Source: Apostichopus japonicus (taxonomy: Eukaryota; Echinodermata; Holothuroidea; Aspidochirotida; Stichopodidae). Taken from it: DNA of 64,000 nt. Below the pieces are notes generated by a model. The model saw nothing but the letters and a program-made list of their open reading frames with translations. It did not search any database and was not told the origin of the DNA. This document shows, piece by piece, positions 1-64,000 of this stretch (its first letter is position 1; each line of letters starts with the position of its first letter). Made by a program: the position numbers and the translations under genes. The stretch lies in the NCBI RefSeq assembly GCF_037975245.1, contig NC_092576.1, positions 4,982,501 through 5,046,500 of the forward strand, read 5' to 3'.

Positions 1-356
1 AACTGGAATTAAAATATGCTCATTTCCTGGCAACGATTAAACCCCCAATCGATGTCCTTCCCCTCCCCTTCCCCCTCATATTATGTGTATGTACCAGAAA
101 TGTCTGGCACCATGGTATTTTCATACTTGAAGCAGGCAGTTATGTCATATTTACGATATACCTCTGATATTTGCCATAGCCAAAAGGAGTTATTGTCATT
201 GACATCTGACCCAGAGTGGCAATGTATCACAAGTACAGAACATCAGACAGTAATATTCCATTCTCGACTCATGTATACGCCACGATGTTTGAAGGCCGCC
301 AGCTTTAAGAGAAGCTGCCAAAACACGTTTTGTGCTCCCCCTGCCCCCCCCCTTCA

Positions 357-360
<4 letters not shown>
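1..360. repeat. End of a preceding duplication unit (spacer between a B gene and an A gene)
   Basis: This stretch is nearly identical to 40,004-40,363 and 62,500-62,856, where it lies just 5' of the B-type receptor genes, which read leftward. The window therefore opens in the upstream flank of a B gene lying outside it. An ORF of 114 codons is open in all three copies, but the few differences I see between copies change amino acids, and there is no recognisable domain or splice context. I treat it as non-coding spacer or promoter flank. Confidence 0.75.

Positions 361-394
<34 letters not shown>
361..394. repeat. (TA)n microsatellite, left half of the split junction tract
   Basis: A pure TA run. 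In the paralogous junctions at 40,364-40,431 and 62,857-62,895 the same tract is continuous into the A-gene 3' flank. Here it stops at about 394 and resumes at 17,703, so it marks the insertion site of the 17.3 kb block. Confidence 0.85.
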
Positions 395-396
<2 letters not shown>

Positions 397-700
397 ACTA
401 AATTATGTCATTAGGGGACAAACACTCGGAAAAAAATGTAATTTAGGAGACAATTTTCATTTCAGGAGACATTGTTTTGTCTCCGAAGTTCTTTCAGATG
501 ATATCTCGGCGTTACCGCTGAAATCAAACCTCCCGCCAATACCAGAAGTGGCTATTGCAGCCCGCCAGAGTGTGGAATACTCCATTTAGTAATAGGAGCG
601 TCCAGTCTTCATTACAAGGCAATTTAAAATTGCAAGAAATATACTGAGTTGTTTTCACATTCCACTTTGGAGACAATCATTTTTTTGTGAACTACGGGCA
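395..700. promoter_or_regulatory. Left terminus with subterminal GGAGAC motifs
   Basis: Contains ATTAGGGGACA near 410, TTTAGGAGACAA near 443, TTCAGGAGACAT near 463, an inverted TGTCTCC near 478 and TGGAGACAATCA near 669. The same words in the opposite orientation occur at the right terminus. Repeated subterminal words of this kind are often transposase-binding sites; that role is inferred here. Confidence 0.5.
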
Positions 701-3046
701 TATCCTGCTGTATATCTCTTCTAGATTTCTACAGAATATGTTTTTATTACTTCTATACCGGTCCATAGTCGCAACGTTATGAATATAACAAAATCGTGAG
801 ATATATAGACGATTTTCCGAAAATCGTTCCTATTTTCGTTATGGTAAGTTCTGATGACGTAATTCATCCGTTCAATTCACTAACCGCACTCGTACGTGTA
901 CTAGCTTACAACTTACAAGTGCAAGCCAGGGACATCGGATCAAGTTATTGTGTTTGACCAATGGTAAGTTAATCGAGAAAGAGTTAGTTTAGCATGTCAT
1001 ATACGGAATAAACAGTGATTTTACTTTGACAGAGTAAATTTAGGAGGCAAGCCCAGTGATTGCATCCACCGAACAATGTTCCCAAGCTGATGGCGTAGGC
1101 CGAAGTTATCCTTGACTAACGTTATGCTACAGTTACAATAGGCATATCTACCCTACACTACAGTAGGCCTACATACGGAACTGAAGTGCAGACTAAATGT
1201 TTTATTTCTAAATCTAATTATTTATGATTATGATCATTTTTTATTATTTTTAGTCTAATTCTTTAAGTATATTCATATTTTATTTTTTCGTTATTTTCTG
1301 TTGTGTTTTTTTATAATGCCTTATCTTAATAAATCAATCATATAAACTAAGACAGGGTTCATTGGCATGCATGGATGATGGAGATAGAGCGAATAATTGG
1401 TCACATTTTGGTTCCATGCAGCGAAATGCTTGAAACAATTTTGAATCTTTTTCATACTTGTGAAATTAATTACATCTACTTCGATTACTGTTTTTTCCTT
1501 GAACGGTGGTGCATATTTTTTGACAGTGAAGTTGACTTTGATTTTGCTAGACATTTTGTGTCCTATTGGAATTACCCATGTGAAATAGCTCACATTTGAT
1601 GCTGGCTAAAGAAATTAGGTAGGCTATTGCCTAGTCAATTAGTAGTACTAAGGCCTAGGCCTGTATAGTAACTACATAAGTAATGACTGGTGTTAAGGCC
1701 TACTGTAAGCCTATATAGCGAAATGTTAGGCCTAGGCAGGCCTAAGCAAAGGCATGTAGCACATATACACATAAGTAAGTCTACGTTAGGCCCTAGACTA
1801 AGTTCTAAGTTTATGTGTTTGGCTATTTGCACTTCTACTTCCCTTGTACTCTAACTTCAAAGTTAATTTCAGGGACCAAAGTTGTGAATAATAAGTGGGC
1901 TACCTCATACTCATACTCATGGTCTTACATTCAAAGCCTTGATTATTTCACATCTAGGGCTAATACTCCGAGTCCTACAAACTCCCTTTACCCTAAGTAA
2001 AGGGTTTCTTGTACCTGCATAATTGTTTAGGTCTAGGCTTAGGCTGTGGTGGCTGTAGGGAATCAGAATCTGATTTCAAGGGGAGGGGGACTTAAAAACT
2101 GCACTTTGCCTTGGCTAGAGAAGAAAAATGGAAACATCAAACATACAAAGCTTTGAATCCAGCACTTGAAGCAATATCTCCCCACTGCCCTTGTCCCCGG
2201 ATTAAGGATTTAAATAGGCATTGTGACTTCTACCTCCACTGTTCTTCACTCATGAGAATTAGTAAAAGGGTCAAATGCAGTCATCCCAATTTTTCCTGTA
2301 TTTCAAGCTTGTCTGGCTCTTTCCAACAAGACCATTCATTTGTTTCTGAATTGTTAAATTTATGGAAGATAAGTCCTTGGATCTATATGTCATTCATAAT
2401 TCTTTTATATCATTCTTGAAACATGAAAGTACTTTTGAGGGAGATGAGATTTGACAGGTACAATGTTCTGATGGTTTAAAAGTTAGGCTCAGGGGTCGAC
2501 TGATTATGCCCTTTAAATAAGGTTAGCAGTTATGGTAAGATAAAGCCACTTTCACTATGACTTTGGCTCTGCTCTAAGGGACTTGTATAGGAAGCACTTT
2601 GGAGATTGCCTGTTGTATCTACTTAGACCCTGTGTTGGATACCAAAGTAATAACAAACAAAATTGTTGTCACTTGTCAAAGTGTGTTGTGTACAGAAATG
2701 TCTTTTCATCCATTTTCAAGCAAGGTATCCCCCCCCCCCCCACCACCCGCTCCCTGAAGAAGTCTATGTAAGGCGAACTGCATCGTAGCATACCAATCAT
2801 GTGTGTTAATATGACACTGTTTTTCATATACTGAACCAATACTGTTATATACACATGCGTAGGCCTACTACTGTATATGTAGTGGCAAATACAAAACTGT
2901 TTATCCTCAATCTCAAAGAAGTGACAAATAAAGGAGCTTTGATGCTCATTATTATATATAAATAGAGGTTATGTAACAGTGAAACAGATTTAGGATAGGT
3001 ATATTTTCCTGCATTTATATAAGTGCTTTATCATTTTTATACTACA
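700..3046. other. 5' part of the element, no supported coding exon
   Basis: No reading frame here has splice context or a recognisable domain. Good donor-like sites (GGTAAGTT) at about 843 and 962 could end untranslated first exons. TAGGCCTA-type words are dense at 1,625-1,760. The promoter of the recombinase gene is expected here but I cannot place it. Confidence 0.4.
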
Positions 3047-3047
3047 G

Positions 3048-3163
3048 CCCATAATGACTTGTGAATGTGATGTGGACTGGACAGTCGTTTCAATTATATT
3101 AGCACTAACTGGCATCGCAGCTGTACTGATTTACATATCATTTATACTACTTATGCATCCATG
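3048..3163 (+). other. Probable 5' leader exon with a 36-codon membrane-peptide uORF
   Basis: A candidate exon between the acceptor TTTTTATACTACAG and the donor CATG|GTAAGG. Its first ATG (3053) opens a frame encoding a short acidic/Cys start (MTCECDVDW) followed by about 22 hydrophobic residues. If it is joined to the next exon at 4581, the codon spanning the junction becomes TGA, so the peptide ends exactly at the splice and translation could restart at the ATG at 4593. No later exon could continue this frame. It could instead belong to a different transcript, or be fortuitous. Confidence 0.4.
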
Positions 3164-4580
3164 GTAAGGAACTTTCAGAATTATTCTTTGTTTTTTACCA
3201 TACAAATTATGCATATTTGTTCAACCTATATCTACTATAAGAAAACAGTTTTCAATTGAAAGGGTTGTGTCATACTGTACACAGTATTGTAATGTATTGT
3301 AATGTGAAATTTGTACAGTTATGTGATATCCTACTTCAGAGTGCCGCTGTGACAGCACTAAAGAACATATAGGCCGACTCAAAATGTGTAACACCTACCT
3401 TACTGCCCAGTCCCTAATTTTGAAGATTATTATTGAGATTTAACTGCATTTAGATTTTACAACAAGTATATATGTAAAACAGCAAATAGCACAATCACTT
3501 TAGGAATAATTTATATTTTCTCAAATTAATGGCCTTATGTAGAATCATCTCTATACATAAAAACAAAGGACTACAGTTGTTAGTTTTAAATGTATATATA
3601 AATTAATCCTTACATTGCTCCAGATGAATAAATCAACCAAATGAGATTGTGCACTCAGTGTTCCAGGTGGATATATCCGCCTTAGAGGAATGGTGTGTTC
3701 AATGTATTAGTTTGTAACACCCCGTCCCATGCTGTTTTCATTTCTGAAATGTTTATATTAGAGTAAAGGATGCAATTCCGCAGAAATCTATGCTATACAT
3801 GCATTTGCACTGATACTTTTGGAGAATTTTACAATTGGACATGGCTTGTTGCTGCAAGTAGTGTATAGAGGAGGCACTTGCTGAAATAATAGCTGATCTC
3901 AGCAGTGATGATGAGGGTTTTGCTACTTGAATTCAGCATTACAGTGATAATAGTTCACATTATAAGTTAAATTTATCAAACTAAACACTTTCAAAGTTTT
4001 TCAAAGTATATACCATAAGAATGTAAATTTAGTTTCCAACAATATTTATGTATGTGTTATGTTAGGCCTTGGCAAATGATTAATTCAACTAAAGTAGTCT
4101 ACAAAGTGCAATATTATGCCTGGCCTGGTCCAGTTACATGTGTAAGCTTTGCTGATGTGACAGGCTTTTAAATATGCAAAAATGACTACGTGCCACACGG
4201 TCAGAGCAGGGGTAACTTGTGATGCAATAATAGCGCGTTCAAAATGAGAATGTGAAAGAGACAGTTCAATTTCTCTTCTGTTTCTATGCTATAACCTGTA
4301 AATGTGTGTGTGAGTACTCACAAGAGGACAAAGTCTGTCTAGTCTATGTATAATAACCTTCACCTGACAAGAAAATTTCACTGATTGACAATGACAGGGT
4401 AATCTTTCTATTGTTAGGAGTTAGTATAAAAAGGACAAAAACAAAGAGGAAAATATCACAAGAATTTACAGTTAAAAAGCATGTTTCTGGAGACAGGCCT
4501 CTCCGCCTAGTTTTGTTCAGTACAGGGTTAGGGTTAGGGTTTGATTTAGTTCCAATTCTGATGATTTTTCTTTACTTCAG

Positions 4581-4644
4581 AAAATTGCAAACATGGGTGC
4601 TCCAACAGATGCTCCTCCACCATATCCCGATGGCGAAAAAGCAG
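4581..4644 (+). CDS. Recombinase gene, first coding exon (PPPY motif)
   Basis: After the acceptor TTTCTTTACTTCAG at 4567-4580, the ATG at 4593 begins MGAPTDAPPPYPDGEKA, ending in phase 1 at a GTATT donor. PPPY is a classical WW-domain ligand. The start is chosen because it is the first ATG of the exon and the frame runs cleanly through the next three exons. The preceding exon could not contribute in this frame. Confidence 0.6.
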
Positions 4645-7600
4645 GTATTACATAAAGCTACCACTCATTCATTTAACAGTAACCTATGGAATCATTTCTG
4701 TTGCTCAGAGGTGCCAGTTGGAATGCAGAATCATATATAATTTTTGCCAGTTTTTTCTTTGTTACTGATTTATTACGTTCAGTGATATGCTCACGCCAGG
4801 CTGCGGCGGGAAGGCATGTGTTGGCCGTGCACGGCAGTTCTAAATCCCTCCAAGTACAAAGAGAATTGTAAACATTTCTGCCTATTCTTGATGATTAATA
4901 TCACAGCTTTTACCAAATTTACCAACAAATGGGAGAACAGTTGGGACAGAAGTTAGCTCCAGAATCGGAAAAAGATAGCACCATTTGCCATCTGAGTATA
5001 CTTGCAAAGATTTTCCAAATGGGAGGGGGACACCCCACCACTTAGACCCTTCCTCCAGGACGTGGATCACACAACCTTGCAAACCCGTCCGGCACTCAAA
5101 TATTCCTGAGCACATCCCTGTACATATACACAGGTAGTCAAGGCGTTCTGTGAAAATTCCTAACATGGCTTTGTGATTAAAGTTTTAAATGAAATTGAGG
5201 TGTCATCCATGGTTACACGGTAGTGTTGCTTCTGACTGGCCCCCCCCTCACCCCACAACCTCATCCCTAGCCTAGCAGGTAAATGGATCACCACCAACTA
5301 TGGTCTGGATAGTACAGTTGGTAGAGCATATGACTCGTTATCATGAGGTCACTCTGGTTCGGAAACGTGTTTTCGCTCAACTCTTTCTCCATGGTGTGTA
5401 TAAATTTTATCAAGTCAGATTTTCTGTTAGAATCTGTAGGTGGTCAATTTTGGTATCGTTTCTTCGTCGTCGATATTTGTGGTGTTTTGATTTTTGATAC
5501 AGATATCGTTTGATAGTTTGGTCATAGTTGGTCTTACTGCGATCGAGCTTTCCGACTTAGACAGGAGTTCTAACCAAGTAAATTCAACTCAACGATGTCT
5601 ACATTGCATTGTCATCGTCAACATTGTCCGCATAATTTCTACCCAGCAACATGTTTTTTTTCTGCATTCATTTTTTACACCCGTTACAACCCTTTTCTCC
5701 TCTTGTGATTACAGATTCACCTTCTTATACCGAGGGCACGGCTTACCCTCCTCTCTTGCAACAGGGATATCCACAAATGGGGCAATTACCTCAAGCACAA
5801 CAGCCAGCCCCAGGGTATTCGGCACAACAACCAGCCCCAGGGCATCAGGTAAGCATATGTCCACATCCCCGCCTCTCCCCCTCTCCCCACTCCCATCTAG
5901 TTTTTTGGTTGCTGTTTGGTGATATTCCTTTGCACGATATTGATATATTACATCATATACAACCTACGTGGGTTATGATTTTTCATCATACTACTTTCTT
6001 TATCAGTTTTTGCACTGTTGCACACAGGATACTGCACCGCACTGCACGTATATTGCAGTGTATTTCTTGTATTGCAGTATGAAAGTCGATTGAAACCTTT
6101 AATATTAAAAAATGTCGAAACTAGCCAGAGTTTTCTTTTGGTCTTTCTCTTGTTTGTGAATTTGAAAAATGATAAATTTGGGAGACAGTGAATACATACT
6201 GCAGTAAAAAAATTCAGAAAGTCTGTACCAGTGGCGTTTCCTCTAATAAATTAAATGTTACAGCCAAAATATCTTTGACAAAAGTATACATAGTGTCATA
6301 GGACATGGGTGTAGAGTCTAAACGTGCATATATATATGTGACCACCCAGACCATACAGAACTAAAACAGGTACTCACGATTTCAGTTTTTCCCATCCACT
6401 ACATAATAATGCTATAGTAACAGGCTATTGTATATTAAATCAGGCTTTGTAATTATTGCAAAGTTTGTTTACAGGCCTGTGCAATTGCATAGACAGTAAA
6501 TGATCCAAAGCTGCAATCCTCAATTGAATATGACATTCATATACATGCTTTCTTTTGCTTTATGCTAAGGATTCTGATGAAAGCGATGATGATGATGATG
6601 ATGATGATGATGTAAATGATCCACCGTATTGCCTAGATGATGATCAGCCTGTAAGTTTGTGAGGTCGACTATATCATTAGCAAAGCAATAGTTACCAAAA
6701 CACTTCCTAACATTTTCACTTGAACATTTCATTGGTAAATTTTGCCACTTCCTTGTAGACACCACCCTTCTCTAATTATCTAAATTGGTAGGTAGGGTCC
6801 CTTTGAGGCTTTCAGTTTATTTCAAAGTGAGTGTATCGGAAACATGCAGAATCTTTGTATATGAAGATATGTTTGAAGTTTAACAAACTTTGGTTGTGTA
6901 AAACATTTGGTTTGTCTGAAAATGAAGAGCTGGCATGAGCCGAATGGCACGATGTGATATCAGATTACTACGAAGGTAGTCACTTTGATGACTATTTAGT
7001 TGGTATTCAATCTGGAATGCTTATTGTCAAATTGGTCCATGATTTTTGGAAGCTTCAAGTTTGTATAAACATAGATAAATTTGAACCTTGTGTCAATAAA
7101 TTTGTCTACATTTGTAATATTTTTAATAGTATAATGCCCTGTTATAGATTTTATCTATCTACACTTTGAAGTATCCTGTATTCTATTTTATACAGCCACA
7201 ACAGAATATGCGATGCGGTAGACGAAAATTGCGTGACTATGTTTCAGATAGTGAGGACTCTGATGAGGATTGTTCTGATAGCAATGGGGTGTTGCAACGA
7301 CTTGCAAATCTACGTTGCCTAAGAGAAGGAAACTACAAAAAACCAAGAAGAACATGCCCATTTTGCTCTAAATCCTACAGTGAGAAACTGGCAAGACACA
7401 TTGGAACTATCCATAGACACATTCCACAAGTTGCTGCAGCATTGAAGCTTCCAAAGAAGGAAATGGATGAAGCCTTTTCAAAGATGAGGAAGGAGGGGAT
7501 CCTGATGGTGAACAAAGAAAAGATGAAAAGCAGAACACCAGTGTTTGAGAGAGAGAGAAACACTGCATCCAATCAACCCCTTGTCATGTGTGGACTATGC

Positions 7601-10600
7601 AAAGGTTTCTATGTCAAAAAGTGTTTCTCCAGACATAAGATAAAGTGTCAAGGTGATAGCTGTGAAGAAGCATGTACAATACCTGTGTCATTACTAATGT
7701 CTGAAACAACAAACCAAAACAAACTTTTGTCCGAGTTTAGTGTAAACATTTTATACAAATTCCGAGGTGATGAAGTTGGTTCTATTTGCAGAGAGGACCC
7801 TGTGATCCTGAATGTTGGCAAAAGACTATGGGATAAGGGACGAGCCAAGGAAAACAAGAAAACGGAGGTTCGTAAGTCTGTAATGAGTGACATGAGGAGA
7901 CTTGCCTCACTTTATCTGCACTTCAAGGAGCAAAAGACTATCCATGCTTCACATTTTACTCTGGAAACTGGTACATCAAGGGATATGTTTGATCGAAAGA
8001 ACTTCAGCATCCTGAGTGAAGCAATTAATGCTTACACACTAAACAAAGAGAAAGCCAGTATCAAGTCAGGATTAAAACTTGGTATCTATTATCTTCTAAA
8101 GAAGGCCTCAAAGGTGATCAAAGCAACACATCTTGTAGAAGAGAATGACATTGCAGCAGCTGACATAGACAGGTTTGTCTCTGTTCTAGAGCTGAATCAG
8201 AACTTTCTGTTTGGAGATGCTTCATATCAAATAAATATGAACCGCCAAAAGAACTTGAGAAAACCTGCGGCACTTCCATTGGAAGAAGACATCAACAAAC
8301 TTCGAAGTTATACTGTGGCAACATTGAACTCAATGATGAATGATGACTTTATCATCTGGGATTCACACAACTTCAAGAAATTACGGGATCTAACTGTCAC
8401 AAGATTAACACTCTTCAATGCTAGAAGAGGTGGTGAGCCCAGTCGTTTGTCATTGGATGAGTGGAGACAGGCCAGTTGTAATGCTTGGATTGATAAGCAA
8501 AAGGCAGAGGCTATTCAGGATCCTGTAGCGAAACATCTCCTTAATGAGCTCAAAGTCACATACCAATCTGGCAAAGGTAACAACCACTTGGTTCCAGTAT
8601 TGTTCCCTGATGATTGTATTAAGCCCATGGAAACACTCACTAGCAAGGAAACCAGAAGCACAGCATGCATACGACAATGCAACCCATACGTCTTTGCATG
8701 CACACAAGGATCCAACAATCATGTTAGTGGATGGCACGCCCTTAATGGTGTTTGTGATGACGCAGGCATTGACAGCACATCAAATCTTACAGCCACCAAA
8801 AATAGGCACAGAATTAGCACCATCTATGCATCACTTGAAATTCCTGAAAAGGAGAGAGCACTCTTTTTTAAGCATATGGGACACAGTGCAGACATAAATG
8901 AAAACATTTATCAAGCACCTGCTGCAATAATGGAGGTTGTGAGAGTAGGGAAGCAACTGCAACAAATTGATAAAGGTGAGAAAACTGGGCACCATGCATA
9001 TACCTTGGGCAGACAGCTCTGGGTAAAACTCATCAACATGACCATTCCTTGACAAATTAGAACTAGGCATCAGGGATGGCTGTAAAACCTGTGAGGGCAC
9101 TTAAGCTATTAGATACAACCCACCAGTAATTTGAGCATACTGGTCCAGTCATCACTGGATTGTAAGTGATGTACCTCACTCATCATTTTGGTATGCTTGG
9201 GTGTGGAAATATGAAATTTTAGCAGGAGTGTCACAGCACATAGATATGAACTTATTTTCCTACTAGGGTATTAATTGAGTTTTTAGAAAAATATCTAACT
9301 TACTTGTTTTAGTACTTTTACAATGTATTTTTCTTATTTACACAGCAAATCCATCCACGCAAAATGATGAGTACTCTTCCGATGGTGCAGAGAACAGCTC
9401 AGGTATTTTCCAACTAGGGTATTTAATTGAGTCTTTAGAAAAATATCTAACTTGCTTTTTTAGTAGTTTTACAATGTATTTTTCTTATCTACACAGCAAA
9501 TCCATCCACTCAAAATGATGAGTACTCTTCCGATGGTGCAGAGAGCAGCAGTTCAGGTATTGTACAAAATCATGTTGAATCTTTTTTGTAATGAATATTT
9601 TTTAAATTGATAGCACTTTTTTATTGCAATTTATTTATTAGTTTAAGCCTATATGTGTGTGGTTTGGATTTGTTATCAGATTTCAAGAATGCCTTGCAGC
9701 ATTTTATTGTAGAAAAATAAACAGTTTTGTTATAAGTTACATGAGGTAAGGTTAAGGTTAAGGTGGTAACACTTGGTAAAGCGCACATTACTGTAAAACA
9801 CTCAATAGCGCTCAATGGTAGAGTGTCCATTTAAGTCATGTCTACTTCAGTTGAGACTCATGTCAAGTAAATTAAACTTAGTCCAGAAATTCAAACTTTT
9901 AGTCTGAGTCACGGGCATGTTGTTGTTGTTACAACACAAGAATAAATTTTGTTCTAATGATTTAATGTTGATATGTTTGTAATATTCTTGCACTACAGAC
10001 AGTCAGGCAGGCACCATTTTAAGCTCTGAAGCAGAGTACCACGTTCAACGAGGTAATCAAATTTTCTTTAACCTAAAGTGTCCGTGCATTAAAACCAGAG
10101 CATTTTTCAAATTTGTAATGTTACTCCATGAAGAAAAATATACTTTCAACGTGCATTTACTGTGTAGATTATGTACTGAATAGAAATTTAATTTTATTAT
10201 CTAATTGAAATCAGTGCGAGATAAAAAACTTTACATATTGCTGTTCATTTAATTGTAACTTTTAATATGAATTATGTTAACAAAGGTGTTGGTGAGAGTT
10301 GCCTGACAAAAGTGTGAATTATATGAACAGAAACGTGCCTTCTGATATGGTGATTAGCATGTTTCTAAAATAATTTGAAAATGAGACAGTTCTCTAATCG
10401 GTGAATCAACTGATGGAAATGAAACATAGGATTCTAGTAAAAAGGATACTCAAAAATTGAATATATTGAGCATAGATAATGTTTTTTTCAATGTTATTGT
10501 GGACCATGCTTCACATTACATCTCTATATCATGTAAAACACACAAACATGCATACACAAAGGCAGTATCTATTGGTCTGTTTTGAATATGGTATGTTATT

Positions 10601-13600
10601 TAGTGGAGGATACTTAATCACAGTGTGTTTTCATTAGATGTTCCACATTATTTTGTTTGCTTGATGTAATCGATTCATTCAACAATGCTATCAATGTCAT
10701 TTCTTTTATGCAGGATGCAAACGAAAGCATGATGATGCTGGTAAAGTAAAATCAGGTTGGTCATTGATGATATCACTTGTCTATGATAACACAGCTAGCT
10801 GTAGTTTAGTCATGTATATAAGTTAGTATGGCAGCTACATAGTCCTGTTTCCCTCATATAGCTGGTGTGTGCAGTCAAGTTTCAGAAAAAGAACAAGCAT
10901 TGAGGATAGCTTTCTTACCCCTGTCATGGCCAATAACAATGTACCTATGTGGGATAGATGATAGAAACAGTTTATGAGGCAGTTACACCTAAGCAGTCTG
11001 CCTAGGCACCATCTTCCAGTGTTAAATTTTTGTCTCAGATTTGTCAAATTTACGCTCCATTCGACAGGACGAAAATATACAAGATGGAATCAAAAGGATA
11101 CTGCGCAGGTGCTTAAATACTTCAAAGGAATGATTACTGGCACCCAAGAGAAAACCATACCAGGTATGTATTTGTGCTGTCATTTGTAATTCAAAGTTTA
11201 TATAATGGATATGATCATGAAGGTGTATCCAAGCACCCATATTGATAAAAACATACTTGTAAATCAATGATATTTGCAGCCTGATTCTGTGAAAGTTTGT
11301 TAACTGAACACAGTTGACTTTTGGTGTGTATCGGTTACATAGGATGTCATTGTTGTAAGAATATAATTTTTCTCTAAGCAATTGATATGATCTACCAGTA
11401 CCAAGCAAATGACAACTGCAGATTAATGTAACACACTGCACTGCTTGCTATGCTGAAGATAAAGGTGTATATTTCAACTTCTTAGCAATTGCTCTTCTTT
11501 TTGGCTTGCAGGTTGCTTTGCACTTTTTTAGGTTTCTGGAGTCAAAGCAAACTGAAAATTATGGAATTTCAAAATAAAAATAAAACGAAAAATGAGAAAA
11601 TGTAAAACATTAGAAAGTTATCATGAAATAGGTCTCTCTCGCTGAAACTAGTTGTTCCTTTGTAACATTAGAGGCTCATTCGCTCATAATTAACATAATA
11701 TTCATACATAATTGTGCCATGCCAAATCCACGAAGTCTTGTATACTTAATATTGTCATAGAAAAGTCGAAGAATTTACTTTTCAAGATCGTGCCAGACTT
11801 TCTCATCAGTCATTTAGTAGTAAACCTCTAGTTCTATATCAAATATAGTTTTAGAAATGTAGTTGGGATTTTTTCTGCTTGTTTGGTTCCTTGCTAAAAG
11901 CAAATGACCTATGTTTTCAGGGTGGCGTGTATGCGTGACATGTGTTTGTGTGACGCTTTGCTTGTATGCACGATAACTCAACAAGGGCATGACAAATCAT
12001 TACCATATTTGGTGAGTAGATGAACCCTATAGATTTTGGCGCTCATATCATGTATATTAATGAGGTCCAAGGTCAAACGTGAAAAACTCCAAATTGCAAT
12101 AACTTGGCTACTATTAGTTGGAATTTCGTCAAACTTGGTATGATGATATTGGTAGACAGTCTTCACACACTGATATGTGTTGTAATAATTATCATGCATA
12201 TTAATGAGGGGGCGGGCTTAGCAATATTTCGGTATGAACAGTTTGTATGCACAATAACCTAAGGAATTGACCCATGATTACCATACTTGGTGGGTAGGTG
12301 GCCCATTGTGAGTAGATGAACCCTATAGATTTTGGCGCTCATATCATGTATATTAATGAGGTCCAAGGTCAAACGTGAAAAACTCCAAATTGCAATAACT
12401 TGGCTACTATTAGTTGGAATTTCGTCAAACTTGGTATGATGATATTGGTAGACAGTCTTCACACACTGATATGTGTTGTAATAATTATCATGCATATTAA
12501 TGAGGGGGCGGGCTTAGCAATATTTCGGTATGAACAGTTTGTATGCACAATAACCTAAGGAATTGACCCATGATTACCATACTTGGTGGGTAGGTGGCCC
12601 ATTGTGAGTAGATGAACCCTTTTGATTTTGGTGCTCATGTCATGAATATTAATGAGGTCACAGGGTCAAACGTGGAAAACTCTAAATTGCAAAAACTTGG
12701 CTACTATTAGTTGGAATTTCGTCAAACTTGGTATGATGATATTGGTAGACAGTCTTCACACACTGATATGTGTTGTAATAATTATCATGCATATTAATGA
12801 GGGGGCGGGCTTAGCAATATTTCGGTATGAACAGTTTGTATGCACAATAACCTAAGGAATTGACCCATGATTACCATACTTGGTGGGTAGGTGGCCCATT
12901 GTGAGTAGATGAACCCTTTTGATTTTGGTGCTCATGTCATGAATATTAATGAGGTCACAGGGTCAAACGTGGAAAACTCTAAATTGCAAAAACTTGGCTA
13001 CTATTAGTTGGAATTTCGTCAAACTTGGTATGATGATATTGGTAGATAGTCTTCACACACTGATGTGTTTTGCAATTATTATCATGCATATTAATGAGGG
13101 GGCGGGCTTAGCAATATTTCGGTATGAACAGTTTGTATGCACAATAACCTAAGGAATTGACCCATGATTACCATACTTGGTGGGTAGGTGGCCCATTGTG
13201 AGTAGATGAACCCTTTTGATTTTGGTGCTCATATCATGAATATTAATGAGGTCACGGGGTCAAACGTGGAAAACTCTAAATTGCAAAAACTTGGCTACTA
13301 TTAGTTGGAATTTCGTCAAACTTGGTATGATGATATTGGTAGATAGTCTTCACACACTGATGTGTTTTGCAATTATTATCATGCATATTAATGAGGGGGC
13401 GGGCTTAGCAATATTTCGGTATGAACAGTTTGTATGCACAATAACCTAAGGAATTGACCCATGATTACCATACTTGGTGGGTAGGTGGCCCATTGTGAGT
13501 AGATGAACCCTTTTGATTTTGGTGCTCATATCATGAATATTAATGAGGTCACAGGGTCAAACGTGGAAAACTCCAAATTGCAATAACTTGGCTACCATTA

Positions 13601-13966
13601 GTCGGAATTTTGTCAAACTTGGTATGATGATATTGGTAGATTGTCTTCACACACTGATGTGTGTTGCAATTGATATCAGGGCTTAGCATTACTTTGGCAA
13701 CAAAATTTTGTGTGCATGAATTGTTGTTATTTTAGTAGGGCTTTCTTAGAAATTTCCCTATGAATGGAACTAATGAACAGCAGCAAGAAACCATGAAACC
13801 ATGAAATGTTTTTATTCTGGATTTTCTTTGATTTGTAGGTAGACATGACGTGGAAGTATTTCTCAAGAAATGCAGACTATCAACATCTTATGACTGCTTG
13901 ACCATAAGAAGTAAGGTCATGAATGAAAGAAACAAGTGGCATCGGTTAAATGGCCTACAAGAATAA
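4593..13966 (+). CDS. Ten-exon tyrosine-recombinase transposase of the element
   Basis: Inferred join: 4593-4644, 5715-5848, 6570-6650, 7196-8975, 9346-9402, 9497-9556, 9999-10052, 10714-10740, 11020-11163, 13839-13966. Every junction is GT-AG, phases agree throughout, and the sum (2,517 nt) gives 838 codons plus stop with no internal stop. Domain order: residues 1-62 are Pro/Gln-rich with a PPPY motif; about 63-89 are acidic with nine consecutive Asp; two zinc-finger motifs follow; a YR catalytic core spans about 490-665; a short acidic linker is partly duplicated; the C-terminal domain has RW..., PGR and NER signatures. The likely job is cutting and rejoining the element's own ends. The acceptor at 11,019 and the donor at 10,740 are the least certain; a donor at 10,755 also keeps frame. 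The protein could alternatively be a domesticated host gene, but the filled/empty site contrast argues for mobility. Confidence 0.72.
5715..5848 (+). CDS. Recombinase gene, Pro/Gln-rich exon
   Basis: Bounded by TGTGATTACAG and CATCAG|GTAAGC. It encodes a low-complexity segment with the short tandem repeat QQPAPGY / QQPAPGH, and enters and leaves in phases that match its neighbours. Such segments are usually disordered and serve in protein contacts. Nothing catalytic is visible. Confidence 0.65.
6570..6650 (+). CDS. Recombinase gene, poly-Asp exon
   Basis: A phase-0 exon of 27 codons between the acceptor TATGCTAAG and the donor CCT|GTAAGT. It holds a (GAT)9 run giving nine Asp residues, followed by a DPPY sequence and more acidic residues. 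The trinucleotide run is likely length-variable but cannot shift the frame. Confidence 0.65.
7196..8975 (+). CDS. Recombinase gene, main exon: zinc fingers and YR catalytic core
   Basis: The exon starts after TTTTATACAG and continues the acidic tract. A CX2CX10HX4H finger (CPFCSKSYS...) lies about 45 codons in, and a CX2C...H...C cluster (CGLCKGFYV...) about 80 codons later. The recombinase signature follows in order: ARRGGEPSRL (catalytic Arg, about residue 499 of the full protein), then TKNRHRIST (box II; the usual first His position is not His here, though Arg-His is kept), then HMGHSADINENIYQ with His and the nucleophile Tyr nine residues apart (about 651 and 660). The frame runs on to a TGA at 9,050-9,052, but a GTGAG donor at 8,976 lies in the phase needed for the next exons. 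Skipping that splice would give a C-terminally shorter protein. Confidence 0.8.
9253..9559 (+). repeat. Tandem duplication of a small in-frame exon
   Basis: A ~150 bp block comprising intron, exon and donor is present twice. The two exons, 9346-9402 (57 nt) and 9497-9556 (60 nt), encode near-identical acidic peptides beginning ANPSTQNDEYSSDGAE. Both are symmetric phase-1 exons, so either or both can be used without changing frame. The second has one extra Ser codon. Confidence 0.75.
9999..10052 (+). CDS. Recombinase gene, small linker exon
   Basis: An 18-codon symmetric phase-1 exon between TTGCACTACAG and CGAG|GTAATC, encoding DSQAGTILSSEAEYHVQR. No known motif. Supported by splice sites and by frame agreement with its neighbours. 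Confidence 0.55.
10714..10740 (+). CDS. Recombinase gene, basic micro-exon
   Basis: The acceptor CTTTTATGCAG is followed by a short basic segment GCKRKHDDA and a GTAAAG donor. A second donor, GTTGG after 10,755, would add five codons and keep frame. The basic cluster could be a nuclear localisation signal. Confidence 0.45.
11020..11163 (+). CDS. Recombinase gene, RW/YFK exon of the C-terminal domain
   Basis: Encodes a basic segment with GRKYTRWNQKDTAQVLKYFK and ends in a TIPG motif split across the intron. The sequence context resembles the C-terminal DNA-binding-like tail I know from animal zinc-finger/YR transposases (RW...YF...PGK). The acceptor CTTCCAG at 11,019 is chosen because it is in the right phase; the better-looking TTTTGTCTCAG at 11,038 is out of phase with the preceding exon. 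Confidence 0.55.
11930..13690. repeat. ~297 bp satellite array in the last intron of the recombinase gene
   Basis: Five copies carry the word GGGGGCGGGCTTAGCAATAT, spaced about 293-297 bp apart, and partial copies lie at both edges. The central copies are almost identical while the outer ones are more diverged. Short ORFs inside each unit repeat with the unit and have no coding support. Confidence 0.9.
13839..13966 (+). CDS. Recombinase gene, terminal exon
   Basis: After TTTGATTTGTAG the frame gives GRHDVEVFLKKC, then TIRSKVMNERNKWHRL, and stops at TAA (13,964-13,966). It completes the PGR...FL...NER domain begun in the previous exon. This exon is the parent of the downstream tandem array. 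Confidence 0.7.
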
Positions 13967-13989
13967 TGTGTGACTGTGCCTTATAAGTA

Positions 13990-15375
13990 TACACATGATG
14001 TGAAAGGTTTTTTTTTTAAAGAAATGCAGACTATCACCATGTTATGATTGTTTTGCTACCTGAAGTAATGTCACAATTGAAAGAAACAAGTGGCATCAGT
14101 TACATGGTCTATATTAATAATGTGTGACTGTGCCTTATAAGTATACACATGTGAAAGGTTTTTTTTTAAAGAAATGCAGACTATCACCATGTTATGATTG
14201 TTTTGCTACCTGAAGTAATGTCACAATTGAAAGAAACAAGTGGCATCAGTTACATGGTCTACATTAATAATGTGTGACTGTGCCTTATAAGTATACACAT
14301 GTGAAAGGTTTTTTTTTAAAGAAATGCAGACTATCACCATGTTATGATTGTTTTGCTACCTGTAGTAATGTCACAATTGAAAGAAACAAGTGGCATCAGT
14401 TACATGGTCTACAAGAATAATGTGTGACTGTGCCTTATAAGTATACACATGATGTGAAAGGTTTTTTATTAAAGAAATGCAGACTATCACCATGTTATGA
14501 TTGTTTTGCTACCTGAAGTAATGTCACAATTGAAAGAAACAAGTGGCATCAGTTACATGGTCTACAAGAATAATGTGTGACTGTGCCTTATAAGTATACA
14601 CATGATGTGAAAGGTTTTTTTTTTAAAGAAATGCAGACTATCACCATGTTATGATTGTTTTGCTACCTGAAGTAATGTCACAATTGAAAGAAACAAGTGG
14701 CATCAGTTACATGGTCTACAAGAATAATGTGTGACTGTGCCTTATAAGTATACACATGATGTGAAAGGTTTTTTATTAAAGAAATGCAGACTATCACCAT
14801 GTTATGATTGTTTTGCTACCTGAAGTAATGTCACAATTGAAAGAAACAAGTGGCATCAGTTACATGGTCTACAAGAATAATGTGTGACTGTGCCTTATAA
14901 GTATACACATGATGTGAAAGGTTTTTTTTTAAAAAGAAATGCAGACTATCACCATGTTATGATTGTTTTGCTACAAGAAGTAATGTCACAATTGAAAGAA
15001 ACAAGTGGCATCAGTTACATGGTCTACAAGAATAATGTGTGACTGCCTTATAAGTATACACATGATGTGAAAGGTTTTTTTTTTTAAAAGAAATGCAGAC
15101 TATCACCATGTTATGATTGTTTTGCTACAAGAAGTAATGTCACAATTGAAAGAAACAAGTGGCATCAGTTACATGGTCTACAAGAATAATGTGTGACTGT
15201 GCCTTATAAGTATACACATGATGTGAAAGGTTTTTTTTTAAAAGAAATGCAGACTATCACCATGTTATGAGTTTTGCTACAAGAAGTAATGTCACAATTG
15301 AAAGAAACAAGTGGCATCAGTTACATGATATGACTGTGCCTTATAAGTAGACACATTAAAGAAATGCAAACTATC
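13990..15375. repeat. Tandem array derived from the terminal exon (~10 copies, ~150 bp)
   Basis: Each unit contains AAGAAATGCAGACTATCA and later GAAAGAAACAAGTGGCATC, in the order and spacing seen in the terminal coding exon at 13,839-13,966. About ten units follow it, with a period of 149-157 bp. The copies share substitutions absent from the exon and lack its splice acceptor, so they amplified from one diverged daughter copy. They would fall in the 3' UTR or beyond it. Confidence 0.88.
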
Positions 15376-15879
15376 AACATTTTATGATTGTTTTGCTACA
15401 AGGCTTAATTAGTTTTGGTTATAGGAGATATTTTTTGATGGGTGTGCCTAACAAATGCTTTTTAATGAGATGGCAATTACCATATTTACATGCTCTTTAA
15501 TGTTGGCAGGTAAATAAATGTAAATTTCTTGATGGTGAGGTAACTCACAAAAGAGACATTTTAGCATCTTTTCTGGCAACAGTTTGCACTCTATTAAACC
15601 ATTTTGATTTATACCAGCTTGTTTCATCAGAATTGTTACTTTTTGTCAATTTCACCCATGCTTGTCTGAATTATTTTAACAAGTTCTTTTAAGAAGCTAA
15701 AACTTAGAACCAGTGGAGGTTAGGAAGCTGCATCAGCTGTCTGCTATGGGACATTTTACAAGACAAGACTTCAAGTTTATGTCTCAACTGTTTATTTGCC
15801 ATTGTAAGAAACTTTATAACAGTCCTAATTGTAGCTGTGTATGTTAACTATGCCTCAGTATTGTACTAACAAAACTTAC

Positions 15880-15890
15880 GTAATAAAGTT
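15880..15890 (+). terminator. Candidate polyadenylation signal
   Basis: AATAAA within ACGTAATAAAGTTAAAA lies about 1.9 kb past the stop codon and just after the exon-derived array. It is the first clear AATAAA I noted downstream. Assignment to the recombinase gene is inference. Confidence 0.3.
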
Positions 15891-16129
15891 AAAATATCTC
15901 ATTGGTGTTATTCAGTCCAGTCCAGGCTAAATATAAATACTAATTGATTGCCAGATAGAAATTTTGCTACAGAGTAATTGTTGTATGCCTATTCAATTGT
16001 CGTATATGCTAAATTCTAATTATTTCAAACTTAATTGGTAAATCGAAAAGTATTGTGTGCATTAACACAAGCTTCAACACTGATTCCATATGAACTTATA
16101 CAAAGGTTTCATCTGATAATATAATATTT

Positions 16130-16745
16130 CAGCACAGGCCTCATTGGACACTATATGCATAATGGTTCGTTTTGGCTGTTCTTTTTCTTGCCTAAAATGT
16201 TTGCAGAAATTTAGTTATTGACCATAGTAACATTCGGTTGTTGTTTTGAGTTAAGATTTAAACCCATTTTATATGTTTTGTTATATGGTATGTTAAATGC
16301 CTGTGTGTTATATGTTGAGCTGAAAAAAAAACTTAACCGTATTAGTGTCATCTAATTAGTACACTCAGTTTCCTTCTTGATTGATGTGTATTTTAAATTT
16401 GAACACTTTATGCATAATGGTTCGTTTTGGCTGTTCTTTTTCTTAGCTAAACTGTATGCAGAAATTTAGGTGTTGACCATAGTAACATTCGGTTGTTGTT
16501 TTGAGTTATTTAAACCCATTTTATATGGTTTGTTATATGGTATGTTAACCCATTATATTGAGTTATTTAAACCCATTATATTGAGTTATTTAAACCCATT
16601 TTATATGGTTTGTTATATGGTATGTTAAATGCCCGTGTGTTATATATTGAGCTGAAAATAAACGTTACTAAACTTTACCTTATTAGTGTCATCTATTTTG
16701 TACACTCAATTTCATTCTTGATTGATGTGTATTTTAATATTTAGC
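16130..16745. repeat. Direct duplication of a ~250 bp segment plus short internal repeats
   Basis: The block around TGCATAATGGTTCGTTTTGG (about 16,155) recurs at about 16,411 with the same order of downstream words through TTCTTGATTGATGTGTATTT. In the second copy a 26-30 bp AAACCCATTATATTGAGTTATTT motif is further repeated. No coding potential is visible. Confidence 0.75.
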
Positions 16746-17394
16746 GACAATTAGTACCTCCCATATAGTGTTGCACGTCTTAGCAACCCTCCCCTTCATG
16801 TGCACTTTAACAGACAACTAACCTTATAGAAAAAAAAAACATTCCAAAATGGTACAGTGCATGCAATTCCAATATATTAAGAGCCTCTTTTTGTTGGTCG
16901 CTATTTCTTCACTTTTGTACAGATGTGTACCCACATACAAATATTCCTCTCCATTGAGGTACTCAGCTGTTGTCTGGTCATTTCATAAAATAATAAATCA
17001 CGCGACGAAAAATCTTTACTCTTAACAGTGTAACAAATTATGAATAAATGAAGGGACTTCAATCCCTAGTTGCGTATGTTGAGTTGGAACTCCGGAGTAT
17101 CGGTGAATTCGTATTTAGTGGTGAAGAGTATAAAAAGCATACCAGCTAAGTCCGAGGTAAAAGAAACGATCAATTCCGCGTACAAATAAACTGCTATTTA
17201 TAATGTTGGGTAGGCTTAATTTGTTACGTCTATTACGGTCCATTTAATCAAGGAGGGCGTGGGCCTTGCGGACACTCAAAATGAAAACAAATTCTTTGTA
17301 TTCGTTACGCTTCCATAACGATCGTTTACGTCTATTATAAAAACGTAATAGTGAACAGTTTGGAATAGATATACGGAAATCACAATATATATTT

Positions 17395-17700
17395 TAATAT
17401 TAAGTTTGCTTCTTAGGAGACGTCTCCTTAATATGCCTTTCTTCATAAAATGTCTCCCAAAAGAAGGAATTGCAATAAAAAAAAAAAATTGGGAGACAAA
17501 ATAACACTACAGAGAGTTATATATTTGGTCCATTCCTTTATGATCGTATTTTTTTTGTAGCTATTGAGACATAACCTTGCAAGCTAAAATGCATAAAATT
17601 TTAACTCGCTGGGCATTTCGTTCAAGATTTATGCAACATATACAATATTGTCTCCCATATATCATATTATAATCATTGTCTCCTAATGGTACAATAAAGT

Positions 17701-17701
<1 letters not shown>
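17395..17701. promoter_or_regulatory. Right terminus with GGAGAC/GTCTCC motifs
   Basis: Contains TTAGGAGACGTCTCCTTAAT (a palindromic pair near 17,415), TGTCTCCCAA near 17,450, GGGAGACAAA near 17,490, TGTCTCCCAT near 17,649 and TGTCTCCTAATGG near 17,678. The outermost part is the inverted partner of the left end. The next base is TA repeat. Confidence 0.5.
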
Positions 17702-17702
<1 letters not shown>

Positions 17703-17746
<44 letters not shown>

Positions 17747-17757
17747 ATATATATATT
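17703..17757. repeat. (TA)n microsatellite, right half of the split junction tract
   Basis: TA run ending in TATATGATATATATATATTT, the same end as the tract at 40,364-40,431 and the one at 62,857-62,895. It continues directly into the A-gene 3' flank. Confidence 0.85.
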
Positions 17758-17790
17758 TTAGAAGTGTTTAGTTAGTATGCATTGTCCCGT

Positions 17791-17885
17791 TAGTGAAATG
17801 CTCTTCTGTAATATATACAGTTCGGGGTTTTCTTTCTTTTCAACTGCCTCTTGTAGCTTTAGTTAGCTCTTTATCTCTTTGAGGG
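17791..17885 (-). pseudogene. Relic of an A-type cytoplasmic-tail exon
   Basis: On the minus strand this aligns with the end of the A tail exon: a decayed ENPELYILQKSISL corresponds to ENPNCVYYQKISL. Upstream similarity continues through the GCTACAA...GGCAG region. Stops and frameshifts break the frame, and the ITIM has become LYILQ. It is repeated in units 2 and 3 (about 40,470 and 62,934), so the duplication predates the segmental array. Confidence 0.5.
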
Positions 17886-18190
17886 TCATCTCTCTGATTT
17901 TTTTCATGTTCTATGGTTGCACTCTCTTTTCCTCAATGCAACAAAGCACGTTGTCAGCTAATTAGTATTCAAAGGTATTTGATATATATATAGAAGAAAT
18001 ATATGTTTACACCCGTTATCCGTATGCTTGGCAGGAAATGAATGTTTTTTCATGTTTATCTTAATGCAAACTGTATCGTGTGAAGATAGTTTCAACTTTT
18101 CGTTTATAACATAACAAATGTGAAAAATAATCAAAAAACTACAACAAAAGTTCCTATTCTTGACTTTACATATGTTTTTAATAGTCTTGG

Positions 18191-21100
18191 TTATAATGAA
18201 ATCTTTTGGTAATATACACAGTTCGGATTCTCTCTGTATATCTGCTTGTTGTAGTTTTCATTGGGCTGTTCCATCTCCTGATACTCGGGAATGTCGTTAG
18301 GTGCTGTCGCATGATCGCTAAAATAACCATGTGTTACGGCTTTGTGACATTCAGTTGTCATAACTTGAGCTGATGGACTCATTGGTTGCGGTTCATTGTT
18401 GATCGTGGTTACGTCTGTAGTCGAGCATTGTGGGGTATTCCTGCGAATTAATAATAATATAATTATTCATATCACGTCTGATAAAGCTGGAGAAGATGAT
18501 TTGCAGAGGCAACACGGTAATGAAACAACGCCGTTTCTTCGTTATGTGTATCTAAGATGAAAATCAGAAAATATATTTTATACTGGGTGATTAATTAGTT
18601 AAAACTATATACACTACAATACACATCATATACACTGGATGGTTAACTAGTTATCACTGCAATACACTATACCACACATCATAAACACTGGATGGTTAAC
18701 TTAGTTATAACTGCAATACACCGTAACAAACATCGTATGCGATGGATAGTTAATTAGTTATACCTGCAACACATTATGATACACATCACATACACCGGAT
18801 GGTTATAACTAGTTATAACTGCAATATACCATAACACACATCATAAACACTGGATGGTTAACTAGTTATAACTGCAATATACCATAACACACACCATAAA
18901 CACTGGATGGTTAACTAGTTGTAACTGCAATACACCGTAACCCGCATTATATGCACTGGATGGTTTATCAGTTATAACTGCAACACACTAAATACATATT
19001 GTATACACTGGATGGTTTATTAGTTATAACTGCAATACACCACAGCACACGTCATGTACACTAGTTGGTTAATTAGTTACAACTGCTAACACACTGTAAC
19101 AATGTCATGTACACACATATGATATAATGTAATTATGTTAACTTCTTTATTTATAAGATCAAATACTACCTGCTGATAAAAATCCCGCATGTAAACGCTA
19201 GCAGTATAAAGAAGAAGGAAATGACGGCAACCAATGACCAAACCAACAAATCTGAATCCTTGGTCTCGACATAATCTTGCAAAGAATCATCTTCTGAAAC
19301 TATGGAGGGATAAATTATAACAAATTCATGTCTCAACTAAAGTTAACTCAATACTTTAGGAATATAGTTGTACGATATTATCTTCTTCAATTTTCTGTTC
19401 AATTGAGCTTATGTCCGAGTCATGTGAAGGACACCTTTTATACTGAGCTATTTTCATTTGGCAAACCCAACGTTGTTGTAAAAGGCATGCACCTAAGGGT
19501 GATTTAAATGTACCCGTCGCATGTTTCACACGCAAAGGCTAACAGTTCATTACTTATCTTATGTTTTTCTTAAACGGAAATGTTAAATGACAACGATAAC
19601 AGTTGAAACAAATAGCGTTTCTAGTATCGTAATTGTGTATTTTATTGTTGTAAGAAAAGGACTTTTCAATTAACTTGAGAAAGCATTGCTGTCGTCAATG
19701 TTCATCATCTGCATGAATGTTAGGGAAATGTACATTAAACACAACACTATAGATATTGATAATTGATTGATTGATTTACGTTGACTACTTATTAGTTTAA
19801 CTTTAGTAATTATTGATGATGGCCGGAATGGTTATCTTTACATCCAAAAGATTTGTTGTTAATTGGCTAAAAGTATAGGCCTAAGGTAAACTTACTATAG
19901 CACTAGCAAACGGAAAGTGTATAATATTAAAGTCGAGACTTATTCATTAATGATTATGAATTTAAGTTTTGTATAAGTTAATGTAGTTTACCTGATATAT
20001 CTGAGATCCCAAAGAAGATCAAGTTGATGGTCAGGTTCAGACTGACTAATTCTATCCCTTTAAACTGACATGAAATGTTAACGTGAGTTCCAGTTGGTAG
20101 TAGATGTAATGCAGATTCCGAGTCTGTGGTGTTTAGCTTCTCCTTGTTTTGTTTGTATGGTACATTGTGTACATTGGAAGGGTCTACATCTTCACCATTC
20201 ACAACCCACGTTAGGCTAGCAGGTGGTCTTGATCCAACCGCCAAACATGTTATCTCCAGAGGCTCACCCGCTATTACCACGTGATCATATGTACTACGTG
20301 GTTCACTAAATGTAATCTCGTCAAATGACAACGTTAGCTCTGGGATCACTGAAAAAGGAAATAATTCAAGATTTTTGTTGAAATTAACAATTTTTGTTAA
20401 TATTTTATCACTCTTATTTCACAAATTTCAAGAAAAACGTTGAATGTAGCCATTTGACCGCTCATGGTACTTGCTCTCCCTGTATGGTGTCCTATTTTTC
20501 ATGTTAATGAAAAACAGAGTAAGAAGTTCTCTCAAAGTAGTGTGCTGAAAACTTGACAACCATTGCCTTTAAGTCAATAAAGCTGCAGGAAATGATTTTA
20601 CAAAACCTTCAAAGAACATTTATATTTTAGAAGCTATCACCTTTGTTCTAAACTGACTGCTGTGGGCTATACAACAAGGTACAACCTACAATATCCTGCA
20701 ATGTTACATAATTTTAGAATTATACTCCTTTAAAAAACACGTTTTTATACAGAAATGCTCATTTGATCCACCTTGGACTTTTAAAGCCATTGTTATAATC
20801 TGTGTACTCTTTCAAAATTTGTTTATTTGATTTTGTTCTCAATTGTTCGTTTACGAAACAAAACCTCACTTTCTTCAATTTTTGGTAATTGTCTTATTCC
20901 CTTTCTAAATCTTAACTTCTATGCTTCCTATTTTTCTTAGATAAAACTGTACATATATTTCATTGTAATTTTGAATTTATGAGTGAAACTAATTTGGAAT
21001 CATTACAACAAAAACTAAATGATACAAAATAGAGGATTATTGCTAAGTGTTAGGTCCTTGGTAGTAACTCGAGCTGTAAATTCCTAATAAGTAACAGATA

Positions 21101-21734
21101 TTGTAAGAACAGGACCCACAGCAACTCCCTCGTAAGAGAGACAGCATTATTGCAATACTAATACGCTCATGTTTGAGAAATTTACAATGTAGGAGCGTGG
21201 AGCATTTGATTCTAGGTACGTCCTACTTCTACTGAGATACAAATGTACATGTTTCAATACAAGTCTAACGACATAGATAAAATAATTTGGAGTTATTACA
21301 ACAAAATGACATCATATGAAATACAGGATTATTTCTAATTTTTAGGTCCTTGACATTAACTAGGACTGTCAATTCCTAACACGACAGGAAGTTTTATTGT
21401 TTATTTACTTACCTCCTGTTGTCACGTTGTAGCTCACAACATGGGTATAATTACGGTTACATCTATACAATCCTTGATGATTGAATGTAACATCTAAGAT
21501 TGATAATGAGTAGTTATTTGATAAATGGACACCCGACAAAGATGAAACCTGAAATGTATTTGCAAATATGACTCGATCGTCAAGAAACCATTTGTTTCCT
21601 TTTGTCGCAGAATCATTACATTCCAAGATCACAGAATCTCTTTCGACCACTCTGACTGATAATGAATGATTAAATCCATAAAAACCGGCACAGTTGAGGA
21701 AAATCAAAAAGAATATCAAACAATATATCTCCAT
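18191..21734 (-). CDS. A1: two-Ig transmembrane receptor with ITIM tail
   Basis: Complement join: 21734-21413, 20348-19992, 19299-19170, 18440-18191, with GT-AG introns and phases 1, 1, 2 (352 codons plus stop). Exon 1 has a signal peptide (MEIYCLIFFLIFLNCAGFYG) and a V-like Ig domain with Cys39, Trp49 and HQGLYRC (Cys92). Exon 2 is a second Ig domain of the C2-set_2 style: ITCLAVGSRPPASLTW ... HVNISC. Exon 3 carries an acidic stalk and the segment SLVAVISFFFILLAFTCGIF. Exon 4 is the tail, with PEYQEM (YxxM) and a C-terminal VYYQKI matching the ITIM consensus [SIVL]xYxx[ILV]. The ATG at 21734 is chosen over 21776 because it is the one conserved in B genes. Several N-x-S/T sites are present. 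Function as an inhibitory surface receptor is inferred from the tail; the ligand is unknown. Confidence 0.82.
18600..19110. repeat. ~53 bp minisatellite in the A1 TM-tail intron
   Basis: About nine imperfect copies of a unit including CTGGATGGTTAACTAGTTAT and CAATACACC-TAACACACATC. The same unit fills the equivalent introns of A2, A3, B1 and B2, so it predates the A/B split. Confidence 0.85.
20985..21405. repeat. Diverged intronic repeats in A1 intron 1
   Basis: Two copies of a segment with TTGGA(A/G)T(C/T)ATTACAACAAAA followed by GATTATT...TTAGGTCCTTG and AATTCCTAA. They relate to the ~180 bp tandem units in intron 1 of the B genes. Confidence 0.6.
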
Positions 21735-21819
21735 ATTGAAACAAAAACCGCTCTTAATGTTAACCTCTTTACGCATTGCTTGTTCTTGCTGTTGTATTCC
21801 TCTTCAGTTCGACGAAATA

Positions 21820-22062
21820 ATGAATCTCATTCATAAATTCTGAATCTGTGGTGTTTATTCTCTCCTTGTTTGGTATTAATAGTACATCGTTTACATTGGA
21901 TGCCCCTATCACAGCTTCGTCATTCACAACCCACGTTAGGCTAGCATGAGGCCTTGATCCAATCGCAATACATTTTATACCCAGCAGCCCGCCCGCTGTT
22001 ACAACGTATAGTATGTACAACGTATGTATGCTCGTCAAATGACAACGTAAGCTCTCTGATCA
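21820..22062 (-). pseudogene. Relic second-Ig exon upstream of A1
   Basis: Minus strand, begins at an intact acceptor (TTTTCCAG|TGATC) and keeps ...IKCIAIGSRPHASLTWVV (first Cys and Trp), then loses homology before the second Cys. The exon end, transmembrane and tail partners are absent. It sits 5' of A1 exon 1, as a remnant of another receptor copy. The unit 2 equivalent is about 44,600-44,807 and is more damaged. Confidence 0.65.
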
Positions 22063-22749
22063 CTGGAAAAGGAAGTAATCTTAGACATTTCAAAATTGTC
22101 TAATTTGCATTAATATTATATCAATATTCTTTCACTTATGTCAAGACAAACGTTGAATGAATCCATTTTCCGCTAATGGTATTTACTGTTCCTGTGTGGT
22201 ATCATATACATTACATGTTGAGGAAAACACTGAGGAAGATGTTCTCTCAAAATATTATCCTAATTTTTGTCGACTTGACAACCAATTCCTCTTCATTAAG
22301 GTCATTAAAACTGCAAGGTATCATTTAATAAGAGTTGCAATGAATACGTATGGCTGTTTACGTCATTTCTTTCTCCCTAGTAAGCTAACTGTTCGGTACA
22401 ATAACCCAAAGTACAACCCACAATATCCTACAATATAACATAGGTTTAGAATACTCCTTTAAAAAACACGTTGATATACAGACCTGCTCTATTTTATCCA
22501 AATTGAAGTATTCGCGCCTTGGTTAAAATCATTTTATTCTTAAAACTTTCACTTCTTTGATCTGTTTCAAACATTCTCCTACTAAACATGACCTAACATT
22601 TTTTTTTCTTTATTCCTTTTCTGAATCTTAACTTCTACAGCTTCTTGTATTTCAGTAAAATCATCAACGTCTAATCCTTCATATTCGACAAAATAAGATG
22701 CTTAACTTTTAGATCCTTCACAGATAGGATTATAAATTTCTAAGGTGTC

Positions 22750-22945
22750 AGGAGGTCATAATCTTGTCAAAATGTTTCCTTTCAACAGGAAGGCTGTATA
22801 TAGTTACAACATGGGTATTGCTATCATAACTACTACTCACTCCATTGCACATACCGTGCTGATATATTGAGAAGTCGTCTGGCAGCAAGCCGATACCTGT
22901 CAATGAAACAACAGGAAGCGATGTTTCGAATAAGGGTAGATAATC
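22750..22945 (-). pseudogene. Possible relic V-like Ig exon upstream of A1
   Basis: The minus-strand frame contains SLTGIGLL, YQHGMCNG and SNTHVVTIYS, which line up with SLSGVHLS, HQGLYRCN and NYTHVVSYNV of exon 1 in A genes. The invariant Trp region is not recognisable. With the relic at 21,820-22,062 it would make a degraded fourth gene per unit. Weak evidence. Confidence 0.35.
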
Positions 22946-22959
22946 AAACACTAAGGATC

Positions 22960-24255
22960 ATTTTCCCCTCTTGTTTTTGCAGATCCTTCGTCCGTAGGTG
23001 ACAGAAGCAAACCATGGGTAGTGGAATCCATCAACAGCAAAGCTAGCGAGTTAAAAAGAAACTCTTCAGACGGAGAAAAACTTACTTTAAGCCACATTTA
23101 TTGTTTATTGTTCATCAGATGTCAATCATGTCATTATACTATTTTTTTTAGGTGACAAGTCGATGTTGACTAACGACATGAAAGCGATAGTTCCATAAAT
23201 ACATCCTGTTATCATCCGAAAAATGAAAAGAAAACGACCATGGGCTGTCACGAACTGCAGTGGAGTGTTAAGTTTCAACAAGACTTTCCACGGAGTTGCA
23301 TATCTCATCGAAACCATCCATCAACCAATTTATCACGTGACCTTACAGAATGGCATGTAAAAAAATAGAAAACAATGACATTTCGTGTATTGCACAACAT
23401 ACCTTGATCATTTATCGTTTGAGTACAATACAGATGGAAGAAATGTCCAGTTTGACGTTTGGGAATCAAAATGGCCGACGTAAAAGCTGAGGCTACTGGA
23501 TTCATGTATAGTATATGTGATTTACAATTTAAAGTCACTTTTCTTCAACTTTTCTTTCCATCGGTTGGTTACAAATCGCTTTGTTTACATTGCTTATGAT
23601 TACTTTGGATGAAATTAGGCTAACTGCAGCAAGTATAATGGCTAAGTACTTAAGCCTATACCATTTTTTTTGTCCTAATCCTATTTGAATAATTCTTACA
23701 ATTTAAAAGTAGCGGCATGCACAAGTACTTGTACAAAATGTGTTTAATTAATCTTCAAAAAAACAAGGCACACACGATTCAATTTCTTTGTTGTGACTTA
23801 CGGTGATTTTTCCTTTTTTGTTTCATATCTTTTATGAATCAGTTCACCTCTCGAGTACTTTTTCCCGATCATGTTTACAAAATTATCAGTTTCGACAGAG
23901 CCCCGGCGAAGCCTTCCATCACATGGTACAATATGATTGTTTGTGCTGTTGCTAAGCATCGCATATCACATATTTCCAAAATGTCTGACTGCTTAATTAG
24001 TGTGCTTAGTAATCAATGACAATGCGAAACAAATATCAGCAATAAGAGAGAAATGTATGATTGAAAAGTGATTTTTTTTTTCTGTGATAAACCAAGCGTG
24101 CTCACCCTGGGCCCCGGTCACCTCACATCGATACTAAAACTGTGTATGACCACAACCGTGCTATGTCGTGTGAGGTATCATGAGTTCCGTGGAGAGGAAA
24201 GATATGCTACACACATGATTGAACTTAAAGGATGGTTAGCGATCTATAGAGTGTT
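22960..24255. other. Spacer without a supported gene
   Basis: Homologous to about 45,680-46,930 in unit 2, with indels that break every longer frame. Short ORFs at 23,126-23,538 (minus) and 23,834-24,019 (plus) are not preserved in unit 2. I recognise no domain. Confidence 0.5.
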
Positions 24256-24437
<182 letters not shown>

Positions 24438-24532
24438 AATAAGCTGATAATAATCGATTCTCGTACACAAATTATTATGCGACCATTATAATAAAACCTA
24501 TTTTACAACATTAAAAGTATGTATTTTTACAG

Positions 24533-24721
24533 CTTAATTTGTCAGAGAGTAATGTATCATCAACACCCTTTAAGTTACCCACGAAAGAGCCTGGACTCGA
24601 AAATGTATCATGGATGATTATGGATAATAATTATGAACCTTGTCATGCAAAGGATGTGGGACCTTTGGTATATATATCCAATAGAGGTCCTAGTGACAAA
24701 CCCACAGTGGGAGTAAAGTGA
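24533..24721 (+). other. Possible plus-strand exon relic
   Basis: An acceptor-like TATTTTTACAG is followed by a 60-codon frame ending at TGA, with NNYEPCHAKD and PLVYISN near its end. The unit 2 copy (about 46,930-47,118) has an in-frame stop and indels, so it is unlikely to be functional in both. I do not recognise the product. Confidence 0.2.
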
Positions 24722-25239
24722 CTGTTATAGATATATTAAATAACTCGTAAAATATCTATAAAGATACACATTACAGTAAAGACATATAGATTGAATATTT
24801 CAAATAGTTACAATGTCTTATTATTATGTCTTAATAAACACCTACGTAATATTTAAACATGCCCATCAGCTGTAGGTATTTTATGACGTTTAAGTACTGA
24901 CCAGGGATATAGTTGTACATTTGTGTAAACCAAACAGAAACGCCCACGTAAAACTATACGTAATCATAAGCATTGGCAAACAGAATCAATTGACGTGCAA
25001 ACAATATGTAGTCACATGCTCATACATTTATGTAAATCCTAAAAATAATCTCATATGTACAATAGCATCCATCAGTACGCTGACTCAAATTCTAGTACTC
25101 GAGTGTTTTTTTAGGAAATAAAAAAAAAACAATTTTTAACTAAATTCCTCCAATAAACTTTAAACCAAAATGCATCTTATATTTACATTTGTTTCGATAT
25201 AAAGACAATCTTAAATAATAATGATCCTTTTTCTGCAAT

Positions 25240-25620
25240 ATTTGTTTTTATCATCATTAATTATACCGGCAAACCCTCAGCTAAAAAATGGTACCATTGG
25301 ACCTTCCAATCATATGGTAGCTGATGGCTATCAAAACACTTTCAAATTTTGCCAGATTGACCGTTTAGATTTAGAGCTAGAGTAGGTCGCAGGTTAGTAT
25401 AGTGCTCCCCCACCCATCGGTCAGCTCTCGCTAGATGATATATTACGGTACCTATATATATATTGATGGACAACTAAAATACTTCTAAATTTTCATGTCA
25501 ATGGTTGACCAAGTGTGTTGTAATTATTTTCATGTAACTGTCTTTTAGCGCCGTTGAACAACTGTTGTTGATGTTGGCGCTATATAAATATATCTTCTTC
25601 TTATTTTAATATTAACAAGG
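25240..25620 (+). mobile_element. SINE-like repeat
   Basis: Ends in GTTGGCGCTATATAAATATA followed by a TTCTTCTTATT tail; a GCGCTATATAAAT end is common in SINE 3' regions. A copy at about 47,645-48,005 in unit 2 is nearly identical. No clear pol III boxes were identified, so the class is tentative. Confidence 0.4.
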
Positions 25621-25842
25621 AAACTTGAAATCATATACCGCAGTATACCATATACATGCCATACAATACGATTAAAATAAAATTACAGGATTGACAAATA
25701 TATAGCATATATGCGTGAATTAAATAAAGATCTATGTCATGCCAAGTATGTGTATACTATACAAAAAACGTTCTTTGCTTTTACGCATGGTAGAATACGG
25801 TAACTCCGCGTGTTCATTTATAATCGGCGTACTGTATACATG

Positions 25843-25971
<129 letters not shown>

Positions 25972-25974
25972 GCT

Positions 25975-27815
25975 GCATTGATAGACACCGTAGTTGCTAT
26001 GTTCATTTAATCAAATTGTGACCACTTTTTCAATCGTAAGTTTAATCTAAAAACCTTAACGGAAACGACCAAAATTAACACTAACGGAAACGACCAAAAT
26101 TAACACAGTGAAATTAAGAACATTCAATTTTGTATTTTTGAGACATTTTAGTGGATTATACTTGACCCATTTTAACGGAATTATACATTAAACTTCAACG
26201 TATTCGTTAATATTTGGGGACCTTTTTCATTGCTTCGTTCAATTTGATTCCCGACTTCTACAGGTATCATTCGCTTCTATTTCTGGCAAAAATTTGGTCA
26301 AATCATCGATGAAATTATATTGCTAATGGATAGAACTAAAAAGCTTAGCAGTATCAGCGAGAACGTCATCATTGTTATCCTTTAAAAGAACGTTAATAAC
26401 GTCACTCTGGCGCATTTAGCGCATACCATCATAACATGTATTACATATATACGTCAAACAATAAAGCCAATAACAGATTCGCTCATTAAGGAGCCACTTA
26501 ATGTACTTGTTTATCACTATTTCAATCCGAAAGAAAATGAAATTGTCTACAATAGGTAGTTAAAGGCAGGAAATGAAAATAACGTAAAAACTTCAGTTTT
26601 TTTTTTAAGACGGGATACTTTTGAAGATCATGTACTTTCTAACTGGTCATAACATTATGAGCATTAAAAGCAAACAGCAAGTAGTTTAAATAAGTTATAA
26701 GTTTGTTACGTGACTTTCAAAGTTGAGTCTCAAAACTGGTGTTTATATATAAGTCCTGTACTGGACGGTTGGGCAATCAGGCAGTGCCTGGTGGCTCATA
26801 TCAGTAGTAGTCCTATGACCACTAGCATCCATTATAACCTCTAAATCAAACCAACTAATTTGTTGTTGTATTTTGTTCCTGAAAATTCCGATACCGCAGA
26901 TATTAAAGATATTAAAATTTAATCCCTTCTTTTTCTATCAGAATACTATAACTGTATTCTTTTTAATTTCTTCAATAGTTTGTCGCCTGAAATCCATTTA
27001 AAACAGCATACATTCTTGCATTTACTTACTTTAGATATGTACATGCACGGAAGTGGTGCGAATTCTCATTCATAACACGTTAACCAAGATACACGTAAGA
27101 CATCTTTAATAAAGATATCCATCAGAACTCATAAAAACTTATCTGTGAGTTGAAAATTCTCATTCATGACATTGTCATGTTTTATGTACAAAGAAACGCC
27201 CACGTAAACCCTGTGCAATGAGACTCTTCAGAAGACAATCTATACTAGAGTGTAAAAAGGTTTGTCACATGTTTATACTTTTACGATCAATTAAAAGGAA
27301 ACGTTTATATAACATGCAGTACCATGCTATCCATCAGGGAAAAAGTCCTGTATTGGGGTGTTAACATTCAAATTCAGAGCCATTCTTTTTAACAACAACA
27401 AAACACTCAATTCTTCTTAGTTTAAACATCAGAGCACCTTTTATTATCATATTAATTCACATTAGGACGCTTAGAATATAATATAGACTTACATTCCAAT
27501 TCTCCGATATTTTTGATTGCTAAACGAGGCCTTATAATTTGAGAAAAGGGAAACTTTTGAGATTTTAACAAAAACTGGATGTTTGTGCTCCCTATCTCTC
27601 AATCCCCTATTTCTCACTCCCCCGGGATCGACTTCGCCACTCCTCTAGTTTCGAGATAACTAAGTTTATTCTGCACAGTAAGAATAAGGTCTGAGATGCG
27701 AATGCATATATTAAAGCAAAGAAAAAACTTAAGTTAATGTCTTTCGTAGTTCTTCGTCATCCCAGATTTCTGTAGCTAGTCTGTGCCATTGATTACTAAT
27801 TACGTATTGTCTATA
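25975..27815. other. Spacer between the relics and C1, nothing recognised
   Basis: Collinear with about 48,388-50,237 in unit 2 at high identity. It includes a duplicated ~35 bp ACGGAAACGACCAAAATTAA motif at about 26,060-26,105 that is single in unit 2. No frame is conserved. Confidence 0.5.
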
Positions 27816-27816
27816 A

Positions 27817-30800
27817 CTACTTAGAGTGATGAAGTATACGGTCATGGCTTACTGAGTGCATATTCTTCTCATATTTATTATCTGCACTTATCTCCTGGTA
27901 CTCATCCTCATCATTTGCTTCAAGAAAATAACTTTCGGAGATTTCTGTTTGTAGTTCATTTCCATCACTATCGAACATCTCATCTGGCCATTCTTGTTCG
28001 TCATTTGTCACACAACCGTCCATGTTGGAGGTTTGTGGATTTTTCTTTAGTTTCCTGTCAACCAAATAGAAATAGCATTTAGGAGAGGATAGGAGAGGAT
28101 AGGAGAGGAGAGGAGAGGAGAGGAGAGGAGAGGAGAGGAGAGGAGAGGAGAGGAGAGGAGAGGAGAGGAGAGGAGAGGAGAGGAGAGGAGAGGAGAGGAG
28201 AGGAGAGGAGAGGAGAGGAGAGGAGAGGAGAGGAGAGGAGAGGAGAGGAGAGGAGAGGAGAGGAGAGGAGAGGAGAGGAGAGGAGAGGAGAGGAGAGGAG
28301 AGGAGAGGAGAGGAGAGGAGAGGAGAGGAGAGGAGAGGAGAGGAGAGGATAGGAGAGGATAGGAGAGGAGAGGAGAGGAGAGGAGAGGAGAGGAGAGGAG
28401 AGGAGAGGAGAGGAGAGGAGAGGAGAGGAGAGGAGAGGAGAGGAGAGGAGAGGAGAGGAGAGGAGAGGAGAGGAGAGGAGAGGAGAGGAGAGGAGAGGAG
28501 AGGAGAGGAGAGGAGAGGAGAGGAGAGGAGAGGAGAGGAGAGGAGAGGAGAGGAGAGGAGAGGAGAGGAGAGGAGAGGAGAGGAGAGGAGAGGAGAGGAG
28601 AGGAGAGGAGAGGAGAGGAGAGGAGAGGAGAGGAGAGGAGAGGAGAGGAGAGGAGAGGAGAGGAGAGGAGAGGAGAGGAGAGGAGAGGAGAGGAGAGGAG
28701 AGGAGAGGAGAGGAGAGGAGAGGAGAGGAGAGGAGAGGAGAGGAGAGGAGAGGAGAGGAGAGGAGAGGAGAGGAGAGGAGAGGAGAGGAGAGGAGAGGAG
28801 AGGAGAGGAGAGGAGAGGAGAGGAGAGGAGAGGAGAGGAGAGGAGAGGAGAGGAGAGGAGAGGAGAGGAGAGGAGAGGAGAGGAGAGGAGAGGAGAGGAG
28901 AGGAGAGGAGAGGAGAGGAGAGGAGAGGAGAGGAGAGGAGAGGAGAGGAGAGGAGAGGAGAGGAGAGGAGAGGAGAGGAGAGGAGAGGAGAGGAGAGGAG
29001 AGGAGAGGAGAGGCTTGTAACCTGTTGATATTAGTATTTATTGGGAAACGAATGACCGACGAACGACGACAGATTCAAACCAGCACACGTTTTTTAAACT
29101 GTCGATATTGATTAATATCTACTAATAATTAAACTATGATTGCCTACCTCCCGCAAAATAATCCACATACAAAAGTGGCCATTAACACGAAGAAACAGAC
29201 GCTGGACGAAACCGATATCCACAACATCCACTCTTCTGTCGTGTTATTAAACCAGTTACCTTCGGAAAGAAGGACATCAGCTGCGAGTACAAAACATTAA
29301 ATGGAACGATCTGAAGTCAAATATTCTCAAGAGGACACAGTCACTTAATAATCACTGTTTATGTAGAAAATCCTCACCTCTAACATCCAATGCACAACAT
29401 TTAAGATAAATATTGTTAAAATCATAACATCATTGAGAAAGTCCAAATTGGGGAAAATTGCATAATAAAATAATAAAAGCAATGGGATTTTACTTGTTCT
29501 CGTATTTAAGCTGCTGTACTAAACTCCTCTGATGCAAGATGCATCTGAAGTTTATATCTGATATACCTTACCCCGTAGTTCAATGTCAAGGTTATCTACA
29601 GATATATAATATTTGGATTTTGGACTGGTTTGTGAGACACATCGTCAAAGACAGCATTTATAGTTCGAAGACAAACCTACATTCAATACTTATAAAATCA
29701 AAGTTTGAAAAGGAGATGGGGTCAAAACTTGAAAGCTCTACTTATTTAAAGTTTAAAGTTCTAACATGGCGTTTGAATATTTTCCGCATCAGGCTTTAAT
29801 AGTAAGGGCTTGGTAAATCTTACATAAGATGACAAGGAAATTGCATCAAAACTCTTCTACATTCTCCTCAGCCCAGCGGTAAAATTCAATAAAAAAAAAA
29901 GTCACATTGCAAATTTTCCGTCCTACCTCTAAAAAAAGGTCATGGGTATGGGATGAACGTGTCCACTTACCCACTTACTTAAATTCAATTTTTTGAGTCA
30001 GTTGATAAACAGTGCTTCCTTCCTTTCCAAAAGATAGAGATATAATATAGACAAATTAGAGACTGCAGTAGATAAATTATAAATTGATCGTTGGCTTACC
30101 TTGAAAATGTTGATCAAATATCCCACAAGGGACAAGGATGGCCACGTTGGAGCTGATAAACTCCATTCCTCTAAATTGACACGAAACATTGACCTCATCT
30201 CCAGAAGGAAGGAGATGTAATGTGGATGTTGAGTCGGTAATGTTTGGCCTCTCTTTGTTTGGTGTGTACATAACATCACGTACGTTGGGACTGTCTAGGC
30301 TTACATCTTCGTCATTAACGACCCACGTTAGGCTAGCCGGGGGTCTCGATCCAATCGCAAGACATGTTATCTCGATTGGCTCTCTCGGATCAATGACAAT
30401 GATTTCCGGTGAGTGTCTCATCATACGGATAAACGTGTCATTGTCGAATGACAATGTAACCTCTGGGATAACTGAATAGTGAGAGATATATGCTACAAAT
30501 TAAAATTGCACTGTAATGCTAATGTGCACAAAATTGATAAATAAACTGAAACTGACAATCAATCAATACATCGGAAGTTTTCACTACAGATGCTTTACAC
30601 ATGTTTCACTTGTTACTGAATATTCATGTAACCTCTTGCCGTTATTTTCTCGTCATGCCCATAAATGTATAATGATATATTAGAAATAGTAATCGTTTGA
30701 TAAATAAATTGAGACTGAAAATAAGAAATATTTTTAGAAGTTTAGAACTCTTTCATTTTCACAGCAGATATATCAAACATGGTTGACTATATAGAAACTG

Positions 30801-31975
30801 AGTATTCATTTAAGTCACGTGTTGTAGTTACTTCATAGTCGTGCACATTAATACGTAAATATCGTGTTACTTGATACCTTGGGGCATATCAGTTCGGGAA
30901 TATGTTTTGCTTACGTGATGCACATTCTATTAAAATTAGACAACACTATTATCATTGTTTGTTTCTTACAATCAACAATAAATAAATTGTTAATGCAATA
31001 GTAACATGTACGTGTCTTTTAGCATAAAAAACTGTTCACGCTGTTTAGCAATAAATTATCAAAGATTGGTTCACTTCACATTCAAGACTTGATAAATATT
31101 AAAGTATTTCTCTTTGTCATGAAACCCTTCAGAGATGAGATTTGGGTAAATATAAATATATATACACACATCAGGAAATGCTGTACATGGTGGTTATTTT
31201 GAATAATTTCGAAAAATATAAATGTACATTTGCCGGATGACAGTTGTTTCGCTGAAACTTTGTTACTTCATATGAAGCTTTCTACTTTGATAGCTGCCTA
31301 ATCCGCAGATTGGAGTATCACCAGACGTTGCACTGAATGGCAACGCCATCTTAGCTGTTGCGCGTGTACTGTAGGCCTACTCATATGCTCGCATTACATT
31401 AAACTTCCCTTAATCCACATGGGCTATCCTGTCCCCATCCCTGAGTATAACATCATCAGAGAAGCTCCAAAAATTATATTTACTTAAATGTTCTTTGAAA
31501 GAGCGCTGAGAAGATGAAATAACAATTCTACATATCATTAAAGTTATGATCATGTTTTTTGAATAACTCAATGAATATGATATATAGTTTGTGTATATAA
31601 AGGGACCATGACCTGCATATGCACTGACTTATGACTTACCCGCCACACTCAAATTGTAGGCCACATTTGGTGTACCCTCGCATGTGCAAACAATCCCTCG
31701 TGCTGGAACATAACTTCCTGTATTACTAGCGAGTAGTTTTCAGACAGAGAGACACCTTCTATTGGATGGGTGTTAATATAGTTGAAGTAAAGCAATTCAC
31801 CGTCAAACCACCATAGTTTGGTTCTTTTCTTCTCAGGTATATCACATTTTAAGATCACATGTGAACTAAGATGAACCACCTTGCGTGATACTTCAGTATT
31901 GGCTCTTAAAATCTTAACTCTTAGGAAACCAGTAACGATAAATAAAACCAAGACTTTCAGATGTATCCTATCCAT
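27817..31975 (-). pseudogene. C1: two-Ig receptor with acidic tail, frameshifted in Ig1
   Basis: Exons on the minus strand: 31975-31640 (signal MDRIHLKVLVLFIVTGFL, Ig1), 30471-30100 (Ig2, EITCLAIGSRPPASLTW ... VNVSC), 29280-29148 (transmembrane, WISVSSSVCFFVLMATFVCG, then RKLKK), 28054-27817 (tail). The phases equal those of A and B. Relative to C2, exon 1 lacks four bases after 31,688, which removes the second Ig cysteine (GLFTC in C2) and shifts the frame to an early stop. Exons 2-4 are open. The tail has ESYFLEAND and DEYQEI but no consensus ITIM or ITAM. Either an assembly or allelic difference or true inactivation is possible. Confidence 0.75.
28081..29013. repeat. (AGGAG)n tract, ~930 bp, in the C1 TM-tail intron
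   Basis: About 186 pentamers of nearly pure AGGAG with a few AGGAT variants near 28,081-28,100 and 28,346-28,360. On the sense (minus) strand it is (CTCCT)n ending 26 bases before the tail-exon acceptor, so it forms an enormous polypyrimidine tract. The unit 2 copy is half as long. Confidence 0.95.
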
Positions 31976-31999
31976 GATGACAATTTTGAAACTCATTGA

Positions 32000-32585
32000 A
32001 ACTCATTGCTAATCTCATGAGTTCCAGTTCATGACTACAATTCGTCATTACCTGTGAGACAAAATGAAATGGGATGCCGCGGTTAGTATAGAAATGGAAA
32101 AGATTAGTAACATGAATTCACAAAGCAGTGAAAATAAAACTACTTGCCTAAAAGTTGAATCTAACATAGTTGATGCAATTAGTTCAAGTGATCCGTGATA
32201 AATATTAATACATAATCAGATTTTCATTACTTCCTCTTTTCTTTACAGTGATTAAAAAGTCAGTGACATTTTAATATGGTTATTTAAGCAATTATTAAAG
32301 TTTTGTTAATGAAGTACCCGGATAAGTACCTAGATAATATTGAAAGGAACATTTTTATTTATGTCACAATGCACCTTTACAATATAAACAGAAAAACAAG
32401 TTTAACGAAACTAGAAGGGAATCATATTGTGTTCGAATTAATATTCATATATCATATTGGTCAAGATGGCTGTCTTCTCCTTGTTGGTTCCAAACTCCAT
32501 AATTAGGAATGTATCAACTGAAATAAATTATAGGTGCTCGTTGAACGTTCACCTACCTAGTGTACATATAATAAATACCTTTCCG
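32000..32585. other. 5' flank of C1, no gene seen
   Basis: Upstream of the C1 start, collinear with about 54,380-54,960. It presumably holds the C promoter; I cannot identify a core element. Confidence 0.35.
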
Positions 32586-32589
32586 GAAG

Positions 32590-33376
32590 GCAATGGTCAC
32601 ATCATTTGGTTATGTTACTGTAGTATTTAGCCTTATTTTTCAAATATTTCCATGTTATGTTAATAGGTATAAATTGGTCCTTCAGGGAACAAATATATTT
32701 GCTAAGGGCGGTAACGTTTTTGTGTTTTTTGTCACTGAAGGAAGTGTGAGTGTGTTTCGGTTGAATATTTTATGGCGTTTATTGTTGGGTGGGAAGTGTT
32801 TATCGACTAGTTTGTGGAATTCTTTTCCGATATGGTTACGCTTTTGCCAAAAAGGGGGTTAAACCTGGTAATTTTACGTTGGAGATTTTTCGGTTTTTTT
32901 TTCGGTATAGTTTCTTGGTGGTTTAGACGATATGAGTAGAAGCTATTATGGTAGACAGGGATGGCTTTATTGAACATATCTTGGTTTGATAAAAGTTTGT
33001 TAAGACGATGTTTAAAACGTCGTGGGTGCTTTTCAGATATGAAGGAGGGTGATTAGAATTGGCATGTACATACAAAGGGGTGTTATTCGGTGTCGTAAAA
33101 GGGCCGTACTCGTTCTTAATAAGATTGAGGTTGACTTCGAGGTAATAGAAAACTTTGAGGTTGGCTTCAATAGTGAATTTTAGTTTATACTTTCAAACTA
33201 TTTGCACTAAAGATCCTTCTTTATTTGTTTTGTGACTCTTGGGTTCGTTAAATGCGGCGAGACCACCGTCTCTGTACAAACTGATGTTATCTTTACTATA
33301 TTTTGGGGTGATCTGGTACATCAGGTATGTGCCAACTAGCTCACATACTTCGGCACCGTCGAAGCTACCCATGGTG
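32590..33376 (-). mobile_element. Penelope-like retroelement relic (reverse transcriptase fragment)
   Basis: Minus-strand frames contain [17 protein letters not shown], a [10 protein letters not shown] segment (a decayed YxDD), and further on NQDMFNKAIPVYHNSF. I associate this combination with Penelope-like reverse transcriptases. Many frameshifts are present. The unit 2 copy is at about 54,960-55,763. Another retroelement class is possible. Confidence 0.5.
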
Positions 33377-33379
33377 ACA

Positions 33380-34430
33380 GCTATTGGTTGTCCGACTATC
33401 TGTTACTGTACTTGCAACAAATCGCTTTTTTTTCACATAAGTTTAGCAAAACTTTATGAAATATTCACCGGATGAGTTCCGTTCCCTCTGCTAAAGGTTA
33501 AAGTTGGCTATAAATTCTCGAAAGATTGGTAAATTAGTGGTAGATATACAATTACACAAACCTTATACAATTTAAACGGAGAATCAAGAAACTGAATAAG
33601 CTGAATACTTTATTTTGATTTATTGGCATCTATATTGAAATTTAACTTATACAACTCATTATTCGTGATAAACTTTTACACATGTTGTTCATTGTTTTAC
33701 TATTAAACAAGTTATAAGACGATGATCTCTAAATTAGGCAGTCAAGTTTAGACAAAAAAGAACATAGCAAGTCAGTACTTATGTTGTATGTATTATTACT
33801 TTTATGATAGCGATATTAAAGCTAAAGAATGCTGAGAGGAGTGATGATTGAAACAAGAAACAAGCACTGTATACGGAAACATAAATGGACGTCGATTAGA
33901 CGTTGATGAAGGCAGATTGCAAATCGACAAACCATCACAATTAATCACACTAAACAACAGTTGTAGGTTGCTTGCTGTTAAAGTTGTTGGAAAACGAATC
34001 CACGTGGACAACATTGAACTCCTAATGTTAACGCTGCAATGACTAAGCAATGACGTAAGGTTCATTCAGGATATATTTCCGTCGTTTATAAAATAGTGAA
34101 CGTGAAATATTTGTTGATGCAGTCGGGTCCTCTTAGATGAGTTATCTTGGAGAGCAAAATATCTTGATGTTTGAATGTTTGGAGAACAGAGATGAGAGGT
34201 GGAAGTACAAACTTGTCGAATCGGTATATAAGTCCCAAAAACTTGCTAACACCCGTAATCGCAATGCATGTTAGGAAATTGATCTTTCACATTTAACTTA
34301 CTGTAAAATGTATCGTCTAAATATGGTTTCAACAAATCGTCTATGACATGAGACATTAGAATAGTAATCTAATTACTGCAACACAACTCCTATTCTTAAC
34401 TTTACATACTGTATGTATTTCAAAATCTTT
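33380..34430. other. Spacer and presumptive 3' UTR of B1
   Basis: No conserved frame: the ORFs at 33,802-34,065 and their complements differ from unit 2 by frame-altering changes. The part nearest 34,430 is likely 3' UTR of B1. Confidence 0.4.
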
Positions 34431-34433
34431 GGG

Positions 34434-36570
34434 TTATGATGTAATTGCTTTATAGTACACCACGTTTGGATTCTCTATGTTTATCTCGATGTCGTCGTTT
34501 TTATTGGACGGTTCAAGGTCATAATACTTATGATTGTCACTCGATACTGTGATATCTTCTGTAAAACAATCAGCTGTAAAAATTTGAGCTGATGGACCCG
34601 GTGGATGTATTCCATTGTTGATCGTGGAAACGTCTGTGCACGAACATCGTGACTTTATCCTGCCAATTAAAAATAAAAGAATGAGTCATTTCACGTCTGA
34701 AAAAGCTAGAGAACGTAAAGTCATAGGTAACTCTGTAAAGGCGCAACGCCGTTAATTTCTTCTTTTCTGTGTAACTATGAGAGCAATTTCATATATCAGA
34801 AAATCAAAGTCTATATCCGATTTTTTAAAATTATGACTGGACATCTAAACTTCCCGTTTAGTAACACAATTATAACCACTAATTGCAGAAGCAGAGAGAG
34901 GAGAGAATTGGAAACCCACACAATGACTTACGGACTGACACACACACACTTATACACGACACGTTTTTGCCCCTCCCTCAGTCATGGACTTCCTGGCACA
35001 CCCGCCATTGGTTACACCCCTCCCTGAATGTAGCTATACACAGGAAAATTAACCACGTCACTGTTGCAATGGCAATTGAAACATCTGTATATGTTCCAAC
35101 TGGCAAAGGAACTACAATATCTCATCATCTCTATGGGATCGATGAGATAACAAGTATAATTTAGGAGGTTACGTGGGGACTTGATCCAGGTTTTCAAGAT
35201 TGTGTATGGTTTCGACAATTTATCCTTTACCGACTTTTTCATGTTTGCTAACAGTAGTTGTACAAGAGGTCATTGTCTTAAACTCCAAAAGTCACATAGT
35301 AGGATTAATATTCGGCATAACTCTTTTCTAATAGGGTTGTGAATGAGTGGAATGGTTTATCTGAGAAAGTTGTACTTGCAAGTAGTGTAAATGGGTTTAC
35401 GAATGCTTTGGACAAGCACTTTAAGCATTGTAATCTGGTCTGAGTGTTTGTGTCTGCGGTTTTTTTTTTTCCTCTCTCTATAGGGTCCTTGATGGGGACT
35501 TAAGTGTCCCTCCTGATCCTTTTTTCTACTAAACTAAACTAATTAAGTATAATTACAATACCCATTATATACACTAGGTGGTTAATTAGTTATAACTTTA
35601 ACATTCATCAGATACACTTGATGGTTAGTTAGTTATAACTGGAATGCACCGTAACACACGTCATGTAAAATAGGTGGTTAATTAGTTATAACTGTCAATA
35701 CACTATAACACACATCATATGCACTGCATGATTAATTAGTTATAACTTCAATACACCGTAACACACATCATGTACACTTGGTGGTAAATTTGTTATTACT
35801 ACCAACACACTGTAAGGAATGTCACAAACATACAAGATATAATGTAATTATGTTAACTTCTTTATTTATAAGATCAAGTACTACCTGCTGATAAAAATCC
35901 CACATGTTAACGCTAGCAGTATTAAGAGGAAGCAAATGACGGCAACCAATGACCAAACCAAATCCTTCTTCTCGGCATCATCTAGCAACAGATCGTAATA
36001 TGAAAAAATGGAGAGATATTTATATCAAATTATCTCATAAATAAAGTTAACTTATTTCATTAGACATGTGGTTTCATATGGTATGTTCTTCTTCATGCCT
36101 GAATTTAACACAACTTATGCAGTAACTTATGTTAAGAATGTAGTTGAAAATGATACATTCATCTTTAATTTTCTGTCTAAAAGAACTTGGGCATGACTCA
36201 ATGTGAAGCCCACCACTTTAACTGACCTATTTTATCATTGACAAAATTAAAGTGGTCTTTGAGGCATGCACTTAAGGGTGGTATTGATTTGTGTTTTACA
36301 CCCAAAGACTTAACATTACTTATCTTATGTTTAATTAAAGAGTCTCCATATAGTAATGATGAAATACAAAATAATGATACTATATTTACTACTATATTGC
36401 TATCCTAGTCATTAAACATTTCGGTGTCTTAGCCTTGTATGAAAATCCCATTCCACCGATCGTCATTGTCTACCGTCTACCTCTCATGGTAGGAAAATGT
36501 TCATTAAGCACGTTCAACACCATATATATATATATATATTATATATATATATATTCATACATATATATAT

Positions 36571-36632
<62 letters not shown>

Positions 36633-37315
36633 ATTACTGATTGATTGATTTGCAATTTTTATCGAACAGTTTATTAATTATTATTTTATCACGATTAGCT
36701 TTAGTCTTGATTTATTCAGACCGTATTAGTTATCTTCACTTCCACAACATTTGTTTTTAGTTTTGCAAAAAGTAGACGTAATGAGAACTTACGAGGGCTT
36801 CAATGCAGTTGAAAGGGTATGATTTCAAAAATCGAGTCTACTTCATTAAGTAATTCTTGATTTATTTTTCATAAAGGCAATATCCATAACTAATTCACCT
36901 GAGCTCTCAAAGATGACAAAGTTGATGGTCAGGTTCTGACTGACTAATTCTATCCCTCTAAACTGACATGAAATGTTGACGTGAGTTCCAGTTGGTAGTA
37001 GATGTAATGTAGATTCTGAATCTGTGGTGTTTGTCCTCTCCTTGTTTGGTTTGTATAGTACATTGTGTACATTGGATGGGTCTACATCTTCACCATTCAC
37101 AACCCACGTTAGGCTAGCAGGAGGTCTTGATCCAACCGCTAAACATTTGATCCCCAGAGGCTTGCCCGCTATTACCACGTAGTCATATGTACTTCGCGGT
37201 TCACTAAATGTATGCTCGTCAAATGACAACGAAAGCTCTGGGATCACTGAAAAGGGAAATAATCTAAGATATTTTTAAGTTGTTATTAACACTTTGTTTT
37301 AATATTTTATTAATG

Positions 37316-37367
<52 letters not shown>

Positions 37368-39845
37368 GAGAAAGACGCTGAATAAAGTAATTTTACCGCT
37401 CATGCTATATGCTAATCCTATATGGTATCATGTTTTAAATAGTAAAGAAACCACAGAGTATGAAGTTCTCTCAAAATATGTTGCTAAAACTTGACAACCA
37501 CTGCTTTTACATAAAGTAATTAAAACTGCAAGATATCATTTAATAAGAGTTGCAAGAATCTGTATTCTAGACATCATCTTTATCTTTCTAAGCTAACTGT
37601 TCGGTGCAATAACACACAGTGTAACCCACAACATCCTGCAATAAAACATAGTTTTAGATTACTCTTTACGAAAAAACATTCATATACAGAGCTGCTCTTT
37701 TTATCCATGTTAGACTATTAAAGCCATTGTTATAATATGTCTACTCTTTCAACTTTTGTTTATTTGAGTTTGTTCTTAATGTTTCTTTTACGAAACATGA
37801 CCTCAATTTATTTTTTTATTGTCGCTATTCCTTTTTCTGAATGTTAACTTCGATACGCTTACTATTTTTTATAATTTGCGTGAAATATCACCTGCGACCA
37901 CAAGTGACCTAAAGTAAGAAGTTCTCATCGTTCGAGCTACACACATGATAATGTCGCTAAATATATACACAATAAGTACTATACTAACACCGTCTATTAT
38001 TGAACCCGTTGGCGGTGATAAGTTTTGCAAGAGCAAGGTCCTAACAACTTCCTGGGTGAGAGAAACAGCAGTGTTGTAACACTACAAACGCTTGTGTTTG
38101 AGAAACTTAAAATCTATGAGGGTGGCGCATTTGATCCCAAGGGTATGTCCTTCTACTCAGATAAAACGGTATACAAGGGCGTAGGAACCGGGGGGCTGGG
38201 GGCGCCAGCCCCCCAGTGAAAAATGTGGAGGGGCGGAAGTATCATTCCGCCCCCCCCGCTCCGCAAGTCAGAAAACCCCTTTTTCATTTCCAAATGAGAA
38301 AAAAATCTCATTTGGAGCACCAAATTGCATCTAAGGCCAGGTGAAAATACAAAATTAAGTTTACAAAATGGAGTGGGTGTTGAAGTGTGCTATATTGCAC
38401 CAACTTGCATCTGAGGCCACCTGGAAATGCAAAAAATTCCAAAGGAGAGGGGGCACCCCTCCTCTTAGACCCCTCCCCCAGGCCGGCCATCAGTCTTCAG
38501 CCCCCCCCACACTCAAAAGTACCTTCCTACGCCACTGACGGTATATGTGTCAGTTTAAGTTTAAGTTTTATGTTTATAAATGAAAATTATTTGGAATTAT
38601 TACAACAAAAAATACATAATACTAAACACATGCTTATTCCTAAGTTTTATGTCCTTGGGATTAACTAGTAACTAATAGGTAACAAATATTGTAAGAGCAG
38701 GACCCTAACAACTCCCTGGTAAGATAAACAATAGCATTGTAATACTGACTTTATAAACAAAAATAATTTGGAATTATTACAACAAAATTACTTCATACTA
38801 AACATAGGATTATTGTTAAGTTTTAAGTCCTTTGTATTAACTAGTTATTAACTAATAAATTACAAATATTGTAAGAGCAGGACCCCAACAACTCGATCCA
38901 TGGTAAGATAAACAATAGACTGGTAATACTGACTTTATAAACAAAAATAATTTGGAATTATTACAACAAAACTTACTTAATACTAAACACAGGATTATTA
39001 TTAAGTTTTAAGTCCTTGGTATTAACTAGTAAGTAACTAATAAGTTACAAATATTGTAAGAGCAGGACCCGAACAATTTCCTGGTAAGATAGAAAATAGC
39101 ATTGTAATGCTGACTTTATAAAAAAAAAAATGGAATTATTACAACAAAACTTACTTAATACGAAACACAGGATTATTGCTCAGTTTTAAGTCCTTGGTAT
39201 TAACCAGAAGGTTACTATTAAGTAACAAATAGTGAAAGAGCAAGACCCATACAACTCCCTGGTAAGAAAGACAGAAGTATTGTAATACTACTTACTATTA
39301 TGTTTGAGAAACTTACAATCTATAAAAGTGGAGCATTTGATCCCAGAAATATCCTCCTTTTACTGAGATGCAACTGTACATGTTTCAATGCAAGCCTAAC
39401 GTCATGGATGAAAATATTAAGAAAATATTTAATAGAGGATTATTTTTAATATTTAGGTCCTTGCCATTATCTAGGACTGTCAATTCCTAACACGACAGGA
39501 AGTTTTAATGTGTATTTATTTACCTTCTATTGTCACGTTGTAGTGCACAACATGGGTAAAATTACGGGTACATCTATACAATCCTTGATGATTGAATGTA
39601 ACATCCAAGATTGATAATGAGTAGTTATTTGATAAATGGACACCCGACAAAAAATAAACCAGAAATTCATTTGCAAATATGACTCGATCGTCAAGAAACC
39701 ATTTGTTTCCTTTTGTCGCAGAATCATTACATTCCAAGATCACAGAATCTCTTTCGACCAGTCTGACTGATATTGGGTTTTTAAATCCATTAACACCGGC
39801 AAAGTTGAAGAAAATCAAGAAAATTTTCAAACAATGTCTCTCCAT
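34434..39845 (-). CDS. B1: two-Ig transmembrane receptor with ITIM tail
   Basis: Complement join: 39845-39524, 37246-36899, 35981-35885, 34659-34434 (330 codons plus stop, phases 1, 1, 2). Exon 1: signal peptide MERHCLKIFLIFFNFAGVNG and a V-like Ig domain (ILECND, KWFLDD, HQGLYRC). Exon 2: Ig2 with IKCLAVGSRPPASLTW and HVNISC. Exon 3: a short DDAEKK stalk and SLVAVICFLLILLALTCGIF; the stalk is 11 residues shorter than in A because the A acceptor is lost and a TTGCTAG site just downstream is used. Exon 4: tail with HKYYDLEP and the C-terminal ITIM VYYKAI. The upstream in-frame TTG is not used as a start. Likely an inhibitory-type surface receptor; the ligand is unknown. Confidence 0.8.
35161..35545 (+). 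mobile_element. 3' end of a LINE (reverse-transcriptase C-terminus and 3' tail)
   Basis: The plus-strand frame gives RRLRGDLIQVFKIVYG, then TRGHCLKLQKSHSRI, then after a +1 shift NRVVNEWNGL and ASSVNGFTNALDKHF before a stop near 35,444. These are the usual C-terminal motifs of CR1/L2-like LINE polymerases. A short 3' tail follows, ending in ACTAAACTAAACTAA. It is antisense to B1, inside its TM-tail intron, and present with the same frameshift in B2. Confidence 0.75.
35560..35830. repeat. ~53 bp minisatellite in the B1 TM-tail intron
   Basis: About five copies related to the A-gene intron unit (GGTTAATTAGTTATAACT, CACCGTAACACACATCAT). The B2 copy at 57,955-58,330 has about two more units. Confidence 0.8.
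36523..36631. repeat. (TA)n microsatellite in B1
   Basis: An interrupted TA tract in the Ig2-TM intron; a second short TA tract lies at 37,322-37,364. In B2 the equivalents are 59,022-59,151 (longer) and 59,843-59,858 (shorter). Confidence 0.9.
38174..38537. mobile_element. hAT-type MITE, complete, in B1 intron 1
   Basis: A 364 bp element flanked by the exact 8 bp direct repeat ACGGTATA at 38,166-38,173 and 38,538-38,545. Its ends are inverted: CAAGGGCGTAGGAAC at the left and the complement CAGTGGCGTAGGAAG at the right (12 of 15 match). An 8 bp duplication with CAG-like ends fits the hAT superfamily. It has no transposase and G/C-rich stem-like arms. Confidence 0.8.
38560..39300. repeat. ~180 bp tandem repeat in B1 intron 1
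   Basis: Four units marked by GGAATTATTACAACAAAA at about 38,595, 38,774, 38,957 and 39,132, each followed by TTTTAAGTCCTT and TAAGAGCAGGACCC. B2 has the same number, at about 61,095-61,800. Confidence 0.85.
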
Positions 39846-40003
39846 GTTGAAACACAAGCCGCTTTTAATTTTGCCTCTTGACTTATTGATCGTTCTGTCT
39901 GTTGTATTCCTTACAAATTATTACGAAACTGAGAGAACATTAGTAACTTCCTCTTACGCCCCTTTTATTCAGATCATAAATAAAACATTTCGTAATCGAA
40001 AGT

Positions 40004-40359
40004 AACTGGAATTAAAATATGCTCATTTCCTGGCAACGATTAAACCCCCAATCGATGTCCTTCCCCTCCCCTTCCCCCTCATATTATGTGTATGTACCAG
40101 AAATGTCTCGCACCATGGTATTTTCATACTTGAAGCAGGCAGTTATGTCATATTTACGATATACCTCTGATATTTGCCATAGCCAAAAGGAGTTATTGTC
40201 ATTGACATCTGACCCAGAGTGGCAATGTATCACAAGTACAGAACATCAGACAGTAATATTCCATTCTCGACTCATGTATACGCCACGATGTTTGAAGGCC
40301 GCCAGCTTTAAGAGAAGCTGCCAAAACACGTTTTGTGCTCCCCCTGCCCCCCCCCTTCA

Positions 40360-40419
<60 letters not shown>

Positions 40420-40431
40420 ATATATATATTT
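40004..40431. repeat. Unit 1 / unit 2 junction with uninterrupted (TA)n (empty site)
   Basis: 40,004-40,363 matches 1-360, and the TA tract 40,364-40,431 runs straight into the A2 3' flank with the TATATGATATATATA end. This is the empty-site equivalent of the 17.3 kb insertion. Confidence 0.85.
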
Positions 40432-40469
40432 TAGAAGTGTTTAGTTAGTATGCATTGTCCCGTTAGTGA

Positions 40470-40565
40470 AATGCTCTTCTGTAATATATACAGTTCGGGG
40501 TTTTCTTTCTTTTCAACTGCCTCTTGTAGCTTTAGTTAGCTCTTTATCTCTTTGAGGGTCATCTC
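40470..40565 (-). pseudogene. Relic A-type tail exon, unit 2 copy
   Basis: Equivalent to 17,791-17,885 and nearly identical to it, with the same broken frame. Confidence 0.5.
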
Positions 40566-40864
40566 TCTGATTTTTTTCATGTTCTATGGTTGCACTCTCT
40601 TTTCCTCAATGCAACAAAGCACGTTGTCAGCTAATTAGTATTCAAAGGTATTTGATATATATATAGAAGAAATATATGTTTACACCCGTTATCCGTATGC
40701 TTGGCAGGAAATGAATGTTTTTTTCATGTTTATCTTAATGCAAACTGTATCGTGTGAAGATAGTTTCAACTTTTCGTTTATAACATAACAAATGTGAAAA
40801 ATAATCAAACAACTACAACAAAAGTTCCTATTCTTGACTTTACATATGTTTTTAATAGTCTTGG

Positions 40865-43800
40865 TTATAATGAAATCTTTTGGTAATATACACAGTTCGG
40901 ATTCTCTCTGTATATCTGCTTGTTGTAGTTTTCATTGGGCTGTTCCATCTCCTGATACTCGGGAATGTCGTTAGGTGCTGTCGCATGATCGCTAAAATAA
41001 CCATGTGTTACGGCTTTGTGACATTCAGTTGTCATAACTTGAGCTGATGGACTCATTGGTTGCGGTTCATTGTTGATCGTGGTTACGTCTGTAGTCGAGC
41101 ATTGTGGGGTATTCCTGCGAATTAATAATAATATAATTATTCATATCACGTCTGATAAAGCTTGAGAAGATGATTTGCAGAGGCAACACGGTAATGAAAC
41201 AACGCCGTTTCTTCGTTATGTGTATCTAAGATGAAAATCAGAAAATATATTTTATACTGGGTGATTAATTAGTTAAAACTATATACACTACAATACACAT
41301 CATATACACTGGATGGTTAACTAGTTATCACTGCAATACACTATACCACACATCATAAACACTGGATGGTTAACTTAGTTATAACTGCAATACACCGTAA
41401 CAAACATCGTATGCGATGGATAGTTAATTAGTTATAACTGCAACACATTATGATACACATCACATACACCGGATGGTTATAACTAGTTATAACTGCAATA
41501 TACCATAACACACATCATAAACACTGGATGGTTAACTAGTTATAACTGCAATATACCATAACACACATCATAAACACTGGATGGTTAACTAGTTATAACT
41601 GCAATACACTATAACACACATCATTAACACTGGATGGTTAACTAGTTATAACTGCAATACACCGTAACCCGCATTATATGCACGGGATGGTTTATCAGTT
41701 ATAACTACAACACACTAAATACATATTGTATACACTGGATGGTTTATTAGTTAAAACTGCAATACACCACAACACACGTTATGTACACTAGTTGGTTAAT
41801 TAGTTACAACTGCTAACACACTGTAACAATGTCATGTACACACATATGATATAATGTAATTATGTTAACTTCTTTATTTATAAGATCAAATACTACCTGC
41901 TGATGAAAATCCCGCATGTAGACGCTAGCAATATTAAGAGGAAGCAAATGACGGCAACCAATGACCAAACCAACAAATCTGAATCCTTGGTCTCGGCATC
42001 ATCTTGCAAAGAATCATCTTCTGAAACTATGGAGGGATAGAATTATCACAAATCCATGTCTTAACTAAAGTTAATTCAATACTTTAAGAATAAAGTTGAA
42101 CGAGATGATCTTCTTCAATTTTCTGTTCCATGGAGCTTATGTCCGAATCAATGTGAAGGAAACCTTTTATACTGAGCTATTTGCACTTTGGCAAACCCAA
42201 CGTTGTTGTAAAAGCATACACTTAAGGACGATATAAATGTAACAGTCGCATGTTGACATACATAGACTTAATAGTTCATTACTTATTGGATGTTTTCTTA
42301 AAGAGTCCTTTTCTTACAACAATGAATAATGAACAACAACTAGAAGAGCTGATTGTTTCTACTGGTATCCTTGTCATTCAACATTTCCGTTTAATAAACT
42401 TGGGAAAGCATTACTTTATTGTCTGGAATTCCCTCCATAGCTTTCGTCAATGTTCATCATCTGCATCTCATGTTAGGGAAATGTTCATTAAACACAACAC
42501 TATAGATATTGATAATTGATTGATTGATCTACGTTGACTACTTACTAGTTTAACTTTAGTAATCATTGATGATGACCGGAATGGTTATCTTTACATCCAA
42601 GAGATTTTTTTTTAATTTTGCTAAAAGCAGGCCTTAGGTAAACTTACTATAACACTAAGAAAGCAGGAAGAGTTTTATTTTAAAGACAAAACTAATTCAT
42701 TAAGTAATTTTGGATTTAATTTTCGTAATGTTAATGTAGTGTACCTGATTCATCTGAGCTCTCAAAGAAGATAAATTTGATGGTCAGGTTCTGACTGACT
42801 AATTCTATCCCTTGAAACTGACATGAAATGTTGACGTGAGTTCCAGTTGGTAGTAGATGTAATGTAGATTCTGAGTCTGTGGTGTTTTTCCTCTCGTTTG
42901 GTTTGTATAGTACATTGTGTACTTTGGATACATCTACATCTTCACCATTCACAACCCACGTTAGGCTAGCAGGAGGTCTTGATCCAACCGCCATACATTT
43001 GATCCCCAGAGGCTTGCCCGCTATTACCACGTAGTCATATGTACTTTGCAGTTCACTAAATGTATGCTCGTCAAATGACAACGTAAGCTCTGGGATCACT
43101 GAGAAAGGAAATAATCTAAGATTTTTTGTAAGTTGTAATTAACAATTTTTGTTAATATTTTATCACTCTTCTTTCACATATGTCAAGAAAACGTTGAATG
43201 TAGCCATTTTACTGTCATGGTATTTGCTGTTCCTGTATGGTGTCATATTTTACATGTTAATGGAAAAAACAGAGTAATAAAGAAGTTCTCTCAAAATAGT
43301 GTGCTGAAAACTAGACAACCGTTGCCTTTTAAAGTAAAGTCAATGAATCTGCAGGAATGATTTTATAAAACCTTCAAAGAACATTCGTATTTTAGGAGCC
43401 ATCACCTTTGTTTCTAAACTGACTGCTCTTTGCTATTAAACAAAGTACAATCCATATTATCCTGAAATATTACATAGTTTCAGAATTATATTCCTTTTAA
43501 AAACATGTTTTTACACAGAGCTGCTCATTTGATCCATGTTGGACTTTTAAAGCCATTGTTATAATCTGTATACTCTTTCAAAATTTGTTTATTTGATTTT
43601 GTTCTCAATTGTTCGTTTACGAAACAAAACCTCACTTTCTTCAATTTTTGGTAAATGTCTTATTCTCTTTCTAAATCTTAACTTCTATGCTTCCTATTTT
43701 ACTTAGATAAAACTGTACAGATATTTCATTGTAATTTTGAATTTATGAGTGAAACTAACTTGGAATCATTACAACAAAAGCTACATGATACAAAATAGAG

Positions 43801-44495
43801 GATTATTGCTATGTGTTAGGTCATTGGTAGTAACTCGAACTGTAAATTCCTAATAAGTAACAGATATTGTAAGAACGGGACCCACAGCAACTCCCTCGTA
43901 AAAGAGACAGCATTATTGCAATACTAATACGCTCATGTTTGAGAAATTTACAATGTAGGAGCGTGGAGCATTTGATTCTAGGTATGTCCTACTTCTACTG
44001 AGATACAAATGTACATGTTTCAATACATTCTAACGACATAGATAAAATAATTTGGAGTTATTACAACAAAATGACATAATATGAAATACAGGATTATTTC
44101 TAATTTTTAGGTCCTTGACATTAACTAGGACTGTCAATTCCTCACACGACAGGAAGTTTTTTTATTTACTTACCTTCTGTTGTCACGTTGTAGCTCACAA
44201 CATGGGTATAATTACGGTAACATCTATACAATCCTTGATGATTGAATGTAACATCTAAGATTGATAATGAGTAGTTATTTGATAAGTGGAAACCCGACAA
44301 AAAATCAAACAACAATATATTTGAAACTATGACTTGATCGTCAAGAAACCATTTGTTTCCTCCTGTCGCAGAATCATTACATTCCAAGATCACAGAATCT
44401 CTTTCGACCAGTCTGACTGATATTGAATTATTAAATCCATGAAAACCGGCACAATTGAAGAAAATCAAGAAGATTATCAAACAATATATCTCCAT
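40865..44495 (-). CDS. A2: two-Ig transmembrane receptor with ITIM tail
   Basis: Complement join: 44495-44174, 43098-42745, 42026-41897, 41114-40865 (351 codons plus stop). Same architecture as A1. Exon 1 differs from A1 mainly in one patch (after FLDD) and in the residue after the second Cys (CYRNYT against CNRNYT). Exon 2 is one codon shorter. The transmembrane exon reads SLVAVICFLLILLASTCGIF, closer to B than to A1 at some positions, which may reflect gene conversion. The tail is identical to that of A1, with YQEM and VYYQKI. No lesions seen. Confidence 0.82.
41270..41840. repeat. ~53 bp minisatellite in the A2 TM-tail intron
   Basis: About ten units, one more than A1, the extra being near 41,590-41,640. 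Confidence 0.85.
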
Positions 44496-44599
44496 ATTGA
44501 AACAGACACCGCTCATAATTTTAACCACTTTACGCATTGTTTGTTCTTGCTGTTGTATTCCTTTTCAGTTCGACGAAATAAAGCATATCATTCACAAAT

Positions 44600-44807
44600 T
44601 TTGAGTCTGTGGTATTTATCCTCTCCTTGTTTGGTATTGGATGCGCCTATTACAGCTTCGTCATTCACGTACCCACGTTAGGCTAGCAGGAGGCCTTAAT
44701 CCAATCGCCATACAGCTCGGCCGCTATTACAACGTACAGTCATAAGGACTTCGCGATTTACTAAATGTATGCTCTTCAAATGACAACGTTAGCTCTGGGA
44801 TCTCTGG
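44600..44807 (-). pseudogene. Relic second-Ig exon upstream of A2
   Basis: Equivalent to 21,820-22,062, with deletions around the first-Cys region and an extra base within the TTCACGTACCCACG motif that breaks the frame. Its 3' half is missing as in unit 1. Confidence 0.6.
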
Positions 44808-45474
44808 AAAGGAAAATAATCTAAGACATTTTTAACATAGTTCAATTTGTATTAATATTATATCAATATTCTTTCACTTATGTCAAGACAAACGTTGAAT
44901 GAATCCATTTTCCGCTAATGGTATTTACTGTTCCTGTGTGGTATCATATACATTACATGTTGAGGAAAACACTGAGGAAGATGTTCTCTCAAAATAGTAT
45001 CCTAATTTTGCCGACTTGACAACCAATTCCTCTGCATTAAGGTCATTAAAACTGCAAGGTATCATTTGATAAGAGTTACAAAGAATACGTATGACTGTTA
45101 ACGTTATCTCTTCTTCCTAGTAAGCTAACTGTTCGGTACAAGAACCCAAAGTACAACCCGCAATATCCTGCAATATAACATAGGTTTAGGATACTCCATT
45201 TGAAAAAAAAACACGTTTATATACAGACCTGCTCTATTTTATCCAAATTGGAGTATTAGCGCCTTGGTTATAATCATTTTATTCTTAAAACATTCTCCTA
45301 CTAAACATGACCTAACATTTTTTTTTTCTTTATTCCTTCTCTGAATCTTAACTTCTACAGCTTCTGTATTTCAGTAAAATCATCAACGTTTAATCCTTCA
45401 TATTCGACAAAATACGATGCTTAACTTTTAGATCCTTCACAGATATGAATATAAATTTCTAAGGTGTCAGGAGG

Positions 45475-45665
45475 TCAAATCTTGTCAAAATGTTTCCTTT
45501 CTACAGGAAGGCTGTATATAGTTACAACATGAGTATTGCTATCATAACTACTACCCACACCTATGCACATACCGTGCTGATATATTGAGAAGTCGCCTGG
45601 CAGTAAGCCGATACCTGTCAATGAAACAACAGTAAGCAATTTCCCGAATAACGGTAGATTATCAA
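45475..45665 (-). pseudogene. Possible relic V-like Ig exon upstream of A2
   Basis: Equivalent to 22,750-22,945: SLTGIGLL, YQHGMCIG and SNTHVVTIYS remain in frame. No partner exons for a complete gene. Confidence 0.33.
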
Positions 45666-45679
45666 ACACTAAGAATCAT

Positions 45680-48235
45680 TTTCCCCTCTTGTTTTTACAG
45701 ATCCTTCTTCTGTAGGTGACAGAAGCAAACCATGGGTAGTGGAATCCATCAACAGCAAAGCTAACGAGTTTAAAAGAAACTCTTCAGACGGAGAAAAACT
45801 TACTTTCAGCCACATTTATTGTTTATTGTTCATCAGATGTCAATCATGTCATTAAACTATTTTTTTTTGGTGACAAGTCGATGTTGACTAACGACATGAA
45901 AGCGATAGTTCCATAAATACATCTTGTTATCATCCGAAAAATGAAAAGAAAAACGACAATGGGCTGTCACGCACTGCAGTGGAGTGTTAAGTTTCAACAA
46001 GACTTTCCCACGGAGTTGCATATCTCATCGAAACCATCCATCAACCAATTTATCATGTGACCTTACAGAATGGTATGTTAAAAATTAAAAACAAGGACAT
46101 TTCGTGTACTGCACACCATACCTTGGCCATTTATCGTTTGAGTACAATGCAGATGAAAAACAATATTCAGTTTGACGTTTAGGAATCAATTAAGTGGCCG
46201 ACTTAAAAGCTGAGGCTACTGGATTCTGGATTCATGTATAGTATATGTGTTTTATAATTTAAAGTCACCTTTCTTCAACTTTTCTTTACATCGGTTGGTT
46301 ACAAATCGCTTTGTTTTACATTACTTATAATTGTCTGGACTATTTTGGATGAAATTAGGCTAACTGCAGAAAGTGAGTACTTAAGCCAATACTAGTTTTT
46401 GTTATAATCCTATTTGAATAATTCTCACAATTTGAAAGTATCCGCATGCACAAGTACTTAAAAAATGTGTGCAATTAATCTTCAAAAAATAGGACAAACA
46501 CGATTCAATTTCTTTTGTTGTGACTTACAATGCTTTTTCATTGTTTGTTTCATTTCTTTTATGAAATTCACCTCTCGAGTACTTTTCCCGATCATGTTTA
46601 CAAAATTATCAGTTTCGACAGAGCCCCGGCGAAGCCTTCAATCACATGGTACAATATGACTGTTTGTGCTGTTGCTAAGCATCGCATATCACATATTTCA
46701 TAAATGTCTGACTGCTTAATTAGTGTGCTTAGTAATCAATGACAAAGCAAAACAAATATCAGCAATAAGAAAGAAATGTATGATTGAAAAGTGATTTTTT
46801 TTTTCTGTGATAAACCAAGCGTGCTCACCCTGGGGCCCAATCACCTCACATCGATACTAAAACTGTGTATGACCACAACCGTGCTATGTCGTGTGAGGTA
46901 CCATGAGTTCCGTGGAGAGGAAAGATATTTTCACAGTTAAATTTGTCAGAAAATTGTATTATCAACACCCTTTAAGTCACCCACAAGAGAGCCTGGACAC
47001 GAAAATGTATCATGGATGATTATGGTTATTAATTAGGAACCTTGTCATGCAAAGGATGTGGGACATTTGGTATATCCAATAGAGGTCCTAGTGAAAAGCC
47101 CACAGTGAGAGTGAAGTGACTGTTAAGATATATTAAATAAACTCGTAAAATATCTATATAGATACCCATGAGAGTAAAGACATATAGCTTGAATATTTCG
47201 AATAGTTACAATGTCTTATTTTTACGTCTCAAGAAACGCCTACGTAATATTTAAACATGCCCATTAGCTGTAGGTATTTATGACGTTTAAGTACTGACCA
47301 GGGATATAATTGTACATTTGTGTAATGCAAACAGAAACGCCCTACGTAATCATACTCATTGGCAAACAGAATCTATTGACGTGCAAACAATATGTAGTCA
47401 CATGATCATACATTTATGTGAAACCTAATAATAATCACGTAAAACATGTACTATGGCATCCATCAGTACGTTGACTCAAATTCTAGTACCGTACTCGAGT
47501 GTTCTTTTAGGAAATAAAATTACAAATTTTTTAACTAAATTCCTCCTATAAACTTTTAACCAAAATGCATCTTATATTTACCTTTGTTTCGATATAAAGA
47601 CAATCTTAAATAATAATGATCCTTTTTCTGCAATATTTGTTTTTATCATCATTAATTATACCGGCAAACCCTCAGCTAAAAAATGGTACCATTGGACCTT
47701 CCAATCATATGGTAGCTGATGGCTATCAAAACACTTTCAAATTTTGCCAGATTGACCGTTTAGATTTAGAGCTAGAGTAGGTCGCAGGTTAGTATAGTGC
47801 TCCCCCACCCATCGGTCAGCTCTCGCTAGATGATATATTACGGTACCTATATATATATTGATGGGCAACTAAAATACTTCTAAATTTTCATGTCAATTGT
47901 TGACCAAGGGTGTTGAAATTGTTTTCATGTAACTGTCTTTTAGCGCCGTCGAACAACTGTTGTTGATGTTGGCGCTATATAAATATATCTTCTTCTTATT
48001 TTAATATTAACAAGGAAACTTGAAATCATATACCGCAGTATACCAAATAATGCCATACAAAACGATTAAAATAAATTACAGGATTGTCAAATATATAGCA
48101 TATATGCGTGAATGAGATATAGATCTATGTCATGCCTATTATGTGTATACTATACAAAAAACGTTCTTTGCTTTTACGCTTGGTAGAATACGGTAACTCC
48201 GCGTGTTCATTTAAAATCGGCGTACCGTATACATG
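45680..48235. other. Spacer with SINE-like copy at 47,645-48,005
   Basis: Collinear with 22,960-25,840 apart from loss of the 24,259-24,434 TA tract. No gene supported. The SINE-like repeat ends GTTGGCGCTATATAAATATA as in unit 1. Confidence 0.5.
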
Positions 48236-48267
48236 TTATATAGTTGTTTAACAGTTTTTCCGTTATT

Positions 48268-48384
<117 letters not shown>

Positions 48385-50501
48385 CTGCATTGATAGACAC
48401 CGTAGTTGTTATGTTCATTTAATCAAATTGTGACCACTTTTTCAATCGTAAGTTTAATTCAAAAAGCCTTAACGGAAACGACCAAAATTAACACAGTGAA
48501 ACTAAGAACATTCAATTTTTTATTTTTGAGACATTTTAGTGGATTATACTTGACCCATTTTAACGGAATTATACATTAAACTTCAAAGAATTCGTTAATA
48601 TTTGGGGACCTTTTTCATTGCTTCGTTCAATTTGATTCCCGACTTCTACAGGTAATTATTCGCTTCTATTTCTGGCAAAAAATTGGTCAAATCATCGATA
48701 AAATTGAATTGCTAATGGATAGAACTAAAAAGCTTAGCATTATCAGCGAGAACGTCATCATTGTTATCCTTTAAAAGAACGTTAATAACGTCGATCTGGC
48801 GCTTTTAGCGCATACCATCATAACATGTATTACATATATACGTCAAACAATAAAGCCAATAACAGATTCGCTCATTAAGGAGCCACTTAATGAATTTGTT
48901 TATCACTATTTCAATCCGAAAGAAAATGAAAGTGTCTACAATAGGTAGTTAAAGGCAGGAAATGAAAATAACGTAAAAACTTCAGTTTTTTTTAAGACGG
49001 GATACTTTTAAAGATCATGTACTTTCTAACTGGTCATAACATTATGAGCACTAAAAGCAAACAGCAAGTAGTTAAAATAAGTGGTAAGTTTGTTACGTGA
49101 CTTTCAAAGTTGAGTCTCAATACTAGTGTTTATAAGTCCTGTACTGAACTGGTTGGGTAATCAGGCAGTGCCCGGTGATTCATATCAGTAGTAGTCCTAT
49201 GACCACTAGCATCCATTATAACCTCTAAGCAAACCAACTAATTTGTTGTTGTATTTTGTTCCTGGAAATTCCGATACCGCATATATTAAAGATATTAAAA
49301 TTTAATCCCTTCTTTTTCTATCAGGATACTATAACTGTATTCTTTTTAATTTCTTCAATAGTTTGTCGCCTGAAATCCATATAAAACAGCAGACATTCTT
49401 GCATTTACTTATTTTAGATATGTACATGCACGGACACTTAATGCAAAGTGCTGCGAATTCTCATTAGTAAATCTCTAACCAAGATACACGTAAGACATCT
49501 TAAATAAAGATATACATCAGAACTCATGAAAACTTATCTGTGAGTTGAAAATTCTCATTCATGACAATGTCATGTTTTATATGCAAAGAAACGCCCACGT
49601 AAACCCTGTGCAATGAGACTCTTCAGAAGACAATCTATACTAGAGTGTAAAAAGGTTTGTCACATGTTTATACTTTTACGATCAATTAAAAGGAAACCTT
49701 TATAGAACATGCAGTACCATGCTATCCATCAGGGAAAAAAGTCCTGTTTTGGATTATTAACATTCAAATTCAAAGCCCTTTGTTTTAACAACAACAACAC
49801 AAACACTCAATTCGTCTTAGTTTTAAACATCAGTGCACATATTTATTAACATATTATTCACATTCGGACGCCTAAAATACAATTTAGACTTACATTCTAA
49901 CTCTCTGATTTTTTTCGATTGCCAAACCTTATAATTTGAGAAAAGCGACACTTTTGAGATTTTAACAAAAACTGGATGTTTGTGCTCCCTGTCTCTCAAT
50001 CCCATATTTCTCACTCCCCCGGGATCGACTTCGCCACTCCTCTAGTTTCGAGATAACTAAGTTTATTCTGCACAGTAAGAATAAGGTCTGAGATGCGAAT
50101 GCATATATTAAAGCAAAGCCATTAAACAATAAACATCCAAAGAAAAAACTTAAGTTAATGTCTTTCGTAGTTCTTCGCCTTCTCAGATTTCTGTAGCTAG
50201 TCTGTGCCATTGATAACCAATTATGTATTGTCTATAACTACTTAGAGTGATGAAGTATACGGTCATGGCTTACTGAGTGCATATTCTTCTCATATATATT
50301 ATCTGCACCTATCTCCTGGTACTCATCCTCAGCATTTTCTTCAATAAAATAGCTTTCGCAGTTTTCTGTTTGTAGTTCACTTCCATCACTATCGAACATC
50401 TCATCTGGCCATTCTTGTTCGTCATTTGTCACACAACCGTCCATGTTGGAGATTTGTGGATTTTTCTTTAGTTTCCTTTCAATCGAATAGAAATAGCATT
50501 T

Positions 50502-50964
50502 AGGAGAGGAGAGGAGAGGAGAGGAGAGGAGAGGAGAGGAGAGGAGAGGAGAGGAGAGGAGAGGAGAGGAGAGGAGAGGAGAGGAGAGGAGAGGAGAGGA
50601 GAGGAGAGGAGAGGAGAGGAGAGGAGAGGAGAGGAGAGGAGAGGAGAGGAGAGGAGAGGAGAGGAGAGGAGAGGAGAGGAGAGGAGAGGAGAGGAGAGGA
50701 GAGGAGAGGAGAGGAGAGGAGAGGAGAGGAGAGGAGAGGAGAGGAGAGGAGAGGAGAGGAGAGGAGAGGAGAGGAGAGGAGAGGAGAGGAGAGGAGAGGA
50801 GAGGAGAGGAGAGGAGAGGAGAGGAGAGGAGAGGAGAGGAGAGGAGAGGAGAGGAGAGGAGAGGAGAGGAGAGGAGAGGAGAGGAGAGGAGAGGAGAGGA
50901 GAGGAGAGGAGAGGAGAGGAGAGGAGAGGAGAGGAGAGGAGAGGAGAGGAGAGGAGAGGAGAGG
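50502..50964. repeat. (AGGAG)n tract, ~460 bp, in the C2 TM-tail intron
   Basis: Pure pentamers, half the length of the unit 1 tract and lacking its AGGAT variants. It ends 26 bases upstream of the C2 tail exon on the sense strand. Confidence 0.95.
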
Positions 50965-51639
50965 CTTGTAACCTGTTGATATTAGTATTTATTGGGAAAC
51001 GAATGACCGACGAACGACGACAGATTCAAACCAGCACACGTTTTTGAAACTGTCGATATTGATGAATATCTACTAATAATTAAACTATGATTGCCTACCT
51101 CCCGCAAAATAATCCACATACAAAAGTGGCCATTAACACGAAGAAACAGACGCTGGACGAAACCGATATCCACAACATCCAGTCTTCTGTCGTGTTATTA
51201 AACCAGTTACCTTCGGAAAGAAGGACATCAGCTGCGAGTACAAAACATTAAATGGAACGATCTGAAGTCAAATATTCTCAAGAGGACACAGTCACTTAAT
51301 AATCACTGTTTATGTAGAAAGTCCTCACCTCAAACATCCAATGCATAACATTTAAGATAAATATTGTTAAAATCATAACATCATTGAGAAAGTCCAAATT
51401 GGGGAAAATTGCATAATAAAATAATAAAAGAAATGGAATTATACTTGTTCTGGTATTTAAGCTGTTGTACTAAACTCTTCTGATGCAAGATGCATCTGAA
51501 GTCTATATCTGATATATCTTACCGTAGTTCAATATCAAGGTAAGTTACCAGGTTATCTACAGATATATAATATTTAGACTTTGTACTTAGGACTGGTTTG
51601 TGAGGCACATCTTCATAGACAGCATTTATAGTTCGAAGA

Positions 51640-51828
51640 CAAACATATATAGAATATGTTCCCCTTCGAGGGGAATTGTGATGCACACCCGACGATGATC
51701 ACAGTCACAGTCCAGATGCAAGGGGACTGGGGTTGAGAGCGAATCAGTCGTTCGGTAGTTTGGATTTCGTGCACAGGTTCTTTCCTGGGCGACCTTTTCT
51801 TAAAAAGTAGTCCGAAGGCAAACCTACA
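51640..51828. mobile_element. Short insertion with ~14 bp target duplication, unit 2 only
   Basis: Absent from the equivalent place in unit 1 (about 29,665). It is flanked by GTTCGAAGACAAAC and GTCCGAAGGCAAAC, a slightly diverged direct repeat, and its right end carries CTTTTCTTAAAAA. This is typical of LINE-mobilised short RNA (SINE or small-RNA retrocopy). The internal sequence, with a GTTCCCCTTCGAGGGGAA hairpin, matches no RNA I recognise. Confidence 0.55.
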
Positions 51829-53909
51829 TTCAATACTTATAAAATCAAAGTTTGAAAAGGAGATGGGTCAACTGGTTAACTGACTTGAAAGCTCTACTTA
51901 TTTAAAGTTTAAAGTTCTAACATGGCGTTTCAACATTTTCCGCATCAGGCTTTAATAGTAAGGGCTTGGTAAATCTTACATAAGATGACAAGGAAATTGC
52001 ATCAAAACTCTTCTACATTCTCCTCAGCCCAGCGGTAAAATTCAATAAAAAAAAATGTCACATTGCAAATTTTCCCTCCTACCTCTAAAAAAAGGTCATG
52101 GGTATGGGATGAACGTGTCCACTTACCCTCTTACTTAAATTCAAGTTTTTGAGTCAGTTGATAAACAATGCTTCCTTCCTTTCCAAAAAACAGAGATATA
52201 ATATAGACAAATTAGAGACTGCAGTAGATAAATTATAAATTGATCGTTGGATTACCTTGGAAATGTTGATCAAATATCCCACAAGGGACAAGGATGGTCA
52301 CGTTGGAGCTGATAAACTCCATTCCTCTAAATTGACACGAAACATTGACCTCATCTCCAGAAGGAAGGAGATGTAATGTGGATGTTGAGTCGGTAACGTT
52401 TGGCCTCTCTTTGTTTGGTATGTACATAACATCAAGTACATTGGGACTGTCTAGGCTTACATCTTCGTCATTAACGACCCACGTTAGGCTAGCCGGGGGT
52501 CTCGATCCAATCGCAAGACATGTTATCTCGATTGGCTCTCTCGGATCAATGACAATGATTTCCGGTGAGTGTCTCATCATACGGATAAACGTGTCATTGT
52601 CGAATGACAATGTAACCTCTGGGATAACTGAATAGTGAGAGATATATGCTACAAATTAAAATTGCACTGTAATGCTAATGTGCACAAAATTGATAAATAA
52701 ACTGAAACTGACAATCAATCAATACATCGGAAGTTTTCACTACAGATGCTTTACACATGTTTCACTTGTTACTGAATATTCATGTAACCTCTTGCCGTTA
52801 TTTTCTCGTCATGCCCATAAATGTATAATGATATATTAGAAATAGTAATCGTTTGATAAATAAATTGAGACTGAAAATAAGAAATATTTTTAGAAGTTTA
52901 GAACTCTTTCATTTTCACAGCAGATATATCAAACATGGTTGACTATATAGAAACCGAGTATTCATTTAAGTCACGTGTTGTAGTTACTTCATAGTCGTGC
53001 ACATTAATACGTAAATATCGTGTTACTTGATACCTTGGGGCATATCAATTCGGGAATATGTTTTGCTTACGTGATGCACATTCTATTAAAATTAGACAAC
53101 ACTATTATCATTGTTTGTTTCTTACAATCAACAATAAATAAATTGTTAATGCAATAGTAACATGTACGTGTCTTTTAGCATAAAAAAACTGTTCACGCTG
53201 TTTAGCAATAAATTATCAAAGATTGGTTCACTTCACATTCAAGACTTGATAAATATTAAAGTATTTCTCTTTGTCATGAAACCCTTCAGAGATGAGATTT
53301 AGGTAAGGATAAATATATATACACACATCAGGAAATGCTATATATGGTGGTTATTTTGAATAATTTCGAAAAATATAAATGTACATTTGCCGGATGACAG
53401 TTGTTTCGCTGAAACTTTGTTACTCCATATGAAGCTGTATACTTTGATAGCTGCCTAATCCGCAGATTGGAGTATCACCAGACGTTACATTGAATGGCAA
53501 CGCCATCTTAGCTGTTGCGCGTATAGGTCTACTCATATGCTCGCATTATATTAGACTTCCCTTAATCCACATGGGCCATCCTGTCTCCATCACTGAGTAT
53601 AACATCATCAAAGGAGCTCCAAAATGATATTTACTTAACGTTCTAAGAAAAAGCGCCGAAAAGATGAAATAACAATTCTACATATCAATAAAGTTATGAT
53701 CATGTTTTTTGAATAAGTCAATGTATATGATATATAGTTTATGTTAATACAGGGACCATGGCCTGCACTGACTTATGACTTACCTGCTACACTCAAATTG
53801 TAGGCCACATTTAGTGCATCCTCGCATGTGCAGGTAAACAATCCCTCGTGCTGGAACATAACTTCCTGTATAACTAGCGAGTAGTTTTCCGACAGAGAGA
53901 CACCTTCCA

Positions 53910-54206
53910 AGTGCGTAGGAGCCAGGGGGGCTGGGGGGCGCCAGCCCCCCAATGAAAAATATGGGGGGCGGAGGCGGAAGTATCGTTCCGCCCCCCCGCT
54001 CCACAAGTCAGAAAACCCCTTTTTCATTTCCAAATCAGAAAAAAATCTCATTTGAAGCACCAAATTGCATCTAAGGCCAGGTGAAAATGCAAAATTCTTT
54101 ACAAAATGGAGTGGGTGTTGAAGTGTGCTATATTGCACCAAATTGCATCTGAGGCCACCTGGAAATGCAAATCCCCTTAGACCCCTCCCCCAGGCCGGCC
54201 ATCAGC
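53910..54206. mobile_element. Truncated hAT-type MITE within the C2 Ig1 exon
   Basis: Begins with the left-end sequence CAAGTGCGTAGGAGC and follows the B-intron element through GGCCGGCCATCAG, where it stops about 50-60 bases short of the right end. There is also an internal deletion relative to the B copies. No target duplication, and flanking exon sequence is missing. Confidence 0.8.
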
Positions 54207-54959
54207 ATTCTCAGATATATCACATTTTAAGATCACATGTGAACTAAGATGAACCACCTTGCGTGATACTTCAGTATTGGTTCTTACAATCTTAACTCTT
54301 AGGAAACCAGTAACGATAAATAAAACCAAGACTTTCAGATGTATCCTATCCATGATGCCAATTTTGAAACTCATTGAAACTCATTGCTAATCTCATGAGT
54401 TCCAGTTCATGACTACAATTCGTCATTACCTGTGAGACAAAATGAAATGGGATGCCGCGGTTAGTAGGCTATAGAAATGGAACAGATTAGTAACAAAGCA
54501 GTGAAAATAAAACTACTTGCTTTAAAAGTTGAATCTAACATAGTTGATGCAATTAGTTTAAGTGATCCGTAATAAATATAATAAATATTAGTAAATAATC
54601 AGATTTTTATTACTTCCTCTTTTCTCTCCAGTGATTAAAACGCCAGTGACATTTGAATACGGTTATTTAAGCAATTATTAACGGTTTGTTTATGAAGTAC
54701 CGGATAAGTAGCTGGATAATAATGTAAGGGACCATTTTTATTTATGTTTCACTGCAGTTTACAATATAAACAGAAAAAAAAACAAGTTTAACGAAACTAG
54801 AAGGAATCATATTGTGTTCGAATTAAAATTCATATATCATATTGGTCGAGATTGCTGTCTTCTCCTTATCGGTTTTAAACTCGATAATAAGGAATGTATC
54901 AACTGAAATAAATTATAGGTACTCGTTAAGCGTTCAGCTACCTAGTGTACACATAATAT

Positions 54960-55763
54960 ATACTTTTCCGCAAGGCAAAGGTCACATAATTTGGTTATGT
55001 TACTGTAGGAGCTAGCTTTTTTTTAATAATATTTCCATGTTATGTTAAAAGATATAAATTGGTCCTTGGACAAAATATATTTGCTAAGGTAGGTTGTGTT
55101 TTTTTGTTTTTTTGTCAGTGAATAAAGTTTGGGTGTGTTTCGGTTGAATATTTTATGGCGTTCATTGTTGGGTGGGAAGTGTTTATCGACTATTTTGAGG
55201 AATTCTTTTCCGATATTAATGTTTACGTTCTTGCTAAAAAGGGGTTAAACATGGTAATTTTACGTTGGAGATTTTTCCGTTTTTTTTCCGGTATAGTTCC
55301 TTGGTGGTTTAGACGATAGGAGTAGAAGCTGTTATCGAACGCTTGTTGGTAGGCATGGCTGGCTTCATTAAACATATCTTGGTTTGATAACAGTTTGTTA
55401 AGACGATGTTTATAACGTCGTGGGTGCTTTGCAGACTTGAAGGAGGGTGATTAGAGTTGGCATGTACTAAGTATTATTCGGTGTCGTATAAGAGCCGTAC
55501 TCGTTCTTAATAAGATTGAGGGTGACTTAGAGGTAATAGAAAACTTTGAGGTTGGCTTCAATGGTGAATTTTAGTTTATACTTTCCAAATATTTGCACTA
55601 AAGATCCTTCTTTATTTGTTTTGTGACTCTTGGGTTCGTTAAATGCGGCGAGACGACCGTCTCTGTACAAACCGATGTTACCTTCACTATATTTTGGGGT
55701 GATCTGGTACATCAGGTATGTCCCAACTAGCTCACATACTTCGGCACTGTCGAAGCTACCCAT
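54960..55763 (-). mobile_element. Penelope-like retroelement relic, unit 2 copy
   Basis: Carries [17 protein letters not shown] and IGLYRDGRLAAF (decayed YxDD), then IEANLKV. Collinear with 32,590-33,376 with further indels. Confidence 0.5.
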
Positions 55764-55769
55764 GGTGAC

Positions 55770-56830
55770 AGCTGTTGGTTGTTCGACTGTCTGTTATTGT
55801 ACTTGCAACAAATCGTTTTTTTTCCACATAAGTTAAGCCAAACTTTATAAAATATTCACCGGATGAGTTCCGTTCCCTCTGCTAAAGGTTAAAGTTGGCT
55901 ATACGTTCTCGAAAGATTGGTAAGTTAGTGGTAGATATACAATAGCACAAACCTGATACAACTTAAACGGAGATTCAAGAAACTGAATAAGCTGAATAAT
56001 TTATTTTTAAGTTTTATTTCTTGGCATCGATATTGAAATTTGACTTATACAACTCATTATTCGTGATAAATCTTTACACATGTTGTTCATTATTTTACTA
56101 TTAAACAAGTAATAAAACGATGATCTCTAAATTAGGCAGTCAAGTTTAGACAAAAAACAACATAGCAAGTCAATACTTATTTTTTATTTATTATTACTTT
56201 TATGATAGCTAGATTAAAGCTAAAGAATGCTGAGAGGAATGATGATTGAAACAAGAAACAAATGCTTTAGACTGAATCATAAATGGACGTCGATTAGACG
56301 TTGATGAAGGCAGATTGCAAATCGACAAACCATCACAATTAATCACACTGAACAACAGTTGTAGGTTGCTTGCTGTTAAAGTTGTTGGAAAACTAATCCA
56401 CGGGGACAACATTGAACTCCTAATGTTAACGCTGCAATGACTAAGCAATGACGTAAGGTTCATTCAGGATATATTTCCGTCGTTTATAAAATAGTGAAGG
56501 TGAAATATTTGTTGATGCAGTCGGGTCCTCTTAGATGAGTTATCTTGGAGAGCAAAATATCTTGATGTTTGAATTTTTGGAGAACAGAGATGAGAGGTGG
56601 AAGTACAAACTTGTCGAATCGGTATATAAGTCCCAAAAACTTGCTAACACCCGTAATCGCAATGCATGTTAGGAAATTGATGTTTCACATTTAACTTACT
56701 GTAAAATGTATCGTCTGAATATGGTTTCAACAAATCGTCTATGACATGAGACATTAGAATAGTAATCTAATTTCTGCAACAAAACTCCTATTCTTAACTT
56801 TACATACTGTATGTATTTCAAAATCTTCGG
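55770..56830. other. Spacer and presumptive 3' UTR of B2
   Basis: Collinear with 33,380-34,430, nothing else recognised. Confidence 0.4.
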
Positions 56831-56831
56831 G

Positions 56832-62341
<5,510 letters not shown>

Positions 62342-62499
62342 GTTGAAACACAAGCCGCTTTTAATTTTGCCTCTTGACTTATTGATCGTTCTGTCTGTTG
62401 TATTCCTTACAAATTATTACGAAACTGAGAGAACATTAGTAACTTCCTTTTACGACCCTTTTATTCAGATCATAAATAAAACATTTTGTAATCGAAAGT

Positions 62500-62852
62500 A
62501 ACTGAAATTAAAATATGCTCATTTCCTGGCAACGATTAAACCCCCAATCGATGTCCTTCCCCTCCCCTTCCCCCTCATATTATGTGTATGTACCAGAAAT
62601 GTCTCGCACCATTGTATCTTCATACTTGAAGCAGGCAGTTATGTCATATTTACGATATCCCTCTGATATTTGCCATAGCCAAAAGGAGTTATTGTCATTG
62701 ACATCTGACCCAGAGTGGCAATGTATCACAAGTACAGAACATCAGACGGTAATATTCCATTCTCGACTCATGTATACGCCACGATGTTTGAAGGCCGTCA
62801 GCTTTAAGAGAAGCTGCCAAAACACGTTTTGTGCTCCCCCTGCCCCCCTTCA

Positions 62853-62886
<34 letters not shown>

Positions 62887-62895
62887 ATATATATA
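62500..62895. repeat. Unit 2 / unit 3 junction with short uninterrupted (TA)n
   Basis: 62,500-62,856 matches 1-360 and 40,004-40,363. The TA tract at 62,857-62,895 is short and continuous, a second empty site for the 17.3 kb insertion. Confidence 0.85.
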
Positions 62896-62933
62896 TATTT
62901 TAGAAGTGTTTAGTTAGTATGCATTGTCCCGTT

Positions 62934-63030
62934 AGTGAAATGCTCTTCTGTAATATATACAGTTCGGGGTTTTCTTTCTTTTCAACTGCCTCTTGTAGCT
63001 TTAGTTAGCTCTTTATCTCTTTGAGGGTCA
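62934..63030 (-). pseudogene. Relic A-type tail exon, unit 3 copy
   Basis: Third copy of the relic seen at 17,791-17,885, again with the broken frame. Confidence 0.45.
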
Positions 63031-63337
63031 TCTCTCTGATTTTTTGTCATGTTCTATGGTTTCACTTTCTTTTCCTCAATGCAACAAAGCACGTTGTCAG
63101 CTAATTAGTATTCAAAGGTATTTGATATATATATATAGAAGAAATATATGTTTACACCCGTTATCCGTATGCTTGGCAGAAAATGGAAGTTTTTTTTCAT
63201 GTTTATCTTAATGCAAACTGTATCGTGTGAAGATAGTTTCAACGTTTTGTCTATAACATAACAAATGTGAAAAATAATCAAACAACTACAACAAAAGTTC
63301 CTATTCTTGACTTTACATATGTTTTTAATAGTCTTGG

Positions 63338-63587
63338 TTATGATGAAATCTTTTGGTAATATACACAGTTCGGATTCTTTCTGTATATCTGCTTGTTGTA
63401 GTTTTCATTGGGCTGTTCCATCTCCTGATACTCGGGAATGTCGTTGGGTGCTGTCGCATGATCGCTAAAATAACCATGTGTTACGGCTTTTTGACATTCA
63501 GTTGTCATAACTTGAGCTGATGGACTCATTGGTTGCGGTTCATGGTTGATCGTGGTTACGTCTGTAGTCGAGCATTGTGGGGTATTC
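63338..63587 (-). CDS. A3: tail exon of a receptor cut by the window end
   Basis: Acceptor ATTCACAG and a 250 nt exon as in A1 and A2, with the same YQEM and VYYQKI motifs. It has a few substitutions (CQKAV for CHKAV, YRKNP for YRENP, a final SS for SL). The transmembrane and Ig exons would lie beyond 64,000. Confidence 0.8.
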
Positions 63588-63739
63588 CTGTGAATTAATA
63601 ATAATATAATTATTCATATCACGTCTGAAAAAGCTGGAGAAGATGATTTGCAGAGGCAACACGGTAATGAAACAACGCCGTTTCTTCGTTATGTGTATCT
63701 AAGATGCAAATCAGAAAATATATTTTATATTGGGTGATT

Positions 63740-64000
63740 AATTAGTTAAAACTATATACACTACAATACACATCATACACACTGGATGGTTAACTAGTTA
63801 TCACTGCAATACACTATACCACACATCATAAACACTGGATGGTTAACTTAGTTATAACTGCAATACACCGTAACAAACATCGTATGCGATGGATAGTTAA
63901 TTAGTTATACCTGCAACACATTATGATACACATCACATACACCGGATGGTTATAACTAGTTATAACTGCAATATACCATAACACACATCATAAACACTGG
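63740..64000. repeat. ~53 bp minisatellite in the A3 TM-tail intron (runs off the window)
   Basis: Same unit and same order of variants as in A1 and A2, cut by the window edge. Confidence 0.8.

Follow-up and report, generated by a model that had tools for sequence, protein, structure and literature searches.

The locus considered here raises the question of what kind of element, moved by which enzyme, has split a (TA)n tract in the genome of the sea cucumber Apostichopus japonicus. The window, i.e., the whole stretch of 64,000 nucleotides that was analysed (C16:4,982,501-5,046,500), consists of tandem, segmentally duplicated units of ~22.5 kb that are up to 97% or more alike, and it holds both filled and empty versions of the insertion site, as the first-pass annotation had stated. 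Self-comparison within the window reveals that positions 1-393 correspond to 40,004-40,396 (99.7% identical) and to 62,500-62,890 (97.2%), and that on the other side 17,703-19,114 correspond to 40,376-41,788 (96.3%) and 17,714-18,853 to 62,856-64,000 (97.8%). The two paralogous sites, at about 40,360 and at 62,857, are without the 17,310-bp block, and the AT run is whole there, with 58 and 32 nt, respectively. Comparison of the filled locus with the empty ones fixes the exact ends of the element at 393 and 17,702 (Table 1). The AT total that flanks the element differs from that of the empty sites and simple repeats vary in length, so a target-site duplication is unreadable; as the target is itself a TA repeat, a duplication of TA or of any other sequence would be unrecognisable.

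Table 1. Coordinates (window positions) of the element, its ends, repeats and candidate coding parts.
Feature	Position	Strand	Basis
Whole element in (TA)n tract	393..17702	+	Two empty paralogous sites; same termini in 4 of 4 full copies
Left flanking AT run of the target microsatellite, 37 nt	356..392		Junction analysis
Right flanking AT run of the target microsatellite, 41 nt	17703..17743		Junction analysis
Left inverted end (aligned part 397-453), carrying CATTAGGGGACAA and the GGAGACAA motif	393..453	+	57-column inverted match, 0 of 2000 shuffles
Right inverted end, reverse complement starting CCACTTTATTGTACCATTAGGAGACAA	17648..17702	-	Inverted match; terminus pattern at 4 genome places
Left subterminal region, GGAGACA clusters, putative protein-binding sites	393..692		Shares 8 of 11 element sites with 17,403-17,702
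Right subterminal region, GGAGACA clusters	17403..17702		Motif count
Possible exon with hydrophobic, membrane-like stretch (judged by eye)	3048..3163	+	Splice-site scans
Block matching a C19 locus collinearly (four pieces with 75-91% identity); host segment that may have been captured	4540..6168	+	Alignments to C19
Candidate Pro/Gln-rich coding exon, phase 0 join to YR exon	5715..5848	+	Splice-site scans, phase, genome search
Main exon: acidic N-terminus, two Cys-x2-Cys...His zinc-finger-like motifs, helical region, YR domain	7196..8975	+	Open frame, alignment A1, dN/dS, donor-like site at 8,976
Catalytic part of the YR, with Arg (RGGE), Lys (hairpin SGKGNN), T-x-x-R, GH and Tyr	8186..8975	+	Alignment A2, predicted model, fold matches
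Candidate 3' coding exon, RKYTRWNQKDTAQVLKYFKG...	11068..11163	+	Splice-site scans; phase fits donor-like site at 8,976
Internal tandem array, unit ~297 bp	12012..13678		Repeat analysis of window
Internal tandem array, unit ~153 bp	13859..15327		Repeat analysis of window

The genome searched comprises 671,581,487 bases in 35 contigs, and the left 606 bases of the element returned seven matching pieces at six places. Complete elements are present at four places, namely the window (17,310 bp), C16:31.95 Mb (16,409 bp), C7:17.23 Mb (16,753 bp), and C16:44.73 Mb (20,169 bp), all delimited by the same two terminal sequences. The longest copy contains extra insertions and has stops in its tyrosine recombinase (YR) frame. 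Long pieces of the copies are 97.4-99.3% identical to the window, and identity falls to 95.9% across the tandem arrays. Both junctions lie within AT runs in all four full copies, with 8 to 84 nt per side, and the alignments of copies to the window stop at these runs, at window 355-361 on the left and, where the right piece was seen, at 17,754-17,756 on the right. A genome-wide search for the 26-nt right terminus that tolerated up to 3 mismatches found four places, which are exactly the four full copies; the reversed-pattern control found none. Two decayed partial copies reside on C17, one of which still has its left end, within an AT-rich repeat. On C12 there is another YR frame, 99% identical; its right-hand neighbouring stretch consists of N where examined, and the stretch examined to its left contains no element sequence.

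The recurrence of both termini at three further loci, together with a gene that is present in several copies rather than one, supports the mobile YR element with inverted ends that the first-pass annotation had proposed. The element is real and recent, with well-defined boundaries. A rival reading is that segmental duplication or repeat-mediated recombination carried a non-mobile or passively copied segment into TA repeats, in line with the window being itself a tandem duplication of such similar units. Such passive spread is nevertheless exceedingly improbable in view of copies at widely separated positions, three on C16 and one on C7, alignments that end at AT runs, ends that are inverted repeats, two empty sites, and precise junctions common to the copies.

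Over 57 alignment columns, the left end and the reverse-complemented right end match as an imperfect inverted repeat. Local alignment of the left 60 nt with the right 63 nt, reverse-complemented, reaches a best score of 39, a value attained by none of 2000 mononucleotide shuffles (best shuffle 37), and the ends aligned in direct orientation score 17. The core common to both ends is CATTAGG(A/G)GACAA, situated 14-16 nt inward from the tip. GGAGACA or its complement TGTCTCC is present at 11 sites in the element, 8 of which fall within the outer 300 bp at either side. A typical YR site has 6-8 bp flanked by a pair of inverted 11-13-bp arms, according to PMC3212892.

The sole frame of more than 148 codons in the element extends from 7,148 to 9,052 (634 codons stop to stop), and it encodes the YR domain together with the two zinc-finger-like motifs without interruption. 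The ten-exon, intron-rich gene of the first-pass annotation was not confirmed: three candidate coding exons, bounded by donor-like and acceptor-like sites, join (the Pro/Gln-rich, main and 3' exons of Table 1, in agreeing phases), with fingers and YR on one frame. The exon model is based on two splice-site scans with home-made weights, with phases checked by hand. Judged from sequence, a three-exon coding model is thus a candidate for the YR gene, and further exons are possible. A possible start codon of the main exon is located at 7,208, and on the three-exon model coding would exit the long frame at 8,975, ~25 codons short of its stop. The Pro/Gln-rich exon was not seen in other YR families. 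The exon at 11,068 has no significant match in the flanks of relatives, which extend only ~1.5 kb past the YR, and candidate tails downstream of 11,163 are short and unconvincing. Joining an exon near 3,054 directly to 5,715 gives, when checked by hand, the wrong phase for the frame used there; it may be the exon of another transcript or no exon. Delimitation of exons by divergence between copies failed; one C17 copy differs by 163 substitutions over ~6.5 kb. At the places next in similarity, seven in number (L024-L030), a single match covers both fingers and YR within open frames of 604-1167 codons, with one stop in one of the seven, so introns, if any, would lie outside the finger-YR part.

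The protein does carry the YR catalytic motifs noted in the first reading of the sequence, and its catalytic domain, as predicted, is similar to those of tyrosine recombinases. The catalytic tetrad of YRs is R-H-R-Y (PMC3212892, in excerpt). In alignment A2, which holds 10 sequences, Arg-II is invariant, and Arg-I, GH and Tyr are nearly so, L024 being without them. The position of the first His (catalytic His-II) is occupied by Thr in all 10, a concrete biochemical oddity. The whole-protein model (pTM 0.47) returned only unrelated PDB matches. With the predicted catalytic domain on its own, Foldseek listed YR-type rows interspersed with unrelated chains, and almost all VIA-align rows were YRs; the predicted YR catalytic fold places the protein in the tyrosine recombinase superfamily. 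Pfam searches matched PF00589 in only 1 of the 10 sequences of A2, and six-frame Pfam scans of the element found no domain above the curated cut-off, the YR itself being missed as well.

Selection on the recombinase was assessed by comparing the YR exon of the window with L020 (5 synonymous and 1 non-synonymous changes, dN/dS 0.05), L021 (5 and 2, dN/dS 0.11), and L022 (7 and 2 over 533 codons, dN/dS 0.08); the three comparisons share the window copy and are hence not independent. These ratios suggest recent movement by a working enzyme, from which such a pattern would be expected. The main rival explanation assigns the movement to a TA-target DDE transposon with Tc1/mariner- or Ginger2-like ends, in which the YR gene would be a passenger or a resolvase. 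Inverted ends and TA targets do fit DDE elements. In the excerpted text of PMC3212892, MarCry-1_FO of Fusarium has 16-bp terminal inverted repeats and TA duplications that are ascribed to a Mariner enzyme, and in that of PMC10871703, nimaviruses of sesarmid crabs with a Ginger2-like DDE enzyme insert in (AT)n. Nevertheless, a DDE origin is unlikely, since the element has no second long frame, the six-frame Pfam scans, which missed the YR too, returned no DDE family, and it is the YR exon that is under constraint (dN/dS 0.05-0.11).

The recombinase has numerous relatives in the same genome. A protein search returned at least 77 matching pieces, with identities from 100% down to 24%; 72 of the 163 candidates were scored, and the count is a lower bound. 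Merging the pieces by hand leads to at least about 64 places, the element's own copies included, many of which have open frames of 600-1500 codons. A high-copy sister family, represented by L051 and L052, has 25% protein identity to the YR of the window. The right ends of L051 and L052 resemble by eye that of the window element and are followed by (TG)n, in two of two copies, too few for more. We also note that ~1.06-kb tandem repeats obscure the left end of this family, which was not found at those two copies.

The preceding observations indicate that the element is probably an autonomous DNA transposon moved by its YR, best described as CryptonV-like and part of a lineage that is large in this genome and comprises several families. 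CryptonV is reported from cnidarians, to go by the title of the 2012 work of Kapitonov and Jurka, whereas the present host is an echinoderm, and the two are likened by description, not by sequence. In an excerpt of PMC8869645, which cites Kapitonov and Jurka 2012, CryptonV is a YR lineage with some families inserting specifically in microsatellites; likewise, the element is a YR-encoding DNA transposon in microsatellites, with both junctions of four out of four full copies in AT runs.

CryptonA and CryptonI are YR-only DNA transposons of animals, echinoderms included, described as being without terminal repeats and without a C-terminal domain, and CryptonA YRs match DUF3504 (PMC3212892, in excerpt). 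The present element is likewise an animal YR DNA transposon. It differs from these groups in its 17.3 kb, its inverted ends (57 columns), the zinc-finger-like motifs, the candidate downstream coding exon, and the microsatellite target. Pfam searches at E up to 1 detected no DUF3504 match in the 8 members of A1 or the 10 members of A2. Endogenous nimaviruses provide another comparison, since YRs with a C2H2 zinc-binding domain accompany telomere-repeat insertion with (TAACC)n as the target, and related YR genes of the 28S-rDNA group are predicted to be multi-exon, as described in a portion of PMC10871703. The likeness, again by description, comprises zinc-binding-type motifs combined with a YR and integration in a simple repeat. 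This is in contrast to the setting of the nimaviral YRs, which sit in very large virus-derived elements of crustaceans; no viral domain was seen here, and none of six peptide patterns matched in viral contigs. The earlier statement that size, ends and gene structure look unusual for an animal YR transposon therefore stands in relation to CryptonA and CryptonI as described in PMC3212892, and falls short in overlooking CryptonV (PMC8869645) and the C2H2 nimaviral YRs (PMC10871703).

A separate feature of the element is the block shared with chromosome C19. A genome-wide search with the 44-residue exon at 5,717-5,848, the part of this block that the search covered, found seven places, i.e., six element copies and C19:22,356,325 (80%). 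The collinearity with C19 spans the exon and both neighbouring introns over 1.6 kb. Within 8.3 kb at the C19 locus, neither the YR nor the 11,068 exon nor the element ends have a match, and the 3,054 exon has only a weak one (E 0.34). A 67-nt portion of the block also resembles window 38,428 and 60,918, so part of it may be a dispersed repeat. The simplest reading is capture of host DNA by the element, the direction of the transfer being unproven; alternatively, the C19 locus may be a relic of an older element copy.

Starships are giant fungal YR elements with a captain YR that carries DUF3435. The present element is also a large YR-mobilised DNA element with possible uptake of host DNA, and its 17 kb, its YR and the 1.6-kb block, whose exon recurs on C19, would suit a Starship-like cargo carrier whose main biology is the transport of captured host genes. 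Such a carrier is very unlikely here: DUF3435 is absent from the Pfam matches of A1 and A2 members, a single exon is a candidate for capture, six frames yield no Pfam domain above the curated cut-off, and the C19 block is weakened as cargo by the unproven direction and the 67-nt repeat-like portion. The animal host and the inverted ends in a TA repeat are further differences from Starships. There is a small though appreciable chance that the element represents an unrecognised animal YR superfamily outside all Cryptons, characterised by zinc fingers with a YR that has Thr for His-II, inverted ends around a TA/TG core, microsatellite homing, multi-exon genes, and host exons taken into the recombinase gene, and forming an animal counterpart of the fungal Starships. 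For the uptake into the gene, this proposal draws on the ability of the C19-related exon to join the YR exon in phase 0. DIRS and Ngaro elements, which are retrotransposons, share YR integration with the present element and carry reverse transcriptase and RNase H. Neither was found in the six-frame Pfam scans, of limited sensitivity as they missed the YR too, and there is no second long frame. CryptonA/I, Starship and DIRS as the class are accordingly disfavoured by the tested features, with domain scans that are not very sensitive for this lineage.

For a CryptonV-like transposon, the following course of movement can be proposed. The recombinase would bind the inverted end repeats, its zinc fingers possibly contacting the subterminal GGAGACA motifs, and the element would be excised as a circle (none was seen) whose junction would be a short TA core between the inverted arms. 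The TA core of the circle would then recombine with a chromosomal (TA)n tract. The homology of the core to (TA)n would account for both the target specificity and the lack of a diagnostic target-site duplication. The element may also have acquired from its host some or all of the 1.6-kb block that it has in common with C19.

Searches of the open-access PMC literature listed no account of this element. Within a poorly described class of animal transposons, it appears to stand out for its size and completeness. Its unusual points are the size, the inverted ends and the possible uptake of an exon; the evidence so far does not make it a new class. According to PMC3212892, Crypton-type elements have boundaries that are difficult to characterise. 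With ends set by two empty sites, three other complete copies, a recombinase under constraint and a simple-repeat target, this copy makes recognition, circularisation and the choice of repeat directly testable, and a recombinase that homes to repeats is of interest as a delivery enzyme.

Window 17,700-64,000 is a segmental duplication in tandem with a unit of ~22.5 kb, and the units share 89-97% identity over long pieces. A 10-bp unit is repeated as a long tandem array from window 27,935, for which 140 overlapping register positions are reported. The exon of the chromosome C19 locus listed below encodes a Pro/Gln/Tyr-rich peptide of PPxY type.

Features related to the element elsewhere in the genome
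Feature	Coordinates	Strand	Remark
Related YR frame	L024:1501-3150	+	chromosome C1; 58% to the element's YR
Related YR frame	L025:1501-3192	-	chromosome C1; 57% to the element's YR
Locus collinear with window 4,540-6,168	C19:22,354,931-22,357,543 (L060, L061, L063)		

A sister YR (tyrosine recombinase) family is present in high copy (loci L051, L052, L054 and L055). Its 5' side holds tandem repeats of ~1.06 kb, and its YR frame comprises 830 codons in L048/L051.

The two C1 loci have open frames of 1021 (L024) and 604 codons (L025), the longer of which contains repeated zinc-finger blocks. The RGGE Arg, GH His and Tyr are absent from both; the frames are nonetheless open, and pairwise comparison of the YR frames gives dN/dS = 0.51. 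L024 and L025 appear to be YR genes that are either decaying or domesticated.
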